The position numbers were made by a program, and so were the translations under genes. Shown here piece by piece: positions 1 to 64,000 of a DNA stretch of 64,000 bases (position 1 is its first letter; the number at the start of each line of letters is the position of its first letter). A model generated the notes under the pieces. That model did no database searches. It saw only the letters and a program-made list of their open reading frames with translations, and was not told the origin of the DNA. The DNA is from Gordionus sp. m RMFG-2023 (lineage: Eukaryota > Nematomorpha > Gordioida > Chordodea > Parachordodidae): assembly GCF_954871325.1 (NCBI RefSeq), contig NC_088775.1, positions 44,927,561 to 44,991,560 of the forward strand, written 5' to 3'.

Positions 1-729
1 TCATCTGCGTTTTTGGATTTGTACCATATTTTCTGTATAGTGGTTTGTACCTCTTCATTCCACCACCATTGTTCTTTGTATGATTTGTTGCCTCCCCTTG
101 TCTTGTACCATTTTCGTATGTTATTAAATGACTATCCTTTTTCCTACAGTAGGTGTTGGTTAAGGCAAGGTCGAAGGCTTGCGCAAATTTCAGTATATGC
201 TCTCCTTCATCATTTTTTTCTCCATATCCAAAACCACCATGATGCCTTTTGTAGCTATCTCTAGTTTCCATTACAGCTTCATCGAGGATAGCTCTAAAAT
301 CATCTTTCTCTTCTTCTTTGCAACCCGTTTGAGGAGCATATAATGAAAGGATGTGTAGTATTGATTGACTAATGCAGAGTTCCTGTTGACTTCTACAACT
401 GAGGAGGTTAGATCTTGACTGCGGATGATGCCGACACCGTTTCTATTGCTAACAAGTCCATTATAGTACAATTTATACCCATCTCCAATCATCAAAGTCT
501 TCTGTCCTTTCCATTTCGTCTCTTGTATGCACGCTATATCAACTTTTCTCTTGTTCAACATTGATGCCAATTCTCTCGTCTTACCTTTAAGCGTCCCAAT
601 ATTCAAACTTGCTATTCTTGTTTTCTTTGCTTTGACCTTTACTTTACTTTTCACAGGATGGAGGTCTACACCCTGCGTGTCGCATGGAGGGAACGCCTTA
701 GCTTTCATATTTTCATTTGTGTCCTTCAT
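1..729 (-). pseudogene. Endonuclease/exonuclease/phosphatase domain of an RTE-like LINE, frameshifted and deleted
   Basis: The start is the ATG at 729. The opening carries family hallmarks: IASLNIGTLKGK, then DIACIQETKWKG (catalytic Glu within QET), then YYNGLVSNRNGVGII. A frameshift near 325 moves the reading to a second frame with APQTGCKEEEKDDF, then GGFGYGEKNDEGE and DLALTNTYCRKKDSHLITY. The sequence then jumps to EQWWWNEEVQ, so the segment normally holding the final Asp/His motifs appears deleted. In an active element this protein nicks target DNA to prime reverse transcription. The frameshift and deletion make this copy non-functional. Confidence 0.75.
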
Positions 730-867
730 TTTGTTTATTGGGCAGGTATCCTTAGCACCCAGCTGTCCAGGCCTACTAAGGTGTCATCTCTAAGCTCCGA
801 AATTCATCATACCATATGTCTTTACACATCAGTCATCGAAGAAAAACTTGAAAGTTTTTATGGTTAT

Positions 868-943
868 TACCAGGATTGAACCTGCGTCCTTGTTCATACT
901 CGTGTTTCCAAGCGTACATCTTACCCATTAGGACACCCCGGCG
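868..943 (-). other. tRNA-like head of the LINE, internal pol III boxes
   Basis: On the minus strand an A-box-like stretch (TGTCCTAATGGGTA, 935-922) is followed about 40 bp later by a good B box (GGTTCAATCC, 882-873). It looks like a tRNA-derived promoter rather than a functional tRNA, because the arms do not fold cleanly and coding-linked sequence continues directly from it. A related copy heads the 48975-49586 element. Confidence 0.6.
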
Positions 944-965
944 ATAATTTATATTATAATATAAT

Positions 966-1098
966 TGTCGTAAATGATAATATTTTTTTTTATATATTTG
1001 AAATGTCAATCATTTAAAATTAGATTTTTTTTATCGTTTTTGATGAAAAAAGATTTTTATAATTATTAATTTTTTCATGAATATTAAAGAAAATAAAA
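966..1098 (+). repeat. Gypsy-2 5' LTR, left portion
   Basis: It starts TGTCGTAAATGATAATA and matches 24860-24993 of the 3' LTR closely. The match stops at AAATAAAA (1091-1098), which is the target duplication of the inserted MULE. Confidence 0.85.
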
Positions 1099-1400
1099 AA
1101 GCGGTTTGACTAAACTGCGAATTCTTAGGTAAAATTTTTTATATATTATATTTTTTTGTAGTGAGATCCATTTTCCTATGATATAAATAACTTATAAAAA
1201 ATTAAATTTTTAGATATATTCAATAATAAAGAAATATACATTAATAGTTAAATTATCTTTTATCTCATAATAAATCGTTTAAATCTTTTAATATAATTAT
1301 ATTAAAGATATTAATAATTCAATTTTAAATTCCAATAATATTAAATCCGCAAGTTGGCGTGTATTATTATAAAATACTATTATAAAAAAATATAATCATT
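1099..1400 (+). repeat. Left terminal inverted repeat of the MULE
   Basis: This matches the reverse complement of 17780-18479 in two blocks: about 1099-1297 (including GTAGTGAGATCCATTTTCC) and about 1310-1400 (including AAATCCGCAAG and GGCGTGT). About 430 bp present in the right arm is absent here. Confidence 0.75.
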
Positions 1401-3360
1401 TAAAAATGTTTTATATCAGAATTTACTCCTAAAACATTAAAGACTCATTTTAATAAGCTGAATTATCATAATACGCATGGTGGAGGGCTATGTATAATAT
1501 TTAAAACAAAATCATGCTAATAAAGTATATTGTTAATATCACTATATAAAATATTATTTTGTGTCAAATGATATTCAATAATATCAAGTTACTATTAAAA
1601 TAAAATAATTTAAATATTATTTATCTTGATTTATCTAAATATTATAGTAAATGATTAATTTATATTTATATAATTAGAATCATATTTATATAAATATTTC
1701 ACATGATGCCATTCATTCATTTACCTTTTTTTACCTCAATAACAATAGATTTTTTTCTAGTCGTCATATATCTTAATATATTCAATCAGAAATGGATAAT
1801 CACGTAAGAAAATATTTATATTACATGGGTAGGTCCTTAAGAATCTAGATACAGATGTGAAAAAATTAATCTTAGATACAGATACTAGTATTTTTTTCAA
1901 AATATCAAAATAAAATTAGAATAGTTTATAAAATATAGTTTTTACTAATTAATAAAATATTTAATGATGAGTTAATATATCAGGCATTTTAATATCAGTA
2001 ATAGCCCATTCTTATAGATAGGGAAGGGAGACGAGTTGAAATATTAATTAGTAAAAGAGTATTTAAAATAGATTTATTATTTTATAAGATAATTTAGTAT
2101 TAGACCTTTGCCATTTTGGCATACATAGCATTGTACCAAAACCAAATAACCTTTCAATTGAAGTTGATGAAGATATTACAGTATTATATTTATAAAAAAA
2201 TGTTATTTGTATTATTGAACTCAGCAACACTTGTTTCACCAAAAAAAATATTTTCTTTATTAGATATTAAATCTATTGATGTTATAGTTTTGATTATATA
2301 CTATGATACTACATTTAGGGCTTCTTTTATTAATATATTTTGAAAGTATTCTTTAATTCATATCTTAAAAAAAGCCTCATTATATTCAAATTATTGGAAA
2401 ATATTTTCTTAAATTTTGTCTATACCATCTTAAGCATGAATTTTTAAGAAAACCTATGCTCCTTATAGCCACATATTAATATATTTTAAATATGTTTAAC
2501 AAAATTTTTGTTTAACCCTTTATCATTTTTATGTTACAGATTTTATATCCAGCCTTTTTAACTTTTATTTAAAAAAAATTTCCATTTAAAATTTTAAGAT
2601 TAGGATTTGATTCATGGGAACTTATTTCCATAACTTAAATTTCACAACCTTCTTCTTCACTACCATCCTGCAAATTAAAATATATTACATAAAATTGGTA
2701 ATGATATTCTGTCGAGTTACATTTATACAGGGATCCAAACCGAAAAGAATATCGGTTCGGTTAAGGTTCGGATAAATATAAAGGTTCAGGTTCAATTAAA
2801 AATAACGCTTCAGGTTCAGTTTTGATCCCTGCATTTATATATAAAATGTAATCTTTACTAATTTCGTTTGGGTTATTTTATATACATTTACCTTAATATA
2901 AGTTGTAAATTTTTCAGTTAATTTTGGTCGTCGATATATTTAAAATATGGCGGAAAAGAATAAGGAAATTAATACAATATTCTTGAAGAAAATAAGATAT
3001 ATGCTGTGATATGTAAAATTTTAAATATGAATATTAAAAAGTATCTGTATCTTTTGCCAAGAAAATAAAAATGAAAAAGATGCAAGATTTTTTTCAGAAT
3101 AAAGAATCTTAGATATCAGATACTAGTATCTTATTAAAAATGTCAAAAGGTACTACAAGATACAAAAGGATTTTGTATTTTGTATTTTAGATACAAATAT
3201 TTGTGGTACTGCACAACTCTGATTACAATTGATATGATGATCAATGATTGAGCAGTATAAAACAAATAATTATAAAGTGTTAACAGTCTAATTTTGTTGA
3301 CCTTTATCTTTAAATGAACAGAAAGAATAAATTTATTTAATTTTAATTATTAATCTAAAA
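1401..3360. other. MULE interior without recognisable genes
   Basis: AT-rich, with no supportable coding sequence. It contains one hAT-type MITE (2728-2831) and scattered copies of a TAGATACAGATACTAGTATC-like motif (about 1835-1895 and 3035-3200) that probably mark degenerate MITEs. Confidence 0.5.
2728..2831. mobile_element. Small hAT-type MITE
   Basis: 104 bp with ends CAGGGATCCAAACCGAA and, reversed, CAGGGATCAAAACTGAA. Perfect 8-bp duplications CATTTATA lie at 2720-2727 and 2832-2839. It has no coding capacity. Confidence 0.85.
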
Positions 3361-3379
3361 TAAAATAAAACAATATTAC

Positions 3380-4050
3380 AGAATGCTGACTGTACTAGTG
3401 GTTATGAATGGATGGAAGCATTACCAAGTCGTAACCTAGGTAACCTCTTATAAGATGAACAATTAAGAGTTGCCATAGGCCATCGACTTGGATGTAACAT
3501 TGTTCAACCACATACATGCATCAAATGTAAAATATTAGTTGACTCCAAAGGGAGACATGGTCTAAATTGTATATATAATCAAGGCATGCAAGACATGCAG
3601 CAATTAATTTAGCTATTAGCCGTTCTCTTGCCAGGGCCCGAATACCAAACATCCTGGAGCCTACAAATTTATCGTTAGATGATGGCTTAAGAACAGATGG
3701 CTTAACTTCCGTGCCTTGGTCTTTAGGGAAATCCTTAATTTGGGACTTTACATGCATATCTTCTTTCCCAAAAAATTTAAATTCTAATCCGGTTGATATT
3801 TCCGAGAAAAAAAAACAATGAAATATTCCAAATTCACAAGTTATATTTTTACACCTATTGTTATCTCTTCCGTTGGACATATGCCAAGCGGAACTTTAAA
3901 TTTTTTAAAAAATATAGGGGATAAGACAAGAGCCCTTACATCAGAACCTAAAGAATTTTATTTTTTAAAACAAAACCTTCAAATCACAATTTTAAAATAT
4001 AATTACGCATGTTTTTCGGGAACTTGTAGTCCCACCTCCGTTTTTATATA
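3380..4050 (+). pseudogene. C-terminal fragment of a YLDD-type reverse transcriptase protein
   Basis: Pieced across frames, the plus strand reads WMEALPSRNLGNLL, then LRVAIGHRLGCNIVQPHTC, then KCKILVDSKGRHGLNC, then NILEPTNLSLDDGLRTDG, then PWSLGKSLIWDFTC, and finally FYFLKQNLQITILKYNYACF. This is the region downstream of RT in a widespread invertebrate RT family: a CxC..HGLSC zinc-like motif, then an R-P-D-G / W-D-T-C segment. The same family with its YLDD catalytic core is at 57350-60000. Frameshifts and in-frame stops show it is decayed. It probably inserted into the MULE. Confidence 0.65.
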
Positions 4051-4147
4051 ATATTGTTTTATTTTATATTTTATGTGAGAAAATTTTGAGATAAATTTGA
4101 TAAATTGAAAAAAAAAAAAAATTTATTAATCTTATTTCAAAAACGCA

Positions 4148-5110
4148 ATGATGGAGAAAATAGATGTGAAGCCATGCTCTTCATTGCTTAGATTACAGAA
4201 TAATTTTTCAGTTAATTCAGCAGTAAATGGATTGAGCCTTATCAGTTTACATTACAATTTATCAACTAAATGTAATGATAATTTTTTAGTTGGGGAGGAA
4301 GACCTTATTTCTCAAAGGTTGTTAAAATCATTTCAGGGGCATCTTTTAGAAGATTATTCGCCTAGAAAAGTTATTGGGGATGACAATTGTTTTTATCGTT
4401 GCTTGTCTCTAGCAATTTTTGGTCATGAGGAGGAACATCTCTACATGAGACTCTTGACAGCAATTGAAATAATAATTAATAGAAAGTATTATGATATAGA
4501 TGATAAATTTTACAGTAGTAATAAAACAATAAGTGATGAAAGAATTTCCACTACTGATTACAATCATGTTTTAAATGATGCATTGATGGTAGGAGGCTGG
4601 GCACAAATGATGCATCTTTATGCATCAAGTGCAGCTTTGGGAAAAGCATTTCAATCTTATTGTCCACCTTCTAATCGTGGGATGTATAGCGCCTATACCA
4701 CACCAGTATATGGGCGTTCAATTAACTTAGTTTTTATGTGGTCGAGTTTATTACCCCGATAAATTGGCGAATTTTAAACCAAATCATTTCTGTTACCTAC
4801 AATCATTACTATCGAGTCCTCCACCAATTATTAGTCATTTGTCACCTAGAATTGATGTAGCACCATTTATATTTCCATTAGTTGAAAATAATTCCCAACA
4901 TATTTTTCCACCTCCAATCGAATATCCGCCTATTATTAGCTATTTACCAACTATTTTATCTGATGATGATTTACTATTCTATTCTCCAATTTCTGTTGAC
5001 AATGATTCTCCACCTATCTCACCTTCAATCAAATCCCTGTCTAGTATGAGTCATTTATCACATATTTCATCATCAGCAGACAATAATCCTCCACATATTT
5101 TCAACCTCTA
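4148..5110 (+). pseudogene. OTU-family cysteine protease domain plus Ser/Pro-rich linker of the MULE protein
   Basis: The ATG at 4148 opens about 70 residues of unassigned N-terminus, followed by GDDNCFYRCLSLAIFG, which contains the OTU catalytic Asp/Cys motif (GDxNCxxR). The domain runs through MRLLTAIEIIINRKYY and the segment ending INLVFMWSSLLP. A frameshift near 4755 ends the first frame, and the OTU histidine motif follows in the next frame as FKPNHFCYL. A repetitive linker rich in Ser, Pro, Asn and Ile follows (4830-5330). OTU proteases remove ubiquitin, and OTU domains are known in some MULE elements, but the function here is inferred only. Confidence 0.7.
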
Positions 5111-5149
5111 ATCAATTCCCCATCTAGTATCGCTTGTTTATCACCCGTT

Positions 5150-5960
5150 TTGATGCCAGCTATCCTTAATGATTCACCATTCATATTTCCATCTTCAGTT
5201 AACAATAATTCTCCAACTATTACTAATTTATCATCAATTGTTAGTAGCAGCTTACCTTTTCTAGACCCCGATAATATTATGAATATGTTATTGAATCCCA
5301 TAAATATTCTAGAATCAATACCAACCGGTATCAAAAACAATGTTATATTTACAATAAGTAATAAAGAAAATATGATTTTGAAAGAAAGGGGTAAAAAATT
5401 AGTGCATAGCGATGATTGTGGCGCGTGGACTGGTACATCCACAGGTACAGCAAAATATTATTATAGTATAAATATCAATGATAATACAATTAGCAGTGGT
5501 TCTATGGTTATTAAGGATGGCTTATTTGGCAAGTCCACCACAAAACGATATAATCATATATTTATTGCAAAACCACAACCAAATCCTCAGGACTTGGTAA
5601 TTTTAAATCTTTATTATACAAAACTGAAAAATTGTGAAACGTATAAAAGAAGAATATGCCATTTAGATAAATATTTAAACAGCTCAGTTCATCTTATTCA
5701 ATCTATATTTATAGTTGAATACATAGGAACATATCCAGGGTTGTTTCCACATGGAAACAACAGATACTAGCAGGAGTTTATAGTCATACCCCAGTATGTA
5801 TAATGCGACAAATTAAGGAAAAGGTAGTGCATTAGCCTCAAAAGACGTGTACCAAGATTTAATAGCTAATGAAGAATATTTTACTTCCAGAGATATCAAA
5901 CAAATTCGTAATATACAATTTAACGAATTGCATAAAAATGATTTGAAAAATTTTTCTGAC
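5150..5960 (+). pseudogene. N-terminal region of the MULE transposase
   Basis: After the linker the reading contains DDCGAWTGTSTGTAKYYY, then KRYNHIFIAKPQPNPQDLV, then LYYTKLKNCETYKRR, then VEYIGTYPGLFPHGN. This pattern is familiar from OTU-containing MULE-like proteins of cnidarians and molluscs. It ends at 5770 but coding-like sequence resumes in another frame (GSALASKDVYQDLIANEEY and NEFQY) to about 5960. Several frameshifts show decay. Confidence 0.6.
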
Positions 5961-6049
5961 CAGATAAATGAATTCCAATATTAAAAAAAATAGATATAAG
6001 CCCAGACAGAGTATGTTCGCTAATATTATAAACTAGTTTAATGTTAGAT

Positions 6050-6985
6050 AATATTATATATATTTGTTCTCAAGATTTTCCTTATTAGGTCCCTTGTTTG
6101 TGACGACAACAGTTTTCAAGAATCAAGTGCTCATGTCTAAATAACAGGATCATCCTATATTCTTTGGTCCTATATTTTTGCATGGCAGCTCTGATTATGA
6201 AACTTTTAACATTTTCTTTTCGCACTTGGAAGGCTTCTTCAAAAAAAATAAAATAAATGTTGAAAATCTTATATTCGGCAGCGATGAGGAGCTAGGTTTG
6301 ATAACTTCGTTAAGAAAGAATTTTAGTAATTCTACACATATATTATGCACCTATCATATGAAAAAGAATCTAAACTTATTTTTACAGGATAAAGAGGGAA
6401 TGGATTCAAGGACAAGGGAAGATATTGTAACTAAAATTTTTGGCAAAGAAGGACTTGTATTTTCATTAAGCGATAAAATCTTTGGAGAAAAGGTTGAAAA
6501 ACTGCGAGATTATTGTAGAGATAAACAGTTTATTAAATTATTGAAACATATAGATGCCAGTTTAAAAAATAATTTATTTTTATATGTATATTTACCTTTA
6601 AAAAATAAGGTGATATCGTATCTTTATACTAACAATAACTGCGAATCTTTAAATAATGTGTTAAAAATAAAGTTTAACCGAGATTCTACAACACCTGTGC
6701 ATATGATGGTCAATAAAATTTATGAATTAAGTTTAGCACAAGAAAAAGATTTTGAAAGAGCCCTTCTTGGTATGGGAAATTATTATTTAACAAAATGATG
6801 TGACAAAAATTCGTCATGAATGGGACCAGATAAGTGACGATCAACGTAAAAAAATAATATTAAATGTGTACAAATAAACAAAAAAAAATACCTCGACATG
6901 TGGTGGATTGACATTAATTCAACCTACAGGATCTAAAAAACCGTGTAAATCTAAAAGATCTAGATCAGATAGAACTAGAGCCTAG
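6050..6985 (+). pseudogene. DDE (MULE) transposase catalytic region
   Basis: The reading begins with FVTTTVFKNQVLMSK, then HPIFFGPIFLHGSSDYETF, then NLIFGSDEELGLI, which supplies the second catalytic Asp. ILCTYHMKKNL follows, the C-x2-H motif of MULE transposases. NNNCESLNNVLK holds the likely catalytic Glu, and VTKIRHEWDQISDDQRKK lies in a shifted frame after 6798. The protein would end at the TAG at 6983-6985. The first catalytic Asp region (about 6010-6080) is scrambled. This enzyme would cut and paste the 1099-18479 element, but this copy cannot be functional. Confidence 0.75.
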
Positions 6986-7051
6986 TTATTATAGTTCCTA
7001 CATAAAAATTAACCAGTAGGCACTAATTTATTTCAGAATTAATTTATCCAA

Positions 7052-7170
7052 AGCCCTTTTTAGGGCCATAACACCCAAAGGCCCTTTTTAGAGCCATAAA
7101 ACCCAAAGGCCCTTTTTAGGGCCACTCAACGAAAAGTTCGCTACAAAATCCAAAGACCCTTTTCATGGAC
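7052..7170 (+). promoter_or_regulatory. Tandem histone-type 3'-end stem-loops (four copies, one perfect)
   Basis: About 70 bp after the transposase stop there are four spaced hairpins. 7108-7123 is GGCCCTTTTTAGGGCC, which fits the histone stem-loop consensus GGYYYUUHUHARRRCC perfectly. 7080-7095 ends in GAGCC and also fits. 7053-7067 has lost one outer base. 7155-7170 (GACCCTTTTCATGGAC) is degenerate. The flanks CCCAAA upstream and ACTCAAC downstream are also histone-like. GAAAAG lies 8 bases after the third hairpin and resembles a U7-binding element. The orientation matches the transposase gene, so they probably form its mRNA 3' end. Confidence 0.7.
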
Positions 7171-7303
7171 ATTTAAACAATCAAATTATATTACTTTAAC
7201 GATTAACTTAACAAAACAAAATTTGTAGAAAAAGAAATACATGGACGCTTAACCCACCAACAATTCTCATTAGATATTAGCCGACGTTAAAACCCCAAGT
7301 TAT

Positions 7304-7453
7304 TTTTGAGATTATACTTAAAAATCTTTTATTTTTAAAACTAAAACCTAACAATCTATCAATAAAAAAAAATATATTAATACATTAAAAAAAATCAATA
7401 ATATTTTCTTTTAAATTAATAACAATAATAATAATATACATATACCTAGAACA
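7304..7453 (-). repeat. Gypsy-1 3' LTR
   Basis: On the minus strand it starts TGTTCTAGGTATATG and ends AATCTCAAAA. It is very short for an LTR and lacks the usual terminal CA. It aligns with 17083-17234 with two or three substitutions and a 2-base gap. Confidence 0.85.
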
Positions 7454-7467
7454 CCTCCCTTATTTTT
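7454..7467 (-). promoter_or_regulatory. Polypurine tract of gypsy-1
   Basis: On the minus strand AAAAATAAGGGAGG lies directly before the TG of the 3' LTR, the expected site for plus-strand DNA priming. Confidence 0.75.
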
Positions 7468-7517
7468 AAGAGGCGTTCTCAGGTTACTAAATATATATAT
7501 AAAAAAAATATTACATT

Positions 7518-8037
7518 TTATAATATATATTGCTCCTCTTTATTCATTACTTCATTTATACCCATCTCTGCTAATTCTTGTTGCACTTCTTCAGCTACGT
7601 TCATTTTGACGGGTCTTTTCCTTTGCAATGCTGGTTTTTTCATAAGTGTCTTACGCACTCCAAAATTCTTCTGATTCATGAGTACTTGCTTAGGCAGGAT
7701 TACATTAGAACGATCCAGAATTGTGCTAGCACGAGCAAAATTCGAATCATTGACTTTATTTTGGTTATTATCATTATTATTGATAACATAAGTATTGCTG
7801 GGACAGTTAGCTGCTTTGTGTCCTTCTGTTCCACAGGCAAAACAAGTTAAACGGAATATAGGTCTGTTGAACAATTGCTGAACACTCATCCTTGATCTAT
7901 GAAAGGATGGTTGCACATTTATCGTTGGTTGGTTTGGTGGCTGACCATTTCTCACAAGTTCCTCCTTCCTATTTGCCAGTTCAGTCCATGCACAGGCTAA
8001 AGCAGTTCCTGCTTGCGCTTTTTGATCTGCAGGATAC
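7518..8037 (-). CDS. Gypsy-1 3' ORF with one CCHC zinc knuckle
   Basis: This is an open frame of about 172 residues if read from the stop at 8038; the first ATG is at 7955. Before that ATG it reads ADQKAQAGTALACAWTELAN. The knuckle is CFACGTEGHKAANC (C-x2-C-x4-H-x4-C), roughly in the middle. The rest is basic and Asn/Gln-rich and ends EEQYIL. It sits between integrase and the 3' LTR, where some gypsy elements have env. The main Gag knuckles are elsewhere (15719-16432), so this is an additional knuckle protein or a displaced gag fragment. No membrane or signal sequence is visible. Confidence 0.55.
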
Positions 8038-8039
8038 TA

Positions 8040-8765
8040 GATTTTAAGTTAACGTAATACGTGTTCATGGTCACTCCTATTATCAATAAATTTTTCAACA
8101 AATTTTCCGAATTTAATTAATAAAATTAATTACTAAACATCATTAACTTTTCTTATTTATTCCAACTTATATTTAATTATTATTTTCACAATAAACAATT
8201 AATTTGATAAACAAATAACATTTTTTAATCCACTCACCACCCTCATTATTTATTTCAAAATATATACTTTCCAAACCTCTTTAAATCAACTTTTTATCTC
8301 TTGCTGCATAAATTTCACTTTTTCAATAATAATTCATAAGTTGTTTAAATTTATCCTTTTTCTTGTCAACTCTTTTATTTCTCGGTGCATATGTTTCACT
8401 ACAATAATAAAATTAATAACTTTTACGTTAAATATAAATTAGTTTCTTTCTACCAAATAAATTGATTTCTTATCTCAACATTCTATCAATTTAAAAAGTT
8501 AACACAATTTACATTACTATAAAATAATTCCCCTCTTCAACTTTTCCTTTTATCTCTCAACTGTTTTTTTTAACACAAAAAAAAAACTATTAACCACGAT
8601 ATGCTTCACTTCACTTAAGAACAAATATTTAATAAAACAAAAGATGACCTGCAATATACATTTTTGTTAAACCAAACGAATTATCAACATATTCAGTTAT
8701 ATGTATCTCATAAAGATAATTCTTACTTTTACCTTTACATACTTCTAACTATTCAATTATATATA
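8040..8765. other. Gypsy-1 3' non-coding region
   Basis: AT-rich and T-rich, with no gene seen. Confidence 0.4.
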
Positions 8766-8769
8766 TGAT

Positions 8770-10340
8770 TTGCCTAACTTTGATCGTAAAGTCATTTGAT
8801 CGTAAAGTCATTTGATCGTAAATTTTGTCCATTTTTCTGATTGGTCTATTTAATCGCGGTAAATTAAAATCATTTAAAAACATTATGCTTAATACTGTAG
8901 CTGATAATTTAAGACTATTTTTTAAAAGAAGAAATGAATCATTACAAAGTATGATATATTTAATTTGATTTTTAAAAAAATATTTTTTTAGAGTGACACA
9001 AAATCATCTAACAGCTGAAGGTATATTTAATACTAAACTTATCTAGATTACATACATTAATTTAGATAAAGATTCTCAGTGTAATATAGATCAGAATATT
9101 AGCCAACCCAGTAGCTCATCTAGTAATCAATAAGTAACATATAAAATAATTATTTTTGAATAAACAAGCTGATATATAATTAGACCTGGAAGACATTAAC
9201 AATGCAGGAATTTTATTAGACTTACATAATTCCAACAATGAAAATTTAAGTAAATAATTTATATTATTACATTTACATAATCTGATTATTACATTTACAT
9301 AATCTGATTATAAGTAATTTATATTTTGACACTGTAATTTTTAGATATACAATATATTCCAACTTCAAAAGGGAATTTGTGCTTGTATCATGATGGATAA
9401 TATATAATAAAAGAAAAGAATATTCAAAATCTAATTACTCAATATAATTTAAAAATTATAAATAAATATTTATTTGGATAAAGCATCTTGTTATATAAAA
9501 CTTATGTATAATTATAATATAGATGTATAATAAAATATAATATTCTGACCAAATTATCAATTAATTTTATTTATAAGTTATAATTATCTAATAAATAATA
9601 AATTGTAATCATATTTATCAGTTGCTTTTATTTCCATTATTTAAAGGAGTTCAAAATCAGTAGCTCTTCTTTCTTCATTATCTAATAAATAATAAATTTT
9701 AATAATATTTATCAGTTGCTTCTATTTCCATTATTTAAGGAGTTCAAAATCAGTAGCTCTTCTTTCTTCATTATCTAATAAATTTTAATCATTTTTATCA
9801 GTTTATTAATAGGTATACATTGTAATCATATTTATAGTTGCTTCTATTTCCATCAATTAAAGGCATTCAAAATCAGTAGCTCTTCATTATCTAATAAATA
9901 ATACATTGATATATGTTTATTAATAGGTATACATTATTACACTAATCTGATATAAAGAATTAGAAAAATATTTCCATTATTTAAAGGAGTTCAAAATCAG
10001 TAGCTCTTCTTTCTTCATTATCTAATAAATAATAAATTTTAATCATTTTTATCAGTTTATTAATAGGTATACGTTGTTTGTAATCATATTTATAGTTGCT
10101 TCTATTTCCATCAATTAAAGGCATTCAAAATCAGTAGCTCTTCATTATCTAATAAATAATACATTGATATATGTTTATTAATAGGTATACATAACTACAT
10201 TAATCTGATATAAAGAATTAGAAAAATTACGTGCATATAAATTCATATGAATTAAAAAATCGTCCATTTTGACCTGAAATGGACAAAGGTACCATTTTAC
10301 GATCAAAATAATACGATCAAAGGAGGCCCTCCCATATATA
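8770..10340. mobile_element. Non-autonomous inverted-repeat element in the gypsy-1 3' region
   Basis: The left end has three spaced TTTGATCGTA units (8780-8820) followed by TTTGTCCATTTTT. The right end, reversed, reads CCTTTGATCGTATTATTTTGATCGTAAAATGG then TTTGTCCATTT split by a few bases (10255-10325). Both sides adjoin TATATATATG, which may be a duplication or part of the repeat, so the exact ends are uncertain. Removing it makes the gypsy-1 3' region about 1.8 kb, similar to gypsy-2. The interior has a repeat array and only fragments of coding-like sequence (around 8880-9130). Confidence 0.6.
9590..10200. repeat. Imperfect 80-180 bp tandem repeat array
   Basis: Five to six copies contain the core TCAAAATCAGTAGCTCTTC, preceded by TTTCCATTATTTAAAGGAG and followed by TCATTATCTAATAAATAAT. 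Two higher-order units (about 9690-9925 and 9970-10190) are almost identical, showing later duplication of a block. Confidence 0.8.
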
Positions 10341-10689
10341 TACATATATACCAAACTATATCTCAGTTTTTTTTTATGATCCTTAAACAAATATTTTAAT
10401 AATCATAACTCGAAATGAACCGAACAATATTTTAATAATCATAACTCGAAATGACCCGTATAAATATTTTAATAATCGAAATCGACTAAGATATTCCTGT
10501 TCCAATTAATTTAATAATTAAAATGGTTTAAAATATTTAAATTATATATAACCTTTTATTCTATTCTATATTTCTAAATTCTATATATATTTTTTATTCT
10601 ATTCTAATTTATTTCCCCCTCTTTCTTAATTGATCACAATGTCTCATTTCTACACTTTTATTTTCCATTACTACTAAACATAATTTATT

Positions 10690-11560
10690 CCCCAAATTCT
10701 CTATCACCGCGCCTTTTTCCCATTTTTCCATTTTCCATACATTCTAACCCAAACCAATTGATTCACTATATATTTCACCTGATTTTCCTTCTCCTGTATC
10801 TCCACAATTTCCCCAGGTTTCAACATATCCAAAACATATTTATTTTTCGACCTAACAATATTTCCGCAGGCGATTTACCATCTTTGCCTTTAGCATTATT
10901 ATAATACAACTGCAATACCCATATTTCACTTCGGTTATCTTTAGTTTTCATTAACCAACTTTTAACAATCTCCACCATCCTTTCCGCCTGTCCATTCGAA
11001 CTAGGATGGTACGGTGGTGTAACTATATGATTCACATTTAATTTGATACAAAATTTTTTATCCTATACTAATAAATGCTGGACCTCCATCCGATACCATA
11101 ACTTTCGGTATCCCAAATCTCGAAAATATTTTTTTACAAAATTTTTTTACAATTCCCGTGGATAACCCATGTACCTCCAAGAATTCTATCCACTTCGAAA
11201 AAGAATCCACCATTAAAACAAATTTTTTCCCTTCCCACTCGAAAAAGTCCAAATGAATTCTTTCCCAAGGTTCTTTAGTTTTCAGCCAACTACTATTTTT
11301 ATCTTTAGGGGGCATATTGGCACAGGCATTACAAACCTCACAATTTTTCCCTAATTTATCAATTTCTTCATTTATACCCGGCCACCATATGTATTCCCGT
11401 CCCCATTGTTTTATTTTCGTAATTCCTTGATGACCCGCATGTAAAATATCTAAAATTTTTCCTCTTAAATTACGAGGAATGATCGCTCTATTTCCTCTCA
11501 TAATACATTTATCTACTATAGTTAATTCCGCTTCCACATTTTTAAATTTCCTTCCCTGAT
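10690..11560 (-). pseudogene. Gypsy-1 integrase
   Basis: The minus-strand reading has the zinc-binding HHCC module (HAGHQGITKIK, then CEVCNAC), then the catalytic core IHLDFFEW (first Asp), VMVSDGGPAF (second Asp) and SSNGQAERMVEIVKSW (Glu). A frameshift at about 11050 separates the second and third catalytic motifs. The C-terminal QLVWVRMYGKWKNGKKAR lies in another frame near 10700. The enzyme would insert the cDNA and generate the 5-bp duplication. The frameshift disables this copy. Confidence 0.8.
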
Positions 11561-11564
11561 CACT

Positions 11565-12703
11565 TCATGGTTTTTTCCCAGTAATCCACAATTTTACCAA
11601 ATTCAATTCTTTATCCTTCATAGTATATCTCTGAATATCCTCCCATTTGGTAGGACTACCCTTTAACACTTTAGTTAACATCCTGATAAGAGCTTCCTCT
11701 CCATTTTCTTCATCAATTTTCACCTCTTGTTTCTCATCAATGATTTCTAATCTAGACATAATGTCCGGCAAATGATTCTCTTTTCCCTGCCTATACTTCA
11801 ACTCCAAATCAAAACTTACCACCAGCAGTAACCACCTTTGCAACCGAGGCAACATTATTAACTCCTTATTATCTTTTTTGAAAAGATGTATTAAGGGTTT
11901 ATGATCTGTATACACTACAAATTTCTTCCCTATCAAATATTCTCTGCATTTTGTCAATCCAAAAATAACTGCCAAAGCTTCTTGTTCTATCACCGAATAT
12001 CTGGTTTCCACCTCTCTGAATACCCTCGAAAAAAATATTACCGGTCTTTCTACACCTTCTATCACATGCAATAAAGCTCCTCCAACACCTTTATTCGAGG
12101 CATCTACCGCCAAAATAACCTCCAATTCGCTGTTAAAACATACTAAAATAGGCTCCTTGCTAATTTGTAATTTTAACCACTCAAACGCCAATTCTTGTTC
12201 ATCTTTCCACTCAAAAGATACATTTTTCCGTAATAACTCATATAAGGGAGCTGCCACCTTTGCAAAATCTTCAATAAATCTATGGTAATAATTTACCATT
12301 CCCATAAACGATTGAATTTCAGCCTTATTCACCGGCTTTCTCATATTCGCAATACTTATCAAATTTTTATCCAACGGTTTTACCTCTATTCCATTTATCT
12401 TATGTCCCAAATATACAACTTCGGTAACTCCCATAACACTTTTTTCACTACTCGCACGCAATCCTTTAACTTTTATTCGTTCAAAAACCTCTTCCAACCT
12501 TCTATTATGTTGTTCTACCGTTATTCCTGTAATCAATACATCATCCATATAATAAAAAAAACCTTCTAACCCTTGAAAAACCGCAGCCATTGTCCTCTGA
12601 AAAATTGGTGCTGAAACACTTAATCCAAATGGCAATCTACAAAACGTAAACAATCCTTTAAACGTCGTTATGGTTAACAATTTTCTCGTAGATTCTTTCA
12701 TAG
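11565..12703 (-). CDS. Gypsy-1 RT C-terminal half and RNase H
   Basis: On the minus strand the RT reads FCRLPFGLSVSAPIFQRTM and then FYYMDDVLITG, an intact YMDD catalytic box. The thumb follows with VNYYHRFIEDFAKVAAPLYE. RNase H has ILAVDASNKGVGGALL (Asp), YSVIEQEALAVIFGL (Glu) and VVYTDHKPLIHLF (Asp), ending near ENHLPDIMSRLE. The N-terminal RT half is at 14167-14894 and the two halves are separated only by the hAT insertion. Taking out the hAT and one duplication leaves the frame open. The 378-residue frame has no internal stop. Confidence 0.88.
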
Positions 12704-12711
12704 GTAACTGC
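12704..12711. other. hAT target-site duplication, left copy
   Basis: GTAACTGC here is repeated exactly at 14159-14166 and is part of the gypsy-1 RT codons for Gln-Leu. Confidence 0.9.
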
Positions 12712-14158
12712 CAGTGGCGTATCCAGGATTTTCTTATAGGGGGGGAAATATATTTCTATTTTTAACTATTATTTACTAATTCGTGCTTATGGATAGATCA
12801 TTACAAGCCTCTTTTTTATTATTTCAAGTTAGGTATATTATATTTAATAAAGTTTTTTTAAATGTAAAGGTTTATTTATATGTAAAGTTGAAATAAAGTG
12901 TAATGTCATTTTTTTTATAAAATTTGCTTTAAAAACTAGCCTCAGCTTAAATTCTCATACAATATAAGTAGAATATAATTTTTTTTATTGAAAATACTAA
13001 TAGTAGTTTAAAATATTGACTAGAAAATAATTAAATTAACAAGTTTTTTTTAACTTCTTATCAAATACAAGATTTTTAATTATTTCGTTTGTCTTTGGAA
13101 CCAAATCTCTGTGTATAATTAACAGAGCTAACCCATTTAGCCGAGATTCAGTACTTCGTAAATATGTTTTCAACCTTCTCAAGTTGGAAAAAGTCCTTTC
13201 ATTCGTACATGTTGTAATAGGCAAACATGCAAGAATATAAAACAACTTCGAAATATTAGGAAATTGAGCCAAGGTTTCTTTACACCGATTGAGCGCATCA
13301 ATAGCATGCTCAGGTAAAATAGCTAAACGTATAAATATTTATACCACAATTCGAATTCACTGATTAAATTTATTTCAGTATCAATCTCATAGGAATAAAA
13401 TTTTTCTAAATATTTAATTTTACCAATAGTGGCATTAGAAAATGAAGAAGGATCTTTGGGTAATAAAACTTGAAGATTGCTAAAGACTTGTTTTTTATCT
13501 AAAACCCGTACTTTTATTTGCTATAAAAAAGTATCTAAGAATGGGATGAAAATGGATATTTTAGAATATTCGTTGAGCCAATATTTATTTTCATCTCAAA
13601 AATGGCCTAGGTGCTAGACGAGGTTTAATTAGTATTATATCATAAAATTTAGCCTTCGATTCAACGTCTAGATAAATATTATGAAAATATTTATCTACAT
13701 TCATTCTTATTGTATCTACCTGTTCATGTATATTTTCCGCCAAATCAATAACTTGAACCAAATCTAAATTTGGTTTTTGTAAATTTCTACAAAGTAGTGA
13801 GCTAAAAATAATTTATTGATGCAACTAGCAGCAATGATAAACTCTGATTGATCAATTGAATTCAATAATGATATCGCTGCTAACGACACATTACTTTTTT
13901 TCATGCTCAGCCTTATTTATAAATTATCGTTTGATTTCAATCTCTTTGACTAAATATTTTTACATTTTATTAATATTTTTGAATAATATGTTGAAAAATT
14001 AATATTCAAATATTTGTAAAATTTTGATTTGTGTGGGTAGGGGGGGTCTGGGGGGTGGGGGTAAAATTTTTATTAGCTTAAAATGATATTTATGAAAATA
14101 GTCAAATTTGCGATGGGGGGGGAAATTTCCCCCTTTCCCCCCATTGGTTACGCGCCTG
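12712..14158. mobile_element. hAT transposon inserted in the gypsy-1 RT
   Basis: 1447 bp with ends CAGTGGCGTATCCAG and, reversed, CAGGCGCGTAACCAA (11 of 15 matching), flanked by the perfect 8-bp duplication GTAACTGC. G and C runs lie close to both ends (GGGGGGG near 12738 and 14040-14140). Only the C-terminal transposase region survives inside, so it is internally deleted and non-autonomous. Confidence 0.92.
13036..13272 (-). pseudogene. hAT transposase C-terminal dimerisation region (ZMYM1-like type)
   Basis: Minus-strand reading: YILACLPITTCTNERTFSNL, then LKTYLRSTESRLNGLALLII and HRD. This is the conserved hATC block, where P-x-x-x-x-x-x-E-R-x-F-S-x-L mediates transposase dimerisation. 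About 78 residues remain of a protein that usually exceeds 500. A further decayed stretch of the same gene may lie at 13280-13930, but it carries many stops. Confidence 0.8.
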
Positions 14159-14894
14159 GTAACTGCAAATACGCACATGAAAAATCTATTTTTGAAAAAT
14201 ACTTCGCCCCCTTTAAATTCGCTAAAATTTCTTCAATTCTCGGCAACGGATACTTTACTTCCACAACCCATGGATTTAAAGTTACTCTAAAATCCGCACA
14301 AATCCTTAACTTACCATTAGCTTTCCTTACCGGAACTAATGGAGTTGCCCATTCACTATATCCAATGGGACAAATTATTCTATCTCTTAACCAATTATCC
14401 AATCCTTTTTCCATTTCTGCTCTCCATTCAAACGGTACCCTCCTAACAGCACAATATTGTGGAATAAACCCTTCTTTCAAACGTATATCTACTTCATAAT
14501 CTACTAAACGTCCCAATCTTTCATCAAAAATTTCTTTATATTTTTCCTTCAAATTAACCATTGCCTTCCTTAACACCACTAAATCTTCTTTACTTTCATT
14601 TTCTATTTTTTTTCTAACCAACTTCACCGGAAAATTTTGTGCTACAGACAATTTTTCTCTCTCTAAATTCGAATCTTTGCAAATTCCATCACCACTCATA
14701 TAACTATCCTCCAATCCCGATTCCCTTGAAATCAACTTTTTGTCTACCTCACTAAAATTTTCATCACTTGCTTCCAAAATATTATCCATCTCTACATCCA
14801 CAAAAATATCATCAATATCCAAATTAACATTTTCCCCAGAATCATATATTATAGCTTGTTCATTATTCACACGATCAGGCTCCTCCTGATCCAT
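14148..14894 (-). CDS. Gypsy-1 RT N-terminal half with acidic leader
   Basis: From the ATG at 14894 there are about 100 acidic residues, followed by RT. The visible motifs are FDERLGRLVDYEVDIRLKEG, YSEWATPLVPVRKANGKLRI and CADFRVTLNPW. KIDFSCAYLQLP follows and contains the first catalytic Asp. The last two codons shown belong to the inserted hAT. The RT continues at 12703. The upstream frame (14909-15091) is also acidic and open, and likely continues the protease-RT linker across a frameshift. Confidence 0.85.
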   Translation of the reverse strand: MDQEEPDRVNNEQAIIYDSGENVNLDIDDIFVDVEMDNILEASDENFSEVDKKLISRESGLEDSYMSGDGICKDSNLEREKLSVAQNFPVKLVRKKIENESKEDLVVLRKAMVNLKEKYKEIFDERLGRLVDYEVDIRLKEGFIPQYCAVRRVPFEWRAEMEKGLDNWLRDRIICPIGYSEWATPLVPVRKANGKLRICADFRVTLNPWVVEVKYPLPRIEEILANLKGAKYFSKIDFSCAYLQLPGA

Positions 14895-14908
14895 TTTTCC
14901 ATTTATAA

Positions 14909-15700
14909 TTATTTCATTTCTGAGAATTTCCTCAAAATCCTTTCTCGAATTTTTAGTTTCCTCGATTTTAATATTCCAATTTCCGAAATTCCATTTATTT
15001 CATTATCACAAACTTTCTGATTATCATTTTCCATATTTTCCACTTTAATATTCTCCAAAATTTCAATTTCCACCAATTCATTTTCCACCAATTCGTTTTC
15101 CTGATTTTTAATATCTACCTCCTTTACGGATGTTTCTAACGTTTCAATATTTTTATCATCCTTTTCCCTTGAAATATATTCAAAAATTTATTTTCTAATT
15201 TAAATTTAGATATCCAATTCCATCCCAAAATCGCATAACCTCTTCTTTTATTATCCACAAATCCAAAAATTGTACTACCCCTTTAACTAACACTGGTAAA
15301 TTCACTTTCCCCAAAACCGAAATTACAGTTAGATTTAACTGTTTAATTATCATTTATTAATTGCTCATTCGGCCATAAATTTGAAAATTCCTTATACCCC
15401 ATTACCGATATAGTTGCCCCGTATCTACATTAGAATTTCCTTGTTTCCAACATTAATTTTCACCCTCGGACATTCATCATAATTAATATCTTTTTTCACC
15501 AAATCTGGTATAATACAAATTTGTATATTTGCCCTGGGCCACTCATTCTCCTTATTTTTAACCACTAATTTATTACTATTTTTCCTTTCTTCAATTTCCA
15601 AATTATTTTCAATATTTAATATATTTCCTAATAATAAAGTTTTTCCCTTGTCTAATGGGTTTTCCGATGTAATAACCCCACATATTGATTCATGTCCACC
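14909..15700 (-). pseudogene. Gypsy-1 protease region, degraded
   Basis: Short open pieces remain. In the minus strand near 15210-15260, YAILGWNWISKF corresponds to IMGWDWIVQL of gypsy-2, which follows the aspartic protease active site. The DTG motif is not clearly readable and several stops are present. It lies between gag and RT as expected. Confidence 0.55.
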
Positions 15701-15718
15701 ATATAGTCATGTGACGGG

Positions 15719-16432
15719 TCAATCTCTCGCATAATGCCCAATGTTACGACATTTGAAATATGTTACATCTTCGACATTCCTTTTTTCATAGATATTTTTT
15801 CCCCCTTTTTTTATATATTCTACCGCCGGAAATGCTTTAGAATTTTCTTGTTGATTCTTAAAACACTTATCATGACCATGACCAAAATTTCCACAATTTC
15901 CACAAGCCTTTTGATTTTCATTCACCAATTTGTATGCCGGAACATAACACTCATCCGTTTTATGCCCTTTATTCCCACACCTTTTACAAATTATGGTTAA
16001 CACACTTGGATTTCTCATCTCATTACACCCCCTACTGATATGTCCAAACTTCCCACAATTATAACACTTTTTATTTTCCCTTTCATCATTCCCATACACT
16101 CCTTTTCCTTCATTTTTCTTTTCCAATTCTTCTATTTTAATTTTCATTTCTGTCATTTCTGTTCTCAACATCTCTTTTTCCTTTTTAATCAACTCCAATT
16201 TTTCCATTTTCTTCCTTTCTTCCATTTCTTTTATCTCTATTTCCTTCCTTTCACTTTCCCATTCCTCCCTCATTTCCCTTCCCATTTCTTCAATATTAAT
16301 CTCCTTTTTTTTATGTTCCATTTTTTTAATTTCCTTTTCCTCTTTTTTTTCATTTTCTTCAATTTTTCCATTTTCTCTTTTTTTCAGACTCTCTAACGAA
16401 ATCTGTTTTATTAATATCAATTTCACATACAT
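15719..16432 (-). CDS. Gypsy-1 Gag, coiled-coil and nucleocapsid part
   Basis: About 237 residues. Residues 1-110 are almost all Lys, Glu and Met and predict a long coiled coil. Three perfect CCHC knuckles follow: CYNCGKFGHISRGC, CKRCGNKGHKTDEC and CGNCGNFGHGHDKC. The fourth (FKCRNIGHYARD) has lost its first Cys, and a TGA replaces the last one at the end of the frame. These knuckles bind genomic RNA during particle assembly. A +1 or -1 shift separates this from the N-terminal part at 16497-16733. The T-rich plus-strand frame at 16040-16396 is only its shadow. Confidence 0.8.
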   Translation of the reverse strand: MYVKLILIKQISLESLKKRENGKIEENEKKEEKEIKKMEHKKKEINIEEMGREMREEWESERKEIEIKEMEERKKMEKLELIKKEKEMLRTEMTEMKIKIEELEKKNEGKGVYGNDERENKKCYNCGKFGHISRGCNEMRNPSVLTIICKRCGNKGHKTDECYVPAYKLVNENQKACGNCGNFGHGHDKCFKNQQENSKAFPAVEYIKKGGKNIYEKRNVEDVTYFKCRNIGHYARD

Positions 16433-16496
16433 TTTTTTCAGAATCTCTGACGATATCTGTTTCTAATAATTTTCATTTTTCACCATATATATTTCA

Positions 16497-16733
16497 TTAA
16501 ATAAATTCAATATTCCTCTTAAATTTTTCAATTTTTTTATTTTTCTCCCTTTCCACTTGCTCTAACACTCCTCTTACTCGATTTATATCTTTATTCCCAT
16601 TTCTTTTCTTATACCAAAAATATATTATAACCCATAATATAAAAACCACTAATATTCCAAAATACATTCTTAACGGCTCAACATTTTTGACCTCAAAATA
16701 ATTGTTGGTCTTAATATTTTTGCGATTTAGCAT
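16497..16733 (-). CDS. Gypsy-1 Gag N-terminus with membrane segment
   Basis: 78 residues from the ATG at 16733. Residues about 21-42 (RMYFGILVVFILWVIIYFWY) form a clear hydrophobic helix followed by KKRNGNK and a charged, probably helical tail that would run into the coiled coil at 16432. The position mirrors the membrane segment at the start of gypsy-2 Gag, so it is probably real and not chance. Gypsy Gag proteins normally lack a membrane span. Confidence 0.6.
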   Translation of the reverse strand: MLNRKNIKTNNYFEVKNVEPLRMYFGILVVFILWVIIYFWYKKRNGNKDINRVRGVLEQVEREKNKKIEKFKRNIEFI

Positions 16734-17035
16734 TTCCTTAAAATTATTTTTACTTTAAATTCTTAATTTTCAAATCTAAATTCTTTAACTCTATAAAAAA
16801 CTTATCAATAATTTTATCAAAAAAATTTTCACTGTCTTAAATGATAAAATATACAATACCGAAATTATTCTGAAAATTATTAATACACAATAATACATAA
16901 AATTTCAAAAAAAATATCAAATTTTACCTTTTTTTTAACGAATTTCCTTTTTCCTTTTATAATTTTCTGGCCTGTTTCGTAACGGTAGTCATTGGTCTTC
17001 CGAATTAATTTTTTTTTTAAATACAGGTATCTTTT

Positions 17036-17050
17036 AAATTGGAGGCACCA
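17036..17050 (-). promoter_or_regulatory. Likely primer-binding site of gypsy-1
   Basis: The minus strand reads TGGTGCCTCCAATTT from 17050. TGG would pair with the CCA end of a tRNA. It follows the partial LTR copy with a one-base spacer. I did not assign the tRNA. Confidence 0.55.
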
Positions 17051-17051
17051 C

Positions 17052-17081
17052 TTTTGAGATTATACTTAAAAATCTAGAACA
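17052..17081 (-). repeat. Internally deleted extra LTR copy
   Basis: The minus strand reads TGTTCTAG joined directly to ATTTTTAAGTATAATCTC and AAAA: the first 8 and last about 22 bases of the LTR with about 120 bp missing. It sits between the 5' LTR and the primer site, with a single G on each side. Confidence 0.8.
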
Positions 17082-17082
17082 C

Positions 17083-17234
17083 TTTTGAGATTATACTTAA
17101 AAATCTTTTATTTTTCAAAAACTAAAACCTAACAATCTATCAATAAAAAAAAATATATTAATACATTAAAAAAAATCAATATTATTTTCTTTTTAATTAA
17201 TAACAATAATAATAATATACATATACCTAGAACA
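17083..17234 (-). repeat. Gypsy-1 5' LTR
   Basis: 152 bp, starting TGTTCTAGGTATATG at 17234 and ending CTCAAAA at 17083. It is nearly identical to 7304-7453. Confidence 0.85.
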
Positions 17235-17239
17235 GTTAT

Positions 17240-17780
17240 CATCTCAGAATAGCAAATCAAAGTCTTTCGAAATCAACTGAAAATTCGAACAATACACTAA
17301 TCCCCCCCCCCCTCTCCATTCTTTATTTAAAACCAATATATCATTTTACAAATAAAATATAACGACATTTATAAAATTACCGGAATCCCTTATCGAAAAT
17401 ATATATTTCCCCTAAAAATGATAAATCTTTATACATTACATACATTTTTATGCTAGGTGTAAAATAATCTTTTATAAACATTATATTTTCGATAAAATTT
17501 TTCTGTGATATCTTATTTATTAGAATGATATTATTGTATGGTAATATTGTAATAATGGCAATAAAAACAAAGTGGCTATTTATAAAAAAGATCAATATCA
17601 AGTATGCAAAAATTATTTTAAAAAATTAATTTATCTTACTTTAACCATTAAAATGTGATCATATGTAATTTATAAAAACCTATATTTGTTCTTCCAATTT
17701 TTCGAATGATAGATAATATATGGAATTTAGCTTACTTTTTAAGTAATAATACAATATTAGAATATAACAAAACAAAAAAT
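17240..17780. other. MULE 3' non-coding segment after gypsy-1
   Basis: AT-rich with a C12 run near 17303-17316. No gene supported. Confidence 0.4.
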
Positions 17781-18479
17781 AATTTTAAATTTTTTATAAA
17801 ATAATAACACGCCATCTTGCGGATTTAATAATATTGAAATTTGAAATTAATTATTAGTGTTAGATTTTGAAGTTGATTATTATAAAAAAAAGGAAGATTA
17901 AATATTAAAATATATAACATCAAACCTTTTTTGTATTTAGAAGTACGGGTAACAATAATTTAAAATGATTTTTTTTTTTCTTTTAATATTCAAATAACAT
18001 TTTTTCAAAAAAAAATTTGAATAACGAAAGAAATTAATAATTTTTACATATACTAACAATTCCCAACTAAAATTATTATATAATAAATAATAATAACTAA
18101 TTATAATATTCAAAATATAAAAAAAAAGGAATTCATTATTTAAAAAAATGAATAAACACTACAATAATAACTAATTATAATATTCAAAAAAGTAATTACA
18201 TAACCATATAAAAAAATTAATAAAAAAAAGGAATTAATTATTTAAAAAAATGAATAAATACAACAATTAATATTTTTATATAATTATATTAAAAGATTTA
18301 AACGATTTATTATGAGATAAAAGATAATTCAACTATTAATGTATATTTCTTTATTATTGAATACATCTAAAAATTTAATTTTTTATAAGTTATTTATATC
18401 ATAGGAAAATGGATCTCACTACAAATAAAAGATAATATATAAAAATTTTTACCTTAGCATTCGCAATTTAGTCAAACCC
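17780..18479 (-). repeat. Right terminal inverted repeat of the MULE
   Basis: The reverse complement matches the left end (1099-1400) in two blocks. It includes an extra central segment of about 430 bp with an internal duplication (18080-18260). It ends at the AAATAAAA duplication beside the gypsy-2 LTR remainder. Confidence 0.75.
18080..18260. repeat. Two-copy tandem duplication inside the MULE right arm
   Basis: Two units of about 90-105 bp share AATAACTAATTATAATATTC and ATTATTTAAAAAAATGAATA. Confidence 0.7.
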
Positions 18480-18487
18480 AAATAAAA

Positions 18488-18662
18488 GTGTATAAAAAAA
18501 AACCTTACGTTTCTTTGCGATTTTTGTAATTTGAATAAGTTATTTCTATATTTAGATCTTTGCCAGTTTGGATTGTCTGCTCAATTTTGATAGTTCTTTT
18601 TATTTAGTTTTCTAGTTTGTCATTTCTATTTCTGTTTTTTTTAAATTTCGTCGTTTTTGACA
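18488..18662 (+). repeat. Gypsy-2 5' LTR, right portion
   Basis: It begins GTGTATAAAAAAAAACC and ends GTCGTTTTTGACA, matching the end of the 3' LTR (24993-25166). TTGCGATTTTTGTAATTTG and GGATTGTCTGCTCAATTTTG are shared. Confidence 0.88.
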
Positions 18663-18926
18663 GTTGTTGACCGTGACTACAGGATAGTCTTGATACCAAG
18701 GTTATTCGTTATTTTAAGGTAAAAACAATATTTTTATTTTATATTTTGTATCTCTCCTCAGGACAAAACGCAATCACATTTTTGTTTAAATTTTTTTAGA
18801 AATTTAATTAATTTTAAAAAAAGAAAGTTTAAAAAAATAAAGAAAAAAGAACGTATTTTCAAATATTCTAAAATTACTTATTTACCACGGCCGATTTAAA
18901 GTAATATAAATTTTCCATATCATGAG

Positions 18927-19722
18927 ATGGGCTTTATGTTTAATTTTGATATTGAACCTAGCTTATTTAATAAAATTTCGGAGTATCCGAGTATTACTTA
19001 TCAAAATTTGTATCAAATGGTTGATAAATTTGATGTAAATAATGCATTAGTGACAATTTTATTATTGATCATAATATGTAGGTTATCTATTATAATAAAA
19101 TTTTTGTTTGGAAAATGTACTCTGGTTGCGACCAAAGTATATGGTAATTGGAAAAGAGACACTCCGGTGTCGGCTGATTGTTGGAAAAAAATTTCGGTCT
19201 TGGAAAGTAATTTAAATGTGGTTTCAAATGAAATCAAGAACGGCAGACCAGAAATGGTAGAAACTTGAATGTAATAACGATGATCGTTTGGATATTATGG
19301 AGAAATCTGTAGTTATCCTCCGAGAATTGAAAGAAATAAAAGAAGTGATTAAGATTATATATAAGATTATATATCAAGATATAAATAAATTGGTTATTGC
19401 GAATGGTCCGACATGGTCAAATGGAAAAAATATCTCCGTTAAAAAAAATGGTTTTTCTGGTCAAAAGAAAATCTTAGAAGATTTGAAATGTACCCGCTGT
19501 AGGTATAGGGGCCACAATGTAGAGACCTGTGTGGTCAAAGAACATAATTTTCGTGAGGGTTTTCCGTTAAAGAAATTGACATTAGAAAATTCTAATGTTA
19601 GAAAAATTTCTGGCACCAACACGAATAAATGTGAGGTTCTACGATCGAATTATGGTAAATCCCGTTTGTTTTTTAAATGTAACAAACCGGGACATGTAGC
19701 CATAAATTGTATAGAAAATTGA
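18927..19722 (+). pseudogene. Gypsy-2 Gag with N-terminal membrane segment and zinc knuckles
   Basis: The first frame (18927-19268) has a strongly hydrophobic stretch at residues 39-61 (ALVTILLLIIICRLSIIIKF). A frameshift near 19260 leads into the second frame (to 19722). That frame starts with a helical segment (VVILRELKEIKEVIKIIY) and has one good knuckle, CTRCRYRGHNVETC. A second knuckle (FFKCNKPGHVAINC) has Phe in place of the first Cys. It is shorter than gypsy-1 Gag, with two knuckles instead of four. The 5' leader is 18663-18926; I see no typical TGG primer site right after the LTR. Confidence 0.75.
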
Positions 19723-19803
19723 CTATATGATTGCAAGTGTAATCATATAGTAAGTAAGAGATCGGAAGGTAGAAATAGTAATAAAGTAAATAACCACGCT
19801 GAA

Positions 19804-20688
19804 ATGAGATATGATTCTCGTAAAAGCCGTGGTTTTAACAGAAATTTTTTTTATCCTGATGATAAAAATAATGAAGATTCTAATAATTTTAAATGGGAGA
19901 AATATCCTAAGGGTATTGTTAAATATTCCGATAAAAGGGATGTTTATACTTTCAGATGGGAAAAATTTCCCAGTTATATTGCAAAAAAATATATGACTAT
20001 TGTTAATGAACGACTAAATTCCGAGTTGAATTTATGTTCAAATGGGAATTCTCATGAAACTGATATTTCAAATGAGATTAATATTGATCAATCAATTAAA
20101 ATATATGAGATTTTAATGACTGAGAGATTAGTCGAACCTTGTCCTTGTCCGAGAGTTACTGTAAGAGTTGACTCGAGGGACATCGACATGTTGTTCGACA
20201 CAGGGGCTAGCATTTCCATAATGTCTAGAAGAAATTATTATAAATATTGGCCTGGGGGTGAACTTGAAAAATCTATGTGTGTCAGACAATTTGATGGGTC
20301 TGAAATTGTAGTTTTGGGAAAAACTAAGTTGGGATTAATTCTCCATGATACCACATTTTTCCTAGATTTATGGGTAGTAAAGAAAGATGTGGAAACCATC
20401 ATGGGGTGGGATTGGATTGTTCAGTTAGGTCCTTTCAATGATTATTGGAATATTTTTGCCATACATAATGGTTCGGCCCTAAATGAGACTAAAAACAAAA
20501 GTATTGCTAATAGTGCTCGAGAAAAAATTTATGAAATAGAAGGGACAGAATTAACCGTAGAAGAAGAGAATTCAACCCTTAATTCTGATAGATATGTAAA
20601 TTCCACGGAATTAATGTTTAAGACCATATTAGCGTTGCTATTGGTATTCATGAATTACATAAAATGCGTGAAAATATATCTCTTTTAA
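19804..20688 (+). CDS. Gypsy-2 aspartic protease and protease-RT linker
   Basis: 294 residues from the ATG at 19804. An N-terminal region contains a repeated FKWEKYPKGIVKY / FRWEKFPSYIAKK motif. Then comes a retropepsin fold: VTVRVDSRDIDMLFDTGASI with the catalytic DTG, ending IMGWDWIVQLGPF. The tail to 20688 is acidic and corresponds to the linker before RT. The protease would mature Gag and Pol. A frameshift follows at about 20640-20690. Confidence 0.82.
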   Translation: MRYDSRKSRGFNRNFFYPDDKNNEDSNNFKWEKYPKGIVKYSDKRDVYTFRWEKFPSYIAKKYMTIVNERLNSELNLCSNGNSHETDISNEINIDQSIKIYEILMTERLVEPCPCPRVTVRVDSRDIDMLFDTGASISIMSRRNYYKYWPGGELEKSMCVRQFDGSEIVVLGKTKLGLILHDTTFFLDLWVVKKDVETIMGWDWIVQLGPFNDYWNIFAIHNGSALNETKNKSIANSAREKIYEIEGTELTVEEENSTLNSDRYVNSTELMFKTILALLLVFMNYIKCVKIYLF

Positions 20689-20689
20689 T

Positions 20690-21235
20690 GAAGAAATATG
20701 AAATAATTTTCGAAGACAAGTTAGGATGTCTTAATGATTATCAAGGGGATGTAAAATTAAGGGAAGGACTTTCACCTATTTTTCTAGCGTGTCGACTAGT
20801 TCCTTTTGAATGGAAAAAGGAAATCGACGAATAGTTGGATCAATGGGTTAAAGATGGCATTATTGTTTCAGTGGAATATAGTGTATGGGCAACCCCTTGG
20901 TACCGGTTAAGAAAGCAAATGGTAAATTGAGGCTCTGTGCTGATTTCAGAGTAACCTTAAATCGATGGGTAGCAGAGATTAAATATCCGTTGCCTCGAAT
21001 TGAGGAAATTTTGGCTCAGTTAAAGGGAGCAAATATTTTTCAAAGGTTGATTTTTCGTCAGCCTATCTACAATTACCTTTGAGGGAGGAAATTCGTAAAT
21101 TATTGACGATAACGACTCCTAAAGGGTTGTTCGCTTTTTGTAGATTACCATTTGGGTTGAGTGTGTCGGCCCCCATTTTTCAGCGTACCATGGCATCCGT
21201 TTTCCAAGGACTAGAGGGAGTATTTTATTATATGG
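20690..21235 (+). pseudogene. Gypsy-2 RT, disrupted, catalytic box deleted
   Basis: Frames must be switched to read it: KKYEIIFEDKLGCLNDYQGD, then a stop at 20832, then YSVWATP, LVPVKKANGKLRLCADFRVT and YPLPRIEEILAQLKGA. A frameshift near 21045 leads to LTITTPKGLFAFCRLPFGLS and FYYMDA-stop. Compared with gypsy-1, about 25-30 bp encoding DVLITGI after YYMD is missing, so the catalytic YMDD box is destroyed. Confidence 0.82.
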
Positions 21236-22099
21236 ATGCCTGAACAGCATAACCAACGTTTGGAGGAAGTTTTTAAGAGAATTCATGGTAAAGGCTTGAG
21301 AGCCAGTAAGGAGAAAAGCATTTTGGGAGTAACGGAGGTAGAATATTTAGGCCATCAAATAAATGGGATTGAGGTGAAGCCATTACAAAAAAATTTGAAG
21401 AATATATTAAATTTGAAGCAGCTCAATAGTAAGGCTGAGGTGCAGTCCTTTTTGGGTATGGTAAATTACTACCATCGTTTTATCGAGGATTTTGCGAAGG
21501 TAGCTGCTCCGTTATATGAGTTATTTAAAAAGGGTGTTCATTTCGATTGGAAAGTGGAACAACAAGAAGCGTTTGAAATTTTAAAGGGAAAGATTGGGGA
21601 AGAGCCAATTATAGTATGTTTCAACAATGATTTAGAAATCATATTAGCTGTTGATGCATCTAACAAAGGTGTTGGAGGAGCCTTATTAGATTTAATTGAT
21701 GGTGTGGAAAGACCCATCCTTTTTTTCTCACGAGTTTTTCGGGATGTAGAAACGAGATATTCTGTGATTGAACAGGAGACCTTGGCCGTGATTTTCGGTT
21801 TGACAAAATGCCGTGAATATTTGATTGGTAAAAAATTTGTAATTTTTACCGATCACAAACCGTTAATCCACTTATTCCGAAAGGATAATAGGGAGTTAAT
21901 GTTATCTCCCCGGTTGCAGCTTTGGTTATTATTAGTGGGCAGTTTTAACGTGGAGGTTAAATATCGTCGAGGCAAAGAGAATCATTTGCCTGATATTTTG
22001 TCTAGGTTAGGTTCTGGCTGTGCAGATCCGGAAATAAGTGATAGGATAAGTATTGATAGAGAGAAGGCCTTAGTGCGTACTCTGTCGTATATTTTATAA
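21236..22099 (+). CDS. Gypsy-2 RT thumb and RNase H
   Basis: 287 open residues. It starts right after the YMDD deletion with EQHNQRLEEVFKRI, then VNYYHRFIEDFAKVAAPLYE. RNase H shows ILAVDASNKGVGGALL, YSVIEQETLAVIFGL and VIFTDHKPLIHLF (the Asp, Glu, Asp triad) and ends KENHLPDILSRLG. It is close to gypsy-1 across the whole length, so the two elements are related families with different LTRs. Confidence 0.85.
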   Translation: MPEQHNQRLEEVFKRIHGKGLRASKEKSILGVTEVEYLGHQINGIEVKPLQKNLKNILNLKQLNSKAEVQSFLGMVNYYHRFIEDFAKVAAPLYELFKKGVHFDWKVEQQEAFEILKGKIGEEPIIVCFNNDLEIILAVDASNKGVGGALLDLIDGVERPILFFSRVFRDVETRYSVIEQETLAVIFGLTKCREYLIGKKFVIFTDHKPLIHLFRKDNRELMLSPRLQLWLLLVGSFNVEVKYRRGKENHLPDILSRLGSGCADPEISDRISIDREKALVRTLSYIL

Positions 22100-22199
22100 A
22101 GGGGGTCCTACCAATTGGGAGGATTTGAAAACAAATACTGTGAACGACAAAGATCTAAGTCAAGTAAAATTGAGTTTAACAGGAGAAAAACCTTGGAAA

Positions 22200-23138
22200 A
22201 ACAAATATGATTCCTATAAAAGAATTGTCTATTGTTGATGGTTGTATTATGAGGGGAATCAGGGCCGTAATTCCTTATAAATTACGGAGTAAAATTATGA
22301 ATTTATTGCATGCCGGACATCAAGGTCAAGACAAGATGTAATCTTGGGTTCGGGAATATGTATGGTGGCCTGGTATGGGCAATGATATTGAACGGATTAC
22401 CAGGAAATGCGTTCCTTGTAATACTTGTGCCCTTATGCCCCGTAAAGAAGTAGGGCAAGTTTGGCCTAGATCAAAGAAACCTTGGGAAAGTATTCAGATT
22501 TCTTTGACCTTGATAAAAATCATATTTTTTAGTAGTAGATTCCTTTTCCAAGTGGATAGAATGCAGAAGTGCATGGTTATACTACTAAAGTAGTTATCAA
22601 AAAATTAAGGGAATTATATGCCCGATTCGGTTTTCCCGACACGGTAGTGTCTGATGGGGGTCCCGCCTTAGTCAGTGAAGAGTTCAAACATTTTTGTGCC
22701 GAGTCACAGACCCGGCATATTCTTATGCCGCCAAATCATCCCAGCTCGAATGGACAAGCTGAGAGGATGGTAGCAATTGTTAAAAATTGGATTAGAAAGG
22801 CTGGTAATCATAAGGATGTGGCTTACATGTCTCATTTATATTACCTTAATTCTCGCAATCGAGAGGGGGTTACGCCTGTAGAGTTATTTTTAGGTAAACG
22901 AACACGGGGTCCTTTAGATTTCTTAAAACCAAAAGAAAAAATTATTACTTCAGTGGGAGTAAAATTAAGGGTAAAGTTTTCAGTGGGCCAGAAGATTTGG
23001 ACCAGATTGTTTGACAATCGGGGAAGGAAGTGGGAGAGAGGTCGGGTAGTAGTCAACCGAGGTTCTAAATTAAGTGAAATTTTGTTAATAACCAGGGTTA
23101 CAGTGATCAATCATCACGATCACATGAAATTGGGGTAA
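22200..23138 (+). pseudogene. Gypsy-2 integrase
   Basis: The HHCC module is HAGHQGQDK (followed by a stop codon) and CVPCNTC. The core contains VDSFSKWIE in a shifted frame near 22545, VVSDGGPALVSEEF (second Asp) and SSNGQAERMVAIVKNW (Glu). The C-terminus has VGQKIWTRLFDNRGRKWERG, the usual small beta-barrel region, and ends at 23138. At least one stop and two frameshifts break it between 22340 and 22590. Residues after 22569 form one 189-codon open frame. Confidence 0.82.
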
Positions 23139-24110
23139 AATAAGAAGGGGTAAATATTATGAGAAGATATACTCGATTTTTTTTAGAATGAATCTTAAAA
23201 GTTATATTTAAAAGGTATATCGGGTCAAGGTTCAAAATGTTTGGTCATATTTTTATGTTGTTCAATTTATAAAGGTTTAGGTGGTCAATTTCGGTCTAAT
23301 TTATGGTTCAAATTAGACAAGGGTGAAAAAATTATTATTTGATATGAGATCGTACAAAAAAGAAAAGAAACAAATTTTATATCTGCCAGATAATAGGGGT
23401 GATAAATCATTTTTTCAAATAAATAAAAAGTTTTTCATGGTATTAAAGGGTTTTTGTTCTCAGAGTAAGTCGAAAGGTTTTTGTTTGGATCAATAGAATT
23501 GTTTCTTTATAACTATTTTTATAAAAAAATGGAAAGTTGTGTTTGCTTAATGATATTAAAAATTTTTTGTCGTGAGTAATCTGTTTTTGTAACCAGATAG
23601 CTGTTTTAATGAATAGGAAGATTTTTATGGTATTAGTAAAGGTTGGTGGATAAATTTTTGTTTCGAAAATTTTTTTTGTCTGGCCATTTGCAAGGGTAGA
23701 TGATAGTTTTTATTTAAAAAAAAAAGAGTAAAGAAAAAATATTTTTCTTAAATTAATACTCTCAAAGTTTTTTTTGTTAAAATGGCCGTTATGTTTATGA
23801 ATAAATTGTAGAAGAAAAGAATACGGGTTGAGGGATTCACTTGATTGAGTTAGTTTTTTTTTACAAATACTTTTGTTTTGTTTTACTTGACGCTCACACC
23901 AAGGGATATTGGTGATAATAACATAGAGATATTTGAGGCACATGTGAGAAATAAGAAAGGTCTATGAATAAACATGTATGTGCCTCAACTAGTTTGCAAT
24001 ATACCATAAGTTTTTTTTTCACAAATACACACTATATATATGCATTTTTTCCATATATATTCATAAAAGTTTTTTAAAGTTTTTTTTACCCCTTCACACT
24101 TTAAAAAAAT
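23139..24110. other. Gypsy-2 region between integrase and 3' ORF
   Basis: T-rich plus strand with many TTTTT runs. No gene seen; the minus-strand frame at 23710-23943 is not convincing. Confidence 0.4.
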
Positions 24111-24260
24111 TTTTTTTGTATGTAATCAATTTTCTTAATTGGCATACAACTTTCTTGAGAATAATCATCAACAGCAAAAGATCATCACCACACACCAATA
24201 GCCAATTGATCGATTTCGGCTCCTGTTACCTTCAAGTTACTCTTATACCCAAAAATACCC

Positions 24261-24690
24261 GTATGGCCATCCAGTCCCCTGTATCTCAAGAGAATGCGAT
24301 GACATCCGTAGGACCTAGGAAGCGAAGATGCTACAACTGTAACAGCGATGGGAATTCCGCAGCCAATGCCACGTTATAAGTAGAGATTCTCGAGCCCCCA
24401 TAACTCCGATAAATACCAACTCTGTGGGCAGGTCATCAAGAAATAACAAACGAAGGCTGGACGAACCAACGCAGGTCCAACTGTCGCTTCCTACCGTCCA
24501 TCTGGCTCCGTTGGCTAACAGAGAAATGTTAATAGGGACGTCCAGTAGTCGATCCAGCCTCGCATCAACCCCACCGGCGGAGGACCTTCTCCAGAGAGCG
24601 ATGACCACTCTTCAAGAGACCTCTCCTTGCACATCAGCGTCCTCGACGTTGTTGCAACATCATGATGCGATGGATTTGTGGGAGAATTAA
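24261..24690 (+). pseudogene. Gypsy-2 3' ORF with degenerate zinc knuckle
   Basis: From the ATG at 24261: MAIQSPVSQENAM, then KRRCYNCNSDGNSAANA, a CCHC knuckle in which the His and last Cys are changed. A frameshift and stop near 24380 lead to a second frame (24424-24690) beginning GRSSRNNKRRLDEPTQ and ending HHDAMDLWEN, rich in Ser, Thr and Leu. Base composition here (24170-24720) is clearly more GC-rich than its surroundings. The position between integrase and the 3' LTR matches the knuckle ORF of gypsy-1. Confidence 0.5.
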
Positions 24691-24847
24691 TTATTACTAC
24701 CGTGATGACTCCCACAAAGTTCCGCGATATTTACATCCGATAATTCTAATTATATATTCACGTAATTGTACATGATTCACTTTAATACATCGAAAATTTA
24801 GTAATAGTATGCAATTATATTTTTTAATGTACATGCCATTGGCCCAT

Positions 24848-24858
24848 AAAGGGGTGGC
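24848..24858 (+). promoter_or_regulatory. Polypurine tract of gypsy-2
   Basis: AAAGGGGTGGC lies one base from the TG of the 3' LTR. Confidence 0.7.
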
Positions 24859-24859
24859 A

Positions 24860-25166
24860 TGTCGTAAATGATAATATTTTTTTTATATATTTGAAATGTC
24901 AATCATTTAAAATTAGATTTTTTTTTATCGTTTTTGATGAAAAAAAAGATTTTTATAATTATTAATTTTTTAATGAATATTAAAGAAAATAAAAGTGTAT
25001 AAAAAAAACCTTACGTTTCTTTGCGATTTTTGTAATTTGAATAAGTTATTTCTATATTTAGATCTTCAGTTTGGATTGTCTGCTCAATTTTGATACTTCT
25101 TTTTATTTAGTTTTCTAGTTTGTCATTTCTATTTCTGTTTTTTTTTTAATTTCGTCGTTTTTGACA
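24860..25166 (+). repeat. Gypsy-2 3' LTR
   Basis: 307 bp, TGTCGTAAATG to GTTTTTGACA. It is the uninterrupted version of 966-1098 plus 18488-18662 (308 bp) and proves the MULE insertion site. It is followed by the ATAAT duplication. Confidence 0.9.
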
Positions 25167-25171
25167 ATAAT

Positions 25172-26100
25172 TAATAAATAAATATAACTTGTTCTTACAA
25201 AAAATTTGGGAAATTGTTGAAATATAAAATATGGTGGAATGATGATTGATAAAATATAATGTAGATAGATATTTTTTTTTAAATATAAATTTAATTTTCA
25301 AAATTTTTATTTTATTTATTGCTTTTTAAGTAAAAAAATAATTTTTAAAAGGATCGGGATCGAATATTTAAAAAAATGATCTCGATCACGATCCACAATT
25401 TAAGGTCAGGATCTTAAATGAGTCGATCCTTTAACAACTCTGTATATCACCCTAATTAAAATTGCATTATATTCCCCATAAATCAATATTAATTAAAAAT
25501 AGATTAAAAATGAACCAACACACATGTCCATCTTTTTAAAGGCTCCAATTGCATATATAAAAATTAATAATTTCAGCACAAAAATCTATTATATATTTTT
25601 AATATCATCTATAAAAATTTTAATCATCACCATAATTATTCACCAATTTTTATTCACACTTTTATTTGTATATATTTTTATAACAAATTTTCACTTTTAT
25701 CACACTAAATTCTCTACTTCTGTACCCTTATAATTTCAATATACCCCTTTTCTGAATTTTATATTTTATTTTAATAAATTTTAAATTAATAACCCTATAA
25801 AAAAAATTAAATTTATTAAAATAACCTTTCCCATAATTAAAATAACTCTCTCTATATACATATGAAATCTGTCTTAAATTTCAATAAATTTTATTTTTAT
25901 TTCATCAAAATGACAATAAAATTATCCACTAATATGTCAATTTAAAAAATAATCACATTTGTTAGTATATCTTTTAAAGATAAATAATAATATATTTAAA
26001 TAATATAAATAAATATATAGTAAATTAATATAATAAATTGAGCATATGATTTAAAAGAATTATGAGTTTTCATAGTTTGCCCTTCAGTTTTTCTTCTTCC
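25172..26100. other. AT-rich intergenic sequence
   Basis: No gene supported. It contains a MITE remnant at 25338-25442. Confidence 0.4.
25338..25442. mobile_element. Remnant MITE of the CAGAGTTGTTAAA family
   Basis: It ends GATCCTTTAACAACTCTG, identical to the end of the MITE at 36728-36840. The left end is eroded (TTTTTAAAAGGATCGGGATC). The interior is palindromic (GATCTCGATCACGATC). Confidence 0.6.
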
Positions 26101-26243
26101 ATCTGAATATTCCTCTCTTGTTCTTAATTGCTTTTCTCATCGTCGATTCTGTGATTAGGGTTTGGTTCTTTTGTTGACTTACATCTGAATATCCCTCTCT
26201 TGTTCTTAATTGCTCTTCTCATCGCCGATTCTGTGATTAGGGG
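26101..26243. repeat. Two-copy tandem repeat, about 83 bp unit
   Basis: Copies at about 26101-26161 and 26184-26243 share TGAATATYCCTCTCTTGTTC and TTCTGTGATTAGGG. Confidence 0.8.
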
Positions 26244-26690
26244 GTATCAGTCATTGAGAATATGAAGCTGAGGTAATTGGATTTTATTATATTGAGGGCT
26301 AATCTTTGGCGTAGGTAGTAACCCTCGTTGGGATCTTTGGTCCTAGTAGAGATCCGTTTCCCCAGCTCTAAAGAAGGCCAGGGCATGAGAGCCGAACGAC
26401 GTTAGAGTCGTGGCGATTAGTGGTAGGAATGTGTAATTAGCCGGAAGCGATGGCGAATACTTAGCCAGTTTATTCGTCTCGGCGTCTACTAGAGCATCTC
26501 TATTTATATTGGAAGGGGCAAGGGGATCGATGCATGAGAAATCCCAGGTTAGGAATTCCCCCCTCAGGGATCATGGTAGAGCCATCGGGACGCTTACCAT
26601 CAGAATTGTAGAGTCCAAGTAAAGGGTCAGGATGTTTTGTGAGTGCGTATGATGGGCTCGCAGGAAATTGACATATTAATGAAATTTACT
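26244..26690. other. GC-rich non-coding block of unknown nature
   Basis: Near 50% GC in a region that is otherwise about 20%. It contains GGTAGTAACCCTCGTTGGG, GGGATCTTTGGTCCTAGTAG and CCGTTTCCCCAGCTC. Every frame has stops. It begins exactly after the tandem repeat and ends near AAATTGACATATTAATG. It could be the untranslated part of a young retroelement or a structured RNA; I cannot identify it. Confidence 0.35.
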
Positions 26691-26699
26691 ATTATATTG

Positions 26700-27830
26700 A
26701 TCGTTATTATATCATACATTTTATATTACGCTTTATATAAATTTTATAATATCTATATTAATTAAATTAATATATAAAATAAATTATACTAACTATGTTA
26801 AAAAAAAAAAATTATGTACTGACTTAAATTTAAACAAATTTTATTTTTATTTTATCAAAATGACCATAAATATATTTAGCTCTTCAACCCTTTTTATTCA
26901 AGTTAAAAAAAATCAAAAATTCTTATCCCTTTGATCACATTATTTCACATATATTTACAGAATCATTTTAAATCAAAACTACAACAGTGATGAGAAGTTT
27001 TTACCAGGTAATATTTATAACATGGCTGAAACTGGTAAATTTAATAGCTATTTGACAGCAAATTTACTTTTCTATAGAATTAACAAGAGTGACATTATTA
27101 CTATATGTGTTGTATTTTGTATTTGAAAAAAATAAATAAAATGTATAGAAAATGATAGCCTAAAACTTGCCCAAAAAAAGGAAAAAATATCTCCTTTGTA
27201 TTTTTCATAACTCAAAAAATTTCATTTTTTTTAAATTTAGATTTTAAAAAATATATAAGATTTTTTTCTTAGATATTAATATCTACCATAGATAAATATA
27301 TAAAGAATAAAACAACGTTAAAATTATTTTGATCAGTTACTACTTCCCTTTTTCATAGTCTATTAATTTTTTATAGACAATATAATCCCGGTCTCCTCTA
27401 ATGGAGATAACTGCCTGTGGGAAGACCAAATAAACAGCGGGAAATAATGAGGGAAAAAATTTTTAAGGAAAAAAGTCTCTTAGAAGAAAATATTTTAAAA
27501 TAAACACTTAAGTTTTTGCTGATAAATTTAAATTGGAATTTTTATATTTGATAAAACTGATGTATATAAAAAGCTGGAATCGAAGAAGTGAACGTTCTGT
27601 ATACAGAACCTTAAATTAATTTATGGAACGAGAACGGAATCGGAACCTTCCTGGAGACGGTAGAAGGTTCCTAAAATATATTTAAATTTTAATATGAAAA
27701 TGGATTAATTTTAATATTTTACTTATTTTTCTTAATAATTATTTAAAAATCTTATATTAATTGATTTGTCGATTATTGGATATAAAATAAAATTATTATT
27801 ATTAATAAAGTCATCGATGCCTTAAAGACT
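26700..27830. other. AT-rich intergenic sequence
   Basis: No gene seen. A small inverted repeat around AACGTTCTGTATACAGAACC (27591-27612) is noted. Confidence 0.4.
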
Positions 27831-28312
27831 ATACGGAAGCATCGGGGTCTCACATCAGTGTATCATTTTGGGGTTACGACAACCTCTCAATTTCGTTTCA
27901 CGAGGTCACCTTACTTTTTAACATATCAACTCATGCTATTAGCCACATAAACGAGAAGGAGGTCCTGGCTATTGGTATGGGAGTTATTTTGGCCTTGAAC
28001 CGATATAACCAGCACCCAGTTATCTTTACGGACTCAATAGTCGCATATTATTCCTTCAAAAAAGGAGGGTCTAGATCACCATCCATCAAAATTGTCCTTA
28101 CGCAGATATTTATCAAACTAGGACTCGCTAACTTTACCACGATAGCCCATAATATACAATGGGTACCGTCCGAAACAGACAAACCCTCAAGAATATGGTT
28201 AGCAGAAAGAAAGCATTTACAACTATTTGTGGGTCACACCTTGGAAGCACCCGTCCTCCTACAAGATCAACAAGAGTTGCTATTTGGGTCAGAAACTACC
28301 CCGTCAATTGGA
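27830..28312 (+). pseudogene. Retroelement RNase H domain fragment (possibly DIRS-like)
   Basis: An open reading extends upstream of the ATG at 27977 to about 27830. It shows DYTEASGSHISVSFWGYD (first Asp), then SHINEKEVLAIGMGVILAL (Glu), VIFTDSIVAYYSFKKGGSRS (second Asp) and IQWVPSETDKPSR. This spacing and the HINEKE / TDS / WVPS..D.PSR signature match the RNase H of DIRS-like and related retroelements. Downstream residues to the TAG at 28315 have no recognised domain. It is more GC-rich than the flanks, which suggests fairly recent insertion. No RT or recombinase is present nearby. Confidence 0.55.
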
Positions 28313-28449
28313 TAAATAATATCCAACGGGACACCATCACTGATATCAGGTCTTTCTATCCAGTCTAGCGATGCCTCAACAATATCCTATAACTGGGAAA
28401 ACGTTAGTATCAATTCAGCAGATCTAATGAATTAGGCTACCCAATCAAA

Positions 28450-29400
28450 AATTTCGAACAAAATAATTATAACTACTTCAGAACGATAACACCCATTATT
28501 TATTATTTTATATAAATAGTAGAATAACCGCCATTATAATTATTATTATTGTTTTCTTGTATATTTCGTGTTCCAAAATTTTTGATTGTTAAGAAATGCT
28601 AAAGCCATAAAGGCCGAAGCATTCAGCTATAATCCATATTTTCCCCGAAATAGGGTAAAAAAAAAAATTTTTTTTAAAAATTGGTATAAAATCTTAATGT
28701 TTTAATATATTTTTTTAAAATATAATAAATTTAAATAATTATTACATATTAATTTAATTTCTGGTGGAATTATAAGCGCAATAAAAAAATTCATTCATTT
28801 AAAAGTAAAACCAATTATTGTGTAAAATAAACAGTCGCAAGTAAATATTAAAATTAATTCATGCAATATTTATAGTTTATTCAAAAAAAACACAAAATTA
28901 TTATTATAATATAAATATTTATTGAAGATGGAAATGAAAATAATGAACAACACAAGGAAAACCAAACCCCATAAAAATAATTATATTGATATTGATATTA
29001 AATATAAAATATATATGTTTATGTAAGATTTATATAAGATAAGTGGCTTTTTTTTGAGCCCCCTGAGATTGTAAAGGCTAGCGACGCCCCTACCTCTACT
29101 GTCTTTTATATCTTATCATTGATAACAATATATAATTTAAGCAATATATATATATCCTTTTTATAATTAGTTAGTTAAAATAATTATATATTTTAGATGT
29201 TAAGTTTGGTATAAAGTGTAAATAATAAAAGATTATAATATTATTCAAATGTGTAACTAAAATAATTAAGTATGTGGCAATCCAAACAAGAAAATAAGAG
29301 ATGTAGTGTAGAAGGAAGGTGTTACAAATCAGCTGATGACGTTAATTTGGTTTCTCCTACAATTTTTTTTTATAAATAAATAAAAATCTTTGAAATTTTT
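28450..29400. other. AT-rich intergenic sequence
   Basis: No gene seen. Confidence 0.4.
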
Positions 29401-29408
29401 GGTATCAC

Positions 29409-29522
29409 GTCAATTCGGCGCGGAAAATTCGGCGCACGACAATTCAGCGCAGAAATTTCGGCGCGGCGTTAATTCGGCACAACGTCAATTCGGCGCAACG
29501 TCAATTCAGCGCGGTGACAATT
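29409..29522. repeat. Short tandem repeat AATTCGGCGC
   Basis: Nine to ten imperfect copies of ATTCGGCGC separated by short A/C-rich spacers (such as ACGTC). It is strikingly CpG-rich against the AT background. Confidence 0.85.
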
Positions 29523-29604
29523 CGGCGCGTATCTAATACAGTTGCAATTTATTATAAATTCATTAGTATAAAAAAAAGGATGATTAAATAGAAATGATTT
29601 TGAA

Positions 29605-29806
29605 TGTTGATCATATTAATTATTTCTTCATATTTTTTTTACAAAATCAATAAAAAAAAATTAACAACCAATATTTATACCGATTTTCTTGCTGGACCAA
29701 TTTACCACATTATAAGGTAGGGGAGACTGGGGTTAGTCGAACCGATTTTTATAAAATTGGCTATGGCTCCTGGTTTTTTAGATAATATAAAAAAAATATG
29801 CTATTA
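29605..29806. repeat. Direct repeat with 32983-33188
   Basis: It shares CATATTAATTATTTCTT, CAACCAATATTTATACCGAT, TGCTGGACCAATTTACCACA and TAGGGGAGACTGGGGTTAG. From 29718 this is the start of a second copy of the element seen complete at 33113-33977, cut off by the hAT insertion at 29849. Confidence 0.8.
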
Positions 29807-30269
29807 TTTATGCCAACTAATGACAAATATCAAGTTTGTGCATAGAACCAGGGTTGCCATGTCTCCCCCCATCAATGGGAGTCTCCCACAATTTTTTAGT
29901 TTACCCACATACATTGTTCCCACAAAACTCCCACAATTAGAAATCTCCCAAAAAAGCTCCCACAATTTTTTAATTTCTCCCACAATTTTTTTTTTTAGCA
30001 TTTTAATGTTTTTAATATATAAATAATAATTTTGAGAGACAGTATTTGATTATTTTTATATTTTTAAAATAAATTTTAAATATTTATTCGAAAAATATGT
30101 CTAGTTATTTTATTTTATTTTTCCACTCTAAAATATATTTTTTATAAAATTCTCCAATTCTCCACTCGACATTTTCAAAATTTTCGTGCTAGAAAGAATA
30201 AAGAACAGTATATATAATTATTATAAATATATTTTAAATTACTTAATATATTTTATATCGTTATATAGA

Positions 30270-31047
30270 ATTGCAGTGCTCCACTAGTTTCACATGTAGG
30301 AAATCTACTTCATGTAGTTAATATTCAGTTGCAATCAGAAAATTCTTTATTGATAAAGATTCACAAAATCATGCTACAGCTCTGTTCATCTCTACAGTTA
30401 AAAATAGATAATAATTTTATGGCGCTATTGCTAAAAATATATTAAAATGTTCAAATATTACTATAATTAACGTATTTTTAAATGAAGCAAATATTTTTAT
30501 TAAGACAATTTTGGAATATTTACAATCAAGATTTGATTTTAATAACTCTATTCACAAGTGTATAAATATTATGACCTTGGAACAGAAACCATCATTTGAT
30601 GGTTTTTGTAATTTAATAAATATATTAAAATTATCGATAGACATTGAAGCCTTGTTTGAAGAGATTGTAATTTTTCCCATTTTTTATGATTCGCCAGAAT
30701 ACTTAAAGTTAGATGGTCTAAAAGCAGAGGAGAAATGAGTGGAATTTTTTCGTAATAACGATAAATCCCAATGCTTGGAAAAAATTTGCTAGTATGTTTT
30801 CTCCTTGCCTCATTCTAATGCCTCATCGGAGCGCATTTTTAGCCTGATGAGGACTGCCAGGAGAAAGGAGAGAAATCGAATTGCTTTAACAACATTAGAG
30901 GCCGAGTTAATGGTTAAACAAAATTATAAAATGTCATGCCAGGAATTTTATAAATATCTTAATAACGACGGTAAACGTTTAGTTCCATTATTTAAATCTC
31001 AAATAAAATATAATTACTATAACTATTTGACTTTCTATATTTTATAA
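30270..31047 (+). pseudogene. hAT transposase C-terminal half (copy 1)
   Basis: The plus-strand reading passes through VGNLLHVVNIQLQSEN, then MEYLQSRFDFNNSIHKCINI, then EALFEEIVIFPIFYDSPEYL, then the hATC block LPHSNASSERIFSLMRTARR and ALTTLEAELMVKQN. SNASSERIFS is the dimerisation signature. Two or three stops or frameshifts interrupt it (30738, 30793). It faces the N-terminal half encoded on the other strand. Confidence 0.7.
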
Positions 31048-31247
31048 AATCTTATTTATACATTTGCATAAAATCAAATAAATTTATTTTTTACATTGTA
31101 AAATTAATATTTTGAATATTTTGGCAAATCATAAAAATAAAGAAGCATTACAATCTCCTCAAACATGACATCATATTAAATCTTATTAATAATTATCCGA
31201 TAATTGTAATAATATTCTTACTTTGGTATTTCTGCAGCATAATTTAG

Positions 31248-32299
31248 TGAACCTTTATTAAATTATATTCTTCTGATTGCAACTGCATATTAATAGCATA
31301 TAGTAGATTTCCTATATGTAAAATTCCTAAATATACTTCTGCCATTTATTTTTGAAAATTTTTTTCAAAATATTAGGACAGCTTTTATAATCTATTTATT
31401 TTTTAAAGGTTTGTAAATTTTAAAATTCTACGATGGCGCGTATTAGGAGGAACCTGTCAACCAACATTATGCTGACTCAATTCTGTAAATACACTCTGGT
31501 TTTTGCCAAATTCACTAAGGAATTATCAGATCAGAAAGCTGCCATGCAATTCATTGGTAATGCCAAATCTGCCATATTTACCATTATATATGGTTAGCTA
31601 TGTCTTTGGATATTTCATATCTGGAGAAAATTTTTTAATAGTTTTATTGAAATGACATTTATTTTGTTGAAATAGGGGAGGATCAAGGGAAATGTTTTGA
31701 TATCTCTTTATTAGATGCATCTTTTAGAATTGCATATGTTTGCACATCTTTCAAATCGTCAAGAATTGACCTTCTGGATTTATATCCTAAAACATTGATG
31801 ATAGCCTTGCTCATTTGTGTTTTACAAAGTATACTTTTCATTTATATTAGTCGTTAAATATTATGGGGAAAGATTCTACCAAAATTGTGATGTTAAGTAG
31901 CTCTATCAGCGTCTACATGAGCGGGGGGGGGGGTAGGAACAGTTTGCATCCTAATATCTATAAAGGGGTAGGTGGTAGGGGGTAGGCTATAATAATCTAT
32001 AAAATTTTCCATTACATTTTTAAATTATCTATGGATAACATTTTGGTATATTAGGGGGGTAGATATATATTTTTGAGGGGGGTTTGCATCCAGTGAATAT
32101 ACTGTCATGTAGACGCTGAGCTCTCTGAATGTTGTACTGCATGATAGGTATTTACCATTTCCGCAACTGTAGTTGCATCTGTATTATTTCTTATTTTTGA
32201 AGAATATTTTTGTTTTGCAATAGATGTTGATAGACTGCCCTGTACTGATTTATGCTTTGAAGATTTTTGATGCCTCAAAATATCATTCCCTTCCCCCAT
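31248..32299 (-). pseudogene. hAT transposase N-terminal half (copy 1), opposite orientation
   Basis: On the minus strand from 32299: ILRHQKSSKHKSVQGSLSTS (C-terminal part of a BED-type zinc finger), then TTVAEMVNTYHAVQHSES. A MITE follows (32118-31907). Further on come MSKAIINVLGYKSRRSILDD and YAILKDASNKEISKHFP, typical of the hAT region before the catalytic Asp. It ends with IGNLLYAINMQLQSEE, which overlaps the start of the other half. Stops are scattered through it. Confidence 0.65.
31907..32118. mobile_element. hAT-type MITE with G-rich tracts inside copy 1
   Basis: 212 bp with ends CAGCGTCTACATGAG and, reversed, CAGCGTCTACATGAC, flanked by AGCTCTAT (31899-31906) and AGCTCTCT (32119-32126). 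It contains G10, GGGGTAGGTGGTAGGGGG and GGGGGG runs. The same insertion is at 38093-38305 in copy 2. Confidence 0.85.
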
Positions 32300-32598
32300 T
32301 GTATTAACTAAATACTGTAGAACAACTTCCCCGCACTGATTATAATTATTTTTTACATTGTAAATTTAAAATTGTTTGTTTTTTTATAAAATCTTATTTA
32401 TACATTAGCATAAAATATATTTTTTTACATTGTAAAATTACAATTTTTTTATAAAATTTTATCTTGTTTACATTCTTTTGTATTTAAAAAAGATCGTTGG
32501 TTATTATTTTTTAACAAAATTAATATATTATAATAAATCAATATGTTATTTTAATAATAAAGATAGTATTTAAGAAATTTTGTGTCGTACTATAATTA

Positions 32599-32818
32599 CC
32601 TATTTTGAAAAATAGTTGCGTATTTTATTTTGGAAAATAGTTACTTATTTTATTTTGAAAAAGAGTTGGATATTTTATTTTGAAAAATAGTTGGCTATTT
32701 TATTTTGAAAAATAGTTGGCTATTTTATTATAAATAGTTGGCTATTTTATTTTGAAAAATAGTTGGCTATTTTATTTTGAAAAATAATTACCTATTTTAT
32801 TTTGGAAAATAGATTCGA
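32599..32818. repeat. Tandem repeat, 25-26 bp unit
   Basis: About nine copies of TATTTTGAAAAATAGTTGGC with TATTTTAT spacers. The inverted counterpart in copy 2 (37573-37742) has fewer units. Confidence 0.85.
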
Positions 32819-33112
32819 TTTTATATTTATAAAAAATAATAAGCGGATAACTAAGTCAATTCTAAATCCAAAATTTTTTTTTTAGCAATTTTCATATTTC
32901 TCCCACAATTTTTATATTACTCCCACAAAATACCGAATTTCTCCCACAATTTGAAAATTTTGACCTGGCAACCCTGGTCATATTAATTATTTCTTAGTAT
33001 TTTTTTTTACGAAATCTCAATTTTATTTACTAAATGTGTAATATCATAAAAAAAACTAACAACCAATATTTATACCGATTTCCTTGCTGGACCAATTTAC
33101 CACATTATAAGG

Positions 33113-33977
33113 TAGGGGAGACTGGGGTTAGTCGGGCCGATTTTTACAAAATTTAGCTCCTGATTTTTTTAGATAATATAAAAAATAATATACGATTAGA
33201 TACCTCCTAAAACTATACTCTATAAAGGTACCTTATAAAAATTTTAAGAATATAATCATTTTTTTTAAATTTTTTTGAAAAAGTAAAAATAATATCCAAA
33301 AAGCCGCAATAGCGGGGTGAGGCAAATTCAAGGGGCTTCCTAAATCATTGGTTTTTTTAGCCATAATAAATTGAAATGCATTTTTATTTATTAATAATGA
33401 TACGTATAGAATAAGTTTATTGTTTTATTGTTAAAAATATCATAATACTTATAAATTGAAGCAAATTATATATAAAAATTGAAACTTAATTTAGGTTAAT
33501 TTAATAAACATTTTGGACATAAAGGAGATATTATGATTTCTTAGCATAAATCCTAAATACCAATCATAAACAGCCATGAAATTGCCTTTTCATTTTGTAA
33601 TTTTTTTTATTAACTGCCATAATTGACGTGTATGGTTTAGCAAGCCCTGCTAGCTCTAAATTTCTAGATATAATAAATACTCATAAAACTTTCCCAAATT
33701 ATAGAAGAGTGTTTAAACTTTGCTATAAAATTTAATTTACATATAAATGATTATATATTTTAATAAAATTTCTGTCATGTAAAAATCTTTTGAAAATTTT
33801 ATCAATATTTTATTTCTTAAATAAAATTTTTAATAATTATTTCAAAAGATTTTTTGTCTATAGACGTAAACTAATAAAAACTATATTATGATAAAATTTA
33901 AACCTTCTGGTGTATTTAATTTTAAGATGAGATTAAGTGGTATGTTAAGCCCCGGTACCTAACTCCAGTCTCCCCTA
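33113..33977. mobile_element. TA-flanked inverted-repeat element
   Basis: Ends TAGGGGAGACTGGGGTTAG and, reversed, TAGGGGAGACTGGAGTTAG. TA at each end may be the duplication, as in Tc1/mariner-type insertions. 865 bp with no transposase visible. Confidence 0.75.
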
Positions 33978-34019
33978 TTTTGATTAGTAGCCAATATTAT
34001 GTAAGCCAGATTTTGCGTT

Positions 34020-34360
34020 AAATGTAAGAAAAGTTTGGACTTCTATCTCTAATCTTACATGTTATTATGGCTAAAATCTTAATCGACCCAAATCGGACGT
34101 TCAACAACACTAATGTTGATCCAATAAAATTCAAATTAAGACTGATTCATTTTTTAGATTTATTAAAAATCCTTAAAATAATTCTATTAATCATTTTAAA
34201 TATATATTATGTTTAACTAATTTTTTCTATTATAAAATAATCAAAAACGAATTAACGCACAATTTTTTTATTTATATATAAAATGACTATAGAAAATACA
34301 AATATACTATATAAAACATGCCAAAAATATGTTTAAAAGAACATTTAAAAAAAATAGATA
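34020..34360. other. AT-rich sequence 3' of the FLYWCH/MULE gene
   Basis: No gene seen. Likely the 3' untranslated part and inner end of that transposon. Confidence 0.35.
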
Positions 34361-34363
34361 ACA

Positions 34364-35900
34364 TTAATTTGTTTGTAAATTAAAATTATATGCGATCCCC
34401 CTTAAATAATCATTAATCGGGCGATTTATATAGTCAGATACAATTAATATAATATTTTCAGCTGTATCCCGATACACCTTTCTTGATCTCGGGGGTTGCG
34501 TACCAGAAATATATTGTTCAATTTTTGCTTCGGTTAACGATTGTTCTAAACGTAGAGCATCTAAAAATTTCCAAATAGAGGGATGGTGCGACGATAGCAG
34601 AGATGAGAATGCTCTGTGCCAACCTTTAGAAAATAATTGCAAAGTAAATTATAAAAAATATTGTGTAATAATAATTAAAAAGATAGCAAATTTTAAAAAA
34701 AAATTACCTTCAACTGCATTATTTGTCTTTGGGATTCCCTCCAATGTAGCAGCGTATTGATTCCAAAGGGGAATTGAAAACCTTGGTTCTTGTCTATCTC
34801 CATTACGAAGAATCTTGCCAATCCAGGTGGCTTCGTAATATGTTATAAGTTTGTCCAAGACACTTTCATTGTCTTGATAGAATTGTGTGTAATAGCCCAT
34901 AAAAGGCATCAAACACGTCCTCCACGGGAACAAATGCAAGTGACACCATTTGTCTAATTTTTATAGACCAATCACTTCCCGCATCTCTATCTAAATAATG
35001 AGATAATAATTCGCTATCACTTTGGATGTGCCTCCAAAATGCTTGAGTCATATGAAAAAAACAGCCTCTTACTGTTATCGATGGAAATGAATGTGTAAAG
35101 GCATTTATTTCAGCCTGCTCAAAATCGATCATTACCGATATAGGATTTACATTGTTTTGTAATCTTTTTATCTCATCCAAGACCCTTATGTATGTAATCT
35201 GGGTTTTATTCGGTAATAGCGCAAAAATTGTGGGTATAACTGTTTTATTATATAGGACATGGATGGTCCAAAGTTGGTAAAAAATTAAGGGGGTTGTCTC
35301 AAACGTGCCATCTGCATACCAGTGACTGCCTTCCGTTATCAATCTAAGGTTTTGGGCAGTGGCGAATATCAAAATTCTTGGTAGTTCCGGTAGCAAATGC
35401 TTGCTATCATATTGAAGGAATGGCAACCCCGAACATGTTTTTCTATAGATATCAGGTAAATCTAGATCATAACTGTTTGTCGGGGTAGGTAATGGAGAAT
35501 CCATGAGCGATCTAGCTCGCTGGATGGTTCGTTTTATTGACATGATGGGCGGAAGGGCAGCGTGAAGGGATGGGGAACCCTCTGCTATTGCAATGCTTAT
35601 AATTTTTTGAGGTGTATCAGTCACCTCAATAGCCCGTTTTTTAATGTTATTTAGGCATTCGGTTTTTAAGACCTCTATACCATCTATCACATGATTATGA
35701 TTATCAATATGAAGAATTAACTCTTCATTTAATGTGTGGCATCGTCTTTTGCAACGGGTAGGTCTACCTTCCAATAATTTATAAGCCTCTACACATTTCC
35801 ATATTGTTTTTTGATTTATATTTCTTTCTTTCCTGAATATGTATTGATCATGAACTAATTGTTTTGATCTACGTTCACTTATGACATAATTTAAAGGCAT
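34364..35900 (-). CDS. FLYWCH-type MULE transposase, one intron, one frameshift
   Basis: Start MPLNYVISERRSKQLVHDQY at 35900; the 17 codons before it in the same frame are AT-rich and probably not used. Residues 5-65 are a FLYWCH-like zinc finger (IWKCVEAY, CKRRCHTLNEELILHIDNHN). The MULE core shows GSHWYADGTFETTP (first Asp), PISVMIDFEQAEINAF (second Asp) and GCFFHMTQAFWRHIQ (C-x2-H). A one-base shift near 34905 leads to FYQDNESVLDKLITYYEATW and IPKTNNAVEG. A GT-AG intron of 84 bp (34707-34624) then joins in frame to WHRAFSSLLSSHHPSIWKFL. The protein ends DYLRGIAYNFNLQTN. Apart from the one shift it is complete. It would transpose its own element, whose ends I did not locate. Confidence 0.82.
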
Positions 35901-35999
35901 TCTTAAAAATAAAAGTAAACTATAATATAAAAAATTAAAAATGATATACAAAAATAAGATTATTAATATTTACCTTTAAATAGGAATTCTCAATTTACA

Positions 36000-36250
36000 A
36001 TGATTAAATTATGGAAAATAAAGATTAAATTACGGAAGGAAATGAAAAATATTAAAGTTTTTTTTACAGACTTTTAAAATGAAAAAAAAGGACAAAATTT
36101 TAAGATAAATAATTCTATTTATTAATTTGTTGTTCTAAAGTTAGGCAGGAAAAAAAGAAAAAGGAGATTTGGATTTTATGTTTAATTTAGATTATAAAAT
36201 TTATTGAGAAAAATAACGATTGAATTCTTTAAAATTATTGAACAAAGGAA
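36000..36250. other. AT-rich sequence 5' of the FLYWCH/MULE gene
   Basis: No gene seen. Confidence 0.35.
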
Positions 36251-36425
36251 TAAATCAGAAAATAAAATATATATTAATTTATTTTTGTTTCTAAAAATAG
36301 GCGGGAACAAGGGGAATTAAATTTAACATAATTTTGAATCCGAAAATAAAATATATATTTATATTTGTTGTCTAAAAATAGGAGGGAAAAAGGGGAATTA
36401 AGATTTAACATAATTTTGAATCTAG
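36251..36425. repeat. Two-copy tandem repeat, about 85 bp unit
   Basis: Both units contain GAAAATAAAATATATATT, TCTAAAAATAGG, GGGGAATTAA and TTTAACATAATTTTGAAT. Confidence 0.75.
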
Positions 36426-36429
36426 AAAA

Positions 36430-36620
36430 TTTATTCCCCGGAAAAAAAATCCCCGGAAGATTAATCCCCGTAAAAAAAATCCCATGGAAGAAAATTCCCG
36501 GGAAAATAATCCCCTAATTTTTGATCCATAAAAAATATTAAACTATTTTTAGAAAATTAACAAAATAGGAAAAAAATCGCCCAAAAAAAATCTTCGGAAA
36601 AAAAATCCCCAAATAAAATA
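36430..36620. repeat. Irregular TCCCCGGAAAAAAAA repeat
   Basis: At least seven variants of ATCCCCGGAAAAAAA (for example TCCCCGGAAGATTAATCC). Confidence 0.6.
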
Positions 36621-36727
36621 TGTAAAATTTTCGAGAAAATCAACAAAATTAAAATAAATTCCTATGAAATATTTTTCCAAATAAAATTTCCCAAATAAAA
36701 TTGTTAAACAAAATTATGAATAATAAC

Positions 36728-36840
36728 CAGAGTTGTTAAAAGATACTTTTTAATTGGATCTAGATACAGATACAGATACCACATTTTTATATCTAGATAT
36801 AGGGTCTAAATACTTGTATCTAGATCCTTTAACAACTCTG
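36728..36840. mobile_element. hAT-type MITE, palindromic
   Basis: 113 bp with ends CAGAGTTGTTAAAAGATAC and, reversed, CAGAGTTGTTAAAGGATCT. Perfect 8-bp duplications ATAATAAC lie at 36720-36727 and 36841-36848. Confidence 0.9.
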
Positions 36841-37934
36841 ATAATAACTAATGATTTATATTAAACCGAACCAAATTTTTAAATTATTATTCATTAATCC
36901 TAACCAATATATAAGTATAATGTTATGGCCTTATTCCGAATCCAGGTTTGGTGAAAATTAAACAAAACAATATTTGAAAATAAACGAATTGGATATCTAG
37001 TATCTGTGATATTAAGCAAAGTATTATTATAAGCTAAGTAATGATAATGGCCAGCCCATACTTTTTTATTTTGGCCCGGATTTATAAATTAATACCAATT
37101 TTTGACCCCTGCACTACTTTAATTAAATCAAAATGTTTTTTAAATTCAAATTCCCTAGAAGATTTGAGGTTTTAAATAATAAAAGGAAAGTTAAATAAAT
37201 CTAGTTCACCTATTTTCATCAACTTTTAGATATTATTATTGAAAATCAAATTTTTATTTTAAAAATATATTTATTTTTACACAAATTATTAATCATTTCC
37301 ATGAAATTTTTAGAAATATATCAAATCATTGCCTTCAAAAATAGTTGGCCATTTTATCAATTTTGTTTCTTTTGCTGATAATTTTTAGAATATAAAATAT
37401 TTGTGTTCTATGCAGGGTTGCCAGGTCAAAATTTTCAAATTGTGGGAGAAATTCGGTATTTTGTGGGAGTAATATAAAAATTGTGGGAGAAATATGAAAT
37501 GTGCTAAAAAAAAAATTTAGGATTTAGAATTGACTTAGTTATCCGCTTATTATTTTTTATAAATATAAAATCGAATCTATTTTCCAAAATAAAATAGGTA
37601 ATTATTTTTCAAAATAAAATAGCCAACTATTTTTCAAAATAAAATAGCCAACTATTTATAATAAAATAGCCAACTATTTTTCAAAATAAAATAAGTAACT
37701 ATTTTCCAAAATAAAATACGCAACTATTTTTCAAAATAGGTAATTATAGTACGACACAAAATTTCTTAAATACTATCTTTATTATTAAAATAACATATTG
37801 ATTTATTATAATATATTAATTTTGTTTAAAAATAATAACCAACGATCTTTTTTAAATACAAAAGAATGTAAACAAGATAAAATTTTATAAAAAAATTGTA
37901 ATTTTACAATGTAAAAAAATATATTTTATGCTAA

Positions 37935-38990
37935 TAGGCATCAAAAATCTTCAAAGCATAAATCAGTACAGGGCAGTCTATCAACATCTATTGCAAATCA
38001 AAAATATTCTTCAAAAATAAGAAATAATACAGATGCAACTACAGTTGCGGAAATGGTAAATACCTATCATGCAGTACAACATTCAGAGAGCTCAGCGTCT
38101 ACATGACAGTATATTCACTGGATGCAAACCCCCCTCAAAAATATATATCTACCCCACTAATATACCAAAATGTTATCCATAGATAATTTAAAAATGTAAT
38201 GGAAAATTTTCTAGATTATTATAGCCTACCCCCTACCACCTACCCCTTTATAGATATTAGGATGCAAACTGTTCCTACCCCCCCCCCCCGCTCATGTAGA
38301 CGCTGATAGAGCTACTTAACATCACAATTTTGGTAGAATCTTTCCCCATAATATTTAACGACTAATATAAATGAAAAGTATACTTTGTAAAACACAAATG
38401 AGCAAGGCTATCATCAATGTTTTAGGATATAAATCCAGAAGGTCAATTCTTGACGATTTGAAAGATGTGCAAACATATGCAATTCTAAAAGATGCATCTA
38501 ATAAAGAGATATCAAAACATTTCCCTTGATCCTCCCCTATTTCAACAAAATAAATGTCATTTCAATAAAACTATTAAAAGATTTTCTCCAGATATGAAAT
38601 ATCCAAAGACATAGCTAACCATATATAATGGTAAATATGGCAGATTTGGCATTACCAATGAATTGCATGGCAGCTTTCTGATCTGATAATTCCTTAGTGA
38701 ATTTGGCAAAAACCAGAGTGTATTTACAGAATTGAGTCAGCATAATGTTGGTTGACAGGTTCCTCCTAATACGCGCCATCGTAGAATTTAAAAATTTTAC
38801 AAACCTTTAAAAAATAAATAGATTATAAAAGCTGTCCTAATATTTTGAAAAAAATTTTCAAAAATAAATGGCAGAAGTATATTTAGGAATTTTACATATA
38901 GGAAATCTACTATATGCTATTAATATGCAGTTGCAATCAGAAGAATATAATTTAATAAAGGTTCACTAAATTATGCTGCAGAAATACCAA
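37935..38990 (+). pseudogene. hAT transposase N-terminal half (copy 2)
   Basis: The plus strand carries the same reading as 32299-31248 of copy 1: SKHKSVQGSLSTSIA near 37955, the MITE at 38093-38305, then MSKAIINVLGYKSRRSILDD near 38400. It is interrupted at the same places as copy 1. Confidence 0.6.
38093..38305. mobile_element. hAT-type MITE inside copy 2
   Basis: Same MITE and same insertion point as 31907-32118. Duplications are AGAGAGCT and ATAGAGCT. Confidence 0.8.
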
Positions 38991-39179
38991 AGTAAGAATA
39001 TTATTACTATTATCGGATTATTAATAAGATTTAATATGATGTCATGTTTGAGGAGATTGTAATGCTTCTTTATTTTTATGATTTGCCAAAATATTCAAAA
39101 TATTAATTTTACAATGTAAAAAATAAATTTATTTGATTTTATGCAAATGTATAAATAAGATTTTATAAAATATAGAAAG

Positions 39180-39970
39180 TCAAATAGTTATAGTAATTAT
39201 ATTTTATTTGAGATTTAAATAATGGAACTAAACGTTTACCGTCGTTATTAAGATATTTATAAAATTCCTAGCATGACATTTTATAATTTTGTTTAACCAT
39301 TAACTCGGCCTCTAATGTTGTTAAAGCAATTCGATTTCTCTCCTTTCTCCAGGCAGTCCTCATCAGGCTAAAAATGCGCTCCGATGAGGTATTAGAATGA
39401 GGTAAGGAGAAAACATACTAGCAAATTTTTTCCAAGCATGGGGATTTATCGTTATTACGAAAAAATTTACTCATTTCTCCTCTGCTTTTAGACCATTTAA
39501 CTTTAAGTATTCTGGCGAATCATAAAAAATGGGAAAAATTACAATCTCTTCAAACAAGGCTTCAATGTCTATCGGTAATTTTAATATATTTATTAAATTA
39601 CAAAAACCATCAAATGATGGTTTCTGTTCCAAGGTCATAATATTTATACACTTATGAATAGAGTTATTAAAATCAAATCTTGATTGTAAATATTCCAAAA
39701 TTGTCTTAATAAAAATATTTGCTTCATTTAAAAATACGTTAATTATAGTAATATTTGAACATTTTAATATATTTTTAGCAATAGCGCCATAAAATTATTA
39801 TCTATTTTTAACTGTAGAGATGAACAGAGCTGTAGCATGATTTTGTGAATCTTTATCAATAAAGAATCTTCTGATTGCAACTGAATATTAACTACATGAA
39901 GTAGATTTCCTACATGTGAAACTAGTGGAGCACTGCAATTCTATATACGATATAAAATATATTATGTAAT
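39180..39970 (-). pseudogene. hAT transposase C-terminal half (copy 2)
   Basis: The minus-strand frame at 39698-39471 differs from copy 1 at only two visible residues (Leu-Pro for Leu-Ser and Asn for Asp). The hATC block is at about 39400-39200. Confidence 0.65.
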
Positions 39971-40415
39971 TTAAAATATATTTATAATAATTATACATAC
40001 TGTTCTAACTTCTATTCTTTCTAACACGAAAATTTTGAAAATGTCGAGTGGAGAATTGGAGAATTTTATAAAAAATATATTTTAGAGCGGAAAAATAAAA
40101 TAAAAGAACTAGACATATTTTTCGAATAAATATTTAAAATTTATTTTAAAAATATAAAAATAATCAAATACTGTCTCTCAAAATTATTATTTGTATATTA
40201 AAAACATAAAATGCTAAAAAAAAATTGTGGGAGAAATTAAAAAATTGTGGGAGACTCCCACTGATGGGGGGAGACATAGCAACCCTGCAAGATATAAAAC
40301 AAAAAACTTAGGCATTTGGACTACCTGGAAAATGGTTGAAGATTCTAAATTTTCTTTATATTCTATAAATTTCCTCTCAATACATATGAAAGCTTAAATA
40401 TGGCATTATCTATCA

Positions 40416-40634
40416 ATGGCCGATTTGATGATACCTGATGACATATGCAAGGAAACTGAAATACCGCAGCATAAAATTAGTCGTAAAAAGAGATGTGTTT
40501 TGAGGAATGCTCGGATCAACGTCCAAATGACTTTTCATATTTACAGAATTCAAGCGCACGATATCATTGATCAGATGGTAACTAGTTTTACAGAAAGATT
40601 TTCGAAAAATCAACATTTATTAACTGATCTCTGA
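40416..40634 (+). pseudogene. Possible hAT (ZMYM1-like) transposase fragment
   Basis: 72 codons, MADLMIPDDICKETEIPQHK, then SRKKRCVLRNARINVQMTF, then DIIDQMVTSFTERFSKNQ. The pattern IP..K..RKKR followed about 35 residues later by D.....S...RF resembles the linker-to-core region of ZMYM1-like hAT proteins. Similarity is weak and no other part of a gene is present. Confidence 0.35.
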
Positions 40635-40950
40635 AATTTAAATTTTTTTAATTATTTAGCTAATTAAAGAAAATTATGAATTAATATAAATAAAATAAAC
40701 TATTCTTAAAAAATTTTAATGTCAACTTATTTTTAAACAGTTATCTCATTAGATATATTTCTATAAATGATCGTTTTCCTATCATCTTAATTTTAATCAA
40801 CTTTCCTACCCTCTTTCTTAATGTTATGAAATTGAGAGAGACTATAACCTAATGTTAAATTTTTGATCTATCACACAGGCCGATCTGGCCTGACCAAATC
40901 GAGTTCGGAATCGGTTTTAAAATTTTAATTTGGAAAAGTTATTTTTTTTT

Positions 40951-41013
40951 TGCCAACGACCAGATTTGAACCCTTGCCCTCTAAAATTTATTATTATTGC
41001 CTCTTTCGAGGAA
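40951..41013 (-). other. tRNA-like fragment (SINE remnant)
   Basis: On the minus strand a B box (GGGTTCAAATCTGG) lies 20 bases before an A-rich tail, with an AT-rich anticodon-arm-like stretch before it. No A box is clear. Confidence 0.35.
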
Positions 41014-41652
41014 TATATATTATTTTTTAATGATTATCATTTTAACACTAATAAGAGATTGATTATTTTCATGATTGGTTTATTTTTTTAAACCTAATTT
41101 AAATTGATATTTTGGCAAATTATTTTAATTATTCTTTTTAATCTATTAAATTTTAATTGCCTATTCATTGTTTTAACAATGTCGCCTTACAAAATGTGAA
41201 ATTGATAAACAAAACAACTAATCAATTTCTTTTTTTTTGTAAAAACAGAAGCTATATATTATATAACCACCACGTGTATTGACACCTGGCAATTGGGGAG
41301 TATTTGATCCCCTATTGGTTTTCCGAATGAACACATAAGAATCACCCCGGGTTTTCGATGTTTTCATTGCCTTAAAAATATAGGCACATACATTGAGGGT
41401 AAAATCATATATAAGGACAGGATCATTTATGTTTAGTTCTCTACTTTTACTGCTCTGTTCTCCTCTTTTTATATTCAACAATCAACAATTCACGCTATTC
41501 ATAAATTTATTTTATTTAAAATAAATAAATATATTGTTCTAACTGAAATATATATTTTTAAAAAATCATAAGCAATGTTTTTTTGAGAAATTAGAAGAGG
41601 ACAAAAATATTATGAATTTAAAAAAATACTATTATCATAATATCATTATTAA

Positions 41653-41817
41653 TCAAGTAACAAATTTTAAAAGCATGGCGGCCCCCATATAAAGTGGAAT
41701 GGCTCCAAACGAGAGCTTTATAGAGTATCCCGCACCTTTTGCAGTCGTGCGCGATTTTGGTGATGAGCCTTCAGGAACAGGCCCTGGCGGAGCAACGGTG
41801 GCAGGGATAGTGGCATT
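41653..41817 (-). CDS. Gene B exon 4, Pro-rich stalk and C-terminal hydrophobic signal
   Basis: 54 codons plus TGA. Acceptor AAAATAG. It is clearly GC-rich against AT-rich flanks, as expected of a conserved exon. NATIPATVAPPGPVPEGSS is followed by a basic patch and then a 20-residue hydrophobic end. The opposite strand is also open for 45 codons, so strand choice rests on the phase match with exon 3 and the plausible signal. Confidence 0.5.
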   Translation of the reverse strand, partial: NATIPATVAPPGPVPEGSSPKSRTTAKGAGYSIKLSFGAIPLYMGAAMLLKFVT

Positions 41818-44800
41818 CTATTTTAATTTAAAAAAAATTATATATATTTATAATTGTTATTTCTAATTGCAAATTTTAATGCCTATAAAACTACAAAAGT
41901 GTTTTATAATGTCCAATACAAATTGTAAAGATGGGAATATTGACACAATTGATATTACCACCTATTATCTCGTATAATTCTTTTGTCAATTAGTAGATTT
42001 TGGGATATTTATTTATTTACCAGATTGGATGACTCTTATATAATTAACTGAATTTCCATGCAATTATGAAATAGAAATAATAGTGGCTTGCAATCTAAAA
42101 TCTCTATACTGGTAGAATCTACCATACTATCAAATAAAGTAGCCTTCAGTATTTGTTTAAATCTTTAAGAACCTCCACCCCTCCACCTCCCTTGAATCGA
42201 TTTTTAAGATATAATTTGAATTGGAGTTTAAAGATTGACATGGCTGCCTCAGATGGCAGTTCCACCACATTTGTGTATTTTATTATTTTATTTTACTTTT
42301 TAAATCATCATCTTGAATTAACAGTGTATAATATTTGTTATAAAAATCGTTACGGGGGCTAATTCCTTTAAATTAGGGTGGATATAAATCACGATTTAAA
42401 AAATAAATATCGTTAATGAAAAATTTGAAATATGTATAAATGAAAACTGATTTTTCTTTCTCGATATTTTTAATCATAGCGCAAAAGTTGTAGAGGTGGG
42501 CATGAGAGCTGGTAACATATTCCGTTTATTTTTAAAATTCTTCGGCAGCAAATATATTTCATTACTATTTCTAGGTTACATTTTAAAATTGTTCACAAAA
42601 TACAATGCGAGTTTAGCTTAAAACTACAGAGGATATTATGCTTAATTTTTTAAAATACATTTGAAATATGAGATAGAAGCAAATAAATAGTTAATATCAT
42701 GGATTCAGATGAGCTTTGACCTTCCCATATAAATATTATTGGCGGGTCTTATGCCAACTTATTACCTGTCTTTGGCCAGGTTACACATATCATTTACATA
42801 ATATTGGTTTTTCACTAAGTTAATACGCTTACGCTTTTAAAAAAATAAACTAAATTAATTAAAAAAGTTATTTACTTGTATACATATCTATTAAAGATCT
42901 GCAAAGCTGTCCGATCCCGCTTTGGCCTGTTAAGAATTTATACACAAGTTTCCCTGTTCGGCCCATTAAAGTCCAGCCCGTTAAATTTTTTTTGTTTAAA
43001 TTTTTCAGCCATCCCATTTTTAATATCTATATCTAACTTTCCCCCAATTTATCTTTTATCTCTCCTCTATCGCTCTCTATTTCTAAAAATTGTTTTATAA
43101 TTGTGTTTAATATCTGTATTGTTTATTCGTAATTTGATTATATCATAATTTACTTATTTAATTTTTGTGTATTTACTATGTTATTTTTAGATTTTGCATT
43201 TTAGTTAGACAGCTCTTAAAATACAAGTAATTGCACATATTGTATTTTATTATTAATTAAAATTAATCAAAATATAGAATGGAAATTCAAAAAATATATC
43301 AAAATTTTAATTCCAGGGTTGTAGTGTTATTAACCGGCTCGATTTGAGCCGGTTTTTAAAAATAACTAATTCAATATTTAGCCAGAAAAATATTGCTCTA
43401 TGCTTCGAGATTTTGCTCATAGATGTTTGAATCTTTATGTAATCTATGAGCAAAATCTTCAGGCTTGGTAATATTTTATAGACAAAATATGAAGTTCTCC
43501 TTTTTTAAAAATTGGCTCAAATCAAGCCTTTTAACAAGACTTCCCGGCTGGCTGATTCAATCTTTGCAAAAAAGATTTGCAAGACCCTCTAATTTTTTAT
43601 GTAGAAATAAATCAATAATTTTAATATTTATAAAAAAACTCAAATTTAAATTAAGATTTAAATCAAATAGTTATCTTTTTCAAGCAAGTAAAATCAACAA
43701 ACTCTGGATAAAATAGATTTTAGATTAAGTTTTTAGTGATTGAGAAGATGCTCGATATACGACATGTACTATAAAAAGTGGTATCAAAATCAAAAGTTTA
43801 AAAGTTTGGGACAATAATTAGTTTTTAGGGCTAAAAACGGGGGCGTAAACACAGGGCGTGGAACCCCCTCTCCCATTAGAAAATAATTAGGTAGAATTTG
43901 TTTTCATAATACTTTAATATTGATCTTTAGACAAAAATTTGTTTTCATTAACCCGATCTTAAATTTTTTAATTCTATTAAATCATCTCAGAAATTTTCTC
44001 TTCTATTTAAAAAGGTGCATGAACAAAAAAATCTACAAACTATATATAATAAAATCATATAAAAATTTTTTATTATAAATTATATTGAAAAAAAAATTGA
44101 AAAACTAGATATTTCCCAAAGACGCTATAATTCGGGATAGATGTTTGGCCTTTTGTAAAATCCCTCAACAGTATTGCTTGAGAGTAAAAAAAATCATCTA
44201 TTGTTTATCTAAATGGCCAATCCAGATTTAGAATCACATTTTTAAAGATGCCACAAATCTATTTGACGACATTTTCTATGCTATCGCTACTAAATTATAT
44301 AAGTATCAAAGATATAGCCAGTGACATTGAGTTGCATATTGAAATATGATAAAAAGTTTAACATTTTGTAATGATGATAGTAATTATATTTCGTTTTGAT
44401 TTTTTTATATTAGAATTTTTTTAATGCTTCTAGATTCTCTGTTCTAATTTGAATCTTGATATGAATTTTAGTGATTTTCATATTTTGCTAACGTTTTTAT
44501 AAATTGTTTACTAAACGGATTTAAGCATTAAACTCTATATTAGATAAGCATTACATATTGGGTTAGCATTAGAATTAATGCTTAAAGTTTTGGCAAACTG
44601 CGTCTTAACATGAGACAGATTTTGCTCGATTTGTGCCTATTTTTGAAACGACTAATATTCAGAAAAATATTGGCTAAGCCTTGAGATTTCGCTAATAGAT
44701 GTCCAAACCTTTGTATCATCTATGCGCAAAATCTTCAGGTTTGCATAATATTTTTCTAGATAAAATATTGGTTTGCAGTTTAAAAAAATGCTTCAAATTA

Positions 44801-47800
44801 AGCCTTTTAACAACACTAATCAGATTCATATTTAATTTTTGAAAATATAACTCGATTCAAATTATTTTACTACTATGGAAAAAATTTTATCGTTAGAGAT
44901 CATAGAATAATCACAAGATTTAAACATATTTTGAATAAAAAAATACCTCAATGTATTTAGACGCAATTAATTTTTGAATTGTAATTTAATTTAAATCCGA
45001 TTAGTTTTAGTTTGCTACGGTTTCTGTTTATTGACTGGAAAAACTGATTGATGAAATAGTAAGTGCTAATCAGGCATTACATATTGGAGCATACAGTTAT
45101 TAAGTGTTTCTATAATTTATGTTCTAAAATTTGGCCAATCTAGGGAATTTTATCTTATTTGCCAATAATGCGTTTTTCTTTAAGCTATCTACCAAACAAG
45201 TTGAAGCAAAAATTGTACTAAATACGCTTTCACAATTTTATTATTTTTTTTAGATCCTCTCTTCGAAGACCTTTGACTGGATTGTATTTTTTTTATTATT
45301 TTGGCTTACAATTTAAAAATAAATTCTCAAATTCAATTATAGACATTCTTTTTAGTAAACGATATCAGGGATGTCATATCAATGCCAACTGGTTTCCTAA
45401 AAAATAAGCATTGCTGCTAATTTTGGCTCCAAATCACGAACCAAAGAGCCAATTTCGGTTTTAGATTTGAGTCATGGTTTTAAATCATGAGCCAATCAAT
45501 TTCAATCAAATATGGCTTGGCAGATTGTATTTTCCATAAATAGTAATAAAAATAGTATAAAAAAGCATCTTCAGTATAATCTACCAATATTTTGAAATTT
45601 TTCATTCAATCACAATCATCACACTTGCTCTTTTTTTGAATTGTGTTTTTTTAAAAAAAATTTACTTTGCTAAACTTAAAAGAGATATATCTATTTTATA
45701 ACCTTACAAATTCATTTTTATATTTATTTATTTATAAGCTACCCGATTTTTTAATCAGAGCTCAGCCTGTCCATAATTTTCATTTTAGGCTTGAGCCTGG
45801 TTCAAAATATTTATTTTAAAAATATAAATTAAACTAAAATCACCATCGCTTTGCCACAATTCCAGAGAAATATTAATTATCATTTCAAATCAATAAAAGA
45901 AGCAAAAACATATTTATTTTATTTTTTAGAATTGTTTTAAACCTTAATCAGACCAGAATGGTCTAAAAAAATTAAGCCTCACCTGACCCTATTTTTATTT
46001 TTTTTAAAGCCCCAAGCCTGGTTTCGGGTTGACTTTATTTTTTTAAATTTTCTAGCTTTTTGAGTGCTTTTTTAAAAATTTTCATAGCTTTTTGAGTGTT
46101 AGTCACCTATTAATAGTCATGTATATCTCTCCATCTTTTGATTAAATTAACATTTGTCTTTAATTTTTAAGATATTTAAATCGTTAGCGATCATTTATAT
46201 GAAATACAATAAAGAATCTAATTTTGAAAATAATTTTATCTCATTTTTTGTCCCACATTAGCTAATATTTGAATCTGGTCACTTTAACTATAATATATTC
46301 TTTTAACCTATTTGAGTAATAGCGTGCCTCCGCATATGAAAAATACTCTCTATTCTATTCTATTCTATTCTATTCTATTCTATTCTATTCTATTCTATTC
46401 TATTCTATTCTACCCTTTTCATCTACCCTATTATATACTGTCTTATCCTATCCTAAAATATTATATTAAATATAAATATAGAATAAAGTATTTTACCTGA
46501 GGATCAGCTACTTGCCTTTTCTTCAAGCATCCATGTTCATCTCCATTCTTGCACTAAAAGAAAAAAATAGTTACTTATAAATTCCGGACATAAATTTGGA
46601 CAAATAAATTCCGGACAAAAGTGTCGATAAAAAGACACTGGAAAAATACACCCGAACTAAGAGAAACCATACAGATTCGTGGAAAAACACACTGAACAAA
46701 AATATCTAAATTTTAATTTAAAAAATACTTATCAGAAAGGGGATTCTTTGGAAAAAATTGTAAATATATTTCACACATAGGTTTCAAAAAGATCAATATT
46801 TGAAATCGTAAATTTACTATAATCTGATATAAATCTTAGCTTTCTATATGTTTATATTATAATGCAGTAAAGTAAACTACTTAACGTCTATTAAATCAAT
46901 ATATATTTAGCCCTACCCCAATCTATGCTGAATTTACTAAATAAAGTCTAAGTTCTATTAAACCCATTTTTAACATGCCCCGTATCGGTGTTATATTATT
47001 TGTGGTAGATGCATTAACACCGGATAGCTGAGATGCAATAACCTAGAATTTTATTTTAAAAATCTAACGACTATATTTTATTAAACCTTTTAACCTTACT
47101 CCCATGGTCTTTGCTGATTTGTTGCCATTCTCTCTAACACTCTGCTAATGTGATGCTTTATAAAAAAAGAATTCTTTAAAAATAGGATCATATTGGGAAT
47201 AAAACATAATACCACGAAATAAATTAAAAATTTAATGACCAAAATTTACTAAACCCATTTTTAAATATATAACTGCTCGTGCTGATTAGCTTCAGAAAAA
47301 AATAGTTCCCAGCGGAAATGAACCACCGATCTTACACTTCACTTTATATCTTTCAGCCCATTGACCTATCTGATATTATTTAAAAAAACAATTAAAACGA
47401 GTTTTCTTTTGTAGACTCCAAATAAAATAATATTACTCCATTTATTCACGGTTTTTTAAGAAATTTTTTTAAATAAAATATTCAGAGGCTACGGATTTAT
47501 TAGCCAAATATTTATTTAACGAAGATTGTCACCTATCTTCTTTTTCTAATTATTTGAAAAAATTCTCAAATTTTATGTAATTTTTATCCAGTATCTTTTT
47601 TTGAAGGTATGTCCAGTGTCTTTTTATCGTCTTTATGTCAAGAACACTTTTGACCAATTTTCACTTAGAGTTCGTAAAACCAGGCCCTTTTCGGCCATTA
47701 AAAATTTTAGCACAATATGCCCAGCCTGCCCCCTTAAATTTAACCCAACCCGGACAGTTATAATTTAAATAAATCCGGTCCGTTAAAATTTATGAAAAGT

Positions 47801-50800
47801 CAAGCCAGCCCATTAGAATTTTAAGAAAAGTCAGCCCAGGTCCCTTCCTTTGTTAGAATTTACCGGCCTTTTAACATTATATCTATTTTTTTCTCTCCCA
47901 CTTCTCTATTTCTATAACAACTTTTTATATCAATTGTATTTGATATCTGCTTTGTGTATTTGTATATGGATCATATCAAAAATAATTTTTTTTGTTTTAT
48001 TATATTTAAAGATTTAATATTCAAGTTAGAGGGTTTTATTCAAAGAAATACGCATATTGTAACTTATTTTTATATAGCATTAAATAAAAATATTAGCTTG
48101 AGATTCAAAAAATTATATTAAAATTTGGATTCCTCGCCACTGCCCTATTAAAATTTTATGAAAATCAGAGATTTGCGAGGACCTGGCTAAATTTTACAAG
48201 AATTGTTCAGCCCATTGCTAAAAATTGTTTATGTATAAAATACCCCCACCCCCCCCACCTGTCCAGCGTGTTAAACATTTTGCCAGGCCCAATGATTCTT
48301 TAAAAAATTAGTCCAGCCCAGCCCGTGGACCGAGCTTTCGGAAGGGCTGGTTGCAGGTCTGATATCTTTGAAATATTTGTTTATTTCTTTGATTCATGCT
48401 CACTCTTTCCAATTCAAATATAATTTCGATTTAATTATAAATTAATGTTAAAAAAAAATTTGTGACTACTATATTTTGATCAGGGATGTGAACCCGAACC
48501 CTTTTTAAAAGTAAAGGGTCCAAGAGTTTTAAGTAAAAAATTTTTTTAAAAAAAAATTAAAAATATTTAAAAAAAAAAATTGTTAATTTTATTAACTTTT
48601 TTGCTTGGAATTATTTATTTTATCTTCGCGTTTTTCTTTCAATTTACTTCCTGGACTTCCATTTTATTTAGAGATTTATATCATAAATTATTTTCTGGTG
48701 TAGGTAATAATATTTTATTATGTAAATTTATTAATAGATTTCCCCACAAATATATATTATATTAGATGTGCAGCCCATACTCTATAATTGTCTATTAATG
48801 ATTGCCCAAAATTGATAAAGCAAAGGATGTTGCTAAATATTTAAAAACTTCCACAATTGTAAGAATATTAAAATCAATGAAAAGGTCAATGGCATTATTA
48901 GATTGCACAACACGGTCCTCAATTTGTATAAAGCTAGAACGATTAAGTTTGAAATATTTCTGTAAAAATTTTATCGCCGGGGTGGCCCAGTAATGTATGA
49001 TGTATGCTTGGAAACCGAAGGTCCCAGGTTCAATCCTGGTAAGGAAGTAAAAATTTTCAGGTTTTTCTTTGATGACGGATGGGTATAGACATATTTGTTA
49101 AATTTCTGAGCTGAGGAATGCCACCCCGGTCATCGACAGGCTTGGACAGTCGGGTGCTAGGATACTTTGTCCAATAAACCAAATAAGACGACCAGCTGAA
49201 CTCATGGGTCAGATGATAACGATTTCTTGGCCAGCGTTAGGATGATGGTGACCTCGGGGGCCGTTCAAGCTCAATGTCTACCAAGTTACAATAGACTTAA
49301 TAACGATACTCCGGTGGGAGATCAAGATTGGGATATCTGTCGATTTGATACTTCTTCTATGTGAGGAATACTCCAGTGGGATATCTGTCGATATTGATTT
49401 GATACACCGGTGGGAGATCAAGATACTTTGGCCTTGATAGCGATACTCCGGTGGGAGATACAAATGGAATCGATCAGAAATAAAAATATAAATTAGATAA
49501 AAATAGATAGCAAGAGTAATAAAGTGGAGATAGATAGTGAAGGAGCTTACCACCAGAAAAGGTGAAAGCTAAAAAGAAAATTTTTTTGTAAAGATTTTAT
49601 TATAGGAGCATGTGAAGTCATATTATCGGAAGATGATTGGTGCCAAAAAAAGGACCTTACTGTAATAGTTCCTTTAAAAATAACAACATTAAGATTACAA
49701 TCAGAACAATTATGTTTAGCTAATTTTTATGGCATATGGATTAGATGCCAATTAGATTTAGAAAGATTTAATAGTCCTTTTTTATATGAAATATTAGATA
49801 GCATGTGAAAGCAAATATATTTGGAAAATAGTGTTGTATAGCTTCTATATATTTAAACCCTCGATATCAAGTTCTATTGAGTATTGAGCAAAAACAAATG
49901 GCTAAAGAACATCTTAAGGAGTTATGGCATACGCAAAGCTCCATTATTTACAATATATTGTAGAAGTTAAGATAATAAATAAGGATATAAATATTTTAAT
50001 ATTCTGGGAAGAAAATTCTTCAATATACCCAGAATTATATATCTTGTCTATAATCGTCATGGCTGTTCCGGCGACAAAAGTAAAATAATTTATATATTAT
50101 AAAGGTAGAAAGTATATTTTCATCTTTGAAATATATATTGTCTAATTTACGTGGAAGTCTCAAGGATATTAATTTATAAGATATTATGATTGTGCGATTG
50201 AATAAAACTTTTAAAATATAAATTATTTCATTTTTAAATCTTTTATTTCTAAATTATGAATGTGTATATATTGAAGTATAATAATAAATGAATGAAAAGT
50301 CTTATTTTGAGTCATTTTATATATTCCCTGAACCCGGACCCTTTTTAAATTTTATTACTGTACCCGAACCCGAACTATTTTCTTTCTGATTCTGATTATT
50401 TTATTTAAATAAACGAATGAATGAAAATAATAAATAATCAAAGAATGCTAAAGAATACTACCAGAGCATCATCGATTACTTCCCTTTTCTTCAAACATCC
50501 TTGTTCATTTCCATTCTTACACTAAAAAGATAAATATATTTGTCAGTTTTGAATGGGTAAAATGTAAACAAACTTTTATAAAAGTAAACAACAAATTTAT
50601 GCATTTTTTAAAAAAAATTACAAAAAATGAATACAAATAAGGAATTGAAAAACGTGAAAATGTAAATAGGAATCAAGAGAATGGTAAGAATTAATGAGAG
50701 TAGAAAGAATAATTGAAAGAATGGAAAGAGAATGAAGAAATATAAACAATTGGAATAGAAAACTATCTTATAAATGTTTTTTTTGCCTTCATAAATAAAT

Positions 50801-51111
50801 TAAATATTATTGGATGTAAAAAAAATAAATAAAAATTTAGAAATATAGATCTAAAATAGAAGGTAATTAATTAACTTACTCGCCAAAGTACAAAAATAAA
50901 ATAATAAGAAGTTGCCAATCTTATTGTAAGACCGAGAAAATATTTGAGATTGGAAAATTGTAAACCTATATAATAAAGGAAAATCGGTAATGAAATTAAA
51001 TAGAATGAAAGAAAATGAATAAAGTACTTCGGGCCTGGAATATGAAATGTTGACTAGGATGGTTCCAATCAATATTAAAATCATCATTTTCCCAACATTA
51101 TTTCTTGCCAT
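41653..51111 (-). CDS. Gene B: small secreted, possibly GPI-anchored protein with duplicated Cys exon
   Basis: Four minus-strand exons, all phase 0: 51111-51028, 50521-50462, 46553-46497 and 41817-41653 (121 codons if all are used). Exon 1 is a signal peptide (MARNNVGKMMILILIGTILV) ending near YSRPE. Exons 2 and 3 encode variants of one unit, CKNGNEQGCLKKREV and CKNGDEHGCLKKRQV, each with a C-x7-C pair and a KKR basic site. Exon 4 starts with an N-glycosylation sequon (NAT), has a Pro/Ser/Gly stretch, and ends SIKLSFGAIPLYMGAAMLLK plus FVT, which looks like a GPI-attachment signal. Splice sites are GT-AG. Exons 2 and 3 could be consecutive or mutually exclusive. I recognise no known family. 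Further exons in the large introns cannot be excluded. Confidence 0.55.
41820..43318. other. Gene B intron, AT-rich
   Basis: No further exon identified. Degenerate copies of a C/G-rich CAGCCCGTTAAATTT repeat lie at 42897-43010. Confidence 0.35.
43322..43543. mobile_element. Palindromic MITE family P, copy 1
   Basis: It starts TAGTGTTATTAACCGGCTCG and ends AAGCCTTTTAACAAGACT. The interior includes GAGATTTTGCTCATAGATG and GAGCAAAATCTTCAGGCTTG, as in the other copies. Confidence 0.7.
43800..44600. other. AT-rich intron sequence
   Basis: No gene seen. Confidence 0.35.
44612..44817. mobile_element. Palindromic MITE family P, copy 2
   Basis: Degenerate left end (TTTTGCTCGATTTGTGCC). The middle has TGCGCAAAATCTTCAGG and it ends CTTTTAACAACACTAA. 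Confidence 0.65.
44830..46340. other. AT-rich intron sequence
   Basis: No gene seen. Confidence 0.35.
46349..46412. repeat. Pentanucleotide microsatellite (CTATT)n
   Basis: About 12 uninterrupted units, 80 bases from gene B exon 3. The open frame across it is an artefact of the repeat. Confidence 0.95.
46497..46553 (-). CDS. Gene B exon 3, cysteine-pair unit b
   Basis: 19 codons. Acceptor CTTTTAG, donor GTAAAA. CKNGDEHGCLKKRQVADPQ. About 75% identical in DNA to exon 2 over the first 40 bases, while the flanking introns are much less similar. Confidence 0.6.
46570..47300. other. AT-rich intron sequence
   Basis: An exon-like patch at 46993-47061 on the minus strand is discussed among the rejected items. 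Nothing else seen. Confidence 0.35.
47304..47378 (-). other. tRNA-like sequence with pol III terminator (SINE head or tRNA pseudogene)
   Basis: On the minus strand an A box (TAGGTCAATGGGC) is followed by a B box (GGTGGTTCATTTCCG) about 40 bases later and then TTTTTTT. The stems do not pair well enough for a functional tRNA call. Confidence 0.45.
47660..48360. repeat. Degenerate GC-rich CAGCCC/GGCCCGG repeat cluster
   Basis: Repeated variants of CCAGCCC, GCCCATTAAAATTT and CCCGGCCC. Related patches occur at 42897-43010, 54903-54980 and 55457-55546 (CGGCCCAGCCCGGG, CAGGCCCGGCCTGGG). It is probably one or more eroded MITE families. Confidence 0.5.
48975..49586 (+). mobile_element. tRNA-headed retroposon related to the LINE 5' end
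   Basis: 612 bp. Flanked by a 14-bp duplication TGTAAA(A/G)ATTTTAT (48961-48974 and 49587-49600), typical of target-primed reverse transcription. The head is tRNA-like (GCCGGGGTGGCCCAGTAATG and GGTTCAATCCTGG). The next 180 bp matches the 5' untranslated part of the LINE at 1-943. Then come tandem repeats and a tail ending AAAAAGAAAATTTTTTT. It is either a SINE or an internally deleted LINE. It encodes no protein. Confidence 0.8.
49300..49462 (+). repeat. Tandem repeat of ACTCCGGTGGGAGAT units
   Basis: Four to five imperfect units (ATACTCCGGTGGGAGATCAA, then GATATCTGTCGAT) inside the retroposon. Confidence 0.75.
50462..50521 (-). CDS. Gene B exon 2, cysteine-pair unit a
   Basis: 20 codons. 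The acceptor is a T-rich tract ending TTTTTTAG, and the donor is GTAGTA. CKNGNEQGCLKKREVIDDAL. Confidence 0.6.
51028..51111 (-). CDS. Gene B exon 1, signal peptide
   Basis: 28 codons. Hydrophobic core MMILILIGTILVNI after a basic start; likely cleavage near ISYS/RPE. The donor is GTACTT, which is weak. The open frame continuing to 50851 is intron read-through. Confidence 0.6.
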
Positions 51112-51429
51112 TATTATATATGTTATCTAATTTCTAAATCAAATTTATTTAAAAAAAAGGAATTCTATATAAAAATCGCATTTAGAACGAAGATGTTCTA
51201 ATTTTATAAATAAATAGATCCAACCTAATTTGAGCATTTAAGAAACACAACTTGCTCTAAACTGACCAGAAATTAGAGCCACTTTAGAATTTATCCAAAT
51301 TTACTTTTAGCATTAAGAGACTTCTTTAATTTGATTCTATTTGTTTCAAATATAATTATTCTTTAAAAACTTAAAATGAGACGTTTACATTAAATTGATC
51401 GAAAGATAGTAGCTCAAAAGAAATTAAAT

Positions 51430-52500
51430 ATAATTGTACAGGGTTTCCCATTCATAAAAAGGAAAAGGTCCAAAGAAAAAGTGTCAATCAAAAAAGGAAA
51501 AGTCCCAAATATATAGGAAAAAGTCCGATCAAAAAAGGAAGTGTCAAACAAAAAAGAAAAAGGTTCAATCAAAAAAGGAAAATTGCCAAAAGGAAAGGTG
51601 TCAATCAAAAAAGGAAAATCGTAATTTCTTAAAATTTTTATTTATTTTAGTTATTCCTTCTTAATTTATTTCTAACTTTTTACAATTTTCTTTACTTTAT
51701 TTTTCTTACTATATCTTCTCTCAATTTATTTTTCTTCTCATTTTTGATAACTGGTCCATTTTTTTAACAATTCTTTACGTTTTTATTTCATCATATATAT
51801 AATATTCTTTTTATGATTTTTTCATTGTAACCTTTTACATACATTTCTAACCTTTTCAATCTCTTAAGTCATTTTTAATCTTTATTTTTTTGAGCATTTC
51901 TCAATTATTTTTCTTCTCATTTTTGATACAGGATTTCCCATTCAAAAAAGGAAAAGGTCCGATCAAAAAAGGAAAATTCCCAAAAAGAAAGGAAAAAGTC
52001 CTATCAAAAAGGAAAAGTAGTGTTGTTAAACGACTCGTTTTGAGCCGATTTTTAAAACGGCTAACTCAATAATTCACCTAGAAAAATATTATACAAGCCT
52101 GAAGATTTTGCTCCTAGAAGGAACAAAGGCACATACATATATTTTCGAAATCTCAAGGCTTAGGCTATATTTTTCTGGCTAAAATATTGAGTTAGCCGTT
52201 TTTAGAAATCGGCTCAAAACGAGCCGTTTAACAACACTAAAAGTGTCAAACAAAAATTCCCATTCAAATAAGGAAAATCGTATTTTTTTTATTTATTTTA
52301 GTTATTCCTTATTTTATTTCTAAATTTTTGCGATTTCTTTACGTTTTTTTTCATCATACATACAATATTCTTTTTATGATTTTTTCATTGTAATCTTTTA
52401 CATACATTTTTAACCTTTTCAATTTCTTTAAGTCATTTTTAATCTTTTTTTTTTGAGCATTTTCAATTTTTTTCTTCTCATTTTTGATAATTATATTTTA
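51430..52500. repeat. Large tandem duplication with AAAAAAGGAAAAGGTCC repeats
   Basis: Two units (about 51440-51930 and 51935-52495). Each starts with several TCAAAAAAGGAAAA(G/T)GTCC copies, followed by TTTATTTTAGTTATTCCTT, TTTTTATGATTTTTTCATTG and CTTCTCATTTTTGATA. The second unit is interrupted by a MITE (52019-52238). Confidence 0.8.
52019..52238. mobile_element. Palindromic MITE family P, copy 3 (best preserved)
   Basis: 220 bp. Ends AGTGTTGTTAAACGACTCG and, reversed, AGTGTTGTTAAACGGCTCG. The whole element folds as one hairpin. AAAGT or AAAAGT flanks both sides as a possible short duplication. Confidence 0.85.
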
Positions 52501-52509
52501 TGTATTTGG

Positions 52510-53250
52510 TAGATAATATAATATCAATTGCTAAATTGATCGTTTGGTTATAATGTACCTTTTAAAATTAAATAAGTTTGAACTGTAATACTAAACGATA
52601 CGTAAAAATAAGTATATTGCAAAACATGTATGCCCATTGCATATGAATACTAAAAACTCCATATATCAAGTCAACTATTTGGAATGATCTGTTTTTAAGA
52701 AACTATAAAGATCTTCTTGACCTTATATTAGGTATAATTGCTAAAAAAAACTAAAGATAAATTAAGACTTTATACATCTTTTTAAATAGAAATATTGAAC
52801 TTATACATTAAATAATAAATCAAAAATATTTAAAATATAAAGTAAGATTAACGTATTATTTCGATTTACGCATGTTTAAGCTATAATTACATTATTTTTT
52901 AATACCTAATAACAGATTTTTACATTAATGATGATATAATCAGTTTTACACTGACGATTTTCTACTCAGTATATAATTTGCGGGTGTCAAATTTTGGTAC
53001 AAGAACTTAGAACAAACGATGCAATAGAACGGTTATAGAATTACTTCATAATATAAAAACTTTATTTATACTTTGGCAACTTAACCCAAAGCACATATAC
53101 TACTGATAAATTACTTTCAGCCTTAAAAACATATTTATTAAATGTAATTGCTCTTCATCGTAATATAATTGCTTGATTTTAGTATATTTTTGATTGTTAT
53201 GGAGTGATATTACTAATATATTATCAGTCTATGATGGCACAGGAGGAATC
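52510..53250. other. AT-rich intergenic sequence between genes A and B
   Basis: No gene seen. Confidence 0.35.
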
Positions 53251-53253
53251 TGG

Positions 53254-53430
53254 GAATTGTTAAAGGGCTCGATTTGAGAAAATTTTTATAATCGGCTAAT
53301 TCCTAAGCCTCGAGATTTGGCTAATAGATGTCTAAACATTTATGGTATCTGAGAGAAATCTTTATGCTTGCGTAATATATTTCAGGATAAAATACTTAAA
53401 AATCAGCTTGAATTGAGCCGCTTAAAATTA
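53254..53430. mobile_element. Palindromic MITE family P, copy 4 (partial)
   Basis: It starts ATTGTTAAAGGGCTCGATTT and ends AATTGAGCCGCTTAA. The left interior is shortened. Confidence 0.6.
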
Positions 53431-53439
53431 AATCTGGGG

Positions 53440-54150
53440 GTGGTGTCCCCATCCATATTAACAAGGTTCATTAAAGATCAAACATGTTAATATTTTTTAA
53501 ATATTAGGCCCAATCTAACCCGTATTTCTTTATAAATATTAATCCCATCCCCTAAAGCCCGATTGGGCTAGGAACCCTAACCCTATGGGGTCTTCAGATC
53601 TCAACCTAGATATTTTATATTATCTAAAAAAGTTGTAAAAGATGACCCAATGGCAGCGTATTTTAATAACTAAATTAAAATATATTAACTTTAATCGAAT
53701 AAAAATAAGTGAAGATATTATAACATATATAACTATCTTGAGGGACATTATTGATCTTTGTATTATAATCAAACAATATAATGAAATAGTATTATTCGAT
53801 TAATAAAAAATGATTATTGTACCTTCAATCTCATTTTTAATCCATTCTTTTCTTTTCTTTTCTATTATATTAATTTGTTTGGGATTATTGTTTTTATTTA
53901 TATGTTCAAGTGAATGAAAATATAATTATATAACTAAATAAATTATTAATCATAAAAACCGATCATTTCTAACAAATATTATTAAACTAAACCATACCTG
54001 CCAAAAATTTCAATTTGTAAAATCTTTTTTTGTTCATGATATTTGAAAAAAGGTACTGTTCTAAATCAAAAAATTTGCATACCATATATTATAATAATTA
54101 CATAAAAAAATTTTAAACATTAGAATTTATATTTTAAAAAATATTAAATT
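53440..54150. other. AT-rich sequence downstream of gene A
   Basis: No gene seen. Probably holds the 3' end of the gene A transcript. Confidence 0.35.
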
Positions 54151-54157
54151 TTTTTCA

Positions 54158-54343
54158 TTATATCTTATGGATGGGTGGTATCATGACCCCCTTAAACTCT
54201 TGCTCAAAGCTGCCGTCATCTTTTTTCAAGATATTGTGTATGTCGACGCCATCTTGTTTTTCATTGGAGACCTTGTCCACCGGAAGTGTCACAAAGGATG
54301 GAGGAGGGTACCAGTCACCTGCTTCTTCATTCAGCAAAAGTTT
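54158..54343 (-). CDS. Gene A exon A4, terminal
   Basis: 61 codons plus TAA. Strong acceptor TTTTTTATTTGCAG. It is acidic and Pro-containing and ends VMIPPIHKI. It is the most GC-rich exon, against an AT-rich surround. Confidence 0.7.
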   Translation of the reverse strand, partial: KLLLNEEAGDWYPPPSFVTLPVDKVSNEKQDGVDIHNILKKDDGSFEQEFKGVMIPPIHKI

Positions 54344-57300
54344 CTGCAAATAAAAAATACAAATATTGGTTTTCAATATATTCTACAATCCAGTTTATGA
54401 ATTATTGAATTCAATTACAATTTTATCCCTCTTCTCGGTGTTTCTATAGCTGGCATAGGAAGGAAAGAAGAGATGGAAAGAGAACCAAGCGAGGGTGAGA
54501 ATGAACAAAAGGATTCCAGCGGAAAGCACTATAGAAATCGGGATCTTTCTCAAACAATCTGTAATTCGTAAATACAATGAATTATGGAAATATTTTTTAA
54601 ATTTTATTTTTATCATTTATTCCTTTTTTTCCATATTATTCATATTTATTATTCTTTGTAAGTAAAAGATAATATTTTTGAGAATAGAAATAGATCGCAA
54701 TCAATCATTGGGCCTTTTACACCCCAAACTTTTTAATAACTGCAAAAGAAAATTAAACGTGTTGTCTGCCAAACCATTTAAAAAAACTATATTGATTTCG
54801 TGACCTTTACTTTTAAATAACTTTAAACATCACTAATATTGGTATATAACTATATACAAACACCTAAATCTAATAGGCCACTTTAAGAATCAAAAATTTT
54901 AATCCCGGCCCGGCCCGAATATTAAAAAAAAATTTTTTTAGGCCAGGCTCGGAATTTTTAAAAATTATATTCGACCTGGTAAATTCAAAAAATTCATTAT
55001 TTCGTATTTTATCATATTTTTCGGCGAGTATTATCACTTAATAAGCAAGTATATTAGCTAATATTGTTAAAAGGCTCGTTTTGAGCCGATTTTTAAAAAC
55101 GGCTAACTCAATATTTTCGCCAGAAAAATATTGACTAAGCCTCGAAATTTCGATACTATGTCTAGACCTTTGCTCCATGAGCAAAATTTTCAGGCTTGCA
55201 TAATATTTTTCTGGATAAAATACTGAGTTAGCCGTTTTTAAAAATTGGCTCAAAACGAGCCGTTTTACAACACTAAATATATTTTTTTTATATTCTAAAC
55301 AGATATTTAGTATATTACAAATTGATACTATAAAAAATTTGTGTAAATAAAATTTTGAGAATATACTATGTATTTATAAAAAAAATAAAAATGATATTTT
55401 TAATAATAATTGACGAATATAATAATTCATGTTGTATAAATTTTTTAAAAAAATACGGCCCAGCCCGGGTTTTTTTAAAAAAAAATTTTTCAGGCCCGGC
55501 CTGGGTATATTTTAAAAAATTTAAAATACGGCCCGGCCCTGGTACCTCTGATAAATATATTATTCGCATCATATACATTAGATTTACTAATAAAAAGTAT
55601 AAATCGCATGTGCATAAATAGCTGGAAGGAAGGAATATACTTTATGATATTTATATCAGTTCAAGGTCGTAAAGTAATTATCTAAACTAAAAATTAATCT
55701 TTTAAAGATTATTTTATTATATACTTTTATGCAATACCCATGATACTTGCCCTTAATATGAGTTTCTGTTCGAAAAAAAGGACAAACCCAGTATATTTAA
55801 AACAAATCGGATATTAAAGCATGTATGATTTTAGGAGATCTACGTGGAGTAAGTATTTGGAAAAGGCATTAAATGAGAAATGGTCATTTTTCTTTAAAAT
55901 TTGATAAGTATATGATTTTTCAACTGGTTAATCGATATATAATAATTAGTAGAGCTGTAACAATATTAAATTACTGATCGGGACCAAAATTTAGGATTTA
56001 GAAAAGATCGTATAGGGCCAAATTCTGATAAAACTGATCCGATATTTGTTTTTTAGTAGGGATGTACCGATATTTCATCTTTTTCAAAATATCGATTATC
56101 GGCCATTATTATAAAATTTTCCGATCCGATAAAATAGCGTCTTAATTTTTAAAAAATTTATTTTAAATTTCATAATATATTTGTTATTTATTATGTAAAT
56201 ATTTTAATGTTATTATATAAAATAAGTGATTTATACTTTTAGATCATGAATATAAACTATAACTGATTATTAAAATATATTTAAATGACTTATGTTATGA
56301 TATAGTTAAATTATAGATGTTATACTATTAAAAAGTATATGAGATGAGTAGTTATATTAGTGATGAAAATCGCTCCATGTGAGCCGATTTTTAAAAGCGA
56401 TTAACTCAATATTTTGGCCAAAAAATATTGCCTAAGCCTAGAAATTTCGCCAATAGATGTCCATATATTTGTACAATCTATGAGCAAAATCTTTAGGCAT
56501 GGATAATATTTTTCTGAACAAAATGGTGAGTTAGCCATTTTTAAAAATCCACACAATTGTAATGATTTTCCATATATTAAAAATTAAAATGATCAGTATG
56601 TTTCCTGAATACAAAATCAGATATGATATCGGATCGGTAATAGACCGATATCAATTTAATATCGGATCCTTCTTCAAAAAATGGCAACGGTAGACCCCTA
56701 GTTTTTAGTTATTCTTGTATAAATATATAATTTTTTATTTTATACATATAAATAATAATAAATTAATAAAAGGAACCAAAATTAAATTTATTTGTAATGT
56801 TTAAAAAATTGATTTATTTTAAAAGAGAGCTAAAAATTTATTATTTATTATATAATCTGTAACACGAAAAGGATTTTAAAATTCTAACAAGTCATATTAA
56901 ATTCAGCCATAAACATTGCCCATATTATAATCTAAATATGGGATTGTGGTCGGATCAGTTGTGTAGTAATATCAGACAGGTGAAAAATTTGTGGATCAGC
57001 ACAGCCCTGGTTTTAAATCACTAAATTAGCAGTTATTTTTGTAGTAAATCTTGAATAAAATATATTTTATCCTCTTAGAAAATCGGCCTAGACCAGGTAG
57101 TTAATATTTTTAGGCGCAGTTGTGTAATTAATATCTTTTAGGTCTTGTCATACAATTTATTTTTAAGCATGGTATAAAGTTATTAAAACAATGGGATATT
57201 AAAAATAATTCATATTGTCATTTACCAAAAAATGTTAAATAAATATTTTTTTAAAAAACTTTTTACGATCTTTTTATTTATATTAAAATTATAATTAACA

Positions 57301-60300
57301 TATAAATATATAATTAAAATAAATAAATAATTTAAAATAATATATTTAGGTATGGTTGGCAGTGCTTAATGACCCATGTATAGATATACAGCTGGATCGA
57401 CAAATTTCTATTGATATTCTTTGTCGTAGGTAAAAGTCTTCTTTTGGATCACCTGTGATTAACCTATTGTTTTGAATAATTTTAGGGCTTGGGTTCCAAA
57501 TGATCCACAGGTGTCTGAGACTACTGGAACAAACAAAACATTATTAAGGTGGCCCGGCCCTATTTATTTGTTTCTGTATTTTCAATTTTCGTGATGAAGG
57601 TGACAAAAACGATCTACACAAGTATACTCCCAAGCGAGGGGTATATCTTGGTTCCAAGAAACTATGGTCATTCTATCAGGTCTGGTTTGACTATCAGGGC
57701 AGAGGGTTCAAGAGTATGAGGAATATTTGTGGATTTCAAGATTCTATGATGATCGAATTGATGGCTTAGTGCCTTGGTAATCTGCCATTAGAAAAAAGAC
57801 AGTATAAAGGGTGGTGTCCAAGGCTATCGATATGAGTTTTAGGCGTTACGATTTCATAGCCTAAATGAAAACGTATAGCTATTCTAAGTTTTTCGTTGGT
57901 TAGTAACAAGCCTAAATTAGCACTAAGTATAGTTTCTAACTAATCATAACCAAGGTGGCACATGGCTGAGATTAAAATTATTTGATCCAGCAAAAGAGTC
58001 GTATTATTGTCATTCTGTATAATCGGAGTTGAGTTTAGGTGGAGAAATTGCGATGGAGATTTTCTTTGAACATCTTTGAAGTGTAAGTATTCGATGCAAT
58101 GCTGTATCAATGGTAAATTCCAGTCTCTTTATCTTATAGAATTTGGATATGAGCGGCTTGGAGCATTTTTCTCCAGAGGTCTAATGTCGCCGTATGATGT
58201 GGATCGATACTATCCAAGTCTCCAAATGTGTATCGAAATTTAGCAACTGAGAATATAAAGGCTATAATGAAAATGTTTAAGGATATGGGGAATGGATACC
58301 TATACTACCTAGCTTTGTGGAAGGGCAGCTTGAATCTATGAGAGTGACGAGAATTTGATATTTAAAATAGATTCGAGATTTTTTAAATGAACTTCAAAGT
58401 CTAATAATATTTCAGGGGCATGAAAATTGTTGAACGAAAGGCATGTAAAATTTTAGGAATGAATAAAAAAATTTTAAGTAAATAAAAAGCTTGATGTAAA
58501 TGTTTTAAAATATTTTTCATTCTATTGAATTTGGCAAGAAATTCATCTCTGAAAAGAAATAGAGCACTTTTACCTTAAATAAGTGAACCTAAGTGGGTAA
58601 AGCTAGTTTTATCCACTACAATAATATTTTCGGTGGGCAGTCCGATTCAAGGGGGAATAAAATTCACACTTATTAGGATTTAGTGATAGTCCCGTTATGG
58701 GGGCTAAGTGATTTATAATTGTAGGAATTTTTATGATTGACGTCATCGAGGTACCAAACGTTTAATTTAAGGTCACAATTTGAAGAGTTCTTTTATGATT
58801 AATTAAATGCCCTGATAGAATAATGCTGGACCTAAAGGATCTCTTTGTTAAATGTCTTGTTTAGAGAGAATGATTGAATCATTAAATTTTAAAAAAGTGG
58901 ATTGGTTGTAACATGCTGCAATGTATGTTGAATACTCTGGAAATATTTCACAGAAATAGGGTATAAAATGCTCCCTACTAAGTAAATTGAAGGCATTATG
59001 TAGATCTATTTTAAGGATGCATTGATCATGTGTATTGTGGAGGATTATACGCGTCGAGTATGATGCCTCACATCCTCCAGGAACATTAAAACCTAGCTGG
59101 TTGGGTTGTAGTAGGTTGGATTTTATATGGGCGAAAATTATTTTAATAATTATTCACCAGAGTGCTGACCCTACTGCAATAGGTCTGATGTTCCCATTTG
59201 TTTTTTTAAGGTTATTACCAAAAATGATGGACTGAATGGTGTTAGGAATATTCTTATAAAAAATATGGTTGAGCAATATAGTAAACTGTGTAAGTGTATT
59301 TTAATATGGGTAAAGTTGGTTTAATTATATCTTGTAGATATATGGCTCGAAAGTCATCAATGCCTCCAGAAGAATCTTTTTTGAATGACATTGCATCCAA
59401 GATTTCTAACTCAGAATGGGATTAATGGACGGTGGAGTGGAAGGATGATTTGGGAAAAATATTGAGGATGTTTAGATTGTATAACCATGAGAGTTTTTTC
59501 ATCATTGGGGGCCATAGTATCACTGGAATAAGCTATGTTAATAGCTGAATTTACATTGCATAAATTGATTTTATTTTCAATAAGCTTAGCCTTATTTTTG
59601 TCAAAAGCTTATTGAAAGAATGTATAGGTTGTTTGGGTATATCAAAATAGCTAGTTTAATTTGAATTTAATGTTTTTTTTGATGTTTTGTGTTATATTTG
59701 ATTTTGATGTTGGGAGGTGTAAATTTAAATATATAAATGATACAAGTTTAATCGAAATATCTTAGCTTTTGATATTATTAAGGAACTTAAAATAGCTAAT
59801 AGTTTTTGTGAAAATAGGATTCGAGTACCTATTGGAATGCGAGATATTGTGGGTGGGAGAATTTCCTTCATAAATTTATCTAATCATTCTTGTGGCTGAA
59901 CAATAGAGGTTGAATTAATATTATTATTTGGGCTTATAGATATAAATGTAGGAATTGTTTCTGTATTGAAGGTATTGTTGTAACTTGAAATTGGTTTTAT
60001 ATTGATGTTATTAATAAGGGCTGGACAATAAGATGGGGGTAAGGTAATTATTGTTATAGAAAGTCCCTGATGAAGGACACACGTTTACCATGACAAATAA
60101 TTTTATTCCCTTTTTTTAGGATACATTGTTGTTTGAAATTTATATTATTTTTATAAATGATTATGTTATAGCTTACTTTGAATTGAAAGATTCTAGATTT
60201 ACAAAACAAAACTTATCTAAACTTCAATTTGGGTCAGCTAAGTGGATAACTAACAGAATTATTATATATAGGTGAAACATACGTAAAAAAGCTTTTCAAG

Positions 60301-63300
60301 CAAAAATAAAAAAACTTTCAATTAAAAATTAAATTCCATTATAGGAATTAAAAAACCTTTAAGTGAAAAAGATAAAAAAACATCAGGTCAAACAAAAGTG
60401 ATATGATTTAATGAAGTCAGGATAAGAATTTTAGAATTAAGCTAATATATTTCTCAAACTCGATTGAGAGTATGGATTATATTCGAGCTCTAGAAGATAA
60501 GTATAGACAATTCAAAGCATGTGCAGCTCTCTAGCCAAGAAAGTAAATCATAAGAAAACAGGGGAAGAATGGATATATAGTGTCATTTGAGGGATGGTAG
60601 AGGGGATTTTTGAGGGAAAACCTAAATGATTGGCATATGTACGATCCCGAAAAGTTTATGATGGAATTCGAAGTAATCAGATATAAAGACAAACCAGATT
60701 GGGCGATCCCAAACAACTTTTGTTTTTTCTTATATATTTTGTTAAAATATATTCTATGCATTGTTTCGTTTTTCTTTACTTATAATATACTGAAATCTTT
60801 TACAATATCCAGTCTTTTTTTATATTTTGTATAATAATTCATCCTCTATATTCTCACCTTTTCATCTTATAATTCAGTATCTCCTAGCTTTCAATGTCGT
60901 TAAATTTGTGTAAAATTAAATTAGTTCTTCCTATTCCTTCTTACTTCACTTCTTTTTAAAATATTTATAAAGTTTAAATTGCAATTTATATACCCCTTGA
61001 TCCACTGTCTTATACCCTATCTTTGTTATTCTATCGATTATGTAAAGTTTAATTCTTTCTTATTGTTCAAATCATTTTCTCCATTTTTTAACAAAAAATA
61101 ATTCTTTCTTATTATTTAGATTATGTGTTCCATTCTTTAAAAAAAATCTATTATTCAATTATCTTCTTAGTTTAAAATTTATTTGGTCTTTTCTATTCTC
61201 TCACCCTTATTCCTTTTCACATTTCTATTATTCAATTCCCCCTTTATTGATTGTTTAAGTTTAATTTTTTTATTACTCATAACGTTGTGGAAATATTCTT
61301 TTAGGTGACGGGTGTTTCTGTGGGTGGTGTGGTCCACGATTATATTGTCTGCCGGATTTTGATCCAATCGATCTAATGCTTTAAGATTAGAAGCAAGATT
61401 GTAAAATAAAAAAATGAGAGAAAATTTTTATAAAAGAGAAAAGGAATAATAATTCAAAGTAGGGATGTACTGATACTTTTTTTGGAGGCTGATCGATTTG
61501 ATATCACGTCTAATTATATTCTATATACAATTTAATTAACCAATCATCATAATTTATTCAGTTTATATTCATCAATATGTTAAGTATAAAATAAAATATT
61601 GTTAATACACAATTTATTTATATAGTAATTAACATATATACTGTGAAATTTTAAATTTTTCTAAAAAATTTTTGCATTAGTAAGGTGGATAATTATTTTT
61701 AAAATATCGAGAATAGTATAAAAAGCTCAATATTAAAACAAATTTAAATTTTAATGTTTCCTCCATAATTATCAATTAATGGTTATTAATATGAGATTTA
61801 TATTCAAACTAATTTAGTTTTTAATTTAAAACTAATTATTTAACATCAGAAAAGTTAAAAAAGCCGATTTTTGAACCTTTAATTCCCATTATCTCAGATA
61901 ATATAATTGTTAATAATTTCCAGATATTACTAGAACATATATAAAGTGCCTACAAATATTTATCGAAATTGAAAGGAGTCAGCCAAAAGATGCTTGATTT
62001 GACATGTAATGACCCTTTATTATTTAATAAAAACCTAAAATGTAAATTATATATAAAGTATAATTATCATGTTTTTTAGCATTCCATCCAAATATTTATT
62101 TATTTATCATATAATATACATTGAGCAGCTTATTGATATAATAATACTAATTAATTTGAAGATCTTCTCAACCCCTCCCTCTTCTAAAATATCCCATTCG
62201 ATAAGATCAATTTCTAGGAAAATGAGAATTTATTGAGAATATAAATAATTTGTATTCCAATTTATGATTTTGTTTTATAGTTCGTAATCCGTTTTTTTTA
62301 AATTAAGAAATTATTTTATTTTATTTGACCACTTTTAAGTTCGTTGTGCTTAATTATACTTTTTTACCTGAACACTTTCAATGTACACACTTTTATAGCT
62401 CTTTTATTTCCTTTTTTTTTCATGAAAAATATCAAATACAAAAACTAATTTTTTTTAAAACAAAAACTACAAAACTGATTTTATTCTTTTTTTTTACCGA
62501 AAAAATCATAACAAAAATAATAATATTATAATTTTTTCTAAAAAAATACTATTATATAAAAAAAATCGATAATCTTTTACAAACAAAACTATTATATAAA
62601 AAATCGATAATAAAAAAACATTAACATACTACTAAATGTTAACATTGAAAAAGAAAATATCTACATTCCTATACTTCTACCACAGATTGTTTTAGCTTTT
62701 AATTTTAATTTAAGCTCCATAATTGCCTGATATTATAACACATACCACTAAGAATATCTATTATACAGTTTTCATTTTAATTTTCATCTCTAATATCTTA
62801 CATATCTTGATAAATGTTTTAAAATAAAATAGAACATCATTAGCATTATTGCTTTTATCCTATTATTATCAATTAGGTTTCATAATAAATACACTATAAA
62901 AATTGTGCTGTTATGCATTGGCTCAAAATGTTTGCGGTACAGGTATAACTTAAAAAATCCGCAACAGATTCCCCAATGTGATTTTTTGCGATAAAAATTT
63001 TGCTATAATATATATTCGTGAAAAAAAGTTAGCTGAATTGATATGGAACCACCAAAACGATTTATAGGAATTCTATAGTTGGCATCTTTATTTGAAAGGG
63101 ATGTTCTGGTTCAATAATATATACTTATCTATTCCTTTCAAAAAACCTATCAAATACAAATTTTAAACAAGAGTAGATCTTCTGTAGGCCGGGAAAACGT
63201 AGTCAATTTCTAACAAATTCTAATGTCGTAATTCATTTTGCATAATAACATTAATTTTTTTTGATGGTTTTAATATGGGTAATGGTTAAAGTACCATATA

Positions 63301-63856
63301 TCGTAAAGCTTAACTTAAAAACCTGATAAGATATCGGACTGATATTTTAAGAGTTCCTTAATAGGTAGTTATGAAAGTGTAGAAAATCAAAATTTGTACA
63401 CAGGAAATAGGCAGCCACCATTAATGGACTAATTAAATTGTTTATTCATATTTTGTTATTTATAAAAATAAATTATGTATTTTATTTTAACAAATTTAAA
63501 CATAATATCACTTAATATATTTTTTTAAATTTAAACTCCATTTTATCAGATCATGTCATTTATTAACATTGGCCGATAACCGAAATTTAAAAAAAAGAAT
63601 TGGCCCAATTTGATACAAATTATCGGTGCATCCCAATGAAATGATAATATTGAAAACATGAAAGGAGACAAAAAAGAAAATATGAAATAAAAAAATAAAA
63701 ATTTACCTTGGTAAAAATTTTTCCTATCATCAACGGGATGGCCCGATATTGGTTCCTTTTTAATGTAATTCGATTTTCCAAAAAGCCAATCAAAAAGGTC
63801 CACACTTCCTTCCTTATCCGTGTTTGGTTTAAGGCTTGTAACATCGCGAACACTCG
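54158..63856 (-). CDS. Gene A: C-terminal part of a single-pass membrane protein
   Basis: Four minus-strand exons join in phase: 63856-63707 (ends phase 1), 61378-61277 (starts and ends phase 1), 54558-54419 (ends phase 0) and 54343-54158 (stop). This gives about 191 residues. The first two exons are hydrophilic (DVTSLKPNTDKEGSVDLF; LDQNPADNIIVDHTTHRN). The third has one clear membrane helix (IPISIVLSAGILLFILTLAW plus FSFHLFF). The last encodes a tail of about 60 residues (AGDWYPPPSFVTLPVDKV ... FKGVMIPPIHKI). All splice sites are GT-AG; the last intron is 75 bp. The first visible exon begins after an acceptor, so 5' exons lie beyond 64000. I do not recognise the family. The topology is not determined without the N-terminus. 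Confidence 0.65.
54419..54558 (-). CDS. Gene A exon A3, transmembrane segment
   Basis: 140 nt. Acceptor GAATTACAG, donor GTAATT. If the donor were skipped the frame would stop eight codons later (VIEFNNS), giving a tailless form. Confidence 0.65.
55061..55276. mobile_element. Palindromic MITE family P, copy 5
   Basis: Ends TATTGTTAAAAGGCTCGTTT and, reversed, AGTGTTGTAAAACGGCTCG. Both arms contain GCCGATTTTTAAAAACGGC-type sequence. Confidence 0.8.
56058..56701. mobile_element. hAT-type element with family P MITE nested inside
   Basis: Flanked by TTTTTAGT (56050-56057 and 56702-56709). Ends AGGGATGTACCGATA and, reversed, TAGGGGTCTACCGTTG. A family P MITE sits at 56356-56565. No transposase. 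Similar ends occur near 61463 and 63625. Confidence 0.65.
56356..56565. mobile_element. Palindromic MITE family P, copy 6
   Basis: Reads GTGAGCCGATTTTTAAAAGC, GAGCAAAATCTTTAGGCATG and TGGTGAGTTAGCCATTTTT. The right end is degenerate. Confidence 0.6.
56710..57349. other. AT-rich intron sequence
   Basis: No gene seen. Confidence 0.35.
57350..60000 (-). pseudogene. YLDD-type reverse transcriptase, heavily decayed
   Basis: The minus strand, read through many frameshifts, shows TMAPNDEKTLMVIQSKHPQ, then RPIAVGSALW, then PNQLGFNVPGGCEASYSTRI, then CILKIDLHNAFNLLSREHF (first catalytic Asp), DPLGPALFY and NVWYLDDVNH (YLDD box). The C-terminus has RPDRMTIVSWNQDIPLAWEY, TCVDRF, FVPVVSDTCGSFGTQALKLF and FYLRQRISIEICRSSCISIH. 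It is the same family as the fragment at 3380-4050 but nearly full length, inside a gene A intron in sense orientation. I know this RT type from many invertebrates, but I cannot place it in a named clade by eye. Confidence 0.7.
60010..60465. other. AT-rich intron sequence
   Basis: No gene seen. Confidence 0.35.
60472..60722 (+). pseudogene. Unidentified decayed coding fragment
   Basis: One plus-strand frame reads MDYIRALEDKYRQFKACAAL, then three in-frame stops, then GFLRENLNDWHMYDPEKFMM and EFEVIRYKDKPDWAIPNN. The composition (Trp, Asp, Glu, Lys) is protein-like and unlike translated AT-rich noise. I recognise no family. It is antisense to gene A and probably a transposon relic. Confidence 0.3.
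60840..61270. other. T-rich intron sequence
   Basis: Repeated TTCTTTCTTATT-like motifs; no gene. Confidence 0.35.
61277..61378 (-). CDS. Gene A exon A2
   Basis: 102 nt. Acceptor TCTAATCTTAAAG, with a possible branch point CTAAT; donor GTAATA. LDRLDQNPADNIIVDHTT then HRNTRHLKEYFHNVM. Confidence 0.6.
61470..63160. other. AT-rich intron sequence
   Basis: No exon supported. Confidence 0.35.
63163..63209 (-). CDS. Possible alternative terminal exon of gene A
   Basis: 47 nt after an acceptor AATTTGTTAG. It joins in phase to exon A1 (63707) and gives IDYVFPAYRRSTLV then TAA. It would make a short isoform without the membrane helix. The acceptor is average and the exon is short, so chance is possible. 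Confidence 0.25.
63707..63856 (-). CDS. Gene A exon A1
   Basis: 150 nt. Acceptor CTCACCCTTAG, donor GTAAAT. It encodes SVRDVTSLKPNTDKEG then VDLFDWLFGKSNYIKKEP then PVDDRKNFYQ. A second open frame across the same exon exists, but only this one joins in phase with A2 and A3. Confidence 0.65.
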
Positions 63857-63859
63857 CTA

Positions 63860-64000
63860 AGGGTGAGATATCAAAAGGAAAAAAAATGACATTTAAATGA
63901 TGAAAACAGCAAATTGGTTACAGGTTAATAAGAATTAAAACCTCGCTGATGTTCTCACTCACAAACAGAATAGAAATGAATAAGATGATTTTAAAATTGT
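63860..64000. other. Gene A intron, runs off the window end
   Basis: AT-rich; no exon seen. Confidence 0.35.

Follow-up and report, generated by a model that had tools for sequence, protein, structure and literature searches.

Histone stem-loops and OTU-bearing MULEs

PMC12775136 sets metazoan histone mRNAs apart as a unique class, with a stem-loop at the end in place of a poly(A) tail. The hairpins reported here resemble this stem-loop (RF00032, the SLBP/U7 pathway): the stem has 6 bp, the loop is U-rich and 4 nt long, CCAA precedes the stem and a mostly ACC-like flank follows it, and they lie on the sense strand shortly past a stop codon. Unlike it, they sit on transposons, and in two element families (F1 and F2) they stand in tandem. 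By form, flanks, strand and place, they are histone-type signals.

The F1 element itself is close to two kinds of MULE in PMC6446971. Like the OTU-bearing MuDR-6_HM (group 14), it joins a MULE transposase to what appears to be an ovarian-tumour-type domain, a likeness of domain content and not of placement in a tree with that group's sequences. Like the aphid Phantom MULEs (Table 1 there), it carries repeats past the transposase stop and ahead of the right end, with the difference that the repeat unit of F1 is a histone stem-loop; a scan of F1 frames found no FLYWCH domain for comparison with Phantom. Neither "histone" nor "stem-loop" occurs in the main text of PMC6446971 (0 times each), and a search on histone stem-loops and transposons, in literature lying mostly outside the subscription journals, showed no such case among the papers listed.

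A broken OTU-MULE gene and the hairpins behind it

The stretch of DNA analysed (the window) is 64 kb long, has 28% GC and holds many mobile elements. The features that concern us are the following.

1102..7304, + strand: remaining part of an F1 OTU-MULE, right end missing (homology to locus L031, in four blocks within 1111-7304)
1102..1395, + strand: left terminal inverted repeat (the reverse complement of L031 7270-7544 matches 1111-1395 at 91%)
4148..6985, + strand: broken gene for an OTU-like protease and MULE transposase, family F1 (homology, domains, read-through)
7048..7067, + strand: hairpin unit 1, stem-loop 7052-7067, first stem G lost in the window copy
7074..7095, + strand: hairpin unit 2, stem-loop 7080-7095, CCCAAA flank, one mismatched pair; Rfam Histone3 16.5 bits, E 0.21
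7102..7130, + strand: hairpin unit 3, stem-loop 7108-7123, perfect (GGCCCT TTTT AGGGCC), flanks CCCAAA and ACTCAAC
7149..7170, + strand: hairpin unit 4, stem-loop 7155-7170, decayed (4/6 pairs), the fixed outer unit of F1

The initial annotation had called a MULE transposon gene at 4148..7170. The gene is interrupted by several frameshifts and stops and, with the frame traced across these breaks, ends in a TAG at 6983-6985. The call is upheld by a match to PF00872 (Transposase_mut) above its cut-off (21.5 bits against 21) and by homology to P0001, a protein of Gordionus sp. m RMFG-2023 to which the read-through protein is 80% identical over the part searched, and which is matched at 100% over 828 aa in locus L031 on contig C1. 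The window gene scores just under the PF10551 (MULE) cut-off (26.1 against 27.6 bits), and in L031 both domains fall below their cut-offs (PF10551 25.1 bits, PF00872 17.5 bits); the PF10551 cut-off is exceeded by the relatives P0004 and P0007, not by P0002. For the OTU-like part, the motifs GDDNCF and PNHF were spotted by eye, L031 matches Peptidase C65 Otubain (E 8.5e-5, 22.6 bits against a cut-off of 24.3), and P0007 holds an OTU domain (PF02338) above the cut-off. The transposase piece alone, used as a query, found no relatives because pieces fail to retrieve full-length proteins; the full read-through protein found P0001. A search for relatives in viral contigs returned none.

The ends of the element emerged from the comparison with L031. 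Terminal inverted repeats could not be found from the window alone, because the right repeat is gone: the terminal motif GGTTTGACTAAACTGCG lies at window 1103 and its inverted partner is absent from the window. In L031 the two repeats (1965-2274 and 7270-7590, 310 and 321 bp) are 87% identical, and GAATTTACC flanks the element on both sides as a 9-bp duplication if one base of slack is allowed; target-site duplications of MULEs measure 8-11 bp, mostly 9. L040, which is 98.4% identical to L031 over 5647 columns, has no clean duplication, so that one was seen in 1 of the 2 copies examined. The protein frame of L031 has a single interruption, between 3415-3879 and 3880-6378.

Elsewhere in the window, a FLYWCH-MULE gene at 34866-35969 on the minus strand lies between two arms, each about 3 kb long and inverted relative to the other (29989-32976 and 37413-40224, the longer blocks 95-99% complementary); 29989-40224 is likely one MULE whose inverted repeats are very long. 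Frames resembling pieces of Gypsy-like retroelements by eye lie on both strands within 11058-23138.

Behind the stop of the OTU-MULE gene, the initial annotation had placed four hairpins on the coding strand, one of them a perfect histone stem-loop between CCCAAA and ACTCAAC, and both points proved right (7052-7170 and 7108-7123). The array begins 62 nt past the stop and consists of four units of about 28 bp, spaced by about 28 nt, with 47 nt before the fourth. On the two strands of the whole window, GGYYYTTHTHARRRCC is matched only at 7080 and 7108. A covariance model had been proposed as a check: unit 3 (7103-7149) does match Rfam Histone3 (RF00032; 31.1 bits, E 7e-7 for 801 bp), at a score below the curated gathering value of 34, and no Rfam family reaches its gathering score anywhere in the window. 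The RNA of 7040-7175 folds with a z of -3.61 (0/200 shuffles equally stable), and the best fold contains hairpins 1-3 and not the fourth. The GAAAAG at 7131-7136, earlier noted downstream of the hairpins, did not withstand comparison: it is private to the window copy, 12/12 other aligned rows that hold this stretch having CCAAAAG, and for this reason it carries no weight.

Hairpins in other copies and other element families

We searched the Gordionus genome (G000; 287,057,807 bases) for further copies. In the F1 loci L031-L043, which were chosen for their hairpins, a transposase lies upstream in the same sense in 13/13. A set not chosen for hairpins comprised at least 67 matches to P0001 (from the best 55 of 689 candidates scored), of which the 40 reaching residue 781 or more were tallied; the 27 left out are 26 that stop short of this residue and one further fragment of the window copy. 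Within the next 1.2 kb, a sense hairpin is present in 9/12 copies of F1 (at least 71% identity, window included), in 6/6 of F2 (49-55% identity to P0001) and in 0/22 of the other OTU-MULEs (46% identity or less), several of which are near-identical to one another. These counts rest on exact patterns and Rfam hits (best 75 of 76,786 candidates scored), with 100 of the 197 broad-pattern places (C1, C2 and part of C3) and all places of three narrower patterns, and diverged hairpins may escape them. The three F1 misses (L053, L054 and L038) have decayed units at the expected place, in sense; a scan for near-hairpins in two of the 22 other copies, L057 and L058, found none, and L055, which is outside the tally because it matches only as far as residue 761, has no units.

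The hairpin array therefore belongs to the F1 element. Full-length copies lacking hairpins would have spoken against the initial annotation, and there were none, as units, at the least decayed ones, are present in 12/12 F1 copies that extend to the end of the transposase. The check it proposed, whether other copies keep the array between the stop and the right inverted repeat, comes out positive in, for example, L031, where the array again starts 62 nt past the stop and is followed by about 680 bp before the right repeat. The tree built with F1, F2 and P0002 gave no decision on whether the first two group together to the exclusion of the third.

In F2, the stems are GGTCTT/AAGACC and GGCCCT/AGGGCC, and the hairpins lie 323-419 bp past the protein match. 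In four of these elements (on C5, C100, C7 and at C1:9.22 Mb) a second hairpin faces outward on the other side, 5.3-6.3 kb away, which likely marks the other element end. These mirrored hairpins are a counterpoint to a 3'-end role, as a pure 3'-end signal would not need them. One might speculate that the hairpins are a DNA-level part of the transposon, a subterminal palindrome or minisatellite bound by transposase, since those of F2 lie near both likely ends, facing outward and beside a repeat of about 145 bp, and since a minisatellite after the transposase ORF is listed for the aphid Phantom elements (Table 1 of PMC6446971). We hold this to be highly improbable: the F1 array is internal, well short of the right inverted repeat, downstream hairpins are in sense in 15/40 copies and in antisense in 0/40, and hairpin, loop and flanks are common to an RT element and to histone genes. 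At the F2 loci L005, L009, L022 and L024, the repeat of about 145 bp stands in tandem after the hairpins and is also found inverted nearby.

The RT element, F3, is a retroelement with a gag-like gene 1 and an RT gene (RT E 4e-21), which may be of a DIRS-like kind; a match to a viral polymerase C-terminal domain is under its cut-off, and no frame of at least 90 aa was seen downstream of the RT frame in L052. We tallied 56 of 138 gene-1 matches, namely 55 reaching residue 245 and one ending at 237; a further three, with ends at 237-244, were not counted, and no hairpin is listed near them. Where gene 1 has at least 62% identity, a hairpin lies 69-126 bp past the gene end in 16/18 copies (one of the 18, C2:9928547, being a short piece assigned by hand) and in antisense in 0; below 62% the count is 3/26, and among fragments 0/12, again with none in antisense. 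At L018, a histone hairpin lies between the gag-like and RT genes (1432-1545), possibly as a switch between short and long mRNAs: a hairpin in this position would shift the balance from full-length mRNAs towards short ones covering gene 1. For F3 alone, the hairpin stretch could instead be a 3' splice site for the RT gene (a pyrimidine run with TTTTCAG/G), as a pyrimidine-rich run precedes the hairpin, an AG lies within it, and the RT frame is open across the stretch in L018 and some other copies. Splicing seems quite an unlikely explanation, however, as it needs neither a palindrome, nor the paired change from GGCCCT/AGGGCC to AGCCCT/AGGGCT, nor the AATACCCAA flank that is common to the histones.

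Host histone genes and the mRNA 3' end

The host genome gave 21 histone-domain matches, of which we examined 20, one being the second piece of another. A sense hairpin lies within 400 bp in 13/20 (5 H2A and 1 H2B by tblastn, 7 untyped); the 7/20 that have none include open frames of 121 and 147 residues (C2:36315250 and C1:88350491). The best F1 copy, at 33.5 bits against Rfam Histone3, falls inside the span of 33.1 to 37.1 bits set by five genes for host H2A, one of which is under 34. The best among the genome's scored matches is L001 (C2:8280669; 38.9 bits), a locus that matches neither histones nor MULEs and has no frame of at least 70 aa in the 3 kb examined. A decayed host histone gene was considered as the source of the array and rejected: by eye, there is no histone among the window's 40 frames of at least 100 aa, and tblastn on the first 30 loci gave histone matches only in L002, L003, L004, L007, L008 and L021, and none in the other 24.

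The initial annotation had suggested that the element borrowed SLBP/U7 processing. The SLBP half of this is supported, as the hairpins match the form of the host histone hairpins and the host has an SLBP domain (PF15247 at C3:16021032; E 1.5e-11, 52.3 bits against a cut-off of 27, positions 27-70 of 70). The U7 half is not: the U7 snRNA candidate is a weak match (26.7 bits against a cut-off of 34, E 0.126), although it holds CTCTTT and AATTTGCCTA in the order of U7, and a host-like downstream element was not found in F1 (p 0.70), in F3 (p 0.33 and 0.46) or in the flank of L001. Here F1 and F3 differ from the RF00032 system. In F2, the sequence 3' of the hairpins is similar to the equally distant flank of host H2A (p 0.02-0.03), which is suggestive of a U7-type downstream element in that family.

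The missing element in F1 and F3 also bears on a reading that overlaps with ours, in which the hairpins recruit SLBP to promote translation or stability, or evade silencing, and cleavage and polyadenylation of the mRNA still take place downstream. L031 has an AATAAA at 6833, about 240 nt beyond the array, and polyadenylation there may therefore occur. Against it stands, indirectly, the established role of animal histone hairpins as mRNA 3' ends, and we consider this reading less likely than not.

Comparison among families indicates that the stems are maintained as stems. For 25 of 50 distinct units, hand-picked from histones, F1, F2, F3 and L001 and originally found with patterns and the Rfam model (a bias towards good ones), CCAA and the four Ts are invariant, the stem has 6 bp, and the sequence after it is variable, with CCT in F2 and AT in part of the F1 units. 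Among these units 97.3% of cells are paired and 4/6 stem pairs have changes on both sides, values that 0/500 shuffles reach in either case; slid controls give 65% or less. One of the five measures, the number of further pair types, shows no excess (4 against 4.8 in shuffles). Genome-wide, one hairpin pattern has 197 exact matches and its reverse 0. Two longer arrays of histone-like units, 9 at C1:565379-565709 (minus strand) and 13 at C2:21595410-21595870 (plus strand), have a spacing of about 26 or 52 bp, mostly an A-C first pair and a perfect last unit.

Within F1 there is no extra conservation, hairpins differing pairwise by 3.3-4.1% and flanks by 2.3-4.2%. This fits freely decaying copies, so that constraint is visible between families only. 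It could also mean that the hairpins are functionless passengers, a histone 3' end caught by an ancestral element whose tandem units arose by slippage, and the number of F1 units ahead of the fixed outer one does vary (about 2 to 4), some units being decayed. Against this, three element families carry hairpins in the same sense past a stop, the stems change in pairs, and the F2 copy L059, open over the 521 residues examined, retains three units that between them have two kinds of stem, the third unit lying 382 nt past the stop. We rate the passenger origin as improbable.

Hairpins of the same sense in F1, F2 and F3, their match to host histones, the host SLBP domain and the paired changes therefore make SLBP-type 3'-end signals the most likely explanation. 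On these sequence grounds, the F1 array probably works as the histone-type mRNA 3' end of an OTU-MULE transposon: host SLBP would recognise the hairpins of the transposase mRNA and guide how the 3' end of this mRNA is formed, with cleavage and no poly(A) tail, and transposase expression would then follow the histone (S-phase) programme. The broader proposition, that two OTU-MULE families and a gag-RT element end or switch their mRNAs at SLBP hairpins, in a replication-coupled manner and with no poly(A), has in our view an even chance of being right.

If mobile elements do use the histone signal, their transcripts would make up a second, non-histone class of such mRNAs. A known switch would then couple transposition to S phase, and the elements could escape control that acts through poly(A). 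The arrays and variants present in nature would allow the requirements of SLBP to be tested within one animal.
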